Source of the DNA: Sulfitobacter brevis
GTDB lineage: Bacteria; Pseudomonadota; Alphaproteobacteria; Rhodobacterales; Rhodobacteraceae
Assembly (NCBI RefSeq): GCF_900112755.1
Contig: NZ_FOMW01000014.1
Span: 1 to 64,000 of the forward strand
DNA: 64,000 nucleotides
Reading direction: 5' to 3'
Within the stretch, counting starts at the first letter, position 1. Each line of letters begins with the position of its first letter. Shown here piece by piece: positions 1 to 64,000 of the stretch. The position numbers were made by a program, and so were the translations under genes. The notes below the pieces were generated by a model, which saw nothing but the letters and a program-made list of their open reading frames with translations, was not told where the DNA came from and searched no databases.

Positions 1-300
1 GAACAGGGTCTTCCCCGATCCCGCCATGACACTCGCGGCCGTCGACAGGCTTGTTCATCATGCGACCATCTTCGAAATGAATGTCGAGAGCTACCGGCGG
101 CGATCCGCGCTCGAAGCCAAACGCAAGCGAGGCAGGCCTGCCACATACGCGACAATCAACAACACACCGCTGATTGACGCGGAGCGACAAACAACAGACG
201 AAGAAAATCTTGCCGACGGCAATAACGATGATATCGTCACAGATGCCGCGACATAGAATCTCATCATGATTGTCGCCGCCGTCTCACCCAGATTGTCGCG
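1..300 (+). mobile_element. IS21-family insertion element, right end (partial)
   Basis: The window opens inside an IS21-family element whose helper gene istB ends at 256. Beyond the stop, the 9-mer GCGACAATC (read on the minus strand) occurs twice within about 25 bases (around 268-300), like the short repeated transposase-binding sequences at IS21 termini. The element boundary is inferred to fall near 300-308, because the VirB11 reading frame loses its family sequence exactly there. The exact terminal bases and target duplication cannot be fixed because the other end lies outside the window. Confidence 0.7.
2..256 (+). CDS. istB: IstB-type ATP-binding helper of IS21 transposase (C-terminal part)
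   Basis: The open frame runs from the window edge (N-R-V-F-P-D-P-A-M...) to a TAG at 254-256. The segment DRLVHHATIFEMNVESYRRR is the typical C-terminal stretch of IstB, the AAA+ ATPase that helps IstA choose the target and transpose IS21 elements. After it comes a charged tail with an AT-hook-like KRKRGRPATY. Only about 84 residues are visible; the Walker motifs and istA lie upstream of the window. The short gap to the truncated virB11 fits istB being the last gene before the element's right end. Confidence 0.85.
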   Translation, partial: NRVFPDPAMTLAAVDRLVHHATIFEMNVESYRRRSALEAKRKRGRPATYATINNTPLIDAERQTTDEENLADGNNDDIVTDAAT

Positions 301-1129
301 CTATAAACTCCGCAGTTTCCGCATGGATGGTTGAAACCGACCCTCCATGGCCGGTGTTAATTGCTTCAAGATAGGTCAAGGCTTCGTCCCCGCGCAGTTC
401 CCCAACGACGATCCGATCCGGGCGCATCCGCAACGACGCTTGCAGAAGCGCTTGAGAGTTTCTCTGTGATCCAGTGCTGCGACTTGCCAATAGGGCTACC
501 GTATTGGGTTGGCTAGGGAACAGTTCAAACGCATCTTCAATCGTGATCAGTCGTTCGCCATCATCGACATGAGTAAGCAGATGTCGGGCAAATGTGGTCT
601 TCCCTGTCGACGTGCCACCACTGATCAATACATTGAGCCGTTGATGAACTAAGGCCTCTAACGAGGCTTCAAGATTCTCTTCAGCTTGGCTGGCAATGTC
701 CTTCATCTTTTCAGCCCTCAGTTGATCCAGCGAGACAGCTTTGCCAAAAAGATATGACGGTTTGTACCCCTGCACGCCCGCCGTGGCGAACAGACGGATC
801 GTAATCGAAGCGCCCTGTTCGATGGCAGGTGGAACTGCGACCTGAACTCTCAGCGGCCGGCCTGCATATTCAACTTTGCCAGACACCAGCGGGTTTTTCT
901 CTGACACGCGGGCATTGGCATCACCGACGATTGTCTGTGCCATATTAAATGCCGTGGCGCGATCAATGGTTTGACCTTCATGTCGCATTGCCGCGTCACC
1001 TGCGGCTTCGATCCACACTTTGCCATCGGGATTGATTGCGATTTCGACGACATCGTCGCGTATCAGCAAATCGCGAAACGGCTCAAGATATCGCTCTAGG
1101 TAAGACGCAGGCAGTGGAGGTTGGCTCAA
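284..1129 (-). pseudogene. virB11: VirB11 T4SS hexameric ATPase, 3' end cut off by IS21
   Basis: VirB11 is the cytoplasmic ring ATPase that works with VirB4 in pilus assembly and substrate transfer. Visible motifs: Walker A GGTSTGKT (residues 171-178), Walker B region RIVVGELRG (239-247) and His box with STIHAE (260-271). Family members are usually about 330-350 residues; this one ends at 281. Family-like sequence stops at E274, followed by seven residues that come from the IS end, so the C-terminal 50-60 residues are missing. The TTG start at 1129 overlaps the virB10 stop in a TTGA, implying translational coupling. All nucleotide-binding motifs remain, but loss of the C-terminal subdomain probably inactivates it. 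The intact 3' fragment may lie on the other side of the IS. Confidence 0.85.
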
Positions 1130-2559
1130 TAGATCACCACATCGCGGTCGACGAGGACGGTCACGGATGCACCTTGATCGATATAAATAGTGGGCGAGAT
1201 CGAGACCTGCTCAGCGATAACAGATCCTACAGCGTCTTCCAGATCTCCGGAAACCCCCTGAAGGACTTCGCTGGCTGTCTCATTGTCGGTACTGTTTGCG
1301 GCGATAGCGGGTGCAGCACCAATGAGCGAGATGAGCGCCGCGCCTCCAAAGCGTTCAGTGAACTTGGTGTCGACGATCCCAGTTAACCCAGAGCGTCCAA
1401 GCTGGTCACCGCCGACGGACGCGATTTCAATGGACGTCCCGTCTGGGGTCAGAACGCGTGTCCAAAGGATCAGGATGCGTTTTTGGTTCAATTCAATGCC
1501 AGAACGATATTGGCCAAAAAGGCGCGAGCCACGCGGGATCAATATCTGATCGCCAGAAAACGCAGGCACCGGTTCAGACACAACCGCCACAACAGAGCCC
1601 GGCAGGTCGCTGTTGATTGCTGTTTGCAGGGCGGCTTGGATGACAGAGCCTTGTGACAGCGTTCGCTCTGGGAAGGCCAGCTGGGATGCTTCTTGGACTT
1701 CTAAAGGTCGCGCACCTTGTCGTAAGTATTGCTCGTTTTCAGAAAGGGCTGGCCCATCCGCTCCTGCCACAGCAGCATTTGGATTTGTACCGCCAGTGGA
1801 TGTGGCCCGCGGACCGTCTGTATAGACTACAGAAGGCGAAACGATCTGTGCGGTCAGTAATTCTTGCGCCACCCGTTCCACTTCACGCTGACGTTGTTCG
1901 TCCTCCTGACGCTGGCGTTCTTCGAGCAACCTTTGATCAGCTATCAATCCATCGCGCGCCATTTCTGCCTCAAGCCCTTCGCGCTGCGCGCGTTCGGCGT
2001 CCAACATCGCTTGTAGTCCAGACAACCGTGCATCGTTCTGCCGCTGCGCGTTTTGCAACTCGGTGTCTTTGGCCGCAATCGACGCTTCAAGCGCATCGGT
2101 CTGAACTTGAAACGCTTCTCGCAGATCAGACACGGCTTCTTGGATTTCAGCGTTGCGGGCAGACTGGCTTGCAGCCAGCGCTTCTCTCAGCTTTGCGATC
2201 TCTTCAAGCACCGCGGCGCTGGGTTCTGCTGTTGTTGGGGCAGGGGCTGGCACATCGAGGGCCTCTTCAACCGCGATCAATGCATCATTGACCCGCTGTT
2301 CCACTTCATCCGGCGGGAATTCCAACCGACCACCATTTCCGGTACGTTGGTCCTGGAAGGTCTCAACATCAGACGTTTCTAGGCCGTCTGTTCCTTCTTG
2401 CAGATTAGTTGCCAGAAAGAAGGCCGCACCACCGCCGCCAAGCGCAAGGGCGATCGCCAAAGCCCCAACACCGATATTACCGCCACGGCGTTTGGGTTTG
2501 CCCTTCTGGCTGAATGTGCTGAGGCGGTCCTGCAGGTCGGGTGTGTTTTCATCAGCCAT
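1126..2559 (-). CDS. virB10: VirB10 T4SS energy-transducing channel protein
   Basis: 477 residues. A short basic cytoplasmic N-terminus is followed by one membrane segment (about 28-50, rich in Ala, Gly and Leu), then a long Glu/Gln/Ala-rich periplasmic coiled coil (about 110-240). The C-terminal VirB10/TrbI beta-barrel domain (about 270-477) contains the family stretches GSVIQAALQT, ILIPRGSRLFGQY and GGAALISLIG. In the family this protein spans both membranes and, with VirB7 and VirB9, forms the outer-membrane core complex. It sits between virB9 (2-base gap) and virB11 (TTGA overlap). Length and motifs look intact. Confidence 0.93.
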   Translation of the reverse strand: MADENTPDLQDRLSTFSQKGKPKRRGGNIGVGALAIALALGGGGAAFFLATNLQEGTDGLETSDVETFQDQRTGNGGRLEFPPDEVEQRVNDALIAVEEALDVPAPAPTTAEPSAAVLEEIAKLREALAASQSARNAEIQEAVSDLREAFQVQTDALEASIAAKDTELQNAQRQNDARLSGLQAMLDAERAQREGLEAEMARDGLIADQRLLEERQRQEDEQRQREVERVAQELLTAQIVSPSVVYTDGPRATSTGGTNPNAAVAGADGPALSENEQYLRQGARPLEVQEASQLAFPERTLSQGSVIQAALQTAINSDLPGSVVAVVSEPVPAFSGDQILIPRGSRLFGQYRSGIELNQKRILILWTRVLTPDGTSIEIASVGGDQLGRSGLTGIVDTKFTERFGGAALISLIGAAPAIAANSTDNETASEVLQGVSGDLEDAVGSVIAEQVSISPTIYIDQGASVTVLVDRDVVIY

Positions 2560-2561
2560 GA

Positions 2562-3293
2562 TCAGTTGCTCACATAAATTGCGCTGTCATCGCGCAAAGC
2601 GCAGATGGCCTCTTCGCCAATACGCAGAGTCCAGAACTGGTTCACGCCAAGTACGCGCACAATTTTGCCTTGTTGTGTCCAGTTTACGGTGCGCTCGCGG
2701 CCTTGATCATCAGCCTTGAAGACTGCGGGTTGGCGTCCGTTTTCAGGGAAGGCGAAGTAAGTGTACCGCCCGTCGTCGTAGATATGGGTTGGACGGAAAT
2801 CCGCTTCACCCGCAACGCGGTAGCTGTAGTTGCGCGGCGCCTCAAAGCCCTTGGGTTGGGTGTTGGCCGCTGCCGCGCGACGTTCATCCTCTGGATAGCG
2901 AAACCGCACCTCGAAAAACATGCCTGAGCGACCCGGAATGGCCCCTTCGCGCAGATGGAAGGAATAGGTCCGGCGGTTGGTGATTACTGTCATGTTGGTT
3001 GAGGCACCTTGCACATGCGGCTTGATGGTCAGGACATTGCCAAGCTCTGGGATCGGATCGACTTGGAAACTCTCGGTGTCGCCGACAATGACGGCGTCAA
3101 ACCGTTCGCCTTGCCCAAGGTGGATGGTCGTTGAATGGCGCAGGTCCGTTTCAATCACGAAGACTTGGTTTTCAACATAAGTCGCGGTGCGCACGCGGTT
3201 GTCGAGCGACCCACTGCGTGGCACGGCTTCGGATAGAGCAGGGGATGCCGATAGCAAAGCGGCAGCACAAATCAAACGGGCAGCGATATTCAA
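2562..3293 (-). CDS. virB9: VirB9 T4SS outer-membrane core component
   Basis: About 243 residues from a TTG at 3293, chosen because GGAGA lies just upstream and the product then starts with a clean signal peptide (NIAARLICAAALLSASPALSEA). A longer upstream frame exists but would overlap virB8 and lacks a signal sequence. The N-terminal beta domain contains the typical IHLGQGERFDAVIVGD and LTIKPHVQGASTNMTVITNRR stretches. The C-terminal domain (NYSYRVAG, PTHIYDDGRYTYFAFP, ALRDDSAIYVSN) matches CagX/VirB9. The family protein binds the VirB7 lipoprotein and VirB10 at the outer membrane. It follows virB8 after 4 bases. Confidence 0.93.
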   Translation of the reverse strand: MNIAARLICAAALLSASPALSEAVPRSGSLDNRVRTATYVENQVFVIETDLRHSTTIHLGQGERFDAVIVGDTESFQVDPIPELGNVLTIKPHVQGASTNMTVITNRRTYSFHLREGAIPGRSGMFFEVRFRYPEDERRAAAANTQPKGFEAPRNYSYRVAGEADFRPTHIYDDGRYTYFAFPENGRQPAVFKADDQGRERTVNWTQQGKIVRVLGVNQFWTLRIGEEAICALRDDSAIYVSN

Positions 3294-3297
3294 GGGA

Positions 3298-3969
3298 TCA
3301 GTTCTCCAAAGTCTCGGCGTCGACGCGGTATGAGGTGACCACGAAGCCCAAGGGGTTGGCCCAGACGTCTTGCAGGCGCTGGCGTGTTTCAGGTTCAAAG
3401 GCATAGCCAACAGTGGCCACGTAGCTTCGTGTAATGGTGCGGGTGTCGCGCGCGCGGCGTAGGGTGCGGGTAAAGCGGATCTGGGCGACGCCAGGTTCGA
3501 TCTGGTTTACAGATTTGATCACAACTTCGATCACGGCGTCGCGGCCATAAACGGCGATCGGATAGTCTTCGTTGGACGAGGTCCAAAGATCGCGCAGGGT
3601 ACGTGCAGCATCGCCGTCCGAGCGCTCAAGAACGGAATTGATCCGTTGCTCACCGTCGGTCAGATCATAGGTCTCACGGTCATCCACATAAGCCACAAGG
3701 TTGGCCTGAATAATGGCATCGCTCTCGGATAACGACAGCGCTTGGACAGCTGCAACGCGATCCATTTGGCCGGTTTCTTTGTCGACAACGACCACGAATG
3801 TCTCGATTGATTTCAGGGGAAACAAGCTTGCACCAGCGACAATTCCTGCCAACCCGACCAGAACACCAGCTGCCGCCACAAAATATGCAAAGCGTTCGCG
3901 ACGGCGCGGGCCGTAGATAAAATCCACTGCAAAGGCGTCGCTTTGGTCTTGGCTCGATTGGCTTTTCAT
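3298..3969 (-). CDS. virB8: VirB8 inner-membrane assembly factor
   Basis: About 223 residues from the ATG at 3969 (MKSQSSQDQSDAF), 19 bases after the virB6 stop; an in-frame ATG at 4065 would overlap virB6. A short cytoplasmic tail ends in RRRERFAYF, then one membrane helix (about 22-45) and the periplasmic NTF2-like VirB8 domain. Recognisable stretches are VVVVDKETGQMDRV, AYVDDRETYDL and the late YVATVGYAFEP...NPLGFVVTSY. In the family it nucleates assembly, contacting VirB9, VirB10 and the pilus subunits. No defect is seen. Confidence 0.92.
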   Translation of the reverse strand: MKSQSSQDQSDAFAVDFIYGPRRRERFAYFVAAAGVLVGLAGIVAGASLFPLKSIETFVVVVDKETGQMDRVAAVQALSLSESDAIIQANLVAYVDDRETYDLTDGEQRINSVLERSDGDAARTLRDLWTSSNEDYPIAVYGRDAVIEVVIKSVNQIEPGVAQIRFTRTLRRARDTRTITRSYVATVGYAFEPETRQRLQDVWANPLGFVVTSYRVDAETLEN

Positions 3970-3988
3970 TTTCGGTGTTGGTCTTTCA

Positions 3989-5002
3989 TTACGAGGTGCG
4001 GAAGGATTTGACGGTGTTGAGGGCTGAGGCGGGCGTTCGCCGGATCGCTTCGCCGGTTTTGACAACGCCGCTGTTCACGGCTTGCTGGAGTTCTTGCGGT
4101 GATTTGCCCGTTGCAAGGCGCGTGGCACTGCCCGTGCCGTAATCGCTTGTGTTAACGATGCCGCGGCGTGCCAGCCCAGTTAGCCCAACAGCGTTGGAGG
4201 CGATGCCCATCACGCCCGTAAGGTTGGAGGCGATGTAGGGGACGGACGCCATAATCCCGGCGCTCAGCAGCAGAATGACCAAGAATGGCAGGATAAGGCT
4301 GACGGTTTCGACATCGACGGGATCGGCGGAGGCATCGCCAATGGCTTCTGCGATTGCTACGATGATACCAGCAGCACCTGCAGCGGCGACGGGCATCAAA
4401 GCATAGCCAATGGTTGCGCGGCTCCAAGCCTCAAAGAGGGATTGGGTTGGTTTGAAGAGCGATGTGATGATCATGAACGGCGCAATTACGATCATCAGTG
4501 CGAAGACTATTTTGGCGAATGCGATGATCCCGGCAGTAACGGCTGCGAAGAGTGCTGAGAGAACAAAGAAGATCGCGCCGAGCACAGCGCCGAAGACCCA
4601 GCCTGCTTGATCGCCAATCGTGTCGCCGTAAGCGGTAATGCGGGCCACCATGTTGTCGAGGCTCTCATAGACGCCAGCCTCATCGCCGGATCCTGTGAGG
4701 GCGAGAATGGATGCGCCGACGGAGTCCGGCACTTGCGTTACAATCCCGTAGATGACGCTAAAATTATCCCAACTCTGCGCAAAGATGGCGACCAGTGAGA
4801 TTTTGATCCCAAACGCAAATGCGCTGCCAAAGGTCATGGGCTTGAGTTGCATCACAACATTGATGCCCAGCAAAATCAGCAGCAGGACTGCACCTGATGT
4901 GATGACATTGCCCACTGCCGCAGCCGACGAGATGAAGCCATCTTGTGCGACGCTGTCGACAGCCGCATCGACTTGGTCGAGGATATCACTAATGATCCCC
5001 AT
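3989..5002 (-). CDS. virB6: VirB6/TrbL polytopic inner-membrane channel protein
   Basis: 337 residues with about six hydrophobic segments, the first around 30-50 and the densest block at about 135-185, then two more near 200-250, in the VirB6/TrbL pattern. The family forms the central inner-membrane part of the translocation channel. The gene starts one base after the stop of the 140-residue gene upstream and precedes virB8 by 19 bases. The C-terminal 70 residues are polar and probably cytoplasmic or periplasmic. Confidence 0.88.
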   Translation of the reverse strand: MGIISDILDQVDAAVDSVAQDGFISSAAAVGNVITSGAVLLLILLGINVVMQLKPMTFGSAFAFGIKISLVAIFAQSWDNFSVIYGIVTQVPDSVGASILALTGSGDEAGVYESLDNMVARITAYGDTIGDQAGWVFGAVLGAIFFVLSALFAAVTAGIIAFAKIVFALMIVIAPFMIITSLFKPTQSLFEAWSRATIGYALMPVAAAGAAGIIVAIAEAIGDASADPVDVETVSLILPFLVILLLSAGIMASVPYIASNLTGVMGIASNAVGLTGLARRGIVNTSDYGTGSATRLATGKSPQELQQAVNSGVVKTGEAIRRTPASALNTVKSFRTS

Positions 5003-5425
5003 CTACTCGGAACAACCCTCGGCGTGCTCGGCCTCGAGCGCATCAGCCATGGCATAGAGGTCGAGGACTTTGAACGGGAGGCGCGGGTTGTCCGACGTCT
5101 GAAAACGCGGCAGTTCTGCGAGAGCCATGCCCCATGTGAATTCGCCCAAGAGGCAGTCACAGGTCTCGGCTTTAAGGTGCCGCTCGGCGACAAGGATGCG
5201 CAGAATAGCCCGATACCCGTTGCGCAGATAAGCGGTTTCCGCAAGATCTGCTGGAGGACGCGGAACGCGGCAGGCCTCCCCAGCATCAGGAGCAATGGCC
5301 ATCCAGCTAAATGGCTTTGGCTCACCGGATGTTGAGCCCGGTGTTTCAGCAGAAGCGGACAGAGGCAGCACAATGAGAAGCGTTGCAAAGACCGTGCGGA
5401 GCGCATTTGGGGCATCCTTCATCAT
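5003..5425 (-). CDS. Small exported protein of the virB operon, unknown function
   Basis: 140 residues with a signal peptide (hydrophobic core at about 10-26, cleavage near SASAETPG). The mature part has four cysteines (EACRVP, ETCDCLLG, EGCSE), so periplasmic disulfides are plausible. It overlaps the virB5 stop by an ATGA and abuts virB6, so it is translated with the mating-pair-formation genes. I do not recognise the family. Its place between VirB5 and VirB6 is where some T4SS loci carry an entry-exclusion or VirB7-like protein, but it has no lipobox. Confidence 0.75.
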   Translation of the reverse strand: MMKDAPNALRTVFATLLIVLPLSASAETPGSTSGEPKPFSWMAIAPDAGEACRVPRPPADLAETAYLRNGYRAILRILVAERHLKAETCDCLLGEFTWGMALAELPRFQTSDNPRLPFKVLDLYAMADALEAEHAEGCSE

Positions 5426-6189
5426 GGGTCCACCGCCATGGATCTAAACCGCCGCTCGTCAGCCAAGGTAGCTGCATCAACAACACCAAGCTGTCCCGCA
5501 CTGACGCCTTGCGCGGCTTCCAAGCGCCAGATTTGGGTCAGGATGATCCCAAGTTCGACAGTGACCCGCGTGTTCAAATCAACGGCCGCTTTCAATCCGT
5601 CCTGATCGTCGATGAGGCCAACCATCGTCTCGAGCCGTTCTAGACTTTGACCAGCCTCAGCATGGCTTTCTTGGGCGGCCACCGACAACATGGCGCTGGC
5701 GCCTGCGGACGTCGCGATGCGGTTGTCAGCAGGTTGCGGCGATGCCGAAAGGGTGCTCAAGGTCTCAGGTGTGAACCCACTTCCAGACAGTACACGTTCT
5801 ACCGATGCTTCAAGTTCCGCGCCGGGATTAAAGCCACTCAGAAAATCTCCGCTCGCCAGTGAGCGTGCTGTATTTAACGGGCCAACAAGTTTGCCCCGCA
5901 AGGCGCGGAATTCTTCAACCGATGCAAAGAGATCGCTCAGCCCGCTGCCTTCGATAAGAGAGGTCAGCTGGGCCTCCAAGTTAAGAAGCTGGGAAAGCTG
6001 CGTCTCAAGTTCCAGCCGCATGGTGGCTAGCTGTTGCAGCTGCACATTCAGGTCTTCCGCCATGTGCTCAAGCTGCGCGACTAGCTGGCCAAGTTGTGAA
6101 CCGTCAAACGTCGGAACGCCTTGTGCGCGGGCGGGGGTGGATAGGCCGAGGGCGGCTATCGCCGCGACCGAAAGAAGAAGCTGTTTCAA
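5422..6189 (-). CDS. virB5: VirB5 minor pilus/adhesin subunit
   Basis: 255 residues with a clear signal peptide (MKQLLLSVAAIAALGLSTPARA). The mature protein starts AQGVPTFDGSQLGQ, then a long helical Gln/Leu-rich stretch (about 35-85) as in VirB5/TraC proteins, and ends with a second helical region (DLNTRVTVELGIILTQIWRL). In the family it decorates the pilus tip and takes part in host-cell contact. Both its N-terminal and C-terminal helices are mirrored in the transglycosylase gene immediately upstream. It overlaps both neighbours by 4 bases. Confidence 0.85.
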   Translation of the reverse strand: MKQLLLSVAAIAALGLSTPARAQGVPTFDGSQLGQLVAQLEHMAEDLNVQLQQLATMRLELETQLSQLLNLEAQLTSLIEGSGLSDLFASVEEFRALRGKLVGPLNTARSLASGDFLSGFNPGAELEASVERVLSGSGFTPETLSTLSASPQPADNRIATSAGASAMLSVAAQESHAEAGQSLERLETMVGLIDDQDGLKAAVDLNTRVTVELGIILTQIWRLEAAQGVSAGQLGVVDAATLADERRFRSMAVDP

Positions 6190-7298
6190 TTTGGCACTCC
6201 CATTTGCATGAATTCACGCTCGGATAGGCGGTCCGCGACCAGATGCTGGGCATGGGCCGCTTCGCGCTGTTGGTTGGCTGCCATCAGCCTGACGCGTAGA
6301 TTTAGAATGCGGGCGATTTCAGTTTTGGCGTAGGTGTTGAGCTCCCACGCGGCTTTGGCATTCGGTTGCGCATCGATCTGCAGAATGATCGCGCGCAGGC
6401 GGTTGATGACCTGCATCGTCGTGGCGTGGCTGCTTGCCGCATAATAGACCCCTGCATCCGAGATGTTGGCATATTCAGCGAGGGCAAAGTCTGAGGATGA
6501 CAATGTGCCGAGCGCGTCTGCGCCGCCCACAACGGCGAGGTATTCGTTGTAAAACTTAGAGATATTGCGCACGTAGCCTTGGGTCTCTGTGAAGGGCGGC
6601 ACACCGCCATACTCAATCACGCGTCCGGGGCCTGCGTTATAGGCGGCGAGCGCATGAGGAATGTTGCCAAACCGGTTCAGCTGGGTCGTGATGTAGCGCG
6701 CGCCACCACGCAAGTTGTCCATTGGGTCATAAGGATTTACGCCCATGTCTGACGCTGTCCCGGGCATGAGTTGGGTTAGACCATAAGCACCAACATGGCT
6801 TTCAGCGGTGATATTGAAGCGGCTTTCTTGTTTGATCAGGGCCTGAAACAGGCAGCGCCATTGCGTGGCGGAAAGGCCAGCCCGCGCCACGCCCGGCGCA
6901 CCGGCATATTCGCCTGCAACCCGCACAATCATCATCTCGACGGTTTCGCGCCCCTCACCAAAGAGACGGCTGTTCATCGGGCTTGTATCGGAGTTGGGGT
7001 AGACCGAGGCGACACCAAAATCAGCGTTACCTTCAAGGGCGCTGATATCAAACCCTGGACCGGTCATCGCGGCAGAAATGGCTTCAAGCGTGCGCAGCTG
7101 ATCTGCTTGTACGTCGGCGATGGAAGAACGCTCGGCTTCTTTGTTGCCTTGGGTGCCCAAGTCCTGAACCAATGCGGTCACGCGCGCGATGGTTTGTCCG
7201 ATCGCGGCATTGTCTTGCGTTGGTACACCTTGGGCGAAGCCCGAGGTTGCATGCAGGCAGAGGCAAAGCCCTGCAGATATAATGACGGCGCGGATCAT
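6186..7298 (-). CDS. Lytic transglycosylase nested in a VirB5-like scaffold
   Basis: 370 residues with a signal peptide ending at FAQGVPT. A soluble lytic transglycosylase domain (about 145-245) shows the catalytic Glu in KQESRF (E158), the GAYGLTQLMPGTA motif and ALAAYNAGPGRV. Such enzymes cleave peptidoglycan to let the secretion apparatus through. The flanks look like VirB5: the mature N-terminus (AQGVPTQDNAAIGQ) parallels AQGVPTFDGSQLGQ in the next gene, and the C-terminal helix (ELNTYAKTEIARILNLRVRL) parallels DLNTRVTVELGIILTQIWRL. It may be a VirB5 duplicate that acquired an SLT domain. A second, conventional VirB1 lies at the head of the operon. Confidence 0.87.
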   Translation of the reverse strand: MIRAVIISAGLCLCLHATSGFAQGVPTQDNAAIGQTIARVTALVQDLGTQGNKEAERSSIADVQADQLRTLEAISAAMTGPGFDISALEGNADFGVASVYPNSDTSPMNSRLFGEGRETVEMMIVRVAGEYAGAPGVARAGLSATQWRCLFQALIKQESRFNITAESHVGAYGLTQLMPGTASDMGVNPYDPMDNLRGGARYITTQLNRFGNIPHALAAYNAGPGRVIEYGGVPPFTETQGYVRNISKFYNEYLAVVGGADALGTLSSSDFALAEYANISDAGVYYAASSHATTMQVINRLRAIILQIDAQPNAKAAWELNTYAKTEIARILNLRVRLMAANQQREAAHAQHLVADRLSEREFMQMGVPN

Positions 7299-7501
7299 TC
7301 TGGGCGCGGCAGGGCTTCGAAAGTGCAGTCTTTGCTGCTTTCGTCTGAAACTATTGCTGCCGCCGCGAAGGATAGCGTTGCGCGTGTCACCACAGGCTCA
7401 CCATTGCGACCAAAGCAGGGCGACGTTTTCTCGGTGTATTGCTCGCACGCCGATAGCAGCGGCACCGCAGCTACGACGAACATAAGAGGGAAGTGTTTCA
7501 T
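7295..7501 (-). CDS. VirB7-like small lipoprotein
   Basis: 68 residues from the ATG at 7501, with GGAG six bases upstream. The N-terminus is a lipoprotein signal with lipobox LLSAC, followed by a mature part with two more cysteines (SPCFG, KDCTF). Size, lipobox and place in the operon suggest the VirB7 role, anchoring VirB9 in the outer membrane; VirB7 proteins are too variable for a firmer call. It overlaps the virB4 stop (ATGA) and the transglycosylase start. Confidence 0.72.
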   Translation of the reverse strand: MKHFPLMFVVAAVPLLSACEQYTEKTSPCFGRNGEPVVTRATLSFAAAAIVSDESSKDCTFEALPRPE

Positions 7502-9888
7502 TGGGATCTCCAAAAATCAGGATTTGAGCGCCAGTCGGCTGGCACGCGAGCCTCACCCGTGGCACCGCCGCCAAGAATTGGCAGCAAGTCGCCAAGGGCA
7601 GAAAGATCAGCATCGACAAAGACGCTGTCGCCTGCGGAGCGCACCAGCGCGATGCGTTGGCCAATTGTCGGTTGGACGAGCAATGCGGCTTCTTTGGCGT
7701 TCACGCGCAGGAAGTCGTAATCAGCAACTGTGGCGCGGTCGTTAGGGAACAGAATCTGCGTTGGGACAGTTTCAACAATGGTTTTACCAACACGGCTGTC
7801 GCGCAGCTGGCTGGGATATTGCGTCATCATGATCACGACGCAGTTCATTTTGCGCAGGGTCACGAGCCAGTTTTCCAGACGTGTGGCGAAATAGGGGTCA
7901 TCAAGCAGTTTCCACGCTTCGTCCAAGACGATGATGGTGGGGCGGCGGTCCTCAACTACGCGTTCGATTTGACGGAAAATGTAGGAAAGCACCGCCATGC
8001 GCTCGGTTGTCATGTCGAGGATCTCTGTCATATCAAACCCGACGATGTCGCCGGAGAGATCGAGGCGTTGCCCGCGATCGGGTTCATCAAACACCCAGCC
8101 AAACCGACCGCCCGGCGCCCATTCTGCGACGCGGGATTGTAGTTCACCATCATCATCTAGGGACTGGAACAGTGTCTTAAAGCTGGCAAAGCGTTGTAGA
8201 GCTGCGCCCGCATCCGCGTTCTGTGTCACAGCACCTTGGATATGGCGGGATTGCTCTCCCGAAAGGGCACCACTGCGCGTCAGCAAGGTCGCCAACCAAT
8301 CAGACAACCAAGCGCGCCCGCGTTCGTCGATTTCCGAGGCGAGCGGGTTGAGGCCCGTCGGCACGCCTGCGCGGATTTCATTGTAGCGACCACCCAAAGC
8401 TCGGACTGCCATTTCCAAGCCGCGATCTTTGTCAAAGAAGAACAGGCGCGCGCCGATCCGTTGCGCTTGGGCCGTCAGAAAAGCTGTGGTGAGTGTTTTG
8501 CCAGTCCCTGTCCGGCCTAATACAAGCGTGTGACCGACCGTCGGTTCTTTGCCGGCAGCACCCGCCTCGTGGAAATTGAAGCGATAGCCTGATGTCCCGA
8601 CCGTTGGCAGAACCGCAATGCTCTGGCCCCATGGGCTTTCGGCGTTGCTGCGCCCTTCAACGCTGCCGTGAAGGGCTGCAAAATCAGCAAAGTTGGTTGA
8701 AGAGATTGGCGTCTTGCGGGCGCGGTAGCCAAAGTTGCCCGGGCTCTGTGCAAAATAGGTGGCTTTGAGGGCCATATTCTCGCGCACGATGACAGCCATG
8801 ATTTCTTGGCCGACCCGTTTGATCTGGGCCGCGGCGCGTTCCAGCGTGTCACGGTCAGGGGCATAGACGGCGATAGAAAGGTGGTGGTCGCCAAACGCGA
8901 TACGTCCAGCTTCTTGATCGTCTGCGGCCAAGGCCAGCTGGTCGCGCAGAGATACCGCCGCATCATCTGACGCATGCATCTGTCTGATGATGCGCTGGAT
9001 GCGCTCGGCCATGATGTTGTTCGGGATCGGGCTGAAAGAATTGGTCAGCACGATATCGAGAGGCAGATCCAACGCATCAAGCAAAGTCACGTCTGTCAGC
9101 GCGGGATAGGTCTTAATGCTAAAGAGCGCCCCATATTTGACAGCACCCGTTGTGGCGCAAGTAATTGTCATCACATCACCATCAAACGTCGCGCGGCAAT
9201 CGCTGATAGTATGGGAAAGGGGCAGGGGGCTTTGACCAAAGGCGATGGGTGAAAAACTGCCCGCGTTAAGTGTGTTCAAATACCCCAGCCATTCACCGCC
9301 CGTCTTTGTCAAACGAACGGGGTTTGCAGACGACAGGGCCACCGCAAAGAAACCCATGACTTCATTGAGCTCTTGGACACGCGCTGCGCGGTCTTTCACC
9401 CAGGCTTTGCGGGCGAGTGCGCGCAAGAACGGGATGCGGGCCGCGAGATTGGGACGGCGAATGACGCTGAGATACATCTGCCGTTTGGAGGGGCGCAGGC
9501 CTTTGATATGAGCTGCCCATCGGGCATCAACATGGGACGCGAAGGTATCGCCCTCGACGGGCTTCAGGTCCAAGTCTTGTGGCACAGAAACACGGTGAAT
9601 GTAGAAACCGAACGCGTTCCCGGTTTGGGCCACGATCGCGGCAACCGCGCGCTTGAGTGCATCAAGGCGATCGTCCTCGGTGGTCATGGGGTTCAAGCCA
9701 TCAAGGCGGAGCGTCGCGAGGAGATCGCCCTCTCGCAGCACCATTACATCGTCCGTCGCCAATGCAAAATAGGGCAGGTGCTCTGCAAGGTAGCTTTCAC
9801 GGGCAAAGTCTGTTCCGCCTGCTTCATGCACCGCCGGGCCGATGCTGCTCAGAGTTCCACCATCAAGCGCCAAAGCTGTCACCCCCAT
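7498..9888 (-). CDS. virB4: VirB4 T4SS ATPase
   Basis: About 796 residues from the ATG at 9888, 26 bases inside the end of virB3; an alternative start at 9972 would overlap virB3 far more. The N-terminal CagE/TrbE/VirB domain is followed by a RecA-like ATPase with Walker A GRTGTGKT and Walker B TIIVLDEAWKLLDD, then MTQYPSQL, all typical of VirB4. In the family this inner-membrane ATPase is essential for pilus assembly and transfer. No truncation is seen. Confidence 0.95.
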   Translation of the reverse strand: MGVTALALDGGTLSSIGPAVHEAGGTDFARESYLAEHLPYFALATDDVMVLREGDLLATLRLDGLNPMTTEDDRLDALKRAVAAIVAQTGNAFGFYIHRVSVPQDLDLKPVEGDTFASHVDARWAAHIKGLRPSKRQMYLSVIRRPNLAARIPFLRALARKAWVKDRAARVQELNEVMGFFAVALSSANPVRLTKTGGEWLGYLNTLNAGSFSPIAFGQSPLPLSHTISDCRATFDGDVMTITCATTGAVKYGALFSIKTYPALTDVTLLDALDLPLDIVLTNSFSPIPNNIMAERIQRIIRQMHASDDAAVSLRDQLALAADDQEAGRIAFGDHHLSIAVYAPDRDTLERAAAQIKRVGQEIMAVIVRENMALKATYFAQSPGNFGYRARKTPISSTNFADFAALHGSVEGRSNAESPWGQSIAVLPTVGTSGYRFNFHEAGAAGKEPTVGHTLVLGRTGTGKTLTTAFLTAQAQRIGARLFFFDKDRGLEMAVRALGGRYNEIRAGVPTGLNPLASEIDERGRAWLSDWLATLLTRSGALSGEQSRHIQGAVTQNADAGAALQRFASFKTLFQSLDDDGELQSRVAEWAPGGRFGWVFDEPDRGQRLDLSGDIVGFDMTEILDMTTERMAVLSYIFRQIERVVEDRRPTIIVLDEAWKLLDDPYFATRLENWLVTLRKMNCVVIMMTQYPSQLRDSRVGKTIVETVPTQILFPNDRATVADYDFLRVNAKEAALLVQPTIGQRIALVRSAGDSVFVDADLSALGDLLPILGGGATGEARVPADWRSNPDFWRSQ

Positions 9889-10141
9889 GATGCGCGCGGT
9901 TTTTGGTGGAACGCACAGTGCCGAAAGAGATGCGTAGCACCTCAAAGAAATGAGGTTCCTTGTCCGCGACAAACCAAAGAACGGGGTAGGCGATGATCCC
10001 GATCAGGAAAAAGATCAGGGATTTCGTCCAGATAAACGGCAGAACGACCCCCATGGCCAACATCACCAAGTATCCCACAGGGAGCCCTAGGTATTTGGGT
10101 GGCCGTGCGAGGCCGAGGAAAAGGGGGGAACGTTCTGCCAT
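9863..10141 (-). CDS. virB3: VirB3 inner-membrane protein
   Basis: 92 residues from the ATG at 10141, just past the virB2 stop. The N-terminus (SPLFLGLARPPKYLGLPVGY) and two adjacent membrane helices (about 23-62) are the VirB3/TrbD pattern, with PHFFEVLRI close to the C-terminus. VirB3 works with VirB4, to which it is fused in some systems, in early pilus assembly. Its end overlaps the start of virB4. Confidence 0.9.
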   Translation of the reverse strand: MAERSPLFLGLARPPKYLGLPVGYLVMLAMGVVLPFIWTKSLIFFLIGIIAYPVLWFVADKEPHFFEVLRISFGTVRSTKNRAHHGGDSFGA

Positions 10142-10145
10142 CGGT

Positions 10146-10427
10146 TCAGGTGAACCCATCAACGATGGTGCCGGCCGAGAAGATCAGTACGATGCCGATG
10201 ATCACGGAAGCGAACCACCCCCAGTTCAGCCGTCCCATCATACACATAAAGCCGGTGCCGATGACCGCGAGCGTAGACACGGCAACGCCAATCGGGCCTG
10301 TCATGGCCGCCTCAACAGATTCAAGCATTGTAACGATGGGCGACAAGTCTTGCGCGAAGGCAGGGGAAGCAACAAGCGCCAGGGTTGCGGTCATCAGTGG
10401 CAAGTATCGTGAGTGGTGTCTTGGCAT
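10146..10427 (-). CDS. virB2: VirB2 major pilin
   Basis: 93 residues: a signal peptide cleaved after SPAFA, then a short mature pilin with two hydrophobic helices (about 45-65 and 70-88) joined by the basic turn MMGRLNW. This is the TrbC/VirB2 pattern: prepilin is inserted in the inner membrane and polymerised into the conjugative pilus. It lies 14 bases after the VirB1 stop. Confidence 0.9.
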   Translation of the reverse strand: MPRHHSRYLPLMTATLALVASPAFAQDLSPIVTMLESVEAAMTGPIGVAVSTLAVIGTGFMCMMGRLNWGWFASVIIGIVLIFSAGTIVDGFT

Positions 10428-10441
10428 GAAAATGTCCTTGA

Positions 10442-11149
10442 TCAGTTCAGGTCGATAATGACGGGCGCGCGTGTCGGCGCAGTGCTGGCCACACGAATTG
10501 AAGGCGTTGGTGATGATCCACCCAACAGCCGTTCACGAATGTTGTGGATACGCGCGATGTAGCCTCGCGTTTCTGCAAATGGCGGGACGCCTGCATATTG
10601 CACGACACGATGCGGGCCTGCGTTATAGGCAGCCAAAGCAAGATCAACGCTGCGAAACTCTGCGAGTTGTGCCAGCAGGTACCGTGCCGCGCCGTCGAGA
10701 TTCTGGGAGATGTCGCGGGGGTCCACACCAAGCTCACGTGCAGTAGCTGGCATCAACTGACCCAAACCATAAGCGCCTTTTGGGCTGATAGCGGTTGGAT
10801 TGTAGCTGCTCTCCGCTTCAATCATCGCCTGAAACAGAATGTGCCAGTCCCGAGTAGAAAGGCCTGCTCTGGCAACGGCCCAATTGTCTTGGTGGCGGCT
10901 GGCCGTCTGACGAATGAGTGCAAGAACTTGGGAGGTGGCTCCAGCAGTGGGCGCAAGGCGTGCCACTACGATGGGCTGACCCTCGACGGCGTCATCGGAA
11001 CTGGCCCAGTTCGGCCGTGTTCCGTGAAACGTCCAGCCAGACGCCGTGGCCGATCCGTCAGCGCGAAACGCTAAAACGTCAGCCGTTGCCCTCAAAGGCA
11101 ATGCCGTAGTCAGCATCAAAGCGCAGATCGCGCCCGTCGCCAAATTCAA
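10442..11149 (-). CDS. virB1: VirB1 lytic transglycosylase
   Basis: About 235 residues from a TTG at 11149, chosen because the product then starts with a signal peptide (NLATGAICALMLTTALPLRATA). A longer open frame to 11359 encodes low-quality sequence and would overlap the upstream gene. The SLT domain shows the catalytic Glu in IEAESSYN, then GAYGLGQLMPATA and ALAAYNAGPHRV. VirB1 opens peptidoglycan for T4SS assembly. It overlaps the preceding 104-residue gene by about 70 bases. Confidence 0.87.
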   Translation of the reverse strand: MNLATGAICALMLTTALPLRATADVLAFRADGSATASGWTFHGTRPNWASSDDAVEGQPIVVARLAPTAGATSQVLALIRQTASRHQDNWAVARAGLSTRDWHILFQAMIEAESSYNPTAISPKGAYGLGQLMPATARELGVDPRDISQNLDGAARYLLAQLAEFRSVDLALAAYNAGPHRVVQYAGVPPFAETRGYIARIHNIRERLLGGSSPTPSIRVASTAPTRAPVIIDLN

Positions 11150-11393
11150 GATGGTGTTTGAAGAGCCCCGGCCAGATGTTGAAATACCGCGCTTCCGGGC
11201 CGAGCGGTGTGATGCGTGTGGACACAAGAATGGCTTCAGGCTCACCGTCACGGAGGTAGATGCACTGGTAGCGCGGTTTGCCATCGTCCGTGAACCCCAC
11301 GAGTTCATACCGGCAGCGGAACGCAACTTCCCTCTTTTGAAGGTCTTTGACCCCATCAAGTGTGATCAAGATTTGATTGCGCGCTATCGGCAT
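11079..11393 (-). CDS. Conserved small protein at the head of the virB operon
   Basis: 104 residues from the ATG at 11393, with a strong GGGGAG upstream. No signal peptide or membrane segment. It contains FRCRYELVGFTDDGKPRYQCIYLRDGEPEA-like beta-rich sequence and the end LRFDADYGIAFEGNG. I do not recognise a named family. As first gene after the divergent promoter and operator at 11456-11472, it could be a cytoplasmic accessory or regulatory factor of the transfer operon. Confidence 0.7.
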   Translation of the reverse strand: MPIARNQILITLDGVKDLQKREVAFRCRYELVGFTDDGKPRYQCIYLRDGEPEAILVSTRITPLGPEARYFNIWPGLFKHHLEFGDGRDLRFDADYGIAFEGNG

Positions 11394-11455
11394 TTGGACT
11401 CTCCCCCTGAGAGCCCTTCTAGTCCGCCCCAGTACAAGCGGAAAGACACATTGAG

Positions 11456-11472
11456 TCAATATGATATATTGC
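11456..11472. promoter_or_regulatory. Operator-like dyad A (transfer operon control region)
   Basis: TCAATATGATATATTGC contains perfect arms CAATAT/ATATTG around a 3-base centre. It lies in the divergent control region between the virB operon (start 11393) and the secreted-protein gene (start 11525), overlapping a possible TTGAGT/TTGACT -35 on either strand. A site identical at 15 of 17 bases occurs next to oriT (49354-49370). The XRE regulator encoded at 12115-12567 is a natural candidate to bind it; that is inference. Confidence 0.6.
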
Positions 11473-11524
11473 AGAAAAATACAAAATGCTGAAACATGGA
11501 TGAAATCCAGTAAAGGAGACTTTC

Positions 11525-12103
11525 ATGAAACAACTTATTTTGTCAGCATTTTTTGGTATTTTAGCCATGTTCAGTACACCTCAGAAAGCGCAGGCCTACG
11601 ATATTGATTGTGCGATTATGCTCTGTATGGCGGGTGGATTTCCTCCGAGCGCAGTCTGCGCGCGGGCATATCAGACGATGATCCGGCGCATTACGCCGTG
11701 GCCCAGTAGACCGCCATTTGGGATTTGCACCTTCGCCGCAGTACCCGTTGAACTTGGTGGCCCGGGCGGGGAAGGGGAGGTTGATACGGCGTTGCCAGAG
11801 TATGAATGGCTCAACCGTACCCATGTGATTTGGTTCACAGGTCGATCATACACGCCGCGTGATGATCCAAGGCAGTGGGACTGGAGTATTCGGTCTTGTG
11901 ACCGCGAAAACAGAACCTGCCGCTACATCGCGCGGGTTTATGGGTCTCACAGCCGTTGGCCGAGCTCATTTGTTTCCGAGAGCGGCCAGACAATTTTGCT
12001 GCCCATTGGGCGTGGATTCGGGAACTTTTACTCGCGCGATATCATGGTAGAATATGGCGACTACGAAGGCAACATGGGCCATTCAGACTGGTTTTCGTAC
12101 TGA
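11525..12103 (+). CDS. Secreted protein of unknown function beside the virB operon
   Basis: 192 residues with AAAGGAG upstream and a signal peptide (MKQLILSAFFGILAMFSTPQKAQA). The mature protein is rich in Trp, Tyr and Arg and has paired cysteines (IDCAIMLCMAGG, VCARAY, GICTF, RSCDRENRTCRY), suggesting a disulfide-bonded periplasmic or surface protein. No family is recognised. It is divergent from virB and shares its operator region, so a role in mating or surface or entry exclusion is possible but unproven. Confidence 0.72.
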   Translation: MKQLILSAFFGILAMFSTPQKAQAYDIDCAIMLCMAGGFPPSAVCARAYQTMIRRITPWPSRPPFGICTFAAVPVELGGPGGEGEVDTALPEYEWLNRTHVIWFTGRSYTPRDDPRQWDWSIRSCDRENRTCRYIARVYGSHSRWPSSFVSESGQTILLPIGRGFGNFYSRDIMVEYGDYEGNMGHSDWFSY

Positions 12104-12114
12104 GAGCCAGTTTT

Positions 12115-12567
12115 TCAAAGTTCTCCACAAGGTTTCAGGACAACGGCCGATTGTTTTACCTTCTTCGGATCGACTAGCCAGCGGCGAACAGTTGATCCAT
12201 CATTCCAGAGATAGTCGATCAGGACGAGAGTAAGGTCACCTCGCCGGTTCTCAAACCCTTCTTGAAAAGGCGCAGCAAGCAGCTTTGTTCCAATAGGACC
12301 TTTTTGTTCGTCGAAGGTTTCATGATCGGTGATTCTTGACGTTTTACCGAGGGTTATCAGAACCGGCTCGATTAACTCGATTGGGTCCACATCGAGCGCG
12401 AAAGCAAGCTTTTGCACGGTCGCCATAGAGGTATAGTATTGTGAGCGTTCCAGTCGGCCAACATAGCCTCGTTCAAGTCCTGCCTTGAGCGACAGGGCCT
12501 CTTGGCTAAGGGATTGAAGCCGCCTTAGTTTTCTTAAATTTGCACCAACGCGATCTCGTAAATCCAT
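12115..12567 (-). CDS. XRE-family transcriptional regulator
   Basis: 150 residues. An N-terminal Cro/C1 helix-turn-helix (about 5-65) shows GANLRKLRRLQSLSQEALS, LERGYVGRLER and ALDVDPIELIEP. The C-terminal 85 residues are a basic domain without a recognised family. It lies convergent to the secreted-protein gene and close to the virB control region, so it is the best local candidate for the repressor acting at dyads A and B. A short inverted repeat just upstream of its start suggests autoregulation. Confidence 0.85.
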   Translation of the reverse strand: MDLRDRVGANLRKLRRLQSLSQEALSLKAGLERGYVGRLERSQYYTSMATVQKLAFALDVDPIELIEPVLITLGKTSRITDHETFDEQKGPIGTKLLAAPFQEGFENRRGDLTLVLIDYLWNDGSTVRRWLVDPKKVKQSAVVLKPCGEL

Positions 12568-12572
12568 GAGAG

Positions 12573-12586
12573 ATCAATGGCTTGAT
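12573..12586. promoter_or_regulatory. Short inverted repeat upstream of the XRE regulator
   Basis: ATCAATGGCTTGAT has 5-base arms ATCAA/TTGAT six bases before the regulator's start codon, a usual place for an autoregulatory operator. It is short, so chance occurrence is possible. Confidence 0.35.
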
Positions 12587-12685
12587 TTTGGTAAATAGTG
12601 CGACGGAGTATACTACAGATTCTGTTGTTTCGACGTTTCGTGCGGCGCGTCATGAGAAACCCGCTCATACCCAAGGGAGCAACTT

Positions 12686-12704
12686 GCTTGCAATATGTGC
12701 AAGC
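12686..12704. promoter_or_regulatory. hicAB operator palindrome
   Basis: GCTTGCAATATGTGCAAGC has perfect 7-base arms (GCTTGCA/TGCAAGC) around ATATG. It lies 17 bases before the hicA ATG and just upstream of a TATATA -10-like box. HicB antitoxins autoregulate through palindromes in this position. It also argues that an in-frame ATG at 12695, inside the palindrome, is not the hicA start. Confidence 0.65.
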
Positions 12705-12721
12705 ATGATCTATATAACCTC

Positions 12722-12976
12722 ATGAATAGTAAACACCGCAAGGTTCTGGCCGTTGTCTTTACCGACCCAGTGTCGGGAACAGTCGAATGGTCAGCGATTG
12801 AGCGATTGCTTGTCGCAGCTGGTGCGCAGGTTATCGAAGGGCGCGGTTCACGAGTGCGGTTCGAAAAGGATGGCGAGGTCGAGACGTTCCATCGTCCACA
12901 CCCTGCCAAGGAAGCCAAACGCTATCAGGTGCGCGCCGCCCGCGCATTTTTGGAACGGATCGGAATAACGCCATGA
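12722..12976 (+). CDS. hicA: HicA-type mRNA interferase toxin
   Basis: 84 residues from the ATG at 12722. The double-stranded-RNA-binding-like fold of HicA is recognisable: an opening helix (IERLLVAAGAQV), then GRGSRVRFEKDG and the catalytic-region histidine in ETFHRPHP, then an AxxFLERIG end. HicA toxins cleave mRNA and are neutralised by HicB. It overlaps the next gene by an ATGA, the usual arrangement. On a plasmid this pair most likely aids stable maintenance. Confidence 0.87.
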   Translation: MNSKHRKVLAVVFTDPVSGTVEWSAIERLLVAAGAQVIEGRGSRVRFEKDGEVETFHRPHPAKEAKRYQVRAARAFLERIGITP

Positions 12977-13305
12977 CCAATACCATGACCTACAAAGGCT
13001 ACTCGGCCCGCATCGAGTATGATGATGAAGACGGCATTTTCACAGGACGTCTCGCCGGTATCAGCGATGGTGTCGGCTTTCATGCTGACACGGTTGAGGC
13101 GTTGCGGGATGCCTTTCAGGAGGCAGTAGAGGATTACGTTGAGACTTGCGCAAAGATTGGCAAAGAGCCGCAAAAGGCATTCTCGGGTCAGGTCATGTTC
13201 CGTGTCGATCCGGAAGTTCATCGCAAGGCGGCCCTCGCGGCAGAGCTGTCTGGCAAAAGCCTAAACCAGTGGGCCGAAGAAGTTCTTGGTCGCGCGGCGG
13301 GGTAG
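12973..13305 (+). CDS. hicB: HicB-type antitoxin
   Basis: 110 residues. The N-terminal partial RNase-H-like domain (YKGYSARIEYDDEDGIFTG, then GVGFHADTVEALRDAFQEAV) is the HicB fold. The C-terminal part (QVMFRVDPEVHRKAALAAEL, SLNQWAEEVL) is a ribbon-helix-helix/Arc-like DNA-binding tail. It neutralises HicA and should repress the operon through the upstream palindrome. Both members appear intact. Confidence 0.9.
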   Translation: MTNTMTYKGYSARIEYDDEDGIFTGRLAGISDGVGFHADTVEALRDAFQEAVEDYVETCAKIGKEPQKAFSGQVMFRVDPEVHRKAALAAELSGKSLNQWAEEVLGRAAG

Positions 13306-13763
13306 ACTGCGGCCAATACACGCGACCAAGACATTCGGGTTTTTTGCTCAAAAGGGGGCCATTGCCGGAAGGTTTGGAATCCTAAGTAGGTTGGATAGCA
13401 GCCATTCGACCGTGTTGCGGCGAAGGTGTCTGAAGAGCCCAGACTGTGAATTCGATTTTTGTGTTGCATGCGCTCGTAGCAAGAGAACCTGCTGCGCTGC
13501 CGCGAACTCGCCGCCGCAGCGCAAAAGTGGAAGCGGTCTTTCGCCAGATGTGTGCAGTTGTTCCGCTGTGCTTCTGGAAGAAGCCAAGCGATGCAGTTAT
13601 AATTACACTCACCGATCGATATTTTAATGCGTCCTGCACTATAACTGATCCAGGGATGGCGCGAAGCACAGCGCTTTTTGTCAACGTTTCGGGCGTCTCT
13701 CCAAGACCAGTGAACCAGGTTTTTGGCGAGACGCTTCAATTCGCTGCCTCGCCAAATAGACCG
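13306..13763. other. 458-base stretch without a convincing gene
   Basis: Several overlapping frames are open but none shows family-like sequence, a good ribosome binding site or a signal peptide. One segment (about 13495-13545) has the GCAGC...AAAG...GCGG character of the decayed repeats seen at 18300-18700, so it is probably degraded intergenic sequence between hicAB and the choline operon. Confidence 0.5.
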
Positions 13764-14804
13764 TTAAATTTGTTGGGTCCGAAGCAAACAGGAAAGTGCG
13801 GCCTTCGTGTCGATCAGACCAACTGGACCGTTTTTACCGGTGACCACAATATCACTCAAGTCATCCAACAACATCGCAATGATGTCCCGAAGCGGTGTTA
13901 TATCAGGTATCGTGCGAGCATCAGCGGCGATCTGCTGATTTGGCGGGATCATGATCTCTATTGCACGCAGCACATTCAGCGGGTTCATATGTGCCACGAA
14001 TTCGGCAACGTAGGGCGTCGCAGGATTCAGAACGATATCTTGCGGCTCGGCACATTGTATAATTCGCCCACCTTCCATGATTGCGATGCGCGTCCCGATT
14101 TTAAGCGCTTCATCAAGATCGTGACTGACGAATATGATCGTGCGCCCCAGTTTCTTTTGCAATTCAAGAAGCTCGTCCTGAAGCTTGTTACGGATCAGGG
14201 GGTCAAGTGCGGAAAACGGCTCGTCCATTAACAGGATCGGGGCGTCGGTTGCGAAGGCGCGCGCAAGTCCCACGCGTTGCTGCATACCCCCGGACAATTC
14301 GTCAACCTTGTGATCTGTCCATTCTGACAGATTCACCAAATCGAGCTGCGCGCGGGCGCGGGCATAGCGTTCGGGTGCAGCAACACCCGCCACCTCCAGC
14401 CCATATGCCACATTATCGATCACTGTCCGCCATGGCAGCAGTCCGAACTGCTGAAACACCATGGCGACACGCTCGATGCGAAGCCTGCGCAGTGCGCGGG
14501 CTGATGCGCCCACGACATCCACCATACCGTCGCCTGAATTGACCTTTACCTTACCGCGCACCACCGGATTCAGCCCGTTGACGGCGCGCAAGAGCGTCGA
14601 CTTGCCAGAGCCTGATAACCCCATCAAGACGAGGATTTCACCGTTTTTAACGTCGAGCGAGCAATTGTGAACACCCAACACTTGTCCGGTCCGCTCTTGT
14701 ATCTCGGCACGGGATAGGCCTTCGTCCATAAGGGGCAAGGCTTCAGCGGGCCTTTTCCCAAACACGATGTTGACGTTGTCGAACTGAACCATTGTATCAG
14801 ACAT
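13764..14804 (-). CDS. choV: Choline/glycine betaine ABC transporter ATP-binding protein
   Basis: 346 residues. Walker A GLSGSGKST (62-70), signature LSGGMQQRVGLARAF and Walker B ILLMDEPFSALDP are intact, and the sequence matches the ProV/OpuAA/ChoV group, with the long N-terminus before the Walker box (FGKRPAEALPLMDEG...). It energises uptake of a quaternary amine by the ChoW permease. Last gene of choX-hydrolase-choW-choV, 2 bases after choW. ChoV is the best fit because of the ChoX-like binding protein and BetI-like regulator. Confidence 0.88.
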   Translation of the reverse strand: MSDTMVQFDNVNIVFGKRPAEALPLMDEGLSRAEIQERTGQVLGVHNCSLDVKNGEILVLMGLSGSGKSTLLRAVNGLNPVVRGKVKVNSGDGMVDVVGASARALRRLRIERVAMVFQQFGLLPWRTVIDNVAYGLEVAGVAAPERYARARAQLDLVNLSEWTDHKVDELSGGMQQRVGLARAFATDAPILLMDEPFSALDPLIRNKLQDELLELQKKLGRTIIFVSHDLDEALKIGTRIAIMEGGRIIQCAEPQDIVLNPATPYVAEFVAHMNPLNVLRAIEIMIPPNQQIAADARTIPDITPLRDIIAMLLDDLSDIVVTGKNGPVGLIDTKAALSCLLRTQQI

Positions 14805-14806
14805 TG

Positions 14807-15640
14807 TTACGCCCCCCGCCGTCTGAACATGCGATCTGAGATGATGGCGACAAGGACGATGGTAATGCCAACCTCAAATCCTTGCGCGATGTTGACTGAA
14901 TTGAGTGCACGCAGGGTCGGGACGCCCAAGCCATCTGCTCCCACCAATGCTGCAATCACCACCATCGACAATGATAACATGATGGTCTGGGTCAGCCCCG
15001 CCATGATCTGCGGCAGGGCATAGGGCAGCTCAACCTTCCATAACAGTTGCATTGGGGTGGATCCAAAGGATTTGCCTGCCTCTATCAGCGCTGTTGGCGT
15101 TGACGTAATACCAAGCTGGGTTAGCCGGATTGGTGCGGGAAGGGCAAAGATTACCGTCGCGATCAGCCCCGGAACCATGCCAAGACCAAAGAGGATCAAT
15201 GCAGGGATCAAGTAGACAAACGTTGGGATCGTCTGCATGAGGTCCAAAACAGGTTCCATTGCTTTGTAGAGCCACGGACGGTGCGCCGCCGCTATCCCTA
15301 GCGGTACGCCCAGACCCATACAAACTGTCGCCGCCGCAATAACGAGGGCGAGTGTTTCTGTGGTTTCTACCCAATATCCCTGATTGATGATCAGGAGCAG
15401 ACCAAGCAATGTAAACACCGTAAAGCCGATAGAACGCCGGGATACCCAGGCGAGCAAGGTAATCGCTGCGACAACGACAAACACATTTGGAGCCTGCAGA
15501 AGCCAGAGGATTGCAAGAATTACGGCCTCCAACACGTCGGACAGGCTGTCAAAAGCCCAATAGTAACTATCGGTGAGCCAGTCCACAAAGCGTTCCGCCC
15601 AAGCTCCAATCGGGATCTTGTTTGCCTCAAGCCATTCCAT
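14807..15640 (-). CDS. choW: Choline ABC transporter permease
   Basis: 277 residues with about six membrane segments and the ProW-type EAA-like loop (IEAGKSFGSTPMQLLWKVELP, then ALPQIMAGLTQTIMLSLSMV). The N-terminal region with WAERFVDWLT and VLEAVILAILWLLQ matches glycine betaine/choline permeases. It overlaps the hydrolase stop by 14 bases, implying coupled translation, and pairs with ChoV and ChoX. Confidence 0.88.
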   Translation of the reverse strand: MEWLEANKIPIGAWAERFVDWLTDSYYWAFDSLSDVLEAVILAILWLLQAPNVFVVVAAITLLAWVSRRSIGFTVFTLLGLLLIINQGYWVETTETLALVIAAATVCMGLGVPLGIAAAHRPWLYKAMEPVLDLMQTIPTFVYLIPALILFGLGMVPGLIATVIFALPAPIRLTQLGITSTPTALIEAGKSFGSTPMQLLWKVELPYALPQIMAGLTQTIMLSLSMVVIAALVGADGLGVPTLRALNSVNIAQGFEVGITIVLVAIISDRMFRRRGA

Positions 15641-16550
15641 GGTCTGTCCTCCGGTTATCTTTTTGAGCCACTGCTGTCGCTACATTGCAAAGCCATGATG
15701 TCAGATAGTCGAGCGCCGCTGGTTCAAGACTGTGTCCCATGCCATCGAACACTTTGAATTCTGCGTGCGGTATAAGCTCAAAAGCCCGGTTCGACCCATC
15801 CAGACTCAGGCATCTGTCCTGTCTTGCGCCGATGATGATGGCCGGTGCCTGAATGCTGCGCAGGTCATCGCTGCGGTCGCCGGAACATTGTATTGCCAAT
15901 AGTTGTCGTGCGTAGCCACCCGGTGTGAACCCTGTTTCCAACATCATCGCAGCAAGGTCTTTTGCCTCATCCTTGGATAGGCGCGAAGGTGCCAAGAACC
16001 AGATTAGATCACGTGCAAGCATTTCAATCAGCTCTGCCTTGCTGTTGCCGACCTGTGTCACGGCAAGAAGTCGTGCATAGGCATCGGGCGAAAATGGTGC
16101 CGATGCCTCGCCACCAGAGCTGCAAATCTGTGCAAATGCCGTGACGCGTTGACCTGGTTGCGCGGCAACCAACTGAGCGATCATCCCACCCATTGAAAAA
16201 CCGACGATTGCAAATTTCTCCACCCCAAGGCGGTCGACAGCGCGCAACACGTCATCGCGCATGTCAAACAAGGTATAAGGGATCTTCGCATCATCGCTGC
16301 GTGGCTTATCGACCAAAAAACGCGCAAGCTCGGGTTCCATGTCAGGTCCGCATCGTCCCGACCGGCCCATATCGCGGTTTTCGATACAGACCACATAAAA
16401 CTGCTCTGATAATTTCTTGATAAAGCCGGTCGGCCACTCAACCACCTGCATACCCAGCCCCAAGACCAGCACGACACACGGCGCTTTTATGTCGCCGTGT
16501 GCCTCGATATGGATGGGACACACTCTTTGGATGGTTGGATGCATTCCCAT
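15627..16550 (-). CDS. Alpha/beta hydrolase within the choline-uptake operon
   Basis: 307 residues from the ATG at 16550 (AGGAGGGAAG just upstream); an in-frame start at 16646 would overlap choX. The fold is visible: strand plus oxyanion region VVLVLGLGMQ, nucleophile elbow GFSMGG, acid region near IIGARQDRCL, and final His in GMGHSLEP. Substrate unknown. Its position between the binding protein and the permease is unusual and suggests it releases or processes the imported compound, for example from a choline ester. No signal peptide, so cytoplasmic. Confidence 0.85.
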   Translation of the reverse strand: MGMHPTIQRVCPIHIEAHGDIKAPCVVLVLGLGMQVVEWPTGFIKKLSEQFYVVCIENRDMGRSGRCGPDMEPELARFLVDKPRSDDAKIPYTLFDMRDDVLRAVDRLGVEKFAIVGFSMGGMIAQLVAAQPGQRVTAFAQICSSGGEASAPFSPDAYARLLAVTQVGNSKAELIEMLARDLIWFLAPSRLSKDEAKDLAAMMLETGFTPGGYARQLLAIQCSGDRSDDLRSIQAPAIIIGARQDRCLSLDGSNRAFELIPHAEFKVFDGMGHSLEPAALDYLTSWLCNVATAVAQKDNRRTDHGMA

Positions 16551-16566
16551 CTTCCCTCCTTGAAGC

Positions 16567-17487
16567 CTATTCGCCCAGATGCGCGCGAACGGCGTCCAAA
16601 CCGTTGCCACCGTCTCTTGCCTCGACGCCGTCAAGCCAAGCCTCAAGGTATTGCGGTTGCTCTCTCAGCAGACGGGCACCAGCCTCTTTCGGATCGTCCC
16701 CATCGTCGAGGATATAGGCCATACCCGCGCTTTCCATAGGCACATCAAAGGTCATCTGGGTCAGGAGCCTACCGACGTTGGGACATTCCTCAAGATAGCC
16801 CTTGCGCACCTGCGTATGGACGGTTGCCCCGCCAAAGTTGGGGCCATAATGATCGTCGCCGCCAGTCAGATATTCAATGTCGAACGCTGTGTTCATCGGA
16901 TGCGGAGCCCAGCCAAGAAAAACAATCCACTCTTCACTGCGGGCGTTACGCTTGACCTGAGCCAGCATTCCTTGCTCCGAGCTTTCCACGACTTTCCAGC
17001 CGCTCAGCCCAAAAGCGTCAGCTTCCACAATCCCGAGCATGACGTCATTCGATCCCGGCTCGATCCCGTACATCTGACTGCCGAACTTATCGGCATGGGA
17101 GGCCAGGTCGGCGAAATCAGTGACACCGGCGTCATAAACATATTTCGGCACAGCAAAGGTAAACTTTGCACCCTCAAGGTTTTGGTGAACGGTCTCGATG
17201 TTGCCGGATTCGCGATATGCCTGAAAATAGCTCTCCATCGCCGGGTCCCAATAGCCAAGGAAAACGTCAAGATCGCCGCCAACCATGGATTCGTAGATTA
17301 CAGGAATGCCCAGAACGTCGCTCTCCGCGGTATAGCCCAAGCCTTCCAACACCACGCTGGCAACCCCTGTCGTTAATGCCAAATCAGTCCATCCAGGCTC
17401 TGCCATCCGTACTGTGTCGCAGTTCGCTGTGGCCTGATGGGCGCACAGCACCAGCGCAGTCGTTGTGAATATCAGTTTTCCAGTCAT
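16567..17487 (-). CDS. choX: Choline-type periplasmic substrate-binding protein
   Basis: 306 residues from the ATG at 17487 (GGGAG upstream) with a signal peptide ending HQATANC. The OpuAC-type fold shows EPGWTDLALTTGVAS, YWDPAMESYFQ and the hinge FLGWAPHPMN. Aromatic residues typical of the cation-pi box are present (W in PGWTD, Y/W in GYWDP, W in LGWAPH). Such proteins deliver choline or a related quaternary amine to ChoVW. First gene of the operon, divergent from a BetI-like regulator; choline versus carnitine or betaine cannot be settled by eye. Confidence 0.87.
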   Translation of the reverse strand: MTGKLIFTTTALVLCAHQATANCDTVRMAEPGWTDLALTTGVASVVLEGLGYTAESDVLGIPVIYESMVGGDLDVFLGYWDPAMESYFQAYRESGNIETVHQNLEGAKFTFAVPKYVYDAGVTDFADLASHADKFGSQMYGIEPGSNDVMLGIVEADAFGLSGWKVVESSEQGMLAQVKRNARSEEWIVFLGWAPHPMNTAFDIEYLTGGDDHYGPNFGGATVHTQVRKGYLEECPNVGRLLTQMTFDVPMESAGMAYILDDGDDPKEAGARLLREQPQYLEAWLDGVEARDGGNGLDAVRAHLGE

Positions 17488-17512
17488 TATCAAATTCTCC
17501 CATGAATAGTAG

Positions 17513-17567
17513 ATTGACCCATTGGTCAATAAATAGACCCTACGGTTCAATTGACCGCCGAGTCAAT
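17513..17567. promoter_or_regulatory. Paired operators between choX and the TetR regulator
   Basis: Two dyads of the same type lie 37 bp apart centre to centre. ATTGACC/GGTCAAT (17513-17530, 4-base centre) and ATTGAC/GTCAAT (17550-17567, 6-base centre), with a related half-site sequence between. They fill the 112-base gap between divergent choX and the TetR gene, the expected place for BetI-type operators. Confidence 0.7.
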
Positions 17568-17599
17568 AAATTATACTGCTGGTCTCCGGAGGGCCTGAT

Positions 17600-18250
17600 A
17601 TGGGAAGACGCAGCATCGCGCACATTCGACGCGAAGAATTCGCACATGCAGCATTTGAAGTGCTGGCCCTTCACGGTATGCAAGGCACGACCTTGCAACG
17701 GGTTGCCGATCACACGGGTGCATCGAAGGCTAGTGTGCTGCATTATTTCTCGAACAAGCAAAACCTGATCGAGACAGCTCTTCGGCAATCCAACGCGACG
17801 CTCCGAAAAGAAGCGGTTGCGATGATGAACATTGCAACGACCCCGTGGGAGAGATTTTACGCGATCATCGAAGCGAACTTTTCACCAACAACTTTTCAGC
17901 CGGAAATCGCCCATGGTTGGATAGCAATGTGTGCAGAAGTGCCCCACGTCGCGCAGTTTCAAAGGATCCAGACGGTTATTTACAGCAGACTTCACTGCAA
18001 TCTATTCACCGCCCTTTTGGCCACCGGCATCGACCGGACAGCCGCCGATAGCGGAGCCGAAACGATCAGTCTGCTAATTGACGGCCTTTGGCTGCGTTGC
18101 GGCTTGCAGATAGGTGGTTTAAACCGGCAAGAGGCGACGGCGCAGATCGAACGGGTCGTCGAGACCCTTTTTGGCAAAAGCGCTGAGAGACAATCCGCCA
18201 AAACGAAGATGACTGCATTAGCCGCAGCCTTGACATCAAGAGCGCAATAG
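17600..18250 (+). CDS. BetI-like TetR-family regulator of choline uptake
   Basis: 216 residues. N-terminal TetR helix-turn-helix: REEFAHAAFEVLALHGMQGTTLQRVADHTG, SVLHYFSNKQNLIETAL. The ligand-binding half contains IAHGWIAMCAEVPHVAQFQRIQ and LLIDGLWLRCGLQ, resembling BetI (which has the Leu-Trp segment in the same place). BetI represses choline uptake and betaine genes until choline binds. The gene is divergent from choX and shares the twin operators. No betA/betB oxidation genes occur nearby. Confidence 0.85.
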   Translation: MGRRSIAHIRREEFAHAAFEVLALHGMQGTTLQRVADHTGASKASVLHYFSNKQNLIETALRQSNATLRKEAVAMMNIATTPWERFYAIIEANFSPTTFQPEIAHGWIAMCAEVPHVAQFQRIQTVIYSRLHCNLFTALLATGIDRTAADSGAETISLLIDGLWLRCGLQIGGLNRQEATAQIERVVETLFGKSAERQSAKTKMTALAAALTSRAQ

Positions 18251-18779
18251 CGTGACCGACCTCCGACGACAGACGCAGTGACTGTCAACCGATTGAATTT
18301 TCAAAGGCGGTCCTTGGCACAAAATGCAGCAAAAAGTCGGTTTGAATCCAGCGAACTTCGATGTATTCGATCGACCGGTCCGGGAAGGTCTGCTGCGCCC
18401 CGAACATCTGACGCTGCGCTTGCATAGTCTCTCTGAACCTGCATCCTCTGCGTACGCGAAAGGCGACTCTGTCCCGTGAACTGATTGTTGAGCCAGCGCG
18501 CAGCAAAAAGGTCGTTTTGAAATTGTCGTTTAATGCCCAAACTGAATGGCTGGTTCGGTGAGATCTTCTGCGCTGCAGAATGTGAGTCGCTGCACTTGCG
18601 AGGAAATACTGCGTCAGCACTCGCTGCACCAGCAAAAGGCGGCTTCGTCCCGCGTTGTGTCAGTTGATACTGCGCGCAGCGAAAGGCAGCTTCCCAAATC
18701 TACGTTGGCGACAAGGTCTTGGGTAAATTTGGCAGCAGGGGACTGGCATTTAACCAGCTTATTGATCTAAAATTTCTAC
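18251..18779. repeat. Gene-free stretch with five degenerate copies of one motif
   Basis: No convincing gene. A loose motif of the form GCAGCRAAAGGCGGCTTYGTCCCG recurs at about 18326-18343, 18450-18476, 18496-18518, 18627-18652 and 18672-18695. Copies are diverged and spaced 25-125 bases apart, so it is a decayed family and not a tandem array. Weaker relatives occur near 13495 and 44155. Confidence 0.5.
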
Positions 18780-20132
18780 ATGACATCGAAGACCACATTA
18801 AATGCAAAAAACCTTGCGGCCCTTGGCGCAGATCGTTTGGCCGACCTTGTTCTTGAGTTAGCCAAAGGCAATGCAGGGGCCAAGCGGCGCCTTAGGCTCG
18901 AGCTGGCGAGCGAAGCTGGCTCAGACGATGTAGCGCGTGAGATCCGCAAGCGGCTGGGAACAATCGCTAGGTCGCAGTCGTTCATTGACTGGCAAGGTCG
19001 CAACGCTTTTGCAGCCGATCTGGATATGCAAAGACGCGCCATCGTTACCCAGGTTGGGTCACTCGATCCAGCAGAGGCGTTTGATCTGATCTGGCGGTTC
19101 GTGGCCCTTGCGAATGGAATCTATGAACGTTGCGATGACAGTACAGGCAAGGTGCAGTCAGTTTTTCACGAAGCCTGTGAAGACCTGATCGATCTGGCCG
19201 AGGTTGCCGCGCCTGATCCGCTCGCACTTGCGGATCAATTGCTTGAGGCCCTGGCTGATGATGATTACGGGCATTATCCAACTTTGATATCAGGCCTTGC
19301 GCCAATCCTGGGTTCTGAGGGTTTGCAGCGCCTCAAGGCGGGGATTGCCACTTCGGAATTTAATCTGTCGGACAACTACGCGCTGCGCATGGCGCTCGAA
19401 CAGATTGCCGATGTCGAAGGAGATGCAGACGCCTACATTGCTCAACAAAGTGATCAGGCACGGAAAGCACCACAGGTTGCGGCAGAAATTGCGCGTCGTC
19501 TTCTCGAAGCAGGGCGGATTGAGGACGCATGGGTCGCCATAAATGCGCCAGACGAGAAAGATCGCGGATGGATACCCTATGAGTGGGAAGCGACACGGAT
19601 CAGCGTGATGCAAGCGATGGGACAAACCGAAGCGGCGCGGGACTTTATGTGGACGTGTTATGCTCGCAGCCTCAATCCAGGTCATCTGCGCGCATGGCTT
19701 GGCGGGCTGCCAGATTTCGAAGATATTGAAGCCGAGACCCGCGCCATGGAACACGCGCTAGGTTTTGAGAGTTTCACAACATCACTCCATTTTCTGATAA
19801 CTTGGCCCGCGATTGAACAGGCTGCAGTTCTGATAACAAACCGTGCCGCCGAAATTGATGGACATCATTATGAGCTTTTGGGGCCGGCGTCCGATGCCCT
19901 CGAAGATCGCCATCCACTGGCTGCCACACTTTTGAAACGCGGCCTGATCGATTTTGCGCTACAGAATTCGCGGGTCAAACGTTACCGCCATGCAGCGCGT
20001 CACTTACGCGAGTGCAAGAACCTCGCGGTTAGAATTGACGACTTTGCACAATTCGAAACGCATGAGGCTTATCTCGATGGCTTGAAACAGACCCATGGGC
20101 AGAAGACGTCATTTTGGGGGGCGGGTGCTTAG
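18780..20132 (+). CDS. DUF6880 family protein
   Basis: 450 residues, no signal peptide or membrane helix, helix-rich with repeat-like (TPR/SEL-type) character. The N-terminus (LAALGADRLADLVLELAKGN, AKRRLRLELAS, IRKRLGTIARSQSFIDW) is typical of DUF6880 proteins of alphaproteobacteria, which have no established function. It stands alone after the gene-free stretch. No SWIM-type zinc finger partner, often found nearby, is seen here. Confidence 0.75.
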   Translation: MTSKTTLNAKNLAALGADRLADLVLELAKGNAGAKRRLRLELASEAGSDDVAREIRKRLGTIARSQSFIDWQGRNAFAADLDMQRRAIVTQVGSLDPAEAFDLIWRFVALANGIYERCDDSTGKVQSVFHEACEDLIDLAEVAAPDPLALADQLLEALADDDYGHYPTLISGLAPILGSEGLQRLKAGIATSEFNLSDNYALRMALEQIADVEGDADAYIAQQSDQARKAPQVAAEIARRLLEAGRIEDAWVAINAPDEKDRGWIPYEWEATRISVMQAMGQTEAARDFMWTCYARSLNPGHLRAWLGGLPDFEDIEAETRAMEHALGFESFTTSLHFLITWPAIEQAAVLITNRAAEIDGHHYELLGPASDALEDRHPLAATLLKRGLIDFALQNSRVKRYRHAARHLRECKNLAVRIDDFAQFETHEAYLDGLKQTHGQKTSFWGAGA

Positions 20133-20344
20133 TGTTCAGTTAGCAAAGTTGAACGGAGTAGAGCAAGTGTTCATTTTTTGTTCTTGTATCGCATAATAAG
20201 GTTTATGTTAAATATATAGCATGCCAGTGGGTATTTGCGCTTCAAAGGTTAAACGCAGCATATTGAATTTTATGCAAAAAGGTTTTCGGCCGAAAGCAAC
20301 TGTAAAAAACCCTAATAGTGAGACTCTAAATTTGAGACTCTCGC

Positions 20345-20935
20345 CTACTTGAGTTCAGTTTCCATCACATCGCGTATCGCTATGACAAGAACTTCAAGTA
20401 AACCTTGGTCAGCTTTGAGCATATTTCGGAGCGATGTTGGCAATTCGAATTGGACGCCCTTTCCTGAAGAACAACGATTGCACGTATTTGTTCGATGAGA
20501 ACCTGGAAACTTATGACCCTCTGAGCTCACCTCGAAGCCAACATCACGCAACGCAGTAGAAATACTTGAGATCAGCGCCTTATCTAAACCACCCAAGAAG
20601 ATGGTCTCCAAGTCTCCGTCATCACGTCGGCCATGAAATGCCATTGCCCTGCGATGCTCGTTCAACAATGAATCAAGTGCAGGCTCAAAAAAAGCATGTG
20701 ACGTGATATGCAAGTCTCTATTCTTGGACTTCATGCAGCCCTCAAACAAATACAAGCTATGATTAGCGCCTGCCACTCGCGCCGCTAGCTCAGAAGTAAG
20801 CGGTTCGATCTTCCCGCCATGTGGTGCCATCACGAGTAAGTTACTGCCTTCGACCGGTCGAGATCTAATCGAAAAATCCACTCCTTTAGCATACTCTTTG
20901 CTAAGCTCTTCAAAGGAGCTAAATCGATCCGACAT
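20345..20935 (-). CDS. Poly-gamma-glutamate hydrolase family protein
   Basis: 196 residues. The family (PF05908-like) is recognised from VMAPHGGKIEP, SLYLFEGCMKSKN, LHITSHAFFEP and IFLGGLDKALI; the two His and the Glu would be the zinc ligands. Members cleave gamma-linked glutamate polymers; several are phage- or plasmid-borne and of unknown role. It starts 34 bases after the stop of the truncated ATPase gene, on the same strand. Cytoplasmic by sequence. Four cysteines cluster late (NTCNRCSSGKG includes two). Confidence 0.8.
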   Translation of the reverse strand: MSDRFSSFEELSKEYAKGVDFSIRSRPVEGSNLLVMAPHGGKIEPLTSELAARVAGANHSLYLFEGCMKSKNRDLHITSHAFFEPALDSLLNEHRRAMAFHGRRDDGDLETIFLGGLDKALISSISTALRDVGFEVSSEGHKFPGSHRTNTCNRCSSGKGVQFELPTSLRNMLKADQGLLEVLVIAIRDVMETELK

Positions 20936-20968
20936 TGTTAAGCATCCTTATTCTCAAGATTGGATAAG

Positions 20969-23900
20969 TCATATTTCGTGAATGCGGACATCATCACCGC
21001 ATACGTCTTTCGCGATTTCGACAACGTGTCGATGATGCGTCAAATATACGGCTTGTCCCATTTGGCCAATCCGGCGCATCAGTCCGCAGGCAGCGCGCGT
21101 GCGATCTTCATCAAACGTCTCAAATACGTCGTCGCAGAAAAAGGGGAGAACGGTACCATTTGCTGCCATCTGCTCGTATGCCGCAGCCCGCAGAGCGAGG
21201 TAAAGCTGAAAACGTGTTCCTTTCGACATCGCATGAGCTTGTTTGGCTGCACCGTCCGAAGATTGGATAGCAACGAGGGTTTCATTTGTACCTTCAATTT
21301 GCGTGGTAAGGCCACTATACGCTCCCTTCGTAAGCTCCGTGAAGGCGGCTTCGGCCGCTTCCATCATACCGCTACGATGTTTGTCCCGGTAACGGCGAAT
21401 AGCTTGATCAGCCATTAGATGCCCAATTCTCAATTTGAGAAAATCACGGATCACGCTTTCCATCTCGAGTTCGATTGTCTGCCGACGAGCAACAAGCATT
21501 GCGACATCTGAATCACCAGTAATTGAATCAAGATCAGACTTCGCACGAGTTCTATTCTCGATGGCTGGTGTCAAGTTTTCTTCTAGACCGATGAGATCCC
21601 GTTCGACCTCAAGTATCGAAGCCTGAACCTCAAGCAAAGATTCTCCCTCAAGTAAATCTTTGGCGTCTGACTTGGATGGAACATTGAGCAATGAACACAG
21701 TTCGCTCGACAAACGGGCAATCTCATCACGCAATTCGACCGCACGCCTTCCTTGCAGAACAGCTTTTCGAAGCTCTTCTACTGTGCCGGTTGGTATGGCG
21801 GTATGGAATATCGCCGCTGCAAGTCCTACCTGCGCATCGACGTTGTCTAGATCACCTTGGGCAGACTGACGATTGCTTTCAGCGGTGTCGATCTCGCTGG
21901 ATAGTTCTTCACGCATACCGTCGGATTTGATTGCGGCTTCAGATTTCGATACTAGGGCATCATAAGCGTCTATCGTTGGCATGTCAGCCAGATCTGGATC
22001 ATTTGGGATCACCGAAACTAAGGCAATTTTCAACGCCTTCTGATCAGTTTCCATGCCGTTTATTTGGCGCTGTAAGCCAAGCAGTTTTTCATTAAGTTCA
22101 CGTATTTCCCGAAAAATCTCGAATGCCTGGGGAAACAGAATGACTTTGCCAGCATCGTCAAACGCGTCTTCCAGTGCCTTGGCCCATGCCGTTTTCGCCT
22201 CATCTCGCGCTCCTGCCGCGTCCCGCTTTCTTTTTGCCCTTTTTGAATGCTCCATCTCCGTATCATCTACGGTCCGTTGCGCCGCCTTCCGCTCGATTTT
22301 CGTCTTTTCACGCTCTGCCGCTATCTTGCTTGCCATGGAGACCAAAGCGTCAAGTGTTGCTTCGGGAGCATTTAGTGCCCTGGCAAGTTCTTTTCTCAAC
22401 CGTTCAGCCGCCTCAAGAACCGGTGCGACTGTGACTTGTTCGTTCTCTGCGGCAATCGCCTGCTCGCGTGCTGCTTCTACCTTACGCACCCAATCGGTGA
22501 AGCCGGTTGGTGATAGATCAAGTTTCAATCCAGCGGCAGATAGATGCCTCAGCAATCCGGATTGCAGAGAATCTAAGCGACTGGTAGCCGTCTCAATCGC
22601 GGACTTCTTCGCCCGGGATTTGCTGTTTGCTTCAGCCAGTGCGACTTTGAGTTGTCTGACCTCAGCTAGTTCCTTGGCTTGGCTATGACGAGCGATGCCC
22701 TTTGCGTCGTCCACGCGCATGGCGGTCTCGAACAAGTCCGCCGAAGGTTTGGACAGGTCGCCGAGATGCTCATTCCAGAGGCTGTCCCGCTTGCTGCGCA
22801 ACGCAATCGCCTCATCATCTGTGATAAATGCACCCGAATCTTCTAAGGCATCTATACGAGACACAAGCTGTTCCGCGGCTTCTTCCGTACTGGCAAATTC
22901 ATCTTCAGCCCGGCTGACGGCACCCTTTGCGAATTCAATGTCGCGCGCCAAAGTTGATGCGTCTTCGGAACTCAGTGGCAACTCAGGCACGGATTCAAAT
23001 TTTTTCCCGTCGAGAGAAAGTGGCGGAAGAGCCGTGCGCGCAGACTGTTGCACCAGCCTCAGCGCTTCTATTGCCTTGGTAGCTTCTGTGACGATGCGAG
23101 ACGCATTTTGAAGATCTAAAATCTTCTGTATATCCTGAACATCTCCAGTCTCTTCGGGCAGACCGGAAAGTGTCTCTCCAGCCGCCTCAAAGTTTCTAAG
23201 GGCGTTTTCTTCCTCTTCCTCTGCTGTACGAAGCTCTGCCTCAGCATCGGAAACAGCCTGAAATTTCAGCTCAAGTTCCCGCAGATAAGTTAGATCAAAG
23301 ACAAATTGATCGGGCACATCCACGGACTTCAACCCAATATCGACGAGGCTCCGTTTCATGTCCTCGATAACCTCATCCCGTTGGACTTTCCTCCGCGGAA
23401 GATCGGTCGCGGCGGTTCCGCACCTATCTCTAAGCTTGCGCAAATCATCGAGTTTTTTAAGATTTTTAACCATCTTCGGTTGCGACACGATTGCGTCGCG
23501 ACCTTCTGTCTTTTCGTCGATCAAGTCACTGAGACGTTTCTGCTCAGCTTCGAGCAGGACACGACGTTTCGAAAGTTCGACGAGTTCTTCCGGATCTATG
23601 TCCAAATAGATCGGGAAATGCTGCAAAGGATCCAATTCATGCGCCAGTTCCGCAATCTTAGTCGACACTGGAAAAGCTTTGGCAATTGCCTCCAGGCTAG
23701 CTTGCGAGGTTAATTTGTCTCGGCGCTCTTCCCGCACCTTTTTCTCCAAGGCTTCAGCATCTTCCAAGGTCTGCTTTCGTTGGCGGTAGTCAGAGACGCT
23801 GATATCCGTTTCCCTGATTTGTGCCGTGACATCGTCCAAATCGCGCTTAAGTTGGGCAAAGACAGACTTACTACCACCTTTTTTGTAGAGATCGCCGCAG

Positions 23901-24178
23901 CGTTTATCCACCGTATCTAGGACTTCGGACAAATCGCTTACACCAGCAGCGGCTGAAAACAGCAGCCGCCCGATATCACCTTTGCTGTTTGCAATCTCGT
24001 CACCACCACCCTCTATCGTGGCATCGTCGAGGCAAAGCAGCTTTCGGTAATCATCAATAGCAAGGCCCGAAAGCACGCCTTGAAGTGCAGTTTCCGGTAT
24101 CGTAGTGCCAGATTGATCGACTAGGCTGTTGTTACACCCCGGTGCTTGACGCTGCAAGAGCAGGAATGCTCGCACCAA
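20969..24178 (-). pseudogene. YhaN/SMC-like ATPase missing its N-terminal Walker A part
   Basis: 1069 residues: long coiled coils (about 100-900) and an intact C-terminal half of an ABC/SMC ATPase with signature region AMSKGTRFQLYLALRAA, Walker B PFFCDDVFETFDED and a late His in YLTHHRH. The start region (QAPGCNNSLVDQSGTTIPE, then SKGDIGRLLFSAAAGVSDL) matches YhaN proteins from about residue 100 on. The first 100 residues, which should hold GxNExGKST, are absent, so ATP binding should fail. The usual phosphoesterase partner (YhaO/SbcD-like) is also absent. Family sequence begins exactly where the AIPR remnant upstream ends. Confidence 0.8.
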
Positions 24179-24782
24179 AGTCGTCTTTGAAATTGACCTC
24201 TAGCTTTTCCCTTGTCTGTCCAGAGGTCTCGTAACGTTGGAACCGGTTAAGGTCCCAAATATTGTAGGTAACTGGGATATCAGTAATATTTCCAGCAAGA
24301 ACAGCGTCTGTTCGTGCGCTGTAAATAGCATTTGTAACTAGAATGAGCTTTATCTTGACGATTGACGACCAAGCAGATGAAATTGCTTTTGCCGCCCCTG
24401 CTTCGGAACTTCCATCTATAAGTTCATCACGGAAGGCCGTTCTACGGGAAGCTGCAACAAAATTGATTAGGTGACTAAAGGCCTTTTTTGCAGCCTGCGC
24501 GTTGATTTTGACCGGGTCGCGATCCTCGTAGAAATCGCAAATTATAACGCTTAGGACACCGTCAGATTCACGCGGATCACCACCCATACCATCTATCCGG
24601 ACAGTCTTCCCTGAATTTTGACCAGAAAACCCTATTCGGTCACTTGTCGCGATCTCACCTTCGTACTCGAGAAGGCCAGTCATGCGCTCAAAAAATGCCT
24701 CGTCGAGGGAAACACCGCTGTCAGCGTTTTCCTGAATCAGTTCTTTTAATACTGCATCGTGGAAATTGTTTAGTTGATCCAA
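24132..24782 (-). pseudogene. AIPR (abortive-infection phage-resistance) protein, N-terminal remnant
   Basis: 216 residues; AIPR-type proteins (PF10592-like) usually have 500-700. Recognisable: DEAFFERMTGLLEYEGEI, VDG-like RIDGMGGDPRESDGVLSV, VIICDFYED, SAWSSIVKIKLILVTN and the PVTYNIWDLNRFQRY region. Homology runs to IPALA, then the frame enters sequence belonging to the YhaN-like gene and stops. The C-terminal AIPR domain is missing. It shares 47 bases with the next frame in a different register. It starts at 24782, divergent from the helicase gene. Confidence 0.75.
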
Positions 24783-25018
24783 TTAATCCGACTCCAAGAG
24801 ATAAGTAACACAACCGAAGCCGATAACTTCAATACTACAAATATTTTCTTAGAGATATAGGTGCAGCGCGCAAATAGTGCGCCACCAAATTCTTAACTAA
24901 CAAGAAATTAGCCGGTGCAGATGACTGAATCTGCCCTGGTGATACTTCTGACAGGGGCAGCCGACCATGAATATGGTCTAGGTTGGCGCCAAAAGCTAAA
25001 AAAGAGCAAGAGACAGGA

Positions 25019-25039
25019 CGGGAGGGATGACCCCTCCCG
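25019..25039 (+). promoter_or_regulatory. Hairpin in the leader of the strawberry-notch gene
   Basis: CGGGAGGG and CCCTCCCG form a perfect 8-base stem with a 5-base loop, 51 bases before the ATG at 25091. There is no T run on the plus side, so it is not an ordinary terminator for an upstream gene. The rest of the 308-base gap (24783-25090) between the divergent AIPR remnant and this gene holds no recognisable gene. Confidence 0.5.
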
Positions 25040-25090
25040 GGCGAGAGAGAGCGCACGGGTTGGGGATAATCCTCAACTTGGAGACCGCCC

Positions 25091-28000
25091 ATGAATGCTC
25101 ACCCCAAAACGGCAGCACTTGCCACTCAACTCGAAACCGCTGATCCGGCAGCAAACCTTCAACCAAATTTTGCAGAGCTTCTCGTTCATGCTGCATCAAT
25201 GCTTTTCCCCTGTTTTGAAACTGGCAAACCGATCGATGCCAAGACGCTTCGCGCAGCAATGGAAGGCGCTTTTGGTGCAAGTGACACAAGCGGCGCTTGG
25301 GTTTGGAAAGACGCCTACGATGCTGTCGAGATCGCGCAAATCATGATGATCACGCGCTATGGCGCATTGATGCGAAAGCAGGCCGCATCACCTGCACAGT
25401 TTCTTAGCATGATCGAACGCCTGTCCTCGCTTGCGCCCTCCCACACGCGACGCTCGGAAGACAGCGTCCGTCTGCAGCAATTCTCAACCCCCCTGCCCCT
25501 CGCGGCGATTGTTGCTGAGGCCGCAGGGTTTCGCGCATCTGACCTCGTTCTGGAGCCGTCGGCGGGAACGGGCATGCTTGCCGTATACGGACAGATTGCT
25601 GGCGCGGACATCGCCCTCAACGAACTGGCTGAGACACGGCGTGGTATTTTGCGTGCGCTCTTTGCAGCTGCTCCGGTTTCTGGACACGATGCTGCGTCCA
25701 TCGACGACAGGCTTGATCGCGCGATCATACCTTCTGTCATCGTCATGAACCCGCCCTTCTCGGCCGCCCAACATGTTGATCGCAAGTTCCGCAAAGCAAC
25801 CAGTCAGCACGTTCTATCGGCCTTGGCACGGCTTGCGCCTTTTGGACGGCTCGTGGTGATCACGGGCGAAAGCTTCGCCTCAAAAACCAAGAGTCATCAG
25901 TCGACCTTTAGAAGCATCGGTGAAGTCGCGAACGTGGTCTTTTCGGCAGCCATTGCTGGAAAAGTCTTCGCGCGGCACGGCACGAGCATCGATACGCGGC
26001 TGACTGTCATCGACAAGAAACGCGCTGGCGACAACGTGGCAATGGTTAACGTCGAGGACGTCTATCATCCGCTGTGCGAAACCACCGGTAATCTGTTGGC
26101 TGCTGTTTTGGCCCATTGCCCGGGCCGTGCCGATGGCGTGCCCCCCTGCCCCACCAACGCGAGTCAGATCGCACCAAAACCTGCGACGCGGCTCAATCTA
26201 CATGCACTGCGCGATGCTGCCCGCCAAGAAAGCCGTGACCTCGCTGCAGAGCGCGCCAAGCATCCCTTCGACAGCGTTGATGCCTGTCCGCTTGTATATG
26301 AACCAAAGGACTGGACAGACCCTCAAGGCACTTTGCAAGACGCAGTTTATGAGGATTACACGTTGCAAGCCTTCCAGATTGCAGGTGCTGCAACCCACCC
26401 AACATCACTGGTGCAGTCAGCTGCTATGGCGTCTGTACCGCCGCCGCTGCCAACCTATCAACCCCTCCTCCCCACAGCACTGACACGTGACGGCGTTCTG
26501 TCTGCACCGCAGCTTGAGAGTGTCATTTGCGCCGGCCATGCCCATGCCAGTCATCTTAAGGGCTGGTTCAAGCCAGGCGAGATCGCAGGGCAGCTTGTTG
26601 CAGCGGCTGAAACTGATGAAGGGGCCTTTCGTCTGCGCAAAGGTTGGTTCCTCGGGGATGGCACCGGCTGTGGCAAAGGACGGCAAGTCGCGGGCATCAT
26701 TGTCGACAACTGGCTGCGCGGCCGGAAACGTGCTGTCTGGGTCTCCAAGAGCGACAAGCTTATTGAGGACGCCAGACGCGACTGGATGGCGTTAGGTGGG
26801 CGGGAGAGCGATATCGTCCCGCTGTCAAAGTTTCGCCAAGGCGGCGACATCCGACTGACTGAGGGCATCCTCTTTGTCACCTATGCCACGCTGCGTTCCG
26901 CCGAGCGTGAAGGCAAAGCCTCTCGCCTTGATCAAGTGGTCACATGGCTAGGTGAAGGCTTTGACGGCGTCATCGCATTTGATGAAAGCCACGCGATGGC
27001 GAATGCCGCTGGTGAAAAGTCCGCACGTGGCGACAAGAAGGCGTCACAACAAGGTCTTGCGGGACTTGCATTGCAAAACGCCGTTCCCGATGCACGCATC
27101 CTCTATGTCTCAGCCACTGGCGCGACAGTTGTCGGCAATCTTGCGTATGCGTCCCGACTTGGCCTTTGGGGCACGGGTGACTTCCCTTTCGTGACTCAAG
27201 CCGAATTTGTGTCATCAATGGAAGCTGGTGGCATTGCAGCCATGGAGATGATTTCGCGCGACCTTAAAGCCCTCGGGCTCTATCTCGCGCGGTCGCTGTC
27301 CTATGCCGGTGTGGAATACGACATGCTTGTTCATGACCTGACGCCAGCGCAGGTCGCAATCTATGACAGTTATGCCGACGCGTTTCAGATTATTCACAAC
27401 AATCTTGAAGCAGCGCTTGAAGCATCGGGTATCTCATCAGAGGGTGGCACATTGAACCCGCAAGCGAAATCCGCAGCGCGATCAGCCTTTGAGAGCAATA
27501 AGCAAAGGTTTTTCAATCACTTAATCACGGCCATGAAATGTCCGTCGCTGATCAAAGCCATTGAGGCGGATCTCGCTGCAGGTCATGCAGCAGTCGTGCA
27601 GGTCGTCTCAACCAGTGAAGCGTTGATGGAACGCCGTCTTGATGAAATCCCCCCTTCTGAGTGGCACGATCTGCAAGTCGACATTACTCCGAGGGAATAT
27701 GTGATGGATTATCTGGCGCATTCCTTCCCGACGCAGCTGTTTGAGCCCTACACTGACGAGAATGGTGATCTGCGATCTCGCCCTGCGGTCGATGCAGGTG
27801 GTACGCCGATCATCTGCCGTGAGGCCGAGCAGCGGCGCGATGGCCTCATCGAACACCTTGGGGCGTTGGCACCCGTGCAAGGTGCGCTGGATCAGATCCT
27901 CTGGCATTTCAGCGGTGATGTGGTGGCAGAGGTCACGGGGCGCAAGCGCCGGATTGTGCGGACGTCTGAGGGGCGCCTGAAGGTCGAGAATAGACCCGCC

Positions 28001-29494
28001 TCCTCCAATCTCGGCGAAACCCAAGCCTTCATGGATGATACCAAGCGCATTCTGGTCTTCTCAGATGCAGGTGGCACGGGGCGTTCCTACCATGCGGATC
28101 TTGGAGCGAAGAACCAGCGCTTGCGTGTGCACTATCTGCTGGAGCCCGGTTGGAAGGCCGATAACGCCATTCAGGGTCTTGGACGCACCAACAGAACCAA
28201 CCAAGCGCAGCCGCCGCTGTTTCGCCCCGTTGCCACAAACGTCAAAGGCGAAAAGCGGTTCTTGTCGACGATCGCCCGTCGTCTCGACACGCTTGGTGCG
28301 ATCACTAAGGGCCAACGTGAGACCGGCGGGCAGAACATGTTCCGCGCTGAGGACAATCTTGAAAGCCCCTATGCGCGCGCGGCACTGCGTCAGTTTTTCT
28401 ACAAACTGCGCGCAGGTAAGATCGATGCCTGCTCCTATGCGCGATTTCAGGAGATGACGGATCTGACCCTTGATGATGCCGATGGCTGCATGAAGGAGGT
28501 CTTGCCGCCCATCCAGCAGTTCCTCAACCGCTGTCTTGCGTTGAAGATCAGCATGCAGGACGCAATCTTTGACGCTTTTGGTGAATTTCTGGCCGCGATC
28601 ATCGAAGATGCGCGTCAGGCAGGTACACTTGATGTTGGTCTCGAAACCCTGCGGGCTGAGCGGTTTGTGATTACAGACCGCAAAGTCATTTTTGAGCATG
28701 AAGCGACGGGAGCCACGGCCACAGCGCTGACAGTGGAGCGGACTGATCGCAACGCGCCGCTGACGCTCACCAAAGTGAAATCTATTTGCGCTTCGATGTC
28801 CGATGCGAAGCTCTATTGGAACGCCGCGTCCAAGCGCGCGGGTCTGATGACCAATGCGCCCGCCTACATGGACGAGGATGGTGTCCCGATCCGGCGCATC
28901 AAATTACTTCGTCCAATGACCTATGATTTGTTCGAGCTCGGTGAGTTCGCCAAATCAAACTGGCAGGAAGTCGATGATACCACCTTTGAGCAGCTTTGGC
29001 AGGCTGAGGTCGACGCCGTCCCGGAGTTCACGACTTCCAAAATCACGCTGATCTGCGGCCTCCTCCTGCCGATCTGGGATCGATTGCCCGCCGACAATAT
29101 GCGGATTTACCGCCTGCAGACCGAAGATGGCGAGCGCGCGATTGGCCGCTTGGTCTCGCAAGAACAGCTGATCAACGTTTATGCGCGGCTTGGGCTTGAT
29201 ACGGACATCCAAATGGAACCAGACGACGTCCTACGCGCTGTTATGGAGACCCGTGCCACGCTCAGTCTTGTAACCGGGTTCCAACTGCGTCGCTCGCTTG
29301 TCATGGGTCAGCCACGGCTTGAATTAACCGGTGCCACTGGTGCGATACTCGCCGAGTTGAAAACCATGGGCTGCTTTACCGAAGTGATCCAGTGGAAGAC
29401 GCGTGTGTTTCTGCCTTCAGAGGCACCTGATGTTTTGGCGTCCCTCCTGTTGCGCTTCCCCGTTGGCACAACCATGAGTGGCGCGGTGCAATGA
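25091..29494 (+). CDS. DarB-like fusion: N6-adenine methyltransferase plus strawberry-notch helicase
   Basis: 1467 residues. The N-terminal methyltransferase has motif I (LVLEPSAGTGMLAVY, about 155-170) and motif IV NPPF (about residue 220). A strawberry-notch superfamily 2 helicase follows: P-loop GDGTGCGKGRQ (about 522), DESH (about 630), YVSATGAT, and motif VI QGLGRTNRTNQ (about 1027). The C-terminal 350 residues are a Sno-associated region. Phage P1 DarB has the same methylase-plus-helicase plan and protects incoming DNA from type I restriction; anti-restriction or DNA processing on entry is therefore likely, by inference. It overlaps the toprim gene by 4 bases. Confidence 0.85.
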   Translation: MNAHPKTAALATQLETADPAANLQPNFAELLVHAASMLFPCFETGKPIDAKTLRAAMEGAFGASDTSGAWVWKDAYDAVEIAQIMMITRYGALMRKQAASPAQFLSMIERLSSLAPSHTRRSEDSVRLQQFSTPLPLAAIVAEAAGFRASDLVLEPSAGTGMLAVYGQIAGADIALNELAETRRGILRALFAAAPVSGHDAASIDDRLDRAIIPSVIVMNPPFSAAQHVDRKFRKATSQHVLSALARLAPFGRLVVITGESFASKTKSHQSTFRSIGEVANVVFSAAIAGKVFARHGTSIDTRLTVIDKKRAGDNVAMVNVEDVYHPLCETTGNLLAAVLAHCPGRADGVPPCPTNASQIAPKPATRLNLHALRDAARQESRDLAAERAKHPFDSVDACPLVYEPKDWTDPQGTLQDAVYEDYTLQAFQIAGAATHPTSLVQSAAMASVPPPLPTYQPLLPTALTRDGVLSAPQLESVICAGHAHASHLKGWFKPGEIAGQLVAAAETDEGAFRLRKGWFLGDGTGCGKGRQVAGIIVDNWLRGRKRAVWVSKSDKLIEDARRDWMALGGRESDIVPLSKFRQGGDIRLTEGILFVTYATLRSAEREGKASRLDQVVTWLGEGFDGVIAFDESHAMANAAGEKSARGDKKASQQGLAGLALQNAVPDARILYVSATGATVVGNLAYASRLGLWGTGDFPFVTQAEFVSSMEAGGIAAMEMISRDLKALGLYLARSLSYAGVEYDMLVHDLTPAQVAIYDSYADAFQIIHNNLEAALEASGISSEGGTLNPQAKSAARSAFESNKQRFFNHLITAMKCPSLIKAIEADLAAGHAAVVQVVSTSEALMERRLDEIPPSEWHDLQVDITPREYVMDYLAHSFPTQLFEPYTDENGDLRSRPAVDAGGTPIICREAEQRRDGLIEHLGALAPVQGALDQILWHFSGDVVAEVTGRKRRIVRTSEGRLKVENRPASSNLGETQAFMDDTKRILVFSDAGGTGRSYHADLGAKNQRLRVHYLLEPGWKADNAIQGLGRTNRTNQAQPPLFRPVATNVKGEKRFLSTIARRLDTLGAITKGQRETGGQNMFRAEDNLESPYARAALRQFFYKLRAGKIDACSYARFQEMTDLTLDDADGCMKEVLPPIQQFLNRCLALKISMQDAIFDAFGEFLAAIIEDARQAGTLDVGLETLRAERFVITDRKVIFEHEATGATATALTVERTDRNAPLTLTKVKSICASMSDAKLYWNAASKRAGLMTNAPAYMDEDGVPIRRIKLLRPMTYDLFELGEFAKSNWQEVDDTTFEQLWQAEVDAVPEFTTSKITLICGLLLPIWDRLPADNMRIYRLQTEDGERAIGRLVSQEQLINVYARLGLDTDIQMEPDDVLRAVMETRATLSLVTGFQLRRSLVMGQPRLELTGATGAILAELKTMGCFTEVIQWKTRVFLPSEAPDVLASLLLRFPVGTTMSGAVQ

Positions 29495-30507
29495 CGAGGG
29501 ATGTCTCGGTTGCTGAGATTTCAGCAGATCTTGGGGCGCGTGCAGAGAGTTTCTGCCGCGCCTATTTCTCAGAAGGCTGCCGTCAGGGCGATTATTGGCA
29601 GGTTGGCGACACGTCTGGGGCAGCAGGTCGCAGTCTTGTCATCCGTTTGCAGGCACAAGACGGTCGTAAAGCCGGTCGATGGACAGATTATGCCACTGGT
29701 GAATTTGGCGATCTCATCGATCTGTTGCATGCCAAACTGGGATCAACCTCTCTCAAGGAAACCATCACCGAGGCTCAACATTTTTTGGGCAATGCACCCA
29801 TCTCTGCGAACCCCGCGCCAAGTCGGACCTTGAAAAGCCCTGCGGCATCCAACACCACGCGAATGGTGTCTGCACGCCGGCTCTTTGCCGCTGGCAAGCC
29901 TGTCTTGGGCACCGCGGCCGCCGCGTATCTGCACCAGCGCGGCATCGCACGCTTTGGGCCAGCCTTGCAGTACCACCCTCGGGTATATTTTCGTGGCGCG
30001 GACACAGATTCAGATCAGCCAAGGTACGCCCCTGCCCTTCTGGCAAAGATCACGGACAATCAGGGCAACATCACGGGATGCGCCCGGACGTATCTCGACC
30101 CGAACACGGGTCGCATTGCCGACCTGAGCAGCCCCAAACGGATACTGGGCCAGCTCCATGGCAACGCTGTTCGGTTTTGGTCTGCTTCAGATCCCGATGA
30201 TCTGATCGTCGGCGAAGGTCTGGAGAACACACTGTCAGTTGGCACATCCCTCCCAGAGTTCAACCTCGCGTCTTGTCTGACAGCCACGCATCTTGGCCTT
30301 TTCATGCCACCGTCAGGTATCAAGCGCATCTGGATTGCGCGCGACGACGATGCGGCAGGGGAACGGGCCGCACACATTCTGTCTGCCAAACTGGGCACAG
30401 TCGGCATAGAGTGTCGATGTCTCGTGCCAAAGCTTGGCGATTTCAACGAAGATCTGTTGGCTTTTGGCAAGGATACGCTTCGCCGCACTTTGCTCTTGGC
30501 CATGTAA
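29491..30507 (+). CDS. Toprim-domain protein (DUF7146-type primase-like)
   Basis: 338 residues. The N-terminal region (GRSLVIRLQ, GRWTDYATGEFGDLIDLL) is the DUF7146/CHC2-like part of plasmid primase-like proteins. The C-terminal toprim domain has the catalytic Glu in LIVGEGLEN and acidic ARDDDAAGERAA. Toprim domains bind Mg2+ and make or cut phosphodiester bonds. No full primase core is evident. ATGA overlap with the helicase gene says they work together; such pairs are frequent on alphaproteobacterial plasmids without assigned function. Confidence 0.82.
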   Translation: MTRDVSVAEISADLGARAESFCRAYFSEGCRQGDYWQVGDTSGAAGRSLVIRLQAQDGRKAGRWTDYATGEFGDLIDLLHAKLGSTSLKETITEAQHFLGNAPISANPAPSRTLKSPAASNTTRMVSARRLFAAGKPVLGTAAAAYLHQRGIARFGPALQYHPRVYFRGADTDSDQPRYAPALLAKITDNQGNITGCARTYLDPNTGRIADLSSPKRILGQLHGNAVRFWSASDPDDLIVGEGLENTLSVGTSLPEFNLASCLTATHLGLFMPPSGIKRIWIARDDDAAGERAAHILSAKLGTVGIECRCLVPKLGDFNEDLLAFGKDTLRRTLLLAM

Positions 30508-30678
30508 AAGGAAGGTTCTTCGGATTGAGAAGATGACCTGAACATCGGGTTCGATCGCTTCCAGTGGCAGGCGTTCCAAGAGGTTTAATCTGATCACGTT
30601 TGGATAAGGGGAGCGATGGGCCAACGGGTCGGAGCTGAGTGCTCCTCGCCCAAACCGCAATGCGCCCCCAACTTAAAA

Positions 30679-30720
30679 TTCCCCTGCCCCGCCAAGAAAA
30701 AAGGCGGGGCATTCCTCGCG
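30679..30720 (+). promoter_or_regulatory. Conserved hairpin leader, copy 1
   Basis: TGCCCCGCC/GGCGGGGCA (30685-30693 and 30703-30711) forms a perfect 9-base stem with an A-rich 9-base loop, followed by ATTCCTCGCG. The same block, with one paired G-C to A-T exchange, precedes the DUF736 gene at 46701-46743. A second short hairpin (GGAGC/GCTCC) lies at 30631-30645. The 12-mer TCGCCCCATCCA, present at 30801-30812, is also found at 46668-46679. The whole 337-base gap 30508-30844 holds no gene. Confidence 0.6.
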
Positions 30721-30844
30721 GGTCAATTTTCTGCCGTGGCCGCATTCTTCGCTGCGCTGCGATCCCAAAGGATGCGGTCCGGTCGCCGTCGGCCCTGTTA
30801 TCGCCCCATCCAAATCGGGTCAGATCAAACAGAGGAACAAGACC

Positions 30845-31759
30845 ATGCCCCTTCAAGACAAAACAAACCCCGAAGACAGCGGCCTCACGTCCGCAATCCT
30901 CGACCACCTCGCCCTACATGGCGCAAAGCCCGGACCAGATGAAACCGATCATCGCCCCCTGCCCCAGCCAGATCAGGTCGAACTCGCCATGGCGACGCTC
31001 TTTGACACCACCGTCAGCCTGCTCGACGACAGCCAGTTGGAAGACAATCTCGAAGAAATGCTCTGGTCCCTCACCTCCCTTTTTCATCGCCGCCTGACCC
31101 ATCTGCAAAGACGCCTTGATGACAATGAATGCGAGGTTCGCGAAAGCTTGACCATTCAAGACGGCTCAGAGGTTGCCTCGGTCGAGCTGGAGCGCCTGCA
31201 AATGATTGGGTTGAAGCTCTGGGACCACCGCGACGCCTTCGAGCAGATGCGAGATCTGGCTTGTGAACACTTTTCCGCAGCGACCGGGTCGCCTTGGATG
31301 CCCCGCACCGGATCGAAGGTTTCGCACAGAGGTCTGACATCAGCCGTGGTGGACAGTCGGGCCTTTCTTTCGGCCAAGCGGCGCAAAGAGATCGAAGTGC
31401 ATTGCCCTGAAGGCACCCGTATCGCCTTCTCAGGTGGGGACTATCAAGCCTACGATCTCATCTGGTCTGTCCTTGATGCCACGCATCAAAAATACCCTGA
31501 TATGGTTCTGCTGCACGGAGGGACGCCCAAAGGAGCCGAGATGATCGCAGCGCGATGGGCAGATGCACGTGGCGTGACGCAAGTGGTCTTCAAGCCCGAT
31601 TGGAAAAGCCACGGCAAAGCGGCACCATTCAAGCGCAACGACAAGATGTTGGAAATTCTGCCTCAGGGTTTGATCGCAACGCCAGGGTCGGGGATCACCG
31701 AGAATATCGTTGATAAAGCGCACAAGCTGGGAATCCGAGTGAAGAGGATTGGGGTGTAG
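30845..31759 (+). CDS. DUF2493 (SLOG/YpsA-like) family protein
   Basis: 304 residues from an ATG with GAGGAAC upstream. The C-terminal third (about 185-304) is the Rossmann-like DUF2493 domain: RIAFSGGDYQAYDLIWSVLD, LLHGGTPKGAEMIAARWAD, and NDKMLEILPQGLIATPGSG. SLOG-superfamily domains bind nucleotides or nucleotide-derived ligands. The first 180 residues are a plasmid-specific helical region. Its role is unknown. It is the third plus-strand gene of the block after the helicase and toprim genes, but has its own long structured leader. Confidence 0.8.
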   Translation: MPLQDKTNPEDSGLTSAILDHLALHGAKPGPDETDHRPLPQPDQVELAMATLFDTTVSLLDDSQLEDNLEEMLWSLTSLFHRRLTHLQRRLDDNECEVRESLTIQDGSEVASVELERLQMIGLKLWDHRDAFEQMRDLACEHFSAATGSPWMPRTGSKVSHRGLTSAVVDSRAFLSAKRRKEIEVHCPEGTRIAFSGGDYQAYDLIWSVLDATHQKYPDMVLLHGGTPKGAEMIAARWADARGVTQVVFKPDWKSHGKAAPFKRNDKMLEILPQGLIATPGSGITENIVDKAHKLGIRVKRIGV

Positions 31760-32260
31760 CGTTGCGTGGCGTGACGGCGTAGGTGTCTTGCTTCGCTGGC
31801 AGCCGCAAACTTCTTTAGTCGCGTTGGCAGGTCACATTCGTTAATCTATGGCGCAACCTGCTGGCCTTGCCCTAAGACCACCCAAGGACGCAGAATCCAA
31901 TCTCGCAAAGTTGAGCTGAAACCGCAGGGAACAGCCCCCAACATTCAAGGCATGGCGCTATTCGCGCGGAATCTCTATCGCAAGCTGCCGTTCAGTTGTC
32001 TGAAAATTTGTGACATTGGTCTTTTGCCCGACCCATATCGGCAAACAAACCCAATCGCCAATCAAGCGAATGACGCTCTCTGATGAGTTTACAGCTGTAA
32101 ACTTCTACCGTTATGATCGATAGTCCGTAGTGTCTTATCTTGCGTGTTGCGCTGCAATAGACACTAAATGTGAGAAAATCGTTGACTTAGAGAGGTGAAT
32201 CACACCTTTTATCCCCAAGTGGCGCGAAAAAGGCCACATTGAGCAAATTGGGGCAACCAG
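31760..32260. other. Control region upstream of repA
   Basis: 501 bases without a gene. It contains a parS-like palindrome (32085-32104) and, close to repA, a -35-like TTGACT at about 32182 and an inverted repeat AGGTG/CACCT (32193-32207, 5-base centre) that could be the RepA/RepB operator. The left part (31760-32050) shows nothing I can name. Confidence 0.55.
32086..32103. promoter_or_regulatory. parS: parS-like centromere palindrome 1
   Basis: AGTTTACAGCTGTAAACT is a perfect 18-base palindrome with core GTTTACAGCTGTAAAC. repABC plasmids carry parS sites of the pattern GTTNNNNGCNNNNAAC, which this fits exactly. It lies about 160 bases upstream of repA. RepB would bind it for partition. Confidence 0.88.
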
Positions 32261-33445
32261 ATGATTCCCGCGACACCGAGTATAACAGACCGACCATCAG
32301 AGTTAGCAACGGATATTTCCGAGCGGCTAAACCGCGCCATCCGCGAACATCTACTCTCCGCATTCGCGCCCGACAACACAAAATCACTGCGCCCCTTCTC
32401 GGCTCCAGAAGCCGCCGAATTGCTCGGCGTGTCCGGCCAGTTCATGCGTAAGGTCCACGGCGAAGGCACGATCCCGGAGCCAAAAGACATCCGCGCAGGC
32501 CGCCGCTACTACAGCGCCCATGAGCTGTGGGAAGCCCGCCAAATCCTTGAAAAAGTGTCTCGAACAAAGGGCAGATACGTCCCTGGCCGCATGGAAGGTG
32601 AGCGACTGCAAGTCTGGCAGTTAATGAATTTCAAAGGCGGCAGCAGCAAAAGTACATCGACCATTCACCTGGCCCATTATCTGGCACTTCATGGCTATAA
32701 GGTGCTTGTCGTTGACCTGGACCCGCAAGGGTCTCTGACGTCTATGTGCGGCATCAATCCAGAGATCGAGTTTGATGGCATGACCGTTTATGACGCCATC
32801 CGCTACGATGATCCAGTGCCGTTTTCTGACGTGATCATGCCCACATATTTTCCGGGGCTGTCACTGGCCCCGTCCCGCCTTCTCCTGTCTGAATTCGAGA
32901 CTGAATCAGCGGTAAACTCGAATCCTGACCAGCCCTTCTTCCTGCGCATTCGCAATGCATTGGCCCAGGTTGAGGATCAGTACGACATTGTCTTGATGGA
33001 CAGCCCTCCACAGCTGGGCTTTCTGACGATCTCCGGCATGGCCGCAGCGACGTCCCTGATCGTCCCCCTCACACCTTCAATGCTCGATGTGTCATCTACT
33101 GCGCAATTTCTCGAGCTTGCCGGTGCCTACATGGGCGTCATCGAGGATGCAGGTGCTGAGCTCCAATATGATCACTTCAAGTTTCTCATCACACGCGACG
33201 AGCCAACAGACGTGCCATCTCAACAATTGACCTCGTTCATGCGCGCGCTCTTTATGGATCGCGTCATGGCGGCCACGGCGCTCAAGAGCACCGCGATCAG
33301 CGATGCCACGATGCTCAAACAATCAATCTACGAAGTTGTCCGCTCTGAGATGACACGGGCGACCTATGACCGCGCCAAACAATCGATGGATGCTGTTGGC
33401 AGCGAAGTTGAAGCAATGATTCACCAAGCATGGGGGCGTAGCTGA
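32261..33445 (+). CDS. repA: RepA: ParA-type partition ATPase of a repABC replicon
   Basis: 394 residues. An N-terminal helix-turn-helix region (FSAPEAAELLGVSGQFMRKVHG, then GRRYYSAHELW) is typical of plasmid RepA. The deviant Walker A KGGSSKST (about 125-132), VLVVDLDPQGSL and IVLMDSPPQLGF follow. RepA partitions the plasmid with RepB and represses the operon. The repA stop overlaps the repB start. RepA fits better than chromosomal ParA because of the N-terminal domain and the repB-repC context. Confidence 0.95.
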   Translation: MIPATPSITDRPSELATDISERLNRAIREHLLSAFAPDNTKSLRPFSAPEAAELLGVSGQFMRKVHGEGTIPEPKDIRAGRRYYSAHELWEARQILEKVSRTKGRYVPGRMEGERLQVWQLMNFKGGSSKSTSTIHLAHYLALHGYKVLVVDLDPQGSLTSMCGINPEIEFDGMTVYDAIRYDDPVPFSDVIMPTYFPGLSLAPSRLLLSEFETESAVNSNPDQPFFLRIRNALAQVEDQYDIVLMDSPPQLGFLTISGMAAATSLIVPLTPSMLDVSSTAQFLELAGAYMGVIEDAGAELQYDHFKFLITRDEPTDVPSQQLTSFMRALFMDRVMAATALKSTAISDATMLKQSIYEVVRSEMTRATYDRAKQSMDAVGSEVEAMIHQAWGRS

Positions 33446-34416
33446 TGGCACGTAAATCACTTCAGGATTTAAGCGGCATTGCCAAGACAATTGCAAATTC
33501 CAGCCCGCAGCCCAAAGATCGGACCACAAAAACCACAGCACCCGCCTTAGGGGCGCTGCAAGGGTCGCTGTCTGCCATTCGCGAACTGGATCCATCACTC
33601 ATTGATGACTGGGGCCCAAAAGACCGCCTAGATGGGTTTACAGCTGTAAACTCTGAAGATGACGGCGACGGCTTTGAAACCCTCAAATCCAGCATCAAGG
33701 ACGGCGGCCAGCAAGTTCCAATCTTGGTGCGAAGGGCAGGGCCCGAGGGCCGGTTTGAAATCATCTACGGCCGCAGAAGATTGCGGGCCTGCCGAGAGCT
33801 TGGCCGGAAGGTGCGCGCCAACGTACAAGATCTAGATGACGCCACAGCGCTTCTCGCCAAGGGCCTCGAGAATGCCGCGCGCCGTAACTTGTCGTTTTAT
33901 GAGAAGGCGCGGTTCGCCGCTGTCATTCAAGTAGCAGGCCACAACACCAAAACCGTCCGACAGGTTCTCAGTCTTTCCGCGTCAGGGCTTTCGCACCTGA
34001 CCAAGGTCACCGACAATATTCCTGACGACGTTGGTGATCAAATTGGAGCCGCTCCAAAGTCGGGTCGGCCAAAGTGGACTGCCCTGGCCGAAGCCTTCGC
34101 ATCCAAGAAGGTCAATGCATCATCATCCTTCGCAATCCTGTCAAAGTTGAATGCCGAGCTGTCGTCAGATGACCGCCTTGAGCAGCTTATGAGGGAGATT
34201 ACGCGGCGCGGCGCGCGTCCAAGCGAGGGCAGGGAGGCAACACCGGTCCCAGGCGTCACCATCAAATCGGGACGCGCAACAATTGCGATGTCTATCAAAC
34301 GGGCAGGAGAGAACGCAGCTTTCGCTGAGTGGCTCGACCGTGAGCTCGAGGACATCATCAAGAAATCCTACCAGGAGTTTACAGCTGTAAACCCTGCGGA
34401 TGACACCAGAGGCTAG
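33445..34416 (+). CDS. repB: RepB: ParB-type centromere-binding protein
   Basis: 323 residues. ParB N-terminal nuclease-like domain (VPILVRRAG, FEIIYGRRRLRACRELG), then ENAARRNLSFYEKARFAAVI and the helix-turn-helix (TVRQVLSLSASGLSHLTKV). RepB binds parS and, with RepA, partitions the plasmid. Unusually, two parS palindromes lie inside the gene and are translated: both encode FTAVN, at residues about 64-69 and 311-316, near each end of the protein. Confidence 0.95.
   Translation: MARKSLQDLSGIAKTIANSSPQPKDRTTKTTAPALGALQGSLSAIRELDPSLIDDWGPKDRLDGFTAVNSEDDGDGFETLKSSIKDGGQQVPILVRRAGPEGRFEIIYGRRRLRACRELGRKVRANVQDLDDATALLAKGLENAARRNLSFYEKARFAAVIQVAGHNTKTVRQVLSLSASGLSHLTKVTDNIPDDVGDQIGAAPKSGRPKWTALAEAFASKKVNASSSFAILSKLNAELSSDDRLEQLMREITRRGARPSEGREATPVPGVTIKSGRATIAMSIKRAGENAAFAEWLDRELEDIIKKSYQEFTAVNPADDTRG
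33636..33651. promoter_or_regulatory. parS: parS-like palindrome 2, inside repB
   Basis: GTTTACAGCTGTAAAC, a perfect palindrome identical to the core upstream of repA. It is read in frame as part of G-F-T-A-V-N-S near the N-terminus of RepB. Confidence 0.88.
34377..34392. promoter_or_regulatory. parS: parS-like palindrome 3, at the end of repB
   Basis: The third copy of GTTTACAGCTGTAAAC lies 24 bases before the repB stop, read in frame as E-F-T-A-V-N-P. It is identical to copies 1 and 2. Confidence 0.88.
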
Positions 34417-34439
34417 AGCAACAAAGGAGGACGTAAGCA

Positions 34440-34569
34440 AAGAGAAACCCCCGAAACCGAAGCTTCGAGGGCTGTAACGCATTTCTACGCTTCTCAGATT
34501 AGACACCTGAAACGTAGCAGCCACCGATTCGCTAAGCAACAAAAAACGCTCTTGGGCGAACGGGAAATC
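34440..34569 (-). ncRNA. Putative counter-transcribed RNA (incompatibility RNA) between repB and repC
   Basis: All repABC replicons studied encode a small antisense RNA in the repB-repC gap that limits RepC. Here the minus strand has a terminator-like hairpin (stem CCCTCGAA/TTCGGGGG, with one G-T pair, at 34448-34471) followed by TTTCTCTT. The RNA would start somewhere toward 34560. The terminator is seen in sequence; the transcript and its start are inference. Confidence 0.55.
34448..34471 (-). terminator. Terminator of the putative antisense RNA
   Basis: Read on the minus strand, an 8-pair stem with 8-base loop is followed directly by a T-rich run (TTTCTCTT). It lies 32 bases after the repB stop, where repABC antisense RNAs end. 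Confidence 0.6.
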
Positions 34570-34585
34570 TTTGCCTACAGGCAAA
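34570..34585 (+). promoter_or_regulatory. Hairpin covering the repC ribosome binding site
   Basis: TTTGCCT and AGGCAAA (2-base loop region AC) form a perfect 7-base inverted repeat ending 2 bases before the repC ATG at 34588. The AGG of the right arm is the only Shine-Dalgarno-like sequence, so folding would hide it. In studied repABC plasmids the antisense RNA acts by favouring such a structure. Confidence 0.55.
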
Positions 34586-34587
34586 TT

Positions 34588-35640
34588 ATGAGAACAATTC
34601 AAGGAATGGCTCCTGCTGGGGCACGCTCGTCGCGCAAAGCGACGGGGCAGGGAGGTATTGCCCAAAACAAATGGCAACTCCTCAAAACAATCGAAGACAT
34701 CCGGGAACCCCTTGGCTTGAAAGGCACGTCCATCTCTCTTCTCAGAGCAATGATCTCTTTCCTACGTGTAGATCAAGTCGATGCCACGCGCGACGACGGG
34801 CATATTTGCTTTGCATCAAATGCCTCCCTCGCAAAACGCGCTCATGTTAGCATCCAAACCGTTGAGCGCCACATTGCGAAACTGGTGTCCTTGGGCCTGC
34901 TGACGCGGCGATCGAGCGGCAATGGCAAACGCTGGGCGCGCCGAGACCGCCACGGCAGCATTGTTCTTGCAACAGGCCTGTCACTCTTGCCACTCGCAGA
35001 GCGTTACCCTGAGTTCATGCGCATGGCCCAAGGCCACCAGGATCATCAAAACGAACTGGGACGTCTCAGAGACATGTGCTCGGCAGCCCTAAGCAACCTC
35101 AAAGCACATCTCATGCCCGCCAATTGGGACGAGAGCCTCCTATCAAAGGCACGCAACCTTTTGAGACGCCAGCCAGACAAGCAAGCTTTGAGCGATCTTC
35201 TGGATGAAATCACTGTGGAAATCTCGAAGATAACCTGTGCAGAACCAGATGATTTGAGGGGCGCTGCCCCCGAAATTGAGGGGCATAAAGAGACTTCCAA
35301 GACTCAGTATGTTAAAGAAGAAACTTCTTTTCAGATTGAAGTAGGTCAAAATCAGATGGAACGCGCCTACCCAAGGCTTTGCACAGAACTCAGGTTTGCT
35401 AAGAACCAAGAAGACTGCCGTCGCTTAATGGATGAACTTGCGGGCCATCTCAACCTTGGGAACACCTGGTTCTCGATTAAGGACCTTGGTCCGGCTCTCA
35501 GTTTCATGATCCTAGGGTATCTATTGGAGCGCACCGAGACGATCAACAATCACCGTGGTTACGCCTTCAAATTATGCCAGGACCTATCCAACAAGAGCCT
35601 TGATTGGCGTACATTGCTAAAGAAACCGAGGTCAAAATAG
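34588..35640 (+). CDS. repC: RepC replication initiator
   Basis: 350 residues from the ATG at 34588; a TTG at 34552 is also possible. The N-terminal replication domain is typical: NKWQLLKTIEDIREPLGL, LRAMISFLR, CFASNASLAKRAHVSIQTVERHIAKLVSLGLLTRRSSGNGKRWARR in part, and TGLSLLPLAERY. RepC binds the origin within its own gene; an AT-rich stretch at about 35290-35360 inside the gene is a candidate oriV. Slightly shorter than the common 400 residues but with a normal C-terminal region. Confidence 0.92.
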   Translation: MRTIQGMAPAGARSSRKATGQGGIAQNKWQLLKTIEDIREPLGLKGTSISLLRAMISFLRVDQVDATRDDGHICFASNASLAKRAHVSIQTVERHIAKLVSLGLLTRRSSGNGKRWARRDRHGSIVLATGLSLLPLAERYPEFMRMAQGHQDHQNELGRLRDMCSAALSNLKAHLMPANWDESLLSKARNLLRRQPDKQALSDLLDEITVEISKITCAEPDDLRGAAPEIEGHKETSKTQYVKEETSFQIEVGQNQMERAYPRLCTELRFAKNQEDCRRLMDELAGHLNLGNTWFSIKDLGPALSFMILGYLLERTETINNHRGYAFKLCQDLSNKSLDWRTLLKKPRSK

Positions 35641-35762
35641 CACCGATTGCATGATTTCGTTCTGGTATTTGTACTATTTGCTTCGCAATTTGTTCAACTT
35701 GCGTTTCATACTTGCTGAACCGATTCAACTTTCTTCAGTAATAGATGTTCGTTCTCAATGGC

Positions 35763-35908
35763 TTAATCGTTTCACGCGGCAGATTGCACCACTCAACTGC
35801 ATCCAATCACCTTAATCGTTTCATATATGGTAAAACGTAAACTTGATAGCGACGCAATACCTATATATTGCTGACGATAATCGTTTCATTTTCGCAGGCT
35901 TTCGTTTC
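35763..35908 (+). repeat. Direct repeats and dyad upstream of the fic gene
   Basis: TTAATCGTTTCA occurs at 35763-35774 and 35812-35823, with ATAATCGTTTCA at 35877-35888 and a partial TTTCGTTTCA running into the start codon at about 35901. A dyad GCAATA/TATTGC (6-base centre) lies at 35854-35871 and shares the 9-mer ATATATTGC with the transfer-region dyads A and B. These fit autoregulation by the HTH domain of the Fic protein, or a RepC-end control region. Confidence 0.5.
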
Positions 35909-37195
35909 ATGGCCCTCACAGACCAAGCTATCCTCGATTTCATTGCTGCGCACCCAAGCGCAGGCCGTGAGGCAATCCGAAAAGGCACGACTCCGAATGC
36001 CGGAGAAACAACCATTTGGCGGGCTCTGAAGCGCCTTGTCGAGAGCGGGCGTTTGGAAGTTTTCGGGAAGGGTCGCGCGACCCGCTATACCATCGCAGGA
36101 TCTGCAGTGGTGCGCGTGCATTTGGCCACTCCCTACAATCAGCGCCCGCCCGTCTTTTACCGCAAGGAATTCCTTGATGCCTATGTGCCGGGGAAAACTT
36201 GGTATTTGTCGGAGGCCGACAGAAAGCGGCTTCTGGAGGCGGGTCAGCCACGGGGCAGGGATATGCCCGCCGGGACCTATGCGCGACGCATTCTTGAGCA
36301 ACTCCTTGTCGATCTCAGCTGGGCCTCTTCCCGTATGGAGGGGAACACCTATGACATCTTGCAGACAGAGCGGTTGATCCGCTTTGGTGAAGAAGTTGCG
36401 GGCAAGGATCGCAAAGAAGCTTTGATGATCCTGAACCACAAAGAAGCCATCCAGTACGTTGTCGACAATCTAGATAAAATTGGGCTTGGCCGTACGGACT
36501 TGTTCGCCATTCACGCGCTCTTGTCTGACGGTCTGCTGGCCGATCCTGCTATGTCTGGCCGCCTTAGGACTATGGCAGTTGGCATATCCCATTCAAACTA
36601 CCGACCACTTGATGATGTTGTGACGATTGCAGAAGAATTCGATATCGTGGCCGCGAAAGTTGGGCAGATAACAGATCCGTTTGAGCAGTCTTTTTTCCTC
36701 TTGGTTCACATTCCTTATTTGCAGGCATTCGCCGATGTGAACAAGCGGACCTCTCGCGTGGCTTCCAATATCCCCCTTCTGAAGTCTGACCTTGCGCCAA
36801 TGTCTTTCACCACAATGAATGACGGCGATTACATTGATGGGCTGATCGGCGTTTACGAGCTGAACAACATAGCTCTCCTGCGCGACGTCTATGTCGAGTC
36901 CTATTTAGCTTCGGCCGAGAAATATCGGATCTTGCGGGCCGAGGTAGAGCAACCTGAAAAGGCTGCACTGGCTTATCGTGATTTTGTGCGTGCGGCGGTG
37001 CGGCGATGCGTTCTGGAGTTCAAGGCCTTTCGCCCTGATGAGGTTTTGGAGATGGCGGAACAAGGCGGCATCCCTGAAGCGGACAGGGCCGCTGTCATTG
37101 ACTATGTTGGGCATCAGTTAAGCGGCCTGCACGAGGGCAACGTCATTAGATACCGCCTGGCGCCTGACGACCTGATCGGTGTTGAGTTCGGCTAA
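35909..37195 (+). CDS. Fic-domain protein with N-terminal HTH and non-canonical active site
   Basis: 428 residues from the ATG at 35909. A winged-helix-like region comes first (TDQAILDFIAAHPSAGREAIRKG, then TTIWRALKRLVESGRLEVFG). An inhibitory-helix motif SSRMEGN (S-x-x-x-E-G/N type) lies at about 139-146, then the Fic core. The canonical HPFxDGNxRxxR reads Q-A-F-A-D-V-N-K-R-T-S-R at about 272-283: His is replaced by Gln and the first Gly by Val. Classic AMP transfer by this motif is therefore doubtful; the family may use another chemistry or act as a regulator. On its own after repC. Confidence 0.85.
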   Translation: MALTDQAILDFIAAHPSAGREAIRKGTTPNAGETTIWRALKRLVESGRLEVFGKGRATRYTIAGSAVVRVHLATPYNQRPPVFYRKEFLDAYVPGKTWYLSEADRKRLLEAGQPRGRDMPAGTYARRILEQLLVDLSWASSRMEGNTYDILQTERLIRFGEEVAGKDRKEALMILNHKEAIQYVVDNLDKIGLGRTDLFAIHALLSDGLLADPAMSGRLRTMAVGISHSNYRPLDDVVTIAEEFDIVAAKVGQITDPFEQSFFLLVHIPYLQAFADVNKRTSRVASNIPLLKSDLAPMSFTTMNDGDYIDGLIGVYELNNIALLRDVYVESYLASAEKYRILRAEVEQPEKAALAYRDFVRAAVRRCVLEFKAFRPDEVLEMAEQGGIPEADRAAVIDYVGHQLSGLHEGNVIRYRLAPDDLIGVEFG

Positions 37196-37383
37196 CGCGG
37201 GTGTCGAACTAGAGCGTAGTTTTTATGCCAGGCTTAGCGGATCGAATATCTAATGAGCAAATGGTGGTGCCTCACAGATGCAATCTGTTACAGAAATCAG
37301 GTCTCTGATATGGGCCAGGGCAGACCAATAGTTAGCGGGTAGGGGGTCTTCGAATTTGGTGACCAACCAAGCTAGTATTGATT

Positions 37384-37650
37384 TCAATGGCGATATGGCA
37401 CGTGCTCCATTTCGTCGGTTTCAAGTCGCAGACAGGCCTGCCAAAGCGGGGTCTTCCAATAGGTGCGATCTGACACCCTATTGCCGTCAGGTGTTTCCTC
37501 TAGAAATCCAATCCAGCTAAGCGGCTGAAATACATGCGTGAATGATCGAGTACTGGATCGTCATCAGCAATGTCACGGAACTTAATCATGCGGTTGCCTA
37601 CCACTTTAGCCGACCCAATGTCGATTGAAGCAAAATTTGAAGGTTGCTTA
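37384..37650 (-). pseudogene. Probable frameshifted remnant of a small gene
   Basis: On the minus strand two readable pieces abut in different frames. The first, ending at 37500, includes ASIDIGSAKVVGNRMIKFRD and DDDPVLDHSRMYFSRLAG. The second continues to 37384 with FLEETPDGNRVSDRTYWK, TPLWQACLRLETDEMEHV and PYRH before a stop. Both look like protein-coding sequence and the shift falls near 37515. No family is recognised. The rest of 37196-37796 shows no gene. Confidence 0.4.
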
Positions 37651-37796
37651 CTGTAACCGTACACTGGCCGTTCGGGGCAGTCGCAACGAAAGGGAAAGAG
37701 GCGGACAAACCGGACTTGTGCAGTCGCGGCTATCGCTGACGCAGCAGTGCAATTTTTCAGCAATGCAATGGACTTCGCTAAAGCGGTCATTGCGCA

Positions 37797-38483
37797 TCAT
37801 TGATGACCTGAAAAGGCAGAATATATGCCAAACGCACCAACGATGATGAGGCTCAGTGCCCAAACCAGATCAAGATTAAACCAGCTTTTCGAAATGAATT
37901 TCAAACCGAACCAAGCATAGACAAAGATCGCAATCGCTGCGCCCGCAAAGGTCATAGCAAAGGTATGGGTTGCGGCCACTAGAAAGGCTGTCATCACATT
38001 GTTGGTCATCAGCGCTTGTGCCGCGGCGTGACCAGTCCCCGATATGCTTTCACCAGGTACTAACAGTCCGCAAATGCCAAGATAAATAGGGACCAACATC
38101 AGTCCCGCGCCATGCGCAGTGGCGGCCAGAAACGACCACAGACCCAGCTTGGCCGGATGCACTCGGGCAAGGATTTTCGGATGACGGCGGTTTATAAAAA
38201 GATAGAGCCCCATCGCGATTACCAGCACGCCTGCGCCGATGCGGATTTCGCGTTCGTTGTCGATCAGAAAAAACATCATCGAGAACGGCAGCAGGATGAC
38301 GATCATTGCCAAAAAATGCCCAGTGGCAAGCATCGCCAGGGCTTTGGCAATCGCAGACTTCTTACGTTCAAACAGTGCGGCTGAGACAGCCAGAGGCCAT
38401 CCCATTCCCGGATTAACGCCGTGGTATACGCCTGAAAAAATGACGGCCCACCAAAGGGCCGTCAATGTCATGTCTTCCATCAA
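37797..38483 (-). CDS. Multi-span membrane protein of the methanethiol oxidase operon
   Basis: 228 residues with about six to seven membrane helices. Conserved-looking polar residues sit in or near helices: VYHGVNPGMGWP, ATGHFLAM, AAHGAGLML and ATHTFAMTF. The repeated His plus the NPGMGW motif recall small metal-permease folds (NicO/UreH-like), but I cannot place it firmly. It starts 1 base after the mtoX stop, so it is surely co-expressed. MtoX is a copper enzyme in characterised species and this locus lacks SCO1 and MauG genes, so a role in metal supply is a reasonable guess. Confidence 0.75.
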   Translation of the reverse strand: MMEDMTLTALWWAVIFSGVYHGVNPGMGWPLAVSAALFERKKSAIAKALAMLATGHFLAMIVILLPFSMMFFLIDNEREIRIGAGVLVIAMGLYLFINRRHPKILARVHPAKLGLWSFLAATAHGAGLMLVPIYLGICGLLVPGESISGTGHAAAQALMTNNVMTAFLVAATHTFAMTFAGAAIAIFVYAWFGLKFISKSWFNLDLVWALSLIIVGAFGIYSAFSGHQ

Positions 38484-39890
38484 TTATACTGACGGATAGC
38501 AGAAGCTGTCAGTTGAACAGTCCCCACCTTCCAGACGTATCTGGTGGGCGCGGGTGTTCTTGGGAAAATCGATGTAGAAGTCGGGATCAAGCGCAAAACT
38601 GCCATCCTCGCCAACATTCGCCATGACCATCTGGCCGCCTTCTTGATGTGGATAGAACTGGTTGTCCCATGTGCTGTATAGCGAGTTCGTCCAGTAGACG
38701 CGCTTGCCGTCACGGCTGATCTCGACCATTTGCGGGCCATAGATGAAATCCTTGCCGTTGGGATGCTTGTGCTCGGTGGCGATGCCGCCCAATTGCACTT
38801 TGCCGTTCAGAAAAGGGTTCATCGGGTCGGACACATCGTATTGATGCATCTCGCCCAAACCCCAGCAGGCCACATAGAGGTATTTGTCATCGAGGCTGAG
38901 ATCGATGTCTGTGACCAGTGGCGGCACTGCGCCAAAACCTTTTAGCAAATCAGGCAGGTTTTCAGGGTCTTCCGGGCGCGGGTCGATCGTGATCGTCTTT
39001 TTGGACTGCCACACACCGTTGTCATCCCGCCACCAGGTAAAGATCGCACCTTGCAGATTGGTTGTGTCCACCACCACGCCACAGAACCCGTAGGATTTGG
39101 ACGGATCATGGGCCGGTCGAATTTCCAATGCCATCTGATAGTTTTCACCAAAGTCCATCGTTTGGATGTTCTTGCGCGCGCGCAGGTCCCAGAAGTGGAT
39201 CGAGTGGCCGTATTTGTTGGATAGCAAATCTTCGGCGACGACGCCGTTCTCATATTGCGGCGGGAGACCCCATTCGGAGCTGACCATATAGTCCTGCGGC
39301 AGGTTCCACCAGAAATCATAGTGCTTGTCTTGTGCACCGCGGTCCATCTCGTAGCGGCCGATAATCTCGAACGTCTCGCAATCCATGATGAAAATGCCAG
39401 GAGGGCCGTCTGTCCCGTCCTTTCCGCCACCACCAAGGGTCGACACATAGATGCCCTCGGGTCCGCAGTGGATCGTATGGGGGCGCGAATAGCCGGTTTT
39501 AGCGAATACCTCTTCGGGCTCGATAATTTTGTGGATATGCGCCTTTAGCGGGTCTTTTACGTCAAAAATAAAGATGCGCGAAGACCGGATGCCCGGAACG
39601 ATCAGATAGCGGCGTTCAAGGAACGCGTGACCTGACAGGGGCGACAGCGACGATGAACATGCGTTCCAGCCAAAGTGATGAAATTCGTCGCCTGTCGTTT
39701 CGGTCATGACGGTGTGAACAATCTCACCATAGGTTTCTGAACCTTTTCGCAGATCGATCACCGCAATCCCGTCATGCTGGTCCGCGTCTTTGCCCAGCAT
39801 CACCGTAAAGGCGAAGTTCTCCGGTGGAGCTTCCATCGCGAGCTTGGCTGATGCGTGAAACGTTGGATCCGGTTTCATCGGTTTGTTCAT
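38484..39890 (-). CDS. mtoX: Methanethiol oxidase (SBP56/selenium-binding protein family)
   Basis: 468 residues matching SBP56/MtoX throughout: FHHFGWNACSSSL, GYSRPHTIHCGPEGIYVSTLGG, GRYEMDRGAQDKHYDFWWN, YGHSIHFWDLRARK, LSLDDKYLYVACWGLGE and YGPQMVEISRDGKRVYWTNSLY. The enzyme converts methanethiol and O2 to formaldehyde, H2S and H2O2. Neighbours supply all follow-up steps, which supports MtoX over a generic selenium-binding label. No signal peptide is visible, whereas characterised Hyphomicrobium MtoX is periplasmic. Strong GGGAGGAAG precedes the ATG. Confidence 0.9.
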   Translation of the reverse strand: MNKPMKPDPTFHASAKLAMEAPPENFAFTVMLGKDADQHDGIAVIDLRKGSETYGEIVHTVMTETTGDEFHHFGWNACSSSLSPLSGHAFLERRYLIVPGIRSSRIFIFDVKDPLKAHIHKIIEPEEVFAKTGYSRPHTIHCGPEGIYVSTLGGGGKDGTDGPPGIFIMDCETFEIIGRYEMDRGAQDKHYDFWWNLPQDYMVSSEWGLPPQYENGVVAEDLLSNKYGHSIHFWDLRARKNIQTMDFGENYQMALEIRPAHDPSKSYGFCGVVVDTTNLQGAIFTWWRDDNGVWQSKKTITIDPRPEDPENLPDLLKGFGAVPPLVTDIDLSLDDKYLYVACWGLGEMHQYDVSDPMNPFLNGKVQLGGIATEHKHPNGKDFIYGPQMVEISRDGKRVYWTNSLYSTWDNQFYPHQEGGQMVMANVGEDGSFALDPDFYIDFPKNTRAHQIRLEGGDCSTDSFCYPSV

Positions 39891-39955
39891 TGGTCTTCCT
39901 CCCTAGGGTTATCCCCACCTCCATGGGGTTCGAAACAAGCGCAGGTGCGGTCTCC

Positions 39956-40714
39956 TCAAACCTCGCCAACGTTGCAAAGTTGGATGGCACCACTGATCTT
40001 AGTAGCAAGCAAGATCAGCTCACGGCCAATATTCTGTCTATACTCTGTGCCAAATCGACGGACCGGCCCGACGGCACCAACGCTAAACGTGGCCCCGATG
40101 TTTCCTATGGTAATAGGGGCCGCGACACTTGAGATGCCGACGTCAATTTCCTGATCGCAATCGGCGAAACCCTGACTGCGGATCACGTCAAATTCAGCTA
40201 GCAGATCGTCGCGCGTGGTTTTGGTGTGATCGGTGTAGGCCTGAAGGCTGCCTTGCATGATCGTGTCTTGGAATTCTGTTTCTGCAAAAGCCGCAATTGC
40301 CTTGGAGCATGAGCAGGCGTGTAGTGGACGTTCTCCGATGCCCGGATGAATAAAGGCACGGGCTGGGTCTTCTGGGGTTTCGACGTGGATAATTTCGACC
40401 TTGCTGTCGCGAAACCGCGCCAGAAACACGGTTTCGTTAAACGTCGCCGCCGCACCCTTTAGCAAAGGGGCCGCCACACGGCGCACATCAACATCAGATT
40501 TGCCCAAAAGCGCGATGCGGATCAACCTCTCACCGATCACATAGCGCCCGTCTTCATTGGGGTCTTCGATCAGACCTTGCTCGTGCAACGTTTGCACCAA
40601 TCGGTAACACGTCGGCTTTGGCAACCCGCTTGCGGCCTGCACTTCAGTCGCAGAAACAGGGCGGCCGATCACAGCAATAATTTCGAGCAGACTGATGAGA
40701 CGTTCGAGATGCAT
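39956..40714 (-). CDS. IclR-family regulator of methanethiol oxidation
   Basis: 252 residues. An N-terminal winged helix (LERLISLLEIIAVIGRPVSATEVQAASGLPKPTCYRLVQTL) and the IclR effector domain (ERLIRIALLGKSDVDVRRVAAP, GERPLHACSCSKAIAAF, GFADCDQEIDVGISSVAAPI) are clear. It lies at the head of the mtoX transcript, divergent from the formaldehyde dehydrogenase gene, so it can control both arms through the dyad at 40735-40753. Effector unknown; methanethiol, H2S or formaldehyde derivatives are candidates. Confidence 0.88.
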   Translation of the reverse strand: MHLERLISLLEIIAVIGRPVSATEVQAASGLPKPTCYRLVQTLHEQGLIEDPNEDGRYVIGERLIRIALLGKSDVDVRRVAAPLLKGAAATFNETVFLARFRDSKVEIIHVETPEDPARAFIHPGIGERPLHACSCSKAIAAFAETEFQDTIMQGSLQAYTDHTKTTRDDLLAEFDVIRSQGFADCDQEIDVGISSVAAPITIGNIGATFSVGAVGPVRRFGTEYRQNIGRELILLATKISGAIQLCNVGEV

Positions 40715-40734
40715 TTAAATGTGCGCTCTTGTAT

Positions 40735-40753
40735 TGTGAGACAACTTCTCACA
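40735..40753. promoter_or_regulatory. IclR operator-like palindrome
   Basis: TGTGAGACAACTTCTCACA has perfect 7-base arms around a 5-base centre, in the 89-base gap between the divergent iclR and formaldehyde dehydrogenase genes. It is the obvious binding site for the adjacent regulator. Confidence 0.7.
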
Positions 40754-40803
40754 GAATGAGAGTGAATCAGATGAAAGATCAAGTAAATTTTTAGGAGACG
40801 CCC

Positions 40804-41916
40804 ATGCGCACCCGTGCCGCCGTTGCTGTTGCAGCAGGAAAACCACTTGAAATCATGGAAGTGAACCTTGATGGGCCGCGCAAAGGCGAGGTGCTGGTCG
40901 AGATTAAAGCGACTGGCCTGTGCCATACGGATGAATTCACCCGCTCCGGTGACGACCCCGAGGGTATCTTCCCCGCTATTCTGGGCCATGAAGGCGCTGG
41001 CATTGTCATCGAAATCGGCGAAGGCGTGACTTCGCTGGAAGTTGGCGATCACGTCATCCCGCTTTACACGCCGGAATGTCGCGAATGCGAATATTGCCTG
41101 AACCCGAAAACCAACCTGTGCCAGAAAATCCGCAGCACCCAAGGTGCCGGGCTTTTGCCCGATGGCTCCACACGGTTTTCGATGCTCGATGGGACACCAA
41201 TTCACCATTACATGGGTTGTTCCACTTTTGCTAACCACACTGTTGTTCCTGAGATAGCCCTCGCGAAAGTGCGCAAGGACGCGCCGTTCGATAAGATTTG
41301 CTATATCGGTTGCGGTGTGACGACAGGCATTGGGGCGGTGATCAACACCGCCAAGGTCGAAATCGGATCAACTGGCGTGGTTTTTGGACTTGGTGGTATC
41401 GGGTTAAATGTGATCCAGGGTTTACGTCTTGCGGGTGCCGACCAGATCGTCGGCGTTGATCTGAACGAAGGCAAGGTCGAGATGGCAACGCGGTTCGGCA
41501 TGACCGATTTCGTGAACCCGTCCAAAGTTGACGGTGATCTGGTTGCGCATCTGGTCGAACTCACAGGCGGCGGTGCGGACTACACGTTTGATGCCACCGG
41601 CAACGTGAGCGTCATGCGCACGGCACTGGAATGTGCGCACAAGGGCTGGGGCGAAAGCATCATCATCGGCGTTGCCCCCGCTGGCGCAGAAATCAGCACG
41701 CGACCGTTCCAACTGGTCACAGGGCGAAGCTGGCGCGGCACGGCCTTTGGCGGCGCGCGCGGTCGCACAGACGTGCCCAAAATTGTGGATTGGTACATGG
41801 ACGGCAAGATCGAGATTGACCCAATGATCACCCATAAATTGAAGCTTGAGGACATCAATCACGGGTTCGACTTGATGCACGAAGGCAAATCGATCCGCGC
41901 CGTTGTGGAGTTCTAG
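40804..41916 (+). CDS. adhC: S-(hydroxymethyl)glutathione dehydrogenase (class III alcohol dehydrogenase)
   Basis: 370 residues, AGGAGA before the ATG. Catalytic zinc ligands in GLCHTDE and GHEGAG, the structural zinc four-Cys loop CRECEYCLNPKTNLC, and the NAD motif GLGGIGLN are intact; the rest matches class III enzymes (GWGESIIIGVA, GRSWRGTAFGG). It oxidises the glutathione adduct of formaldehyde, here the formaldehyde released by MtoX. First gene of the plus-strand operon with the hydrolase and quinone reductase genes. No S-formylglutathione hydrolase gene is adjacent. Confidence 0.93.
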   Translation: MRTRAAVAVAAGKPLEIMEVNLDGPRKGEVLVEIKATGLCHTDEFTRSGDDPEGIFPAILGHEGAGIVIEIGEGVTSLEVGDHVIPLYTPECRECEYCLNPKTNLCQKIRSTQGAGLLPDGSTRFSMLDGTPIHHYMGCSTFANHTVVPEIALAKVRKDAPFDKICYIGCGVTTGIGAVINTAKVEIGSTGVVFGLGGIGLNVIQGLRLAGADQIVGVDLNEGKVEMATRFGMTDFVNPSKVDGDLVAHLVELTGGGADYTFDATGNVSVMRTALECAHKGWGESIIIGVAPAGAEISTRPFQLVTGRSWRGTAFGGARGRTDVPKIVDWYMDGKIEIDPMITHKLKLEDINHGFDLMHEGKSIRAVVEF

Positions 41917-41919
41917 AAT

Positions 41920-42792
41920 ATGCGTCAGACCGTCCCCGAGGTTTGCACGTTCTTTGACGAGGCCACGAATGCGGCCTGTCATATTGTTAAGGATCCAGCC
42001 TCAAACGCCGTGGCGATTATCGATTCCATTCTGGATTTCGACGCCGCGGCAGGCCGCACCCATACGACCCACGCCGATATGCTGATCGATGAGATCACGC
42101 GAAATGGCTGGCAGGTCGCTTGGATATTAGAGACCCACGTGCACGCGGACCATCTGTCAGCAGCCCCTTATCTGGCCGAAAAACTTGGGGGCAAAATTGC
42201 GATTGGAGCCAATATAGCGGCAGTGCAAAAGGTCTTTGGTAAAATCTTCAACGCGGGCACCGAGTTCGAGATGGACGGCAGCCAGTTCGACCGATTGTTC
42301 GCGCACGGAGATGTCTTTGCCATCGGTAATCTTGATGTCACGGTGATGCATACGCCGGGGCATACGCCTGCCTGCGTAACCTACGTCATCGGCGATGCTG
42401 CATTTATCGGTGACACATTATTCATGCCCGATTTTGGTACCGCGCGTGCGGATTTCCCGGGCGGGTCTGCAACCGATCTTTATGCTTCGATCCAACGCAT
42501 TTTAGCACTGCCCGACGAGACGCGCTTGTTTTTGTGCCACGATTACAAAACCAAAACGCGCGATACGTTCTGTTGGCAAACGACTGTCGCGGAACAAAAG
42601 GCAACAAATGTTCATGTCGGCGGTGGTAAATCCGAAGAAGAGTTTGTTGATTTTCGCACCAAGCGGGATACGCAATTGGCAATGCCGAAACTTATCATTC
42701 CGTCCATTCAGGTGAACATGAATGCCGGAAAAATGCCCGCGCCTGATACGGATGGGGACGTTTACCTGAAGGTGCCAATCAACAAACTTTAA
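41920..42792 (+). CDS. MBL-fold hydrolase, persulfide dioxygenase/Blh-like
   Basis: 290 residues. Metal motif THVHADH (HxHxDH), then HTPGHTPACVTYVIGD and GDTLFMPDFGTARADFPGG, LFLCHDY: the ETHE1/Blh subgroup of metallo-beta-lactamase proteins. ETHE1-type enzymes oxidise glutathione persulfide to sulfite, the step after sulfide:quinone reductase. Context strongly favours a role in clearing MtoX-derived sulfide. Only 3 bases separate it from adhC. The fold is complete; true dioxygenase activity versus another sulfur-linked hydrolase is not proven by motifs alone. Confidence 0.88.
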   Translation: MRQTVPEVCTFFDEATNAACHIVKDPASNAVAIIDSILDFDAAAGRTHTTHADMLIDEITRNGWQVAWILETHVHADHLSAAPYLAEKLGGKIAIGANIAAVQKVFGKIFNAGTEFEMDGSQFDRLFAHGDVFAIGNLDVTVMHTPGHTPACVTYVIGDAAFIGDTLFMPDFGTARADFPGGSATDLYASIQRILALPDETRLFLCHDYKTKTRDTFCWQTTVAEQKATNVHVGGGKSEEEFVDFRTKRDTQLAMPKLIIPSIQVNMNAGKMPAPDTDGDVYLKVPINKL

Positions 42793-42829
42793 GGCTCGTC
42801 AGAGCAAGGGTTGGGAGGCCCATATCATC

Positions 42830-44044
42830 ATGGCAAATCATCAAATTCTCATCGTAGGCGGCGGGGCTGCCGGGATTGCAACGGCAGCCAGCCTACACAA
42901 ACGGGACGCGTCGCTGAACATCGCAATCATCGAACCCTCACCGACCCATTACTATCAGCCCGGTTGGACCATGGTTGGTGCAGGCATCTTCAAAAAAGAA
43001 GAAACCGCACGATCCACAGCAAGTGTCATGCCGTCCTACGTGACCCACATCACAGGGGCGGTTGCGTCGTTTCAGCCAGATGCGAACACTGTCACACTCG
43101 AGGATGGCGAGACGCTCACCTATGAGTATCTTGTGGTTGCGGCGGGGCTCAAGCTTGATTGGGCCGCGATTGAGGGATTGGAAGCGGCACTTGGTAAGAA
43201 CGGCGTGACCTCGAACTACCGGTATGATCTTGCGCCTTACACATGGGATCTGGTTCAGGAAATGCGTGGGAAAGAAGCGATTTTCACCCAACCACCTATG
43301 CCCATCAAATGCGCAGGCGCGCCGCAAAAAGCCATGTATTTGTCGTGCTCCAACTGGACAAAGGCGGGTAAAATCAAAGACATCAATGTGTCATTCTGCA
43401 ATGCGGGGCCGGTCCTGTTTGGTTGCGCGGATTATGTGCCTCCGTTGATGGAATACGTAGACCGCTACGGCATCAATCTCGACTTTGGGTACAATCTGGT
43501 AAAGGTCGACGGCCCCAATCAGACAGCAACCTTCATGGTGACCAAAGAAGGCGAAGATCCGCAGTTGGTAGAGCGCAAATTTGATATGCTACATGTCTGT
43601 CCGCCCCAATGCGCGCCGGACTTTATCAAGAACAGTCCTTTGGCCAACGCCGGCGGCTGGATGGCCGTTGATCAGGCAACGCTGCAAAGCACAGTCGCCC
43701 TGAATGTCTTTGGCCTTGGTGACGTGACCTCTACCCCGAATGCCAAAACCGCCGCGGCCGCGCGCAAACAAGCACCCATCGTGGCTGCCAACCTGATCGC
43801 ACAGATGAAGAACGCCGCGATGCCGCAAGCCTATGATGGATACGGATCGTGCCCGCTTACGGTCGAACACGGTAAGATCATTCTGGCAGAGTTCGGTTAT
43901 GGTGGAAAACTCATGCCGAGTTTTCCGTGGGACAGCACAAAGCCAAGGCGCGCCGCATGGTTCCTGAAGAAATCGGTGCTACCTTGGGTCTATTGGAATG
44001 CCATGTTGAAAGGCAAAGAGTGGTTGGCAAAAACGACGTCTTAG
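42830..44044 (+). CDS. sqr: Sulfide:quinone oxidoreductase-type flavoprotein
   Basis: 404 residues. N-terminal FAD dinucleotide fold GGGAAGIATA, then the SQR-type YYQPGWTMVGAG, the cysteines in PIKCAGAPQKAMYL and HVCPPQCAP, and a second nucleotide motif near VFGLGDVTSTPNAKTAAAARKQAP. The C-terminal amphipathic segment (KKSVLPWVYWNAMLKGKEWL) fits membrane attachment. It passes electrons from sulfide to quinone and makes persulfide or polysulfide. Third gene of the plus-strand operon. Confidence 0.9.
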   Translation: MANHQILIVGGGAAGIATAASLHKRDASLNIAIIEPSPTHYYQPGWTMVGAGIFKKEETARSTASVMPSYVTHITGAVASFQPDANTVTLEDGETLTYEYLVVAAGLKLDWAAIEGLEAALGKNGVTSNYRYDLAPYTWDLVQEMRGKEAIFTQPPMPIKCAGAPQKAMYLSCSNWTKAGKIKDINVSFCNAGPVLFGCADYVPPLMEYVDRYGINLDFGYNLVKVDGPNQTATFMVTKEGEDPQLVERKFDMLHVCPPQCAPDFIKNSPLANAGGWMAVDQATLQSTVALNVFGLGDVTSTPNAKTAAAARKQAPIVAANLIAQMKNAAMPQAYDGYGSCPLTVEHGKIILAEFGYGGKLMPSFPWDSTKPRRAAWFLKKSVLPWVYWNAMLKGKEWLAKTTS

Positions 44045-44200
44045 ATTGGTCCTGTTAGGGTCTTTATGCTCGAGTTAGTCTGGAAAGCGCTATGACCGCT
44101 TCTAATGCCGCAATGCGACATGAAAAACAGCACGAAGTCAGCATAAGCCGTGCTGCGCTCGCTCGCAGCAAAATATTGTCGCTTCCGCAATGGGCGGATT

Positions 44201-44410
44201 GTGTTGAAAAACTCGGAAATTCAGCTTCCGTAATTTTCGGGCAAAAGCCCGTCAAGCCAAGAAGTCAGATGAGATCGTTCCAGAGGCGGCGAGAGCTGAC
44301 AAATGAGTGGTGAAAGGCCAACTTGTCCGAACCCCTCGCCACCAAAAGCTGGTCGGCCTGTACGGCAAGCAATTTCACCAATTGGAGCCAAAAACGGAGT
44401 TTTTCAACAC
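44201..44410. repeat. Inverted-repeat-bounded 210-base element (possible MITE or IS remnant)
   Basis: GTGTTGAAAAACTC (44201-44214) and its exact reverse complement GAGTTTTTCAACAC (44397-44410) bracket about 180 bases that lack a gene. Flanks GCGGATT and TATCGGC are also partly complementary, so the repeats extend imperfectly. Such ends are seen on IS remnants. The surrounding gap 44045-44501 has no gene; around 44155 it shows the GCAGCAAAA-type degraded motif. Confidence 0.5.
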
Positions 44411-44501
44411 TATCGGCTCTTCTGTAGCATTCGCTGCGGAATATACGAACGGCTGGTTTCGCTTGCTGTAAATGCCAAATACCTATCGAAATGGCCCCTG
44501 A

Positions 44502-45818
44502 CTAAGCTAACAACTGCCCTCGCGCGCCCTCAAATTGATTGGTCAGTGCACCATGATCCGAACTCAAACCTTCGATGCTGTACGGATTCAGAAATTGCCG
44601 CCCCCCAAACAGAGCTTTGTCGGTCGCGCTTAGGTTCGCCAAGTCACAGACAGCGTCCCATTCGCCGGCGATTGTAATAATCTGCTGTGTGATGATGTCG
44701 ACGGCCTCTTCGTCCGTGAGCAAGAAGTCAGGGGCTGCGGCAATGCTGCTGGCCAAAGTGCTCATCCGGTTGTCGCCCTTGATCAGCATCGCCTGCGTCG
44801 CTTCATTTCCCGTGCGGCCCTGCGGACAAATGTCATAGGCTGGGGAGAGCGTGAGCATCTTGCCATCCCAAAAGGCCGCGTGGTTACGAGCATGGTCATC
44901 CGTATTGCCGCAAAGCACGTTAAAACAGATCCGGCCAAAGAGTTCCCGGAGCGTCTCTTTGGGCTTGGTGAACCGGTGGCGAATAATTTCGGCCAGATCT
45001 TCGTAAGAAGCGTAGCGCGCCATCATTTCATCCAGCCCCAAAATTGTCAGCGCAGATACCATCGCTTTGCGATGCCAATCCCCGCCTGAGCGGGTGCGGT
45101 CAAAGCGTTCGATCAACAGCACGTCTTTACCGCCCGCGTTAATCATCGAGACAGGGGCTGCGTCCAGGCCGCAAGCGGCTGCCAGTCTCATCGCGATGAA
45201 CTCGGCCTTTACGACGCTATAAAGGTCTCCACTCGCCGAGAATTTGGCGATCATCTTGCAATCACCGCGGTCGATGAGCGCTTTCGGACGTGCGCCACCG
45301 ATTGACGTGCCGTGGTTAAGAGCTTGATCAAGGCCAGGTGTGAGTGGAACGCCTTTCTCAATGAGGCTGGCGGCCTCGATAAGTTCCTCGTATGTCGCTT
45401 CGGATTTGTGGCGGGGAACATAGTCTGTCGCAGAGGCTTGGAAATCGAGGGCACCAATGCGGTCAGAACCGGAGGCAAGCAGGTAGGAAATTTCGCTGAT
45501 GTTGCCAACCTCTGGCGCGCTGGCCTTTGCGCCCACCAGACGATTGATGATGACACGCCGGCCCCAAGCGTCTGGTGAGCCGTCGCGAATGCAGCTGGCC
45601 ATTGAAAGTCCGGCCTCGGGCTCGATAATGCCGCGACGCAGGGGCAGTTCGGGCGCGTAGATCGGCATTGCATCGGTGCGGTCGAGGTAGCTAGCACCGT
45701 AATTGAAGATGAACCGGTCCGCGTCTTGTGTGAGACGGCCCGCGACAACAGGCTCTGCGTTTCCGGGCAACCATATCCAAACAAATGCTTCTGAGGCCTG
45801 AGCAAGTTTAGAAGTCAT
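44502..45818 (-). CDS. hipA: HipA-type kinase toxin
   Basis: 438 residues from the ATG at 45818. N-terminal HipA domain (FIFNYGASYLDRTDAMPI, PLRRGIIEPEAGLSMASCIRDGSPDAWGRR in part), the loop SIGGARPKALI, the catalytic NTDDHARNHAAF and the metal-binding region LSPAYDICP. All kinase motifs look intact. HipA phosphorylates glutamyl-tRNA synthetase in E. coli; other HipA groups use other synthetases. It overlaps the end of hipB by 11 bases. Confidence 0.9.
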   Translation of the reverse strand: MTSKLAQASEAFVWIWLPGNAEPVVAGRLTQDADRFIFNYGASYLDRTDAMPIYAPELPLRRGIIEPEAGLSMASCIRDGSPDAWGRRVIINRLVGAKASAPEVGNISEISYLLASGSDRIGALDFQASATDYVPRHKSEATYEELIEAASLIEKGVPLTPGLDQALNHGTSIGGARPKALIDRGDCKMIAKFSASGDLYSVVKAEFIAMRLAAACGLDAAPVSMINAGGKDVLLIERFDRTRSGGDWHRKAMVSALTILGLDEMMARYASYEDLAEIIRHRFTKPKETLRELFGRICFNVLCGNTDDHARNHAAFWDGKMLTLSPAYDICPQGRTGNEATQAMLIKGDNRMSTLASSIAAAPDFLLTDEEAVDIITQQIITIAGEWDAVCDLANLSATDKALFGGRQFLNPYSIEGLSSDHGALTNQFEGARGQLLA

Positions 45819-46140
45819 CGTCGATCTCCTGCTTGGACACACGGACGCTCTTTGGCAGGAGTGTTAGCTTCTCATCAAGACGGGCGTTCTGGACCGTCAG
45901 CGTGCTGTCATCAGCATCAAACAACCTTACGCCAACAAGCGCTGCGACCTCGAAGACCGTGCCGATTTCAGGGCCGGGAGCCCCTTTCTCGATGTTGTGC
46001 AATGTCGTGCGGCTAATGTTTGCGCGATCTGCAAGGTCTTGTGCTGTCATGCCGCGTGTCGTGCGGCCGACGCGGATCAGCTTGCCGAAGACTGATAAAG
46101 CCTGCTTGGTTACCCGTGAGTAGCTTCTCTTGCGCTTCAT
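45808..46140 (-). CDS. hipB: HipB-type XRE antitoxin
   Basis: 110 residues. Helix-turn-helix: LGKLIRVGRTTRGMTAQDL-like start, then DRANISRTTLHNIEKGAPGPEIGTV. A C-terminal tail (SKQEIDDDF) is available for HipA contact. It neutralises HipA and represses the operon, probably through the dyad just upstream of its start. Confidence 0.88.
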   Translation of the reverse strand: MKRKRSYSRVTKQALSVFGKLIRVGRTTRGMTAQDLADRANISRTTLHNIEKGAPGPEIGTVFEVAALVGVRLFDADDSTLTVQNARLDEKLTLLPKSVRVSKQEIDDDF

Positions 46141-46165
46141 GTGACACCGCCATTGTTCAGCTAGA

Positions 46166-46189
46166 TGGACATGAGGGGTCTTATGTCCA
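46166..46189. promoter_or_regulatory. hipBA operator-like dyad
   Basis: TGGACAT and ATGTCCA are perfect 7-base arms with a 10-base centre, 26 bases upstream of hipB. HipB proteins bind widely spaced dyads of this kind. The remaining sequence to 46620 holds no gene that I can support. Confidence 0.55.
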
Positions 46190-46700
46190 ATATAATGAAC
46201 GAATACAATTCATGTGGTGCTGAGTCAAGTTTTGGTCCAGTAATCTGAACGCAGTGGAGCTTTATGTACAGATAAATGGACGAGCGAGCCATGAAACCTC
46301 TGACTCAAAGGTCCCTTTTTCGGGCCGCGGAAATTTTGACCTAAAGCCAAACTGGAGGCGGCGCAGATCAAAAGTCGGTCAGTGTTTTGACAGCGCGCAA
46401 ATATCATGAATGAACGAAAGCAGGTCTTTGTATTGCACCAAGATACCCCGATCTCGCCAGGATGTAATATGACGGGAGGGCAGGGGGAGCGTGCTGTGCC
46501 ATGATCAGGACTAGCAATGATGGCTTGTTTTGGCGGCGACTTTTGTCATTCAGATTGAAATCGCAGCTGCCTTCTGGAAGTTTCTTTGGCGACCGTTCAC
46601 ATTCAGCGACGTGGCCATGGGCTTTCTCCTGATGTGTTGAGTTGCTCGATAATGCTGGTCGCAGCTGTCGCCCCATCCACAAAGGTTGTCCCCGATCTTT

Positions 46701-46743
46701 TTCCCCTGTCCCACCAAAGAAAAGAGGTGGGCCATTCCTCGCG
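46701..46743 (+). promoter_or_regulatory. Conserved hairpin leader, copy 2
   Basis: TGTCCCACC (46707-46715) and GGTGGGCCA (46726-46734) form a stem with one mismatch and an A-rich 10-base loop, followed by TTCCTCGCG. It matches the leader before the DUF2493 gene (30679-30720) over about 43 bases; one inner G-C pair there is A-T here, a compensatory change. Lies 110 bases before the DUF736 start. Confidence 0.6.
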
Positions 46744-46854
46744 AAACAAAAAGAGCGGCGCCTGCCCCTCTCCGCTGCGCTTCGCCTTCGGTGTGTAAGG
46801 GTCTTAGCCAGCTGCAAAGTGACCATCATTGCAACGCAAACAAGGAGAAAAGCA

Positions 46855-47193
46855 ATGACCACGAACTGCATCAAATTCACAAGCGAAGACATCGAAACAG
46901 CAAAAGGCGTAGGGTCCATTTCAACCCTGAATTTCGACCTCGACATCACAGTCGAACCCATCGCCAGCAGCAACCCTATGGCACCGACGCACCGCGTTCT
47001 TGGCCGCTCCCCTCGCGGCAAATTGGTCGAATGCGGTGGCATCTGGAAGAAGCAGAACAAAGATACCGGCTCTGATTACTTCACCCTGACGGTCCGCGAT
47101 CACGCCTTCAACGCCAACCTTGGCAAAGCCGCAAGCCAGGATGACATGTCCCTGCAGGCCATCATCCCTTGGGGCCCAAAAGAGGCGGCTTAA
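46855..47193 (+). CDS. DUF736 family protein
   Basis: 112 residues from the ATG at 46855 with AAGGAG upstream; an in-frame start at 46642 would read through the hairpin leader. It matches the small DUF736 proteins of alphaproteobacterial plasmids: GVGSISTLNFDLDITVEPI, PTHRVLGRSPRGKLVECGG, GIWKKQNKDTGSDYFTLTV. Function unknown. It stands alone, ended by a strong terminator, and lies about 2 kb from oriT on the side expected to enter a recipient first. Confidence 0.8.
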   Translation: MTTNCIKFTSEDIETAKGVGSISTLNFDLDITVEPIASSNPMAPTHRVLGRSPRGKLVECGGIWKKQNKDTGSDYFTLTVRDHAFNANLGKAASQDDMSLQAIIPWGPKEAA

Positions 47194-47201
47194 CAAACAA
47201 G

Positions 47202-47223
47202 CCAGACCGCTTCGGCGGTCTGG
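47202..47223 (+). terminator. Terminator after the DUF736 gene
   Basis: CCAGACCGC and GCGGTCTGG form a perfect 9-base stem closed by a TTCG tetraloop, 8 bases after the stop codon. The trailing T run is weak (TTACGTT). From here to 47655 no gene can be supported. Confidence 0.75.
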
Positions 47224-47655
47224 TTACGTTATCCTCACCACAGTGAGCACTGCCAGTGTGGAAGAAATGGCCAATATGCCAGTGCATTTCTGTTTGGTAC
47301 GCAGTAGCTGAATGGCTGAAGTGATGTTTGATTATTGTCTCCAAGCACGCTAAAAAGTGATCAGACAGGCGACTGTCAGCGACCCGTAATTCTGTGTGCA
47401 GTGCGAGCGTTGCGGTGACCCAAACCCTAAAGGGTAAGGTTGCAAGCCGCACCTATAAGCCAACTTCGGAGCGGCTTGCTTTGATTCAGATAACAGGATG
47501 CTAGGTAAGCCGCGATGTCAGCCAATTGCACCAGCTGTGGCATTGTGGAGCAGACGTAGCTGATCAGATTTACCGCTTTCGACCGGCAATCGTAGTTGAG
47601 CGCGGCCTGTTCGTTCGAACTCGCCTATGTCTGAATTTTGTGGTATATTTCGGAC

Positions 47656-48321
47656 ATGATAGGACCCGCACAATCGAAAACTCTGCCAAACCGCCTTTGC
47701 ATGCGCATCGAAGATTCGCCGCGACAAGTGTGGACCCCGGCTGATTTTGTTGACATTGGCAGTCGTGCTGCCGTCGACAAAGCGCTGCAACGTATGGTCA
47801 CGTCCGGCCAGCTGCGCCGCATTCAGCGCGGGCTTTACGACAAGCCGTCCCAGAATGTGCTGACAGGCAAACCTACCGTACCAGATTACCGCGCCGTCAT
47901 CGACGCGATCGCGCGTCGCGATCAAGTTCGCTGGTTGATCGATGGTATGACAGCTGCGAATATGCTTGGCCTCACGAACGCTGTACCTGCCAAAATCGAG
48001 GTGCTCGTAGATGCGCGGTTAAAGCCAGTCACTCTGGGTAATCAAAAGATCGTCTTCAAACAAGCGGCACCAAGTCGGCTGTATTGGTCAGGTCGACCGG
48101 GCATGTATCTGGTGCAAGCGTTGCACTGGCTTCATGACGTCATGTCGAGCGACGCAGAAAAGGCGGCTGCTCAGAGCGCAGTACGCCGCAAGCTTGCAGA
48201 TAAAGAAACGGGTCTGGCACTGTTGGATGATCTGAAGGGCGGCTTGTCAGCCATGCCAATCTGGATGCAGGATATTGTGCGTGGGCCATTGTCTGATGCG
48301 GCCGAGGTTGATCAGGCTTGA
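47656..48321 (+). CDS. DUF6088/AbiEi-like antitoxin without its toxin
   Basis: 221 residues. Winged-helix N-terminus (PADFVDIGSRAAVDKALQRMVTSGQLRRIQRGLYDKP) is the antitoxin/regulator signature, followed by RWLIDGMTAANMLGL and a domain as in type IV AbiEi proteins. Such genes are usually followed by a nucleotidyltransferase toxin (AbiEii); here the next 80 bases hold only a 27-codon frame. Start at 47656 is preferred over a TTG at 47638. It may act as an orphan antitoxin or DNA-binding regulator. Confidence 0.75.
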   Translation: MIGPAQSKTLPNRLCMRIEDSPRQVWTPADFVDIGSRAAVDKALQRMVTSGQLRRIQRGLYDKPSQNVLTGKPTVPDYRAVIDAIARRDQVRWLIDGMTAANMLGLTNAVPAKIEVLVDARLKPVTLGNQKIVFKQAAPSRLYWSGRPGMYLVQALHWLHDVMSSDAEKAAAQSAVRRKLADKETGLALLDDLKGGLSAMPIWMQDIVRGPLSDAAEVDQA

Positions 48322-48869
48322 GCATGGAAGGTTTGAACGCTTCGCTCGTATCAGTTGCACACTTGGCTGAGCGTGTGGGTGGCTACGGCAAAACACCGAC
48401 ACGATGATCGTCGGTGAAGCTCCACCCTTTGATGCAATCTTGGCGTCGATTGAGGCTCTCGAGGACCAATTGAACCGAGCCTGATCTTGTGGCTTTGAAG
48501 CTGCTGTTCGGTTTCTTGTAGCGGATTGGCTGACGTGTAGCTTGCAGCGAATTCGCAATTGAGCGCGTGATACTGTCCTCTGTCGCATGCAGGTAAACTG
48601 GTGGACGACGTTCGATTTATCACCGCATTGTGCCCCTTCCCATCGACCTGTTGGCCCATCAGATCGCTAGCCCGGAGGCGAGCGGCCCGCAACGCTTGGG
48701 CAAGGTTTCTGGACGGCTAGCGCCTTGCGCGCTGCGGTGCATCGCGCCCAACAAACATCGCCCTTTACGTGCTCCATTTCATTGCGCCCCAAATTGGGTG
48801 CAGCCCGCTCTGATGCCGCCGGTCTTTTTCACGATCCGTCCAACGACGATCAATGGAAAGGATCACAAC
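48322..48869. other. 548-base stretch with only a short relic frame
   Basis: A 26-residue frame (48404-48484) ends in FDAILASIEALEDQLNRA, which reads like the tail of a lost gene; I cannot name it. Toward the end (about 48775-48800) GCGCCCC/TGGGTGC forms a short hairpin before the 58-residue gene. Nothing else is supported. Confidence 0.4.
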
Positions 48870-49046
48870 ATGACATACGAACAATCCCTCGACCTCGCAG
48901 AACTGCAAGCTGACATGGCATTTGAAACCTACCTCTCAGCCTTTGAAGAGGGTGACCATCCCGAAGTCATCGACAGCCTCGCAACCGAGGCTCTGATCGC
49001 ACAAGATCGCTGCGCGGATTTGCGCTCTCAGGATCTGGCTCATTGA
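48870..49046 (+). CDS. Small acidic protein next to oriT, unknown function
   Basis: 58 residues, ATG at 48870 with GGAAAGGA upstream. Helix-forming and acidic (SLDLAELQADMAFETYLSAFEEGDHPEVIDSL in part, ends CADLRSQDLAH). No family recognised. A strong terminator hairpin follows. It is the first plus-strand gene on the leading side of oriT. Confidence 0.65.
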   Translation: MTYEQSLDLAELQADMAFETYLSAFEEGDHPEVIDSLATEALIAQDRCADLRSQDLAH

Positions 49047-49054
49047 GCCAGATA

Positions 49055-49082
49055 CCCCTGCGGATTGAGTGATCCGCAGGGG
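49055..49082 (+). terminator. Terminator hairpin after the 58-residue gene
   Basis: CCCCTGCGGAT and ATCCGCAGGGG form a perfect 11-base stem with a 6-base loop, 8 bases after the stop. It is followed by CCTCC/GGAGG and, at 49124-49155, by AAGCTGAC/GTCAGCTT with a T-rich tail, so this is a stack of three hairpins ending transcription toward oriT. Confidence 0.75.
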
Positions 49083-49175
49083 AGGGTGACCTCCTCTCGG
49101 AGGGCCCTGACAGGCAGTTGCAGAAGCTGACACCGACGCGGTCGGGCGTCAGCTTTCTTGCTGTTGTCATGTTGA

Positions 49176-49340
49176 TCACTTGATGCGCCTTGCGCGGCGC
49201 AAATCCTTGCGTGTTGCTTTGTAGGTGATGGCTCGCGCTCGCTTTACGCGGGCGGCGAACAAGCTCTGCCAGAATGGGTCTGATGCTCTCTGTGGGTTTT
49301 GGCAGGCGGCGTGAAGTGCATAGAATTCAATCCCATGCAA
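49176..49340 (-). CDS. Possible small basic protein by oriT
   Basis: 54 residues from a TTG at 49340 to a TGA at 49176. The composition is protein-like and very basic at the end (FWQSLFAARVKRARAITYK, then ATRKDLRRARRIK), which would suit a DNA-binding accessory. No ribosome binding site is seen and the start is uncertain, so this may be a chance frame. Confidence 0.3.
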   Translation of the reverse strand: MHGIEFYALHAACQNPQRASDPFWQSLFAARVKRARAITYKATRKDLRRARRIK

Positions 49341-49353
49341 AAAGATAAATTGC

Positions 49354-49370
49354 GCAATATATATTATTGA
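49354..49370. promoter_or_regulatory. Operator-like dyad B (oriT/mobilisation region)
   Basis: On the minus strand TCAATAATATATATTGC, identical to dyad A of the virB control region at 15 of 17 bases. It lies about 30 bases from the oriT-like site and about 190 upstream of the mobC-like gene. Confidence 0.6.
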
Positions 49371-49394
49371 TATACAAAGGAAGGAGAAGAGAAG

Positions 49395-49420
49395 GACGTT
49401 GGCAGGATATGCCACTTGTC
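49395..49420 (-). other. oriT: oriT-like site with T-DNA-border-type nick sequence
   Basis: Plus strand TGGCAGGATAT (49400-49410) equals the first 11 bases of Agrobacterium T-DNA borders; the minus strand reads ATATCCTG then CCA, fitting the VirD2/RP4 nick pattern YATCCTG|Y. A short inverted repeat TGGCA/TGCCA (49400-49414) surrounds it. Nicking after the G at 49403 on the minus strand would send that strand leftward first, so relaxase and virD4 enter last. A VirD2-like relaxase is encoded 0.9 kb away. Confidence 0.7.
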
Positions 49421-49559
49421 TGCGACATTTGTCCGAGGGGTCTGAGAGCGTGCCACGCAACAGTGAATCCGCCACCACTTTGAGGCGCGCTTGCAAGCAA
49501 ACGCTGCCTCGCACGCGCCGTCGGATATTTGATTTTGGATGTAACGAGGTACGCTTGTA

Positions 49560-50282
49560 ATGAAGACAGGAAGACCAAAACGCCTCAAGCTGGAGCAGCG
49601 CATTGAACTGGCGCGGCGATACCATGCAGGTGAAACCCCAAAGGTGTTGTCCGAGGCTTACGGCGTCTCTCGCAGGCATGTGACGCGGCTTGCCAAGGAA
49701 GAGCAGGGCGAAGGTCTGGCTGTGCGTGATCCCTCTGAGCGGGTCAGTTTCCGCGCCTCAGCATCCGAGCTCGAAGCCTTTGATGCAGAATGGCAGACAC
49801 GTGGTTTTGCCAACCGTTCCCAAGCCCTCAATGCAGTGCTGCGTGGGCGGTGTGGCTTCCTTGATGTACCGCGTGATTTGGTCGCTGAATTCTGTGCCAG
49901 TTGGCGGCAAGCCAAGGATGTCAGTGATGCTGGGTTGGTGCTCGCAAAAGCGGTGCATCGCGGCAAGGTGTCTGTGTCATCTGAGGATCGTGCTTTGCTC
50001 GTCTCACTGCTTGATCTGGCGCAGTGCATGCGCCGTGAGCTTGGCCAAATGAAAGACGCGGCGCAGGTCCGGCGCAAGCAGGATTGGCCGTTAAAGGAAG
50101 AAGGGGATGTAGCCTTGCTGGCTCACCCAGCAGAGCTTGCGCGCGTGGCATCTGGGCTGCGATCGGTGGCGGGGAAGGGCGACCACGACGCAGCTCGGGC
50201 ACCGGCGGCCTCGGCTCCGCATGGAGGGGCTGCGCTGCAAGCGGGCAGAGCGGTTATCGATTGGAACACCTCCAATGGCTGA
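49560..50282 (+). CDS. MobC/relaxosome accessory-like protein
   Basis: 240 residues. A basic N-terminus with a helix-turn-helix-like stretch (KTGRPKRLKLEQRIELARRY, KVLSEAYGVSRRHVTRLAKE) is followed by a ribbon-helix-helix/MobC-like segment (RVSFRASASELEAFDAEW, GFANRSQALNAVLRG). Such proteins bind oriT and guide the relaxase. It lies directly downstream of the oriT-like site and overlaps the relaxase start by 8 bases. The last 40 residues are low-complexity. Confidence 0.75.
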   Translation: MKTGRPKRLKLEQRIELARRYHAGETPKVLSEAYGVSRRHVTRLAKEEQGEGLAVRDPSERVSFRASASELEAFDAEWQTRGFANRSQALNAVLRGRCGFLDVPRDLVAEFCASWRQAKDVSDAGLVLAKAVHRGKVSVSSEDRALLVSLLDLAQCMRRELGQMKDAAQVRRKQDWPLKEEGDVALLAHPAELARVASGLRSVAGKGDHDAARAPAASAPHGGAALQAGRAVIDWNTSNG

Positions 50283-52203
50283 TCCGCTTGCCCTCTACAG
50301 TTCCGTCATGGGCAAGCTCTGGGAGGATGAGCGTATCCGAGGCAAAGCGGCGGCGCGGATTGATGCGCGCATCGCCGGTCGGCGGCAAGGGCGCAGCTTC
50401 GCGCGTGTTGGATCGATGTCGGCGCGCAACGTCGCAAAGGCTGCCAGTGGTCAGAGCCGTGCGGCCGTGTTCAAGCGGATCAGGGCAGGGGGCTGCAAGA
50501 CGCAAAGCGCACTTGGTAATCAGCTTGCCTATATCAATGACAAAGCCGTCTACACCTATTCGACCATGACCAATGCGCTGACAGACGACGCGGTGCTGTC
50601 CGAAGATCAGAAGTCCGATATCATCGAGGCTTGGTCTGAGACCTGGCGCGGATCGACCAAGCTTGGGTTCACCTCGCACATGTTGTTGTCGTTTCCGACC
50701 GATGTGACCGTCGATCAGGTCCGTGACATCGCGATGGACTGGACAGAGCATTTCTTCGAGAGCGGCGAATACGGCGATCAGTGGGATTACGTTCTCGCCG
50801 TGCATGACGATCGCGCGCACAAACATGCCCACATCATTCTGAACAATCGCGGGCTCGATCAAGGCACATGGTTTTCTTGCTGGGCCGAAGGCGTGATGTC
50901 GCCACAGCTGATGCGCGAAAAGCAGGCTGAGATCGCGGAGGGCTACGGCGTCATGCTCGATGCTACCACACGGCTTGAGCGGGGTATCTTTGAGAAACCC
51001 GCAGGCCTCGCTGAAATCTACCGCGCCAAAGAAGAAGCGCGCCTGCCGCGCGAGATCATCATGACGGCTGAGGAGTCTGCGGTCGCGCAGGCTCAGGTCG
51101 TGGGCTTTGCCAAAGACTACACAGAGTTTGCCGACCTGCTGGACCGCATGGACCAGCGCCATCTGGCCCGCGCCGTGCGTGGCATGGCTGCCAACCTTGG
51201 CACAGGCACACCTTGGAAATTCACCGAAGGAGAGATCGATATGAAAGACATCAAAACCGTCGGTGATGCCATCGACTATTCTGAGCGCACAATTGAGGCG
51301 TTGCGGCTGAAAGCCGAGGAGCTTGACGTGACCGAGCGCGCGGCATTCGAGGCCAAGGCGGCACCCGTCATTGCGGATCTGTCACAGATGGTGCCCGATC
51401 CAGAGCTGCGGGCGCGGTTTGGCAAGCAGCTCGAAGAACCCTATCCGCCCGGTGCCGGAAACGAGGTGCTGATCGCAGCGCTGCAATCAGGCAATGATGA
51501 CGCCCTGAAAGATGTTCTCGCGCAGGCGGACGGCGTGGGCATGGACAGCAATGAGCTGGTGGCGCGGATCACCGCAGGCGGCACAAAGAATTACGGCATG
51601 GCGCAGGACTGGGTTGAACGTGACATGAATGCTGTCCTCAGCAAAGACGGGCTGACGGTTGATAGCGCGAATGATGAACAGCTTGATGGGGCCTTGGAGC
51701 GTGTGGACGGGGTTATGGAAGCCCTGACCGAGCGGGCCAAAGAATTGGGTGTCGCAATTGGACTCAGCCTTGCAGAGGAAGAAGCGGCGGATCTGCCTTT
51801 GATCGATGAGGATGATCGCGCGCCAAATACCTATCTACAGGATCTGGCGGATATGCTGCGCGATGGCCAGTTGTCGGAAGTCCAGGAAGAGACGGTCGAG
51901 CGCACCTTGCAGGCTGAGCTGTTCAAAGAACTTGGCGAGGAAGGTTTGTCCGAGCTGCGGCGCGGCAATTACGAAGTCCTTGATGCCGTGCTGCCCAACA
52001 AGATCGATCAGATCACCGTCACACAAGAATTCTTGGAAATGACCTTTGAAGAAACCGGTGACCAAGTCTTCACCGATCGCGCATCCAGTCTGCAGCAGGA
52101 CAAGGCCACGGAGGTGGCGCAGCTAAAAGGGCAGCAAGAGGCGCAAGCTTTGGGCAAAGATCTCGGGCGCGATCGTGGTCTCGACGATGAGATGGAATTC
52201 TAG
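50275..52203 (+). CDS. VirD2-like conjugative relaxase
   Basis: 642 residues from the ATG at 50275. Relaxase domain: motif I region QLAYINDKAVYTYS with the nucleophilic Tyr, and motif III HDDRAHKHAHIILNNRG (three-His metal site), as in VirD2/MOBP-type enzymes. It nicks oriT and pilots the strand through VirD4. The C-terminal 350 residues are acidic and helical, with the 5'-end-bound protein presumably recognised by the coupling protein. Overlaps mobC and is 15 bases from virD4. Confidence 0.88.
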   Translation: MADPLALYSSVMGKLWEDERIRGKAAARIDARIAGRRQGRSFARVGSMSARNVAKAASGQSRAAVFKRIRAGGCKTQSALGNQLAYINDKAVYTYSTMTNALTDDAVLSEDQKSDIIEAWSETWRGSTKLGFTSHMLLSFPTDVTVDQVRDIAMDWTEHFFESGEYGDQWDYVLAVHDDRAHKHAHIILNNRGLDQGTWFSCWAEGVMSPQLMREKQAEIAEGYGVMLDATTRLERGIFEKPAGLAEIYRAKEEARLPREIIMTAEESAVAQAQVVGFAKDYTEFADLLDRMDQRHLARAVRGMAANLGTGTPWKFTEGEIDMKDIKTVGDAIDYSERTIEALRLKAEELDVTERAAFEAKAAPVIADLSQMVPDPELRARFGKQLEEPYPPGAGNEVLIAALQSGNDDALKDVLAQADGVGMDSNELVARITAGGTKNYGMAQDWVERDMNAVLSKDGLTVDSANDEQLDGALERVDGVMEALTERAKELGVAIGLSLAEEEAADLPLIDEDDRAPNTYLQDLADMLRDGQLSEVQEETVERTLQAELFKELGEEGLSELRRGNYEVLDAVLPNKIDQITVTQEFLEMTFEETGDQVFTDRASSLQQDKATEVAQLKGQQEAQALGKDLGRDRGLDDEMEF

Positions 52204-52218
52204 AGCGAGGATGAACAG

Positions 52219-54015
52219 ATGAACAAAGCATTTCCTCTTTGGGCCGCCCTGCCTTTTGGCGCAATCTGCGGCGCGATCCTCGGGACCATTGTCGCCAGCT
52301 TCTATTTGGCATTGGCGTTGCGCACGGGGTTTGGCAATTTTGACATGCTGGCGGTTTGGAACGCCAGCGCGGGATTGCGCGCGGCACACCCCGAAGCGTT
52401 CAAAGTGGCCTACGGTGCGGTTGGCTTTGGCTCTATTGGCCTAGGTGGTCTCGCACTTGCTTGGACCTGGAAGAAGGAACGGGATGACTATGGTTCGGCC
52501 CATTGGCAGACCAAACCCGAGCTGATGAAGAACGACATGCTGCATAAGCCGGGGGAGGGATTTGTCTGTGGCAAGCTTGGGCTGCCAAAGTCAAAGGGCG
52601 AGTTTATTTCTTCGGCAGCCATCCCGCATGTGATGATGGTGGCGCCAACGCGGGCTGGTAAGGGTGTGGGTTTCGTCATCCCGAACTTGATGGCCTTCGC
52701 GGGGTCTGTGGTTGTCCTTGATGTCAAAGGTGAGAACTTTGAGAAAACCTCCCGCTTGCGTGCGCTCAATGGCGACGAGGTTTATCGGTTCAGCCCGTTT
52801 GACTGGTCCAATGCCACGCACCGCTACAATCCACTGTCGCGCATCGCCAAAGCACCAACCTTTGCGCAGCGGTTTACGGAAGTCAGCATCCTGGCCGATC
52901 TGTTCCTCGATAAGGACAACAAGACGTTGGATACGTTCTCGGAGGCGGGCAAGTCGATCTTTGTCGCGGCCTGTCTGCTAGCGATCCAGCGCGGGACGGC
53001 AAACCTTGGCGAGGTGAACAAGATCGTCGCGGGTGGTGAATATAAGAACGCACAGTACAAAACCTATGCAGATGAGGCCGAAGAAGCCATTCTGCGCGAA
53101 CTTTGGACCAACGCGGCCAGCGCATCTTCTCGATTGCTAACCTCGAATATTCAGGCGCTGATGACGGCGGGTCTGAAGCAGTGGGATAATCCGGCGGTAC
53201 GATCAGCGACCCAAGGCAGCGATTTCGATTTTGCAACGTTTCGCAAGAAACCGCAGTCGCTCTACATCGCCGTGTCAGAGGATCACATCGCAACACTGGC
53301 ACCGCTCTTGCGCCTGATGTTTGCGGATCTGATTGCGTCCATCCGTCTCAAAGAGCCAGGACCGGATGAGCCGTGGCCAGTCATGATGATGATTGATGAA
53401 TTCCAGCAAATGGGGGCAATGCCGTATCTTGAGCGCGCCATCCACTCGCTGGCGAGTTACGGGGGCAGGGTTGCGATGATCGCGCAGTCCCTGGCTTCGC
53501 TGGATCGGATCTATGGACCCGAAGGCCGTGAAAGTTTGGAAAACGGGGCAGGGCTGAAGCTTTACATCACGCCGCGCGATCAGCGGACGGTGAAGGAGGT
53601 GTCGGCGGCTGTTGGTAGCACGACGCGGGAAGCGGTGACCCGGATGTACGGGCGCAATAAGGGGCTACTGGGTGCGACGTCGACATCGGCGCGGTTTGAG
53701 GAGCGGCCGTTGCTCTCTGAAACTGAAGCTCGGCTGATGGATCCGGACGAGGTGATTATTCTTGCGTCGCCGCAGCATCCGATCAAAGCGCAGCGCATCA
53801 AGTACTACGATGATCCGCTCTTTAAGGCGATGGACGCCAAACAGAAGGATAAGCCGTTTCCTTATCCGCCAAGCGTGGAAGGCGTTGGGCCGTGGGGTGT
53901 TGGGAATGACGAGGACAGAGCGCAGGGGGCGAATGATACTGGGGGCCATCCGCCGGCGTGCAGCGCGAGATCGTGCAGAACGGCGCGAGGCGCGGGGGAT
54001 GCGGGTCATGGCTGA
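52219..54015 (+). CDS. virD4: VirD4/TraG type IV coupling protein
   Basis: 598 residues. Two N-terminal membrane segments (about 8-33 and 62-82), Walker A APTRAGKGVGFVIPN (about 141-155), DVKGENFEKT, Walker B MMMIDEFQQMGAMPYLERAI and AQSLASLDRIYG. It links the relaxase-DNA complex to the VirB channel. The last 30 residues (GHPPACSARSCRTARG...) do not look native, while the neighbouring frame continues with protein-like sequence; a frameshift near 53930 is likely. Confidence 0.92.
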   Translation: MNKAFPLWAALPFGAICGAILGTIVASFYLALALRTGFGNFDMLAVWNASAGLRAAHPEAFKVAYGAVGFGSIGLGGLALAWTWKKERDDYGSAHWQTKPELMKNDMLHKPGEGFVCGKLGLPKSKGEFISSAAIPHVMMVAPTRAGKGVGFVIPNLMAFAGSVVVLDVKGENFEKTSRLRALNGDEVYRFSPFDWSNATHRYNPLSRIAKAPTFAQRFTEVSILADLFLDKDNKTLDTFSEAGKSIFVAACLLAIQRGTANLGEVNKIVAGGEYKNAQYKTYADEAEEAILRELWTNAASASSRLLTSNIQALMTAGLKQWDNPAVRSATQGSDFDFATFRKKPQSLYIAVSEDHIATLAPLLRLMFADLIASIRLKEPGPDEPWPVMMMIDEFQQMGAMPYLERAIHSLASYGGRVAMIAQSLASLDRIYGPEGRESLENGAGLKLYITPRDQRTVKEVSAAVGSTTREAVTRMYGRNKGLLGATSTSARFEERPLLSETEARLMDPDEVIILASPQHPIKAQRIKYYDDPLFKAMDAKQKDKPFPYPPSVEGVGPWGVGNDEDRAQGANDTGGHPPACSARSCRTARGAGDAGHG

Positions 54016-54139
54016 AGGGGTTGAGATGGAACAGCAGCCTGTGCCGGAGGCGCTGGAGCGCGAGGCAGATGTGCCGAAGGCTTGGGAGCAAACGCTGGAT
54101 ATGCGTGAGGATGTCGTCGAGGAGTTGTTGGGGTTGTAG
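53933..54139 (+). CDS. Probable out-of-frame C-terminal tail of VirD4 or small separate gene
   Basis: 68 residues in the +1 frame relative to virD4, overlapping its last 83 bases: RRRAARDRAERREARGMRVM then EADVPKAWEQTLDMREDVVE and ELLGL. The charged, helical character is like TraG/VirD4 C-terminal tails and codon use is regular. Either one base was lost or gained near 53930, or this is a short overlapping gene. From 54140 to 54405 nothing is seen except the hairpin GGCCC...GGGGCC near 54278. Confidence 0.5.
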   Translation: MILGAIRRRAARDRAERREARGMRVMAEGVEMEQQPVPEALEREADVPKAWEQTLDMREDVVEELLGL

Positions 54140-54405
54140 AATCAGCTGTCGCGGGCATATCTGGTCGTGCGTGCAAGCTGCAGCCAGCCCGATACCATTT
54201 GAATGCTGCGAACCTCACTAAAATCCACTTTTTGTCGATCGCTTCAGTTGGTACATTGTGCCGCATCTTCTAAATTGGGCCCTCTCCGAGGGGCCACATA
54301 CCGTTCTCGCCAAGAGAACGCGGACGAAGCCTTCTTCGAAAGGGAAAGAACCCAGAAGGTGGTATGAAACCAATCTGATCAGAACAGCGGGACCATTTTA
54401 TGGTG

Positions 54406-55008
54406 CTAAACTCCTGCGGGATTGTCCACATCTCGCCCCATAGCTTCAAGATCAGAGTACCGATCCCCAATCCGGTGATGTGGACGGCCGCGTGTTGCTG
54501 CGCCAAGTGCCACGACGAGTTCATCAACTGCAGGAGCGTCATAGATCGAAAACTGGACGGTCAAATAATGCGAACGGCGCCCTGTGTCATGTTTATCCAT
54601 TAGAGGAATTTGGATCTGCGTGTTTGCTGGGCCGCGTGTGTTTGTAAATCCAAGATAGCTTTTTGCGCCAACGGCCTCGCGGTAGAAATTGCCGAATTGC
54701 AATGTGTGGATCAGTGCTGACGCATGCTCTACCTCGCAGCTGGTGCCTGCGATGCATGCCTTTCCATAAGCCTCAATCGCGTCGCCGGAGCCTGCCAGAG
54801 TGATCAGCCGGTCTGACAACAGTTTGCCCAAGACGGGAGCCATTCGTTTGATTTCGGGGGAAAGGTCTTCGACAAATCCACGGCCAGCCCAAGGGTTCGC
54901 CACAACTGCAGCGACCCCGATCATGCGCAGAACGGGGTCTGAGGCACGGCCACCTTCGGAGTGGATGTCTTCGTCAAACGTGACAACTTTTCGTAATTCG
55001 GGAAGCAT
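54406..55008 (-). CDS. Amino acid synthesis family (DUF1185-like) protein
   Basis: 200 residues, AGGAGAAAAAC before the ATG. Family marks: RKVVTFDEDIHSEGG, ASDPVLRMIGVAAVVANPWAGRGFVEDLSPE in part, AYGKACIAG, EHASALIHT, and KTDTGRR-like MDKHDTGRRSHYLTVQF. The family is named for a structure-based guess and has no proven reaction; it often neighbours flavin monooxygenases. Last gene of the minus-strand arm, 12 bases after the CoA-transferase fusion. Confidence 0.8.
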   Translation of the reverse strand: MLPELRKVVTFDEDIHSEGGRASDPVLRMIGVAAVVANPWAGRGFVEDLSPEIKRMAPVLGKLLSDRLITLAGSGDAIEAYGKACIAGTSCEVEHASALIHTLQFGNFYREAVGAKSYLGFTNTRGPANTQIQIPLMDKHDTGRRSHYLTVQFSIYDAPAVDELVVALGAATRGRPHHRIGDRYSDLEAMGRDVDNPAGV

Positions 55009-55020
55009 GTTTTTCTCCTG

Positions 55021-57132
55021 TCAAATGTGATATTCTTGGTGTCCGGCGAGCGTATGTACGACGCCTTTCACCTCAGTTCCGTGATAGATGCCAAAGGTTC
55101 CATGCCGGTTTTCCCGCGCATATCGTTGCAACATTGAGCGCTCGGCATCGTCCATAATTCGGTCAAAGGGGAGGGTGCACAGGTTGAAATACCGCATGTT
55201 TTCCGGCGGATCGCCATCAACTACGCCGTGATAGATCAACCGCTGTTGCCCACTTTGGGTGTTTTGATAAATGGCATAAAGATGATCGAGGGCGGGTGTC
55301 AGACCAAGGCCCTTCAAATGACCGACTAGCCCATCAACAGTATTAGCCTCGGGTGGTGGTGTTGGAACCGATAATTCGCCCTTCGCGTTTTCAAGCAACA
55401 AGACATGCTCGCCACGGGCCAGCACTGCGCCTAACGACACGCCCATTGTCTTCGCGGCAGCATCTGCCAGCGCGGTGTCCAGCCCAACATCAAAATAGGC
55501 ACCTTTGTAGTAGCCCAGAGGCGCCCCCTCGTGTGTTTCGAAATTGAGGACACGTCCGATCAGGATCAGATGATCTCCGGCATCGACCAGCCTCTCACGT
55601 GCACAACCGAAGTTTGTCAAAGAACCTTCGATAAGAGGCATATTTTGCGCATTGGCGCTCCATTTCGCAATGTTGAACTTCTCGCTTGATTGAGAGGCGA
55701 ACAGTCCCGAAATTTCCTTTTGTGTATCGGCTAGAATGTTAATGGCGAAATGCTCGGATTGCTCGAACGCTTCGCAAGACTGTGCTGATTTTGCGATGCA
55801 GACCAAGAGCAGGGGTGGATCAAGCGAGACAGATGTAAATGAGTTGGCGGTAAATCCGCGCGGTGTTCCATCAGCCTGACGTGTTGTCACGACGGTCACG
55901 CCTGTGGCAAAACTGCCGAAGGCATTGCGCAGGGCGCGTTTGGCATCCGCGTCCATTTCATTAGGTGTAACAAGTGTGTTCAGCAGATCATTGTCGGCAC
56001 CAAGTGCGGGGGGCGAGGCAAGTGGGCTATTGCCATACGCGCCAAAGCGCAGCGGGTTAGCGGCAACTGTCCATGGCTTTTGGAGCGGGTCGGGACCTTG
56101 GATTGTGGACAACATACCGCGGGCGATCACATGCGGATCATTTACTATGTCAGCAATGGTGTTGAGCGGCCCGTAAGGCACTTCGCCGCCCAGCAAGGCG
56201 GTCAGTTCTGCTTTGGTATGTGCATTGCTCCAATCTGCGACGATCGAATTCAGCTTGGTTGAGTTCTCTGCACGTGCGGCGCGGGAGGCAAAGCGGGGAT
56301 CTTCCTGCAAAGCGGGCAGGCCCATCAGGTTGGCCAACCGCTGCCAGAACGTGTCATCAACAATGCCCAAAGCAATGTGACCATCCTTGGCGGGAAACAG
56401 TCCGAATGGCGCAAGGAACGGATGCCCGTTGCCCTCTGGCCCAGGCACATTGCCCGTCATGTCGTGCAAATAGACCATTCGTTCACACAATGAGATCATC
56501 GCATCATACATCGCGACATCAACAAACTGGCCCTTGCCTGTCGCTTCGGCCTCACGAAGTGCTGCCATGATACCAAAGGCCATCATCATGCCGGCAAAGA
56601 TATCGCCAACACCGGGGCCGGTCTTGGTCGGGGTTGCCGCATCTGGCCCTGTCATGGCCATTAAGCCTCCCATCGCTTGGGCGACGACATCATACGACGG
56701 CCAATCTGAATAGGGGCTTTGGCCCGTGCGCGGATCGCCAAAACCGCGGATCGCAGCATAGACCAGTTTGGGGTTGTCCGCAGCGAGGGTCTCATAGGCA
56801 AGACCCAGACGCTCCATCACGCCTGGTCGGAAGTTTTCGACAATTACGTCTGCTGTCGCCGCGAGTTTGCGGAAATTTGCTTTTCCGTCTGGAGACTTTA
56901 GGTCCAATTGGATGCTTTTCTTGCCGCGGTTCAGACTGATGAAATAGCCCGCCCAATCTTGTGATGGATCGTCATCGCTGAATGGCCCATTGCCGCGGCT
57001 GGTGTCACCGTCAGCGCCTTCAATCTTGATCACCTCAGCGCCGTGATCGGCAAGATGCATAGTGCAATATGGGCCAGATAGCATGCGGCTGAGGTCTAAC
57101 ACCCGCAGCCCTTTGAGGATCTGCGTGCTCAT
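55021..57132 (-). CDS. CaiB-type CoA-transferase fused to a flavin reductase
   Basis: 703 residues with three parts. 1-390 is a family III CoA-transferase: LRVLDLSRMLSGPYCTMHLADHGAEVIKIE in part, YFISLNRGKKSIQLDL, ENFRPGVMERLGL, GQFVDVAMYDAM. 395-555 is a flavin reductase (AFGSFATGVTVVTTRQADG, GFTANSFTSVSLDPPLLLVCI, HFAINILAD). 560-703 resembles the NUDIX-like tail of some flavin reductases. The reductase should supply reduced flavin to the LLM monooxygenase of the same cluster, while the transferase activates an acid to its CoA thioester. ATGA overlap with the hydrolase gene. I do not know a described enzyme with this fusion. Confidence 0.88.
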   Translation of the reverse strand: MSTQILKGLRVLDLSRMLSGPYCTMHLADHGAEVIKIEGADGDTSRGNGPFSDDDPSQDWAGYFISLNRGKKSIQLDLKSPDGKANFRKLAATADVIVENFRPGVMERLGLAYETLAADNPKLVYAAIRGFGDPRTGQSPYSDWPSYDVVAQAMGGLMAMTGPDAATPTKTGPGVGDIFAGMMMAFGIMAALREAEATGKGQFVDVAMYDAMISLCERMVYLHDMTGNVPGPEGNGHPFLAPFGLFPAKDGHIALGIVDDTFWQRLANLMGLPALQEDPRFASRAARAENSTKLNSIVADWSNAHTKAELTALLGGEVPYGPLNTIADIVNDPHVIARGMLSTIQGPDPLQKPWTVAANPLRFGAYGNSPLASPPALGADNDLLNTLVTPNEMDADAKRALRNAFGSFATGVTVVTTRQADGTPRGFTANSFTSVSLDPPLLLVCIAKSAQSCEAFEQSEHFAINILADTQKEISGLFASQSSEKFNIAKWSANAQNMPLIEGSLTNFGCARERLVDAGDHLILIGRVLNFETHEGAPLGYYKGAYFDVGLDTALADAAAKTMGVSLGAVLARGEHVLLLENAKGELSVPTPPPEANTVDGLVGHLKGLGLTPALDHLYAIYQNTQSGQQRLIYHGVVDGDPPENMRYFNLCTLPFDRIMDDAERSMLQRYARENRHGTFGIYHGTEVKGVVHTLAGHQEYHI

Positions 57133-57929
57133 TCAGACGCTTCCAATGCATCAAGAAACTTCCGAAGCGGCACGTTTAAGGCCTCAGGGGCTTCGGCTAG
57201 TGCCATGTGTCTCAATCCCGATAGTACCAGCGTTTTGGCGCCTGTAATTTCGGCAGCGATAGCGTGGGCCATTTCCGGCCCGTTGCCGTAGTCCTCGTCG
57301 CCGGTGATAACGAGCGCCGGGCAGTTGATTGGTGGGTTTGGCGCAACGATCTCGTCAATCCCCTCGGCCAAAACGCGGTAGATCGTGTGATAGATCGGTT
57401 TCTCGTTGGCTGTCACCCAGCCACGTACCGTTTCCATAATGTCTGGATTGGCGACGCGAAAAGCATCGGTAAACCATCTTTCAAGCGCGGCTTCGACTGT
57501 CGATGTGGGCCCCATCTCGCGGGCTTGATCTACACGCTTCAAGATTGCTGCTTGGGCTGCATCACTGCGTTTATGGGGCGAATGCAGGATGCCCAAGGCG
57601 CGTGTCTTTTGCGGTGCATCCTGTGCAAACCGTCGGGCGATCATGCCACCAAGCGAAAACCCAACAATTGTTGCGCGCGCAATATCGCAATGATCCAGCA
57701 GATCCGCCAGTTGCTGTGAAAACAAAGAGAGGTCTGGCATTCGCGGCGGCGCTTTGGACATACCATGTCCAAAAAGATCGTAGCTAAGAACGCGGAAGCT
57801 GTCCGTCAGCGCAGGGGTTGTCCATTGCCAGCACTCTTTGTTCAACCCAAGGCCGTGGATCAAGACGACCACAGGCGCGCCCTTGGGGCCTGTGATGTCG
57901 AACTCTGTGCCATCCGGTGCTTTAGTCAT
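57129..57929 (-). CDS. Alpha/beta hydrolase (RutD/enol-lactonase-like)
   Basis: 266 residues from the ATG at 57929, overlapping the RidA stop by one base (TGATG). Oxyanion region LIHGLGLNKECW, nucleophile elbow GFSLGG, acid in ITGDEDYGN and late His in LRHMALAE are intact. It resembles 3-oxoadipate enol-lactonase and RutD-type hydrolases. Substrate unknown; in this cluster it may cleave a lactone, ester or carbamate-like intermediate made by the monooxygenase. Confidence 0.82.
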   Translation of the reverse strand: MTKAPDGTEFDITGPKGAPVVVLIHGLGLNKECWQWTTPALTDSFRVLSYDLFGHGMSKAPPRMPDLSLFSQQLADLLDHCDIARATIVGFSLGGMIARRFAQDAPQKTRALGILHSPHKRSDAAQAAILKRVDQAREMGPTSTVEAALERWFTDAFRVANPDIMETVRGWVTANEKPIYHTIYRVLAEGIDEIVAPNPPINCPALVITGDEDYGNGPEMAHAIAAEITGAKTLVLSGLRHMALAEAPEALNVPLRKFLDALEASE

Positions 57930-58330
57930 CAAGCTTCGCCTTCGAGAGGACGATAAGCCATGACCTCAACCTCGACGCGGGCGTCAACCAGCAAGTCAGA
58001 GACAACAGCGGAGCGTGTAGGCGGTTCAGCCGGGAAATATTGCCCGTAGATTTCGTTGAACCCAGGGAAATCGGATCGTTCCCGCAGCCAGACCATCGCT
58101 TTGACCACGTCGTCGCGGGTGCAGTCTGCCAGCGCCAGCGTTTCGGTGATGTCATCAAGCACCGCACGGGTTTGATCCTCGATGGAGCCGTCCGTCATTG
58201 GCGTGCCGTCCCGCATCGGAATCTGACCGGTTAGAAAGACAAAATCGCCAGCGCGGATCGCACGAGACAGCGTCAAAACACGCCCGCCGATTTCAATCGG
58301 GCCACCAAGAACTTGCTTTTTCTGAACCAT
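57929..58330 (-). CDS. RidA family protein
   Basis: 133 residues from the second of two close ATGs (58330), the one with AGGGAGG at proper distance. RidA marks: LSRAIRAGDFVFLTGQIPMRDG, IEDQTRAVLDDITETLALA, DVVKAMVWLRERSDFPGFNEIYGQYF in part, and the C-terminal RSAVVSDLLVDARVEVEVMAY with the conserved Arg and Glu. RidA proteins deaminate reactive enamines/imines; RutC-type members act in catabolic pathways. First gene of the minus-strand arm. Confidence 0.88.
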   Translation of the reverse strand: MVQKKQVLGGPIEIGGRVLTLSRAIRAGDFVFLTGQIPMRDGTPMTDGSIEDQTRAVLDDITETLALADCTRDDVVKAMVWLRERSDFPGFNEIYGQYFPAEPPTRSAVVSDLLVDARVEVEVMAYRPLEGEA

Positions 58331-58382
58331 GGTCATGCCTCCCTTGCTGGCAGGTTGCCGTGTTCGTGTAGAAAGGATTGCA

Positions 58383-58412
58383 GATTTTTCGACAGCGTAA
58401 GTCGATTTTTCG
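58383..58412. promoter_or_regulatory. Tandem GATTTTTCG repeats in the divergent promoter
   Basis: GATTTTTCG occurs at 58383-58391 and 58404-58412, exactly 21 bp apart (two helical turns), in the 140-base gap between the divergent ridA and aldehyde dehydrogenase arms. AraC-type regulators bind such tandem half-sites. Close variants (CATTTTTCG at 63896, GATTTATCG at 63927) flank the start of the cluster's own AraC-type gene. Confidence 0.5.
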
Positions 58413-58470
58413 GGCATGCTATTCGAGAAAGCCGCCAAGAATAGGAATCAGGCAAGGGAGGAACGTGCAT

Positions 58471-59952
58471 ATGGCCGACATCAAGAGCTATCAAATGTTG
58501 ATTGACGGTGCATGGGTAGATGCATCTGACGGTGGCACTTTCGACAGTGTGAACCCAACAACAGGTCAAATCTGGAGCCGCGTTCCCGAAGCGACAGAAG
58601 CCGATGTTAACCGTGCCGTTGAGACTGCGCATCACGCCTTTACCAAAGGACCATGGTCCAAGCTCACGCCGACAGAACGCGGCAAACACTTGCGCAAGCT
58701 AGGCGATTTGCTGGCGGAGCACTCCGAGGTGTTAGGCCGTACTGAATCCGTCGATACCGGAAAGATGCTCAAGGAAACGCGCTGGCAGGCTAAATACATA
58801 GCTGAGTTCTTTCACTTTTTTGCGGGCTGCGCGGACAAGGTCAGCGGTGAGACGTTGCCGATCGACAAGCCTGACATGTTTGTTTTTACCAAACGCGAGC
58901 CGCTTGGTGTGGTGGCCGCCGTTGTGCCATGGAATTCGCAGTTGTTTCTGGTTGCCGTAAAGCTGGGGCCAGCTTTGGCTGCGGGTAATACTGTGGTGCT
59001 GAAAGCGTCGGAGCACGCCAGCGCCGCGATGTTGGAGTTTGGCAAGCTTATCGAATTGGCTGGCATCCCGCCCGGTGTCGTTAATATCGTAACGGGCCAC
59101 GGAGAGCCTTGTGGACGCGCGCTAACCGGTCATCCTTTAGTCGCGCGGGTGTCGTTTACGGGCGGACCTAACGCTGCGCGACATGTGCTGGAAAACGTCA
59201 AACGTAACTTTGCCGAAGTGTCGCTTGAGTTGGGCGGCAAATCGCCTTTCATCGTGTTCGACGATGCGAACATCGAGAGCGCTGTGAATGCTTCGATTGC
59301 AGGGATTTTTGGCGCAACGGGGCAAAGTTGTGTCGCGGGTTCGCGGCTATATCTCCATGAAGATATAGCGGATGAGTTTCTGGAACGGATGACGGCACTG
59401 ACGCGGCAGATCGTGCTTGGTGATCCGCTGGCGGATGATACACAGATGGGCCCGCTTTGCACCGTCGGTCAGCTGGAGAACATCCAGCGCGAAGTGGCCT
59501 ATGCACAAGAGCAAGGAGCCGCTGTTCTGGCGGGAGGCAAACAGCCCGAAGGCATGGGGGGGTTGTTCTTTGAGCCGACAATCATCGAATGCCCGCGTCA
59601 GGATTTGCGCATTGTGGATACCGAACTGTTTGGGCCGGTCTTGTCAGTACAGCGCTTCAAGACCGAGGAAGAGGTACTCGCACTTGCCAACGATTCCGAA
59701 CATGGGCTAGCCGCGGGGATTTTCACGCAAAATTCCGCGCGTTCGTTGCGGATGGCAAATTCTGTGCAGGCAGGAATCGTCTGGGTAAACACCTACCGCG
59801 TGGTATCGCCAATAGCCGAGTTTGGTGGGGTCAAAGGGTCGGGCTATGGGCGTGAAAGCGGGTTTCAGGCAATTTATGATTACACCCGCCCCAAGACGAT
59901 CTGGATAAATACTTCGGATGAGCCGATGGCCAATCCGTTTGTGATGCGGTGA
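58471..59952 (+). CDS. Aldehyde dehydrogenase
   Basis: 493 residues from the ATG at 58471 (GGGAGGAA upstream). NAD-dependent ALDH with the Rossmann segment VVPWNSQLFL, general base in SLELGGKSPFIVFDDA, catalytic Cys in GATGQSCVAGSR and the tail GGVKGSGYGRE. Substrate range cannot be read from the sequence. In context it may oxidise an aldehyde released when the monooxygenase cleaves a C-N bond, as malic semialdehyde is in the CntA carnitine route. First gene of the plus-strand arm. Confidence 0.92.
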   Translation: MADIKSYQMLIDGAWVDASDGGTFDSVNPTTGQIWSRVPEATEADVNRAVETAHHAFTKGPWSKLTPTERGKHLRKLGDLLAEHSEVLGRTESVDTGKMLKETRWQAKYIAEFFHFFAGCADKVSGETLPIDKPDMFVFTKREPLGVVAAVVPWNSQLFLVAVKLGPALAAGNTVVLKASEHASAAMLEFGKLIELAGIPPGVVNIVTGHGEPCGRALTGHPLVARVSFTGGPNAARHVLENVKRNFAEVSLELGGKSPFIVFDDANIESAVNASIAGIFGATGQSCVAGSRLYLHEDIADEFLERMTALTRQIVLGDPLADDTQMGPLCTVGQLENIQREVAYAQEQGAAVLAGGKQPEGMGGLFFEPTIIECPRQDLRIVDTELFGPVLSVQRFKTEEEVLALANDSEHGLAAGIFTQNSARSLRMANSVQAGIVWVNTYRVVSPIAEFGGVKGSGYGRESGFQAIYDYTRPKTIWINTSDEPMANPFVMR

Positions 59953-60012
59953 CAGAGCTTTCGGAAAGCGGACGCTCGGCCTTACCAAAATACATGAGAA
60001 AGGAGCCTTAGA

Positions 60013-61047
60013 ATGAAGTTTCAATTGGCCATAAACTTGGAACGTATCGACGACAGTCTTGATATGAACGATGTCGCCCGTCACACGCTTGAGATGGTGC
60101 AGATCGCTGAAGAAGGCGGTTTCGATATTGTCTGGTCTGCAGAGCATCATGCGCTTGAAATGACCATTGCGCCCAACCCGCTGCAAATTTTGACATGGTG
60201 GGCGAAGGAAACCAGCAACATTCGGCTGGGAACGGCGGTAGCGACAGCGGCGTATTGGCATCCTATCAACCTTGCGGGTGAGGCGGCGTTTGTCGACTTG
60301 ATCAGTGGCGGGCGGCTTGAGTTCGGCATCGGGTCAGGGGCGTATCAGCGCGAGTTCGACCGAATGAAACCGGGCCTCAAGCAATCGGACGCGTGGCGCT
60401 ACATGCAGGAAATGCTGCCTGTTATCCGCGCTCTTTGGCAAGGCGACGTGGCGCATGACGGCGAATTCTGGCAGTTTCCCACGGCTACGTCGGTGCCCAA
60501 ACCGGTGCAGGATAATGTTCCAGTCTGGGTCTCCGCGCGTTCTCCTATCACCTATGATTATGCGATGCGTGAACGCTGCCATGTGAATTGTTGGCCGTTG
60601 ACACGGCCCTTTGCCGAAGCGGAACTTTACAAACAACAACTGGATGAAGCGATTGCAAAAGCTGACAACGGTTGGATTCCGAGATTCGCGTTAATGCGGC
60701 ATGCGTGTCTCTATGACAATGACGCTGACCGGCAAGAGGCCTTGGATGCTATTCGTCGGCTGCTTAGCCAGTTTGAGAACCTGTTTCGCAATTCGGGCGA
60801 TGTTGTCAACGGCTTTCCTGCGTCCATTCCGTTGGATGAATTGGCAGGCCGGGAACAATACGATCCCGAAATGCTCGAAGAAAACCTGATGTTCGGATCT
60901 CCTGACACAGTCATTCAAAAGCTGAAAAGATATCAGGCGTTGGGCGTGAATGAATACATTTATTACGCCTCGATGGGCCTAAACCACAAAGCGCAACAGC
61001 GATCACTTCGGATGTTCTGCAAAGAAGTCATGCCGGAATTCAGATAA
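60013..61047 (+). CDS. LLM-class flavin-dependent monooxygenase
   Basis: 344 residues, AAAGGAG before the ATG. Bacterial-luciferase-like TIM barrel: FDIVWSAEHHAL, IRLGTAVATAAYWHP, SGGRLEFGIGSGAYQREF, PVIRALWQGD and the C-terminal MFGSPDTVIQKLKRY. Enzymes of this class need FMNH2 from a separate reductase, here most likely the reductase domain fused to the CoA-transferase. Substrate unknown. Gaps of 60 bases to the aldehyde dehydrogenase and 12 to the hydratase gene imply one transcript. Confidence 0.9.
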   Translation: MKFQLAINLERIDDSLDMNDVARHTLEMVQIAEEGGFDIVWSAEHHALEMTIAPNPLQILTWWAKETSNIRLGTAVATAAYWHPINLAGEAAFVDLISGGRLEFGIGSGAYQREFDRMKPGLKQSDAWRYMQEMLPVIRALWQGDVAHDGEFWQFPTATSVPKPVQDNVPVWVSARSPITYDYAMRERCHVNCWPLTRPFAEAELYKQQLDEAIAKADNGWIPRFALMRHACLYDNDADRQEALDAIRRLLSQFENLFRNSGDVVNGFPASIPLDELAGREQYDPEMLEENLMFGSPDTVIQKLKRYQALGVNEYIYYASMGLNHKAQQRSLRMFCKEVMPEFR

Positions 61048-61059
61048 GGAGAGACCCTG

Positions 61060-61863
61060 ATGTCGACAGGTGTAACAACCCGCCGCGATGGACACGTGCT
61101 TGAGGTAACCTTGGAACGGGGCAAGGTGAATGCGATTGATGTCGCAACTTCTCAAGCGCTGGCTGCTGCGTTTCAAGAGCTGCATGAAGATAAGGACTTG
61201 CGCTGCGCCATCCTGACCGGTGGCGGCGATAAAATTTTCTCGGCGGGCTGGGACCTCAAAGCGTTGAATGATGGCGAGATGAGCCTGGATAACTGGTGGG
61301 AAGCGGACGAATACGGCTTTGGCGGTTTCACCGGGCTGACCGAAAACTGGGCGCTGAACAAACCGGTTATTGCAGCAATCAACGGGCTGGCGATTGGCGG
61401 GGGTTTTGAGATGGCGATGGGATGCGATTTGCTCATTGCCGCCGATCATGTCGAATTTGGCCTGCCTGAAATGCCTTTGGGGATCGTACCGGATGCAGGT
61501 GCGTTGCAGCGGTTGCCGCGGAGGATTCCGCATAACATTGCGATGGAGATGTTCCTGTTGGGCCGCCGGATGAGCGCGACCGAGGCGGCGCATTACGGTC
61601 TGGTCAACAAAGTAGTTCCCAAGGAACAGCTGATGGATGCCGCACGGGAATGGGCCGCGTCCATTGCATGGTCTGCGCCTCTTGCGATGCAGACGGTCAA
61701 GGAAGTGCAGCGTGAAATCGAGTGTATCCCACTGGAACAAGCCTTCCACAAAATGCGCACAGACCCGATGCCGACCTACCGCAAGATGCTGAAATCTGAA
61801 GATGCAAAGGAAGGTGTTGCCGCCTTTGTTGAAAAACGCGAACCTAATTTCAGAGGCGAATGA
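61060..61863 (+). CDS. Enoyl-CoA hydratase, close to carnitinyl-CoA dehydratase CaiD
   Basis: 267 residues. Crotonase marks: SAGWDLKALNDGE and AINGLAIGGGFEMAMGCDL for the oxyanion hole, GLPEMPLGIVPDAGALQRLP for the catalytic region. The pattern SAGWDLKA, GGFTGLTE, GRRMSATEA and late SEDAKEG...EKREPNFRGE closely follows E. coli CaiD, including its C-terminal end. CaiD interconverts crotonobetainyl-CoA and carnitinyl-CoA. Overlaps the dehydrogenase gene (ATGATG). Confidence 0.87.
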   Translation: MSTGVTTRRDGHVLEVTLERGKVNAIDVATSQALAAAFQELHEDKDLRCAILTGGGDKIFSAGWDLKALNDGEMSLDNWWEADEYGFGGFTGLTENWALNKPVIAAINGLAIGGGFEMAMGCDLLIAADHVEFGLPEMPLGIVPDAGALQRLPRRIPHNIAMEMFLLGRRMSATEAAHYGLVNKVVPKEQLMDAAREWAASIAWSAPLAMQTVKEVQREIECIPLEQAFHKMRTDPMPTYRKMLKSEDAKEGVAAFVEKREPNFRGE

Positions 61864-62813
61864 TGTATCCAAATCCTGAGAGTATTACCCGCGTCACCAG
61901 TATCGGTGCTGGACCGATCGGTGCCGGATGGACCGCGCATTTCCTTGCCCGTGGCTATGATGTCACGGCCTATCTGCATGACGCCTCCGAGACAGATGCA
62001 TTCATGTCGATCCTCAACACGGCGTGGATCAGCTTGACCGATCTTGGTCTTTCCCCCGGCGCATCCTTGGACAGGTTGCAGATTTCTACTGATCTTGAAG
62101 ATGCGCTCGCCGTAGCGGAATTCGTGCAAGAAAGCGGGCCGGAGCGGTTGGTAATCAAACAAGCGCTCTATGCTCGGATGGGCGCGATTTTGCCGCCTTC
62201 CGTTGTAATTGGATCGTCAACCTCGGGCCTGATGATGAGCGACATTCAGGCCGATTGCCCGACACCAGAGCGCACGGTCATAGGGCACCCTTTTAACCCG
62301 CCTTACCTGTTGCCGCTGGTCGAGATTGTTGGCGGCAAGAAAACCGCTCCCGAGGCCGTCGCTTGGGCAGGTGAGTTCTACAAGATTGCGGGCAAAGCAC
62401 CGCTGATGATGAAAAAGGAAATTCCTGGTTTTGTTGCAACCCGATTGCAAGAAGCGCTGTGGCGCGAAGCGTTGCATATGGTGGCTAACGGTGAAGCAAC
62501 GCCTGAAGATATCGATATTGCGCTGATGAACGGTCCGGCCCCGCGCATGGTAAGCCAAGGGCAGTGCATGGCCTTTCATGTGGCTTGTGGTGCAGGGGGT
62601 ATGGCCACAAATCTTGATCAATTCGGCCCCGCGTTAAAACTGCCTTGGACCCGTCTGGAGGCCCCCGAGTTGACCAAAGAGTTGCGTGACCGCATGGTGG
62701 ATGGCTGCAATGAGGTCGCGGGGAGCCGTCACTTTGAAGATATGGCTGCGCAACGTGATCGGGAAATTGTGGGGGTTCTAAATGCGCTGAAAGCGGCAAG
62801 GCAGGAAACTTAG
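61860..62813 (+). CDS. Carnitine 3-dehydrogenase-like 3-hydroxyacyl dehydrogenase
   Basis: 317 residues. NAD motif GAGPIGAGW, then FLARGYDVTAYL, LGLSPGASLDRLQ, SSTSGLMMSDIQ, GHPFNPPYLLPLVEIVGG, RLQEALWREALHMVANGEAT and NLDQFGPALKLPWTRLEAPELT. This whole series follows carnitine 3-dehydrogenases (CdhA), which oxidise L-carnitine to 3-dehydrocarnitine. The middle segment after DIDIALMNGPAPRM differs from typical CdhA (which has GLRWAFMG), so the substrate may be a relative of carnitine or its CoA thioester. Its stop overlaps the convergent regulator stop. Confidence 0.85.
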   Translation: MMYPNPESITRVTSIGAGPIGAGWTAHFLARGYDVTAYLHDASETDAFMSILNTAWISLTDLGLSPGASLDRLQISTDLEDALAVAEFVQESGPERLVIKQALYARMGAILPPSVVIGSSTSGLMMSDIQADCPTPERTVIGHPFNPPYLLPLVEIVGGKKTAPEAVAWAGEFYKIAGKAPLMMKKEIPGFVATRLQEALWREALHMVANGEATPEDIDIALMNGPAPRMVSQGQCMAFHVACGAGGMATNLDQFGPALKLPWTRLEAPELTKELRDRMVDGCNEVAGSRHFEDMAAQRDREIVGVLNALKAARQET

Positions 62814-63898
62814 AGCTTCTTGCCACCTAGCTTCTGTTGACGCTTGCGTTCCAGCGCATCAACAAAATCTGAAAGCGTGCCAGTCCAGCTCGGTGCAGGT
62901 TCGTTTTCAGGCCATGCTTCGCGATACTCCGAGGGCCGCCGCCCGAACAGCTTTCCGAAGGAATATGAAAAGTGCGACAAGGTGTTGAACCCCGATGCGG
63001 TTGCAATTTCCCGAACGCTCATCTGCGTGGAAATCAGCAAAATTCGAGCGTTCTCCACGCGGCGCAGAAGTCCAAATTGAACAACTGTGCACCCTACGTG
63101 ACGGCTGAACTGGCGTTCAAGCTGGCGTTGGGAGACGTCGAGGATTTCGGCAATTTCCGGGATGCTAAGTGGCTCTTCAATGTTTTGCTCGATGATCGAC
63201 ATGGCGCGCCGCACAAGCGGTAACATCTCTTCTTTGCTGCGACCCATTGTTCGGCGCTGCTCCGTCGTAGCGGTCCTGATCGCCGGGTACAGCATCTGAT
63301 CGGAAACCTCTCCAGACATGCCGCTTCCAAGAACCTCGTCAATCAAATGCAACATTAGATCGACGCCAGCCAGCCCGCCCGAACACGTCATGATCTTACC
63401 ATCAATTGTATATACCTGTTCGATTGCCTCCACTTGGGGAAATGATTCGCGAAAGCCGCTAAGCCAGGAAAAATGTGTTGTCGCCATTTTTCCATCCAAC
63501 AGCCCGGCTCTCGCAACCACGTAGCAACCCAGCTCAACAGCAGCGATGCGTCTGCCAGCGCGGGCTTCTTTGCGCAGCCAAGATGTCAGTCTTCTGTTGT
63601 CATAAACTTCGGTTCCCCAGCTCCCTAGAACAAAGACAAAATCGGCGGGATGCGTGGCTGTGATGTCATGATTTACCTGCGTATTCATACCGTTGCTGGC
63701 CGAAATGCGAGGGCCGTCAAACGATACTATATCCCAAGAAAACACCACTTCACTGGATAGGTAGTTCGCAATTCTCATGGTTTCGATCATCGTGATCATC
63801 GTGGTTAGATTGAAGCGCGGCACGACAACAAAAATCGCATGTGTCGGTGCGCGTTTTGTTGGAGAAGCAATATCAATTTGCATTTCGTGCAGTCCCAT
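62810..63898 (-). CDS. GlxA/CdhR-type AraC regulator of the catabolic cluster
   Basis: 362 residues. An N-terminal DJ-1/GATase1-like domain (FVVVPRFNLTTMITMIETMRIANYL in part, LGCYVVARAGLLDGK, MTCSGGLAGVDLMLHLI) and a C-terminal AraC helix-turn-helix (SIPEIAEILDVSQRQLERQFSRHVG, MSVREIATASGFNTLSHFSYSFGKLFGRRPSEYRE in part). The same architecture is used by CdhR, which controls carnitine catabolism in Pseudomonas. It lies convergent to the dehydrogenase gene. Candidate sites are the GATTTTTCG repeats. Confidence 0.9.
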   Translation of the reverse strand: MGLHEMQIDIASPTKRAPTHAIFVVVPRFNLTTMITMIETMRIANYLSSEVVFSWDIVSFDGPRISASNGMNTQVNHDITATHPADFVFVLGSWGTEVYDNRRLTSWLRKEARAGRRIAAVELGCYVVARAGLLDGKMATTHFSWLSGFRESFPQVEAIEQVYTIDGKIMTCSGGLAGVDLMLHLIDEVLGSGMSGEVSDQMLYPAIRTATTEQRRTMGRSKEEMLPLVRRAMSIIEQNIEEPLSIPEIAEILDVSQRQLERQFSRHVGCTVVQFGLLRRVENARILLISTQMSVREIATASGFNTLSHFSYSFGKLFGRRPSEYREAWPENEPAPSWTGTLSDFVDALERKRQQKLGGKKL

Positions 63899-63990
63899 TT
63901 TTCGCCAACATTACACAAATCTTGGCGATTTATCGATAAACTTCTCACCGTTTTCCGCGCCAATCTGGACTGGAAATGGGGAGATTTCGG

Positions 63991-64000
63991 ATGAATTACG
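63991..64000 (+). CDS. Start of a further gene (cut by window end)
   Basis: ATGAATTACG begins at 63991 with GGGGAG seven bases upstream, divergent from the AraC-type regulator. Only three codons are visible, so the product is unknown. Confidence 0.4.

Follow-up and report, generated by a model that had tools for sequence, protein, structure and literature searches.

A two-module gene cluster of Sulfitobacter brevis with a possible role in the degradation of a carnitine-like N-heteroaromatic betaine

Introduction

Which compound is degraded by a gene cluster in which relatives of carnitine-catabolic enzymes stand beside an LLM flavin monooxygenase? The question is raised by the end of a 64,000-nucleotide stretch of Sulfitobacter brevis DNA, referred to here as the window. 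Aerobic carnitine catabolism is described in passages of PMC12482172 as the combined action of a carnitine dehydrogenase, BKACE and a thioesterase, and passages of PMC2131755 describe how strain HK4 takes gamma-butyrobetaine through a fatty-acid-like route. A preliminary description of the window, which saw neither a Rieske CntA enzyme nor BKACE, proposed instead that the flavin monooxygenase cuts the C-N bond of carnitine, crotonobetaine or gamma-butyrobetaine, with the aldehyde dehydrogenase taking the product. Our literature search returned no recognised description of this cluster, a claim limited to that search, which did not reach key trigonelline, homarine and BKACE papers; the homarine passages of PMC9038784 and PMC9723723 contain no catabolic genes.

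Results

All nine genes of the cluster are present in the 64-kb window, as judged by ORFs and Pfam, and are arranged as divergent runs. The reverse strand carries (i) a PF06684 (AA_synth/DUF1185) protein (54406..55008; Pfam 229.3 bits), to which no function is assigned and whose relatives in the PDB, 2qtp and 3byq, are both uncharacterised; (ii) a fusion of a class III CoA-transferase (aa ~1-392) with a flavin reductase that has a C-terminal domain (aa ~393-703; 55021..57132; Pfam CoA_transf_3 and Flavin_Reduct), the reductase half of which aligns with PDB 3rh7 across 294 aa; (iii) an alpha/beta hydrolase (57129..57929, ATG at 57929; Pfam Abhydrolase_1), for which the top NCBIfam model, PcaD, scores 160.2 bits, below its cut-off of 255.85; and (iv) a RidA-family imine/enamine deaminase (57929..58330, ATG at 58330; Pfam Ribonuc_L-PSP). 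The forward strand carries an aldehyde dehydrogenase (58471..59952; Pfam Aldedh, 531.1 bits; 467 against the BADH model, below the cut-off of 668.6), the LLM flavin monooxygenase (60013..61047; Pfam Bac_luciferase, 191.7 bits; placed in a tree of 69 relatives), a CaiD-like enoyl-CoA hydratase (ECH, 61060..61863) and a carnitine-dehydrogenase-like 3-hydroxyacyl dehydrogenase (HCDH, 61860..62813), after which a GATase1-AraC regulator of the GbdR/CdhR kind lies on the reverse strand (62810..63898). The preliminary description gave no name to the gene at 54406-55008; its oxygenase, fused reductase, aldehyde dehydrogenase, RidA protein and hydrolase were all recovered.

No BKACE had been visible earlier because the window ends 25 bases (63976..64000) into its ORF, which occupies 63976..64881 of the contig on the forward strand (Pfam BKACE, 346.8 bits); the corresponding ORF of relative locus L072 opens with the methionine that matches residue 6 of this one, so 63991 may be the true start. 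Beyond it follow, in order, a four-gene ABC importer (judged by eye to be Pot-type), an acyl-CoA dehydrogenase, an acyl-CoA synthetase and a serine hydrolase (the last two identified by Pfam past the window edge), and a CMD protein (C22:73192-73572), the co-directional run going on to ~73.6 kb of the contig. The same order, small changes aside, recurs in many genomes, so the cluster is not a chance arrangement. The other absence reported earlier held: no Rieske domain was found by Pfam among the nine window proteins, and one Rieske query gave no tblastn match in the window from base 50001 or in locus L008. Among the relatives, a Rieske gene directly precedes the LLM gene in L115, L117, L131 and L133, and two of these proteins, when scanned, scored 142.1 and 121.6 bits against GbcA (cut-off 670). 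Nine relatives have importers that by eye resemble ProVWX, in line with carnitine-like chemistry.

The carnitine-like character of the chemistry, also part of the preliminary description, is supported by the ECH, the HCDH and the regulator. The ECH shares 49% identity with E. coli CaiD and scores 294.2 bits against the crotonobetainyl-CoA hydratase (CaiD) model, below its cut-off of 500, while the regulator is nearest GbdR (238.8 bits, cut-off 480). The HCDH reaches 303.1 bits against the L-carnitine dehydrogenase model (cut-off 414) and 248.7 against a second curated model (cut-off 592), which the carnitine dehydrogenase of L072, taken as positive control, passes with 739.7 bits. In the tree it does not group with unrelated dehydrogenases; it falls among the carnitine dehydrogenases, far from three further HCDH proteins that the host genome contributes to the tree, and 22 HCDHs of this kind of cluster form one clade (support 100/99). 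The window HCDH comprises 317 aa versus 490-492 aa for dehydrogenase-thioesterase fusions. The CaiB assignment fared less well: the CoA-transferase domain shares only 28% identity with E. coli CaiB, with 123.2 bits against the CaiB model PRK03525 (cut-off 413), and its top curated model is succinyl-CoA:mesaconate CoA-transferase (411.8 bits, cut-off 700). Both the CaiB- and the CaiD-type enzyme of the window therefore fall short of the curated models of the E. coli cai system.

Taken together with the neighbouring BKACE and the acyl-CoA dehydrogenase and synthetase, these genes give the cluster a likeness to carnitine and gamma-butyrobetaine catabolism. It differs from the carnitine dehydrogenase-BKACE pathway, however, in that (i) no match to a betainyl-CoA thioesterase was found in the window from base 50001 or in L008 (tblastn, one Citricoccus query, E 1e-8); (ii) the HCDH and ECH lie below curated cut-offs; (iii) BKACE, counted as sequence positions only, has L174 and R178 in 51/51 sequences from such clusters, rather than the T174 and W178 of 4/5 carnitine-linked ones; and (iv) these genes are coupled to an LLM. 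In addition, the host carries a separate canonical carnitine module elsewhere, at C37, which makes carnitine an improbable substrate for the cluster; in L072 a canonical carnitine module with a fused dehydrogenase adjoins the cluster itself. The C-N cleavage proposed earlier gains from the kinship of the HCDH, ECH and regulator with carnitine and betaine families, but the preliminary description was probably wrong on this point, and we consider the reaction very unlikely: BKACE is present in the run, with residues at 174 and 178 unlike the carnitine-linked ones, carnitine modules exist apart from the cluster in the host and beside it in L072, and, as set out below, the LLM often occurs without the carnitine-type genes and shares its partners with trigonelline-like LLMs. 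Cleavage of glycine betaine or carnitine by the LLM was considered and rejected.

Across relatives the cluster consists of two units: a core (flavin reductase, LLM, aldehyde dehydrogenase, alpha/beta hydrolase and PF06684 protein) and a cassette (ECH, HCDH, BKACE and acyl-CoA dehydrogenase). We counted modules in 78 loci with an LLM of at least 58% identity and at least 5.5 kb of flank on each side. In 31 of the 78 the cassette is absent en bloc with the core mostly kept. ECH accompanies HCDH in 47/47 loci and occurs in 0/31 without it; for BKACE and for acyl-CoA dehydrogenase the figures are in each case 42/47 and 0/31. The full CoA-transferase domain follows this pattern more loosely (27/47 versus 1/31), being absent in 18/47 cassette loci and a remnant in 2/47; among the cassette-free loci, L111 has the full domain, and in L125 and L126 it is reduced to a shortened remnant. 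The importer binding protein (at least 60%) was found in 21/47 cassette loci (26/47 being without it) versus 0/31 cassette-free ones, and sits between BKACE and acyl-CoA dehydrogenase in 21/21, for which reasons the importer is counted as part of the cassette. A LysR regulator (0/47 versus 18/31) and a TPP enzyme (0/47 versus 15/31) were seen only in cassette-free loci. The cluster is common across Rhodobacterales; its cassette-bearing form occurs in Ruegeria, Roseovarius, Planktomarina, HTCC2083, MED-G08, single-cell alphaproteobacterial genomes and one Oceanospirillaceae MAG, and Acidimicrobiaceae MAGs have core genes only. The mechanical ORF lists of the relatives are rich in antisense ORFs, and cluster tables made from them serve as leads only. 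Gene content, conserved order, the division into two units and the phylogeny were all seen directly.

The company kept by the core is that of trigonelline-type clusters. In trigonelline degradation the N-methylnicotinate ring is opened between C5 and C6. The pathway is reportedly encoded by tgnABCDE (Perchat et al. 2018), and clusters made up of the core families are, we assume in part from a link to the S. meliloti replicon pSymA, trigonelline ring-opening clusters. Among 28 fetched loci with an LLM below 50% identity, 20 have the flavin reductase, aldehyde dehydrogenase, alpha/beta hydrolase and PF06684 protein all beside it; in five distant loci (L083, L098, L099, L100 and L104) no partner of the four was seen, and in L101 a single one. 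The trigonelline-like LLM clade contains the copy on pSymA (locus L040), where the flavin reductase, LLM, aldehyde dehydrogenase and PF06684 protein were found and the alpha/beta hydrolase was not. A passage of PMC4207669 reports no growth on trigonelline for a strain without pSymA, and section 8 of PMC8269262 assigns the ring opening of trigonelline to TgnA/TgnB. The window cluster shares with tgn the grouping of reductase, oxygenase, aldehyde dehydrogenase and hydrolase, and the PF06684 neighbour is also found in the Acinetobacter and Leisingera clusters. On the other hand, the window LLM lies outside the 18-member trigonelline-like clade (support 100/100; TgnB itself, UniProt Q6F9F6 according to a legend in PMC11354265, is not in the tree), being 34-40% identical to its members; no succinate semialdehyde dehydrogenase match was found in the window cluster or L008; the carnitine-type cassette is an addition; and the reductase is fused to a CoA-transferase. 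Ring opening by the core LLM is thus suggested by the company of gene families rather than by orthology. The Rut system of pyrimidine degradation, in which LLM, flavin reductase, RidA and alpha/beta hydrolase likewise stand side by side, was rejected on its low scores (RutF 86.2/254.75, RutD 58.3/238.5 and RutC 44.1/169.1 bits, score/cut-off); RutA structures match the window LLM at only 21.6 bits.

A further link is to methylamine metabolism. Genes near some cassette loci presumably encode N-methylglutamate synthase subunits and gmaS, the curated model for the putative gmaS reading 'type III glutamate--ammonia ligase'. Of 62 distinct cassette loci, 6 have such genes nearby, arranged in three ways (L119 and L120; L164 and L166; L174 and L179), with ~5 kb of unrelated genes intervening in L174; the 67 loci fetched include five duplicates (L045=L110, L046=L118, L047=L120, L048=L119 and L049=L131). 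A putative gmaS occurs in 24/27 genomes with an LLM of this kind (at least 52%) versus 7/23 without (Fisher 2.5e-5, for hand-picked genomes and with kinship ignored). A search of the window genome found none of the type III glutamine-synthetase-like (gmaS) genes, and this counts against the use of methylamine in the host. The methylamine and N-methylglutamate neighbours of some relatives would suit a ring that is methylated on its nitrogen and bears the chain on a carbon, not an N-linked butyrate.

This link brings the cluster close, by description only, to the catabolism of homarine, an N-methylpyridinium betaine, which also has a connection to N-methylglutamate genes. Mgd has a part in it, according to a passage of PMC13390433. 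If the core were the published homarine pathway, the cluster would be a homarine cluster with extra genes and mostly known already, a reading that we regard as quite improbable. It agrees with the co-occurrence of gmaS and this LLM, with the fast drawdown of homarine by R. pomeroyi noted in a passage of PMC12817926, and with the R. pomeroyi genome SZCCDBG043 (the only one tested), whose single LLM of the family lies in this cluster and is 89% identical. However, homarine degradation requires no carnitine-type cassette, and section 8 of PMC8269262 considers homarine a sterically unlikely substrate for TgnA/TgnB-type machinery and gives poorer growth of R. pomeroyi DSS-3 on homarine than on trigonelline. 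The cassette-free cluster type with the LysR regulator is a better match to a five-enzyme operon. The homarine pathway is said to be encoded by homABCDER (Ferrer-Gonzalez et al. 2026).

Discussion

The best explanation, to which we give a probability of roughly 45%, is that the two modules together degrade an N-heteroaromatic betaine with a carnitine-like acid chain, the cassette shortening the chain before the core opens the ring. The substrate, the side-chain-first order, the bond cleaved and every reaction are what we infer from the genes. After uptake by the importer, the cassette would carry out gamma-butyrobetaine-type chemistry on the side chain: (i) CoA activation by the ADP-forming synthetase and/or the CoA-transferase; (ii) desaturation by the acyl-CoA dehydrogenase and hydration by the CaiD-like enzyme; (iii) release of CoA and oxidation by HCDH to a beta-keto acid; and (iv) cleavage by BKACE with acetyl-CoA, yielding acetoacetate and the chain-shortened betaine as its CoA ester, from which the CoA-transferase could pass CoA to the next substrate molecule, leaving the free shortened betaine. 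The fused reductase would supply FMNH2 to the LLM oxygenase for ring opening as in the trigonelline pathway; the aldehyde dehydrogenase would oxidise the aldehyde so formed, and the hydrolase with RidA, and perhaps the PF06684 protein, would cleave an N-formyl enamine, releasing formate together with an amine and a small acid.

The order of the two modules can also be reversed. The core would then open an N-methylpyridinium-type ring to a 4-(N-methylformamido)but-3-enoate-like acid with the N-C4 skeleton of crotonobetaine, and the cassette would perform CoA activation, hydration, oxidation and BKACE cleavage. The aldehyde dehydrogenase, LLM, ECH and HCDH genes form one co-directional run in the window, and the expected ring-opened acid would be isosteric with crotonobetaine; we nevertheless judge this order unlikely, since the acyl-CoA dehydrogenase of 42/47 cassette loci would be left without a role, the double bond being already present, there would be no need for the hydrolase and RidA, the importer is located within the cassette and the cassette is missing from 31/78 loci. 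With the importer inside it, the cassette fits a peripheral entry module, as the chain-first pathway has it. A cassette acting downstream of the core would likewise come and go as a unit.

No natural product known to us meets these requirements exactly. One extension of the two-module pathway, which we hold to be somewhat unlikely, is that marine bacteria degrade unrecognised heterocyclic carnitine analogues, BKACE trimming them to a homarine-like betaine before the ring is opened; such an analogue could be a pyridinium bearing an N-butyrate chain, or else an N-methylpyridinium with a chain one acetate unit longer than that of homarine. Gonyol and DMSP offer a parallel for such a lengthening by one acetate unit. 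Gonyol itself was rejected as the substrate: the HCDH and BKACE fit, but the LLM core and the nitrogen links do not. Most host names of the cassette-bearing cluster are those of marine bacteria, which makes it probable that seawater commonly contains the substrate.

To conclude, the cluster sharply illustrates how a side-chain cassette can be gained or lost as a unit around a core of the ring-opening type. Its gene set predicts the chemistry of a metabolite, i.e., a betaine that would be N-heteroaromatic and bear a carnitine-like chain. If marine bacteria do degrade heterocyclic carnitine analogues in this way, the substrate would be an overlooked share of labile dissolved organic nitrogen.

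Gene organization and surroundings

All nine genes in the interval named by the preliminary description (54406-63898) were found at their correct positions by window ORFs and profile matches. They form two divergent runs separated by a 140-base gap (58331-58470): RidA, an alpha/beta hydrolase, a CoA-transferase-flavin reductase fusion and PF06684 (AA_synth/DUF1185) on the minus strand, and an aldehyde dehydrogenase, the LLM oxygenase, a CaiD-like hydratase (ECH) and a carnitine-dehydrogenase-like protein (HCDH) on the plus strand, after which a GATase1-AraC regulator lies on the minus strand. For the reductase half of the fusion, 294 of 299 aa align with the uncharacterised oxidoreductase 3rh7; in Aminobacter sp. 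SR38 the flavin reductase is unfused and has its own gene. The claim that no BKACE is visible does not stand, since a BKACE ORF begins at 63976, 25 bases ahead of the window end (in the related locus L072 the corresponding ORF has its start five codons further in). Next on the contig (C22, locus L008) come the four genes of an ABC importer, judged Pot-type by eye, then an acyl-CoA dehydrogenase, an ADP-forming acyl-CoA synthetase, a serine hydrolase resembling beta-lactamases and a CMD protein. Annotated plasmids of two other strains, Aminobacter sp. SR38 and Parasedimentitalea marina, show this gene order too, including BKACE.

The G+C content of the cluster is 0.548, versus 0.549 in the window to its left. 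Because its immediate left neighbours (50137-54012) are relaxase and TraG-type coupling-protein genes, the cluster adjoins conjugation genes, which suggests a mobile replicon or element. Positions 40804-42789 hold a zinc alcohol dehydrogenase (resembling formaldehyde dehydrogenase FrmA by eye) and a metallo-beta-lactamase-fold gene, relatives of which lie near the cluster in L163. Downstream on the contig, FAD-dependent oxidoreductase genes, an enolase-superfamily enzyme and a dipeptide-type ABC importer (L008:10809-18440) probably form another catabolic operon. On the Aminobacter plasmid the adjoining operon (L003:1-7078), annotated PrpD, acyl-CoA dehydrogenase, CoA-transferase, MaoC, CoA ester lyase and ETF, looks like C5-dicarboxylate catabolism.

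Distribution and modularity

An LLM match at E <= 1e-60 occurred in 118 of 390 sampled Rhodobacterales genomes: 28 places in 25 genomes at 60-100% identity (the window itself counted), two at 43-46% and all others at 35-39%. The best 80 of 537 relatives retained from a named-genome scan (70-91% identity) included Ruegeria, Roseovarius, Planktomarina, HTCC2083, MED-G08, single-cell genomes, Gammaproteobacteria and Acidimicrobiaceae MAGs; going by their names, we take most to be marine. The cassette (ECH, HCDH, BKACE and acyl-CoA dehydrogenase) was seen in alphaproteobacteria and one Oceanospirillaceae MAG (L146), and only core genes were seen in the other Gammaproteobacteria and Acidimicrobiaceae MAGs.

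From 115 candidate loci (L003, L004, L045-L077 and L105-L184), 78 with an LLM of >=58% identity and >=5.5 kb on each side were compared, leaving out five duplicates and loci with short flanks or weaker LLMs. HCDH was present in 47 and absent in 31; the former had ECH (47/47 versus 0/31), BKACE and acyl-CoA dehydrogenase (each 42/47 versus 0/31) and an importer binding protein (21/47 versus 0/31, between BKACE and acyl-CoA dehydrogenase in 21/21), while LysR (0/47 versus 18/31) and TPP enzyme genes (0/47 versus 15/31) marked the latter. Core genes were mostly retained with and without HCDH: aldehyde dehydrogenase in 46/47 and 29/31, hydrolase in 40/47 and 27/31, PF06684 in 33/47 and 23/31, and reductase in 33/47 and 16/31. 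Since, in addition, rows with and without the cassette are intermixed in the LLM tree, the cassette has been acquired or lost as one unit around the core, which, judging by gene content, would work without it. As the importer belongs to the cassette, the cassette is placed upstream.

A full CoA-transferase domain also tracked HCDH (27/47 versus 1/31; Fisher 4e-7, kinship not corrected), with remnants in 2/47 and 2/31; the cassette-free L125 and L126 have a shortened domain, in which ~150 aa match positions 1 to ~206 of the 392, but L111 has the full domain without the cassette, which counts against a neat picture. In L125 (Pseudohalocynthiibacter), nitrile hydratase alpha and beta genes (3591-4859) lie beside the core and would fit a different entry into it.

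Proposed ring-opening core

By analogy, the LLM core suggests that a ring is opened. In 28 retrieved loci with an LLM <50% identical to that of the window, all four partners (flavin reductase, aldehyde dehydrogenase, alpha/beta hydrolase and PF06684) lay beside the LLM in 20; L040 was without hydrolase, L102 without reductase, L101 had one partner and five had none. An 18-row LLM clade (100/100) comprises L039-L041, L085-L097, L101 and L102; the window LLM falls outside it in the LLM tree. We take the L039-L041 and L085-L097 type to be trigonelline degradation, because its gene content resembles that of the pathway reported by Perchat 2018 and because pSymA carries the S. meliloti copy. A strain without pSymA does not grow on trigonelline, according to PMC4207669, and TgnA/TgnB opens the ring, as stated in PMC8269262.

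The rhizobial/Azospirillum-type loci L005, L006, L007, L082 and L084 (flavin reductase-aldehyde dehydrogenase-LLM-hydrolase-CMD; LLM 43-46%; often with NIPSNAP and a ProX-type importer) may constitute a third ring-opening-like system. A Rieske oxygenase gene lies just ahead of the LLM gene in four loci (L115:8827-9972, L117:8847-9953, L131:8809-9978 and L133:4017-5171); two of these genes were scanned, and their best curated match was GbcA, far under cut-off.

Kinship with carnitine enzymes

The interpretation in the preliminary description was right in part. The cluster is real, conserved and widespread, and the kinship of ECH and HCDH with carnitine enzymes is real but does not amount to identity, as both score under the model cut-offs (ECH, 294.2 bits against 500 for CaiD; HCDH, 303.1 bits against 414 for L-carnitine dehydrogenase). 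E. coli CaiD shares 49% identity with ECH, and E. coli CaiB 28% with the CoA-transferase domain. In a 35-sequence HCDH tree, all 22 cassette sequences form one clade (100/99), whose neighbours, with moderate support (93/83), are two actinobacterial HCDHs, that of Citricoccus being encoded with BKACE and a thioesterase; carnitine dehydrogenases branch further away, and three more HCDH proteins from the host genome are remote.

Elsewhere in the host genome (C37) is a canonical carnitine module made up of BKACE and a dehydrogenase of 490 aa, which clusters with annotated carnitine 3-dehydrogenase; in S. meliloti, such an enzyme is reported (PMC12482172) to be active as a dehydrogenase and on betainyl-CoA. 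In L072 a canonical module (739.7 bits; cut-off 592) lies directly beside the cassette. Because the canonical module is separate, we read the cassette as a second, parallel version of gamma-butyrobetaine/carnitine chemistry that probably acts on a different substrate. In agreement with this, BKACE has L174 and R178 in 51/51 cassette sequences and T174 and W178 in 4/5 carnitine-linked ones, positions that would line the pocket; cassette sequences do not resolve as a single clade in the BKACE tree.

Candidate substrates and relation to homarine

The GbdR-like regulator and the importers resembling ProVWX by eye in nine relatives suggest a betaine-like substrate, and the core, by analogy, a heteroaromatic one. 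Methylamine or N-methylglutamate may be released, going by the gmaS-like gene counts that follow. Methylamine as product would favour an N-methyl ring whose chain is attached through carbon, and glycine would favour an N-linked butyrate; by structural reasoning and not as a result, the surroundings of the charged nitrogen in both forms are isosteric with those in gamma-butyrobetaine. Among 50 hand-picked genomes, a gmaS-like gene occurred in 10/12 with the cassette, 14/15 cassette-free ones of the same LLM clade, 4/10 with trigonelline-like LLMs only and 3/13 with none (pooled, 24/27 versus 7/23; Fisher 2.5e-5, for hand-picked genomes and uncorrected for kinship); it is absent from the genome of the window.

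The homarine pathway (Ferrer-Gonzalez 2026) may use the LLM clade of the window: in R. pomeroyi SZCCDBG043, the sole LLM of the family at E <= 1e-55 is that of this cluster. However, neither BKACE nor a close importer homologue was seen in its locus (L107), and Tgn-type machinery was judged unlikely to open homarine in PMC8269262. The homarine operon may be the cassette-free sister type (L054-L058, L060-L070 and L076), many loci of which hold LysR, a small flavin reductase, aldehyde dehydrogenase, LLM, PF06684, hydrolase and a TPP-dependent enzyme.

To conclude, gene content suggests that the cluster joins a carnitine-type side-chain cassette to a trigonelline-type ring-opening core and would be a variant of known chemistry, less of which would be new if the core is the homarine system.
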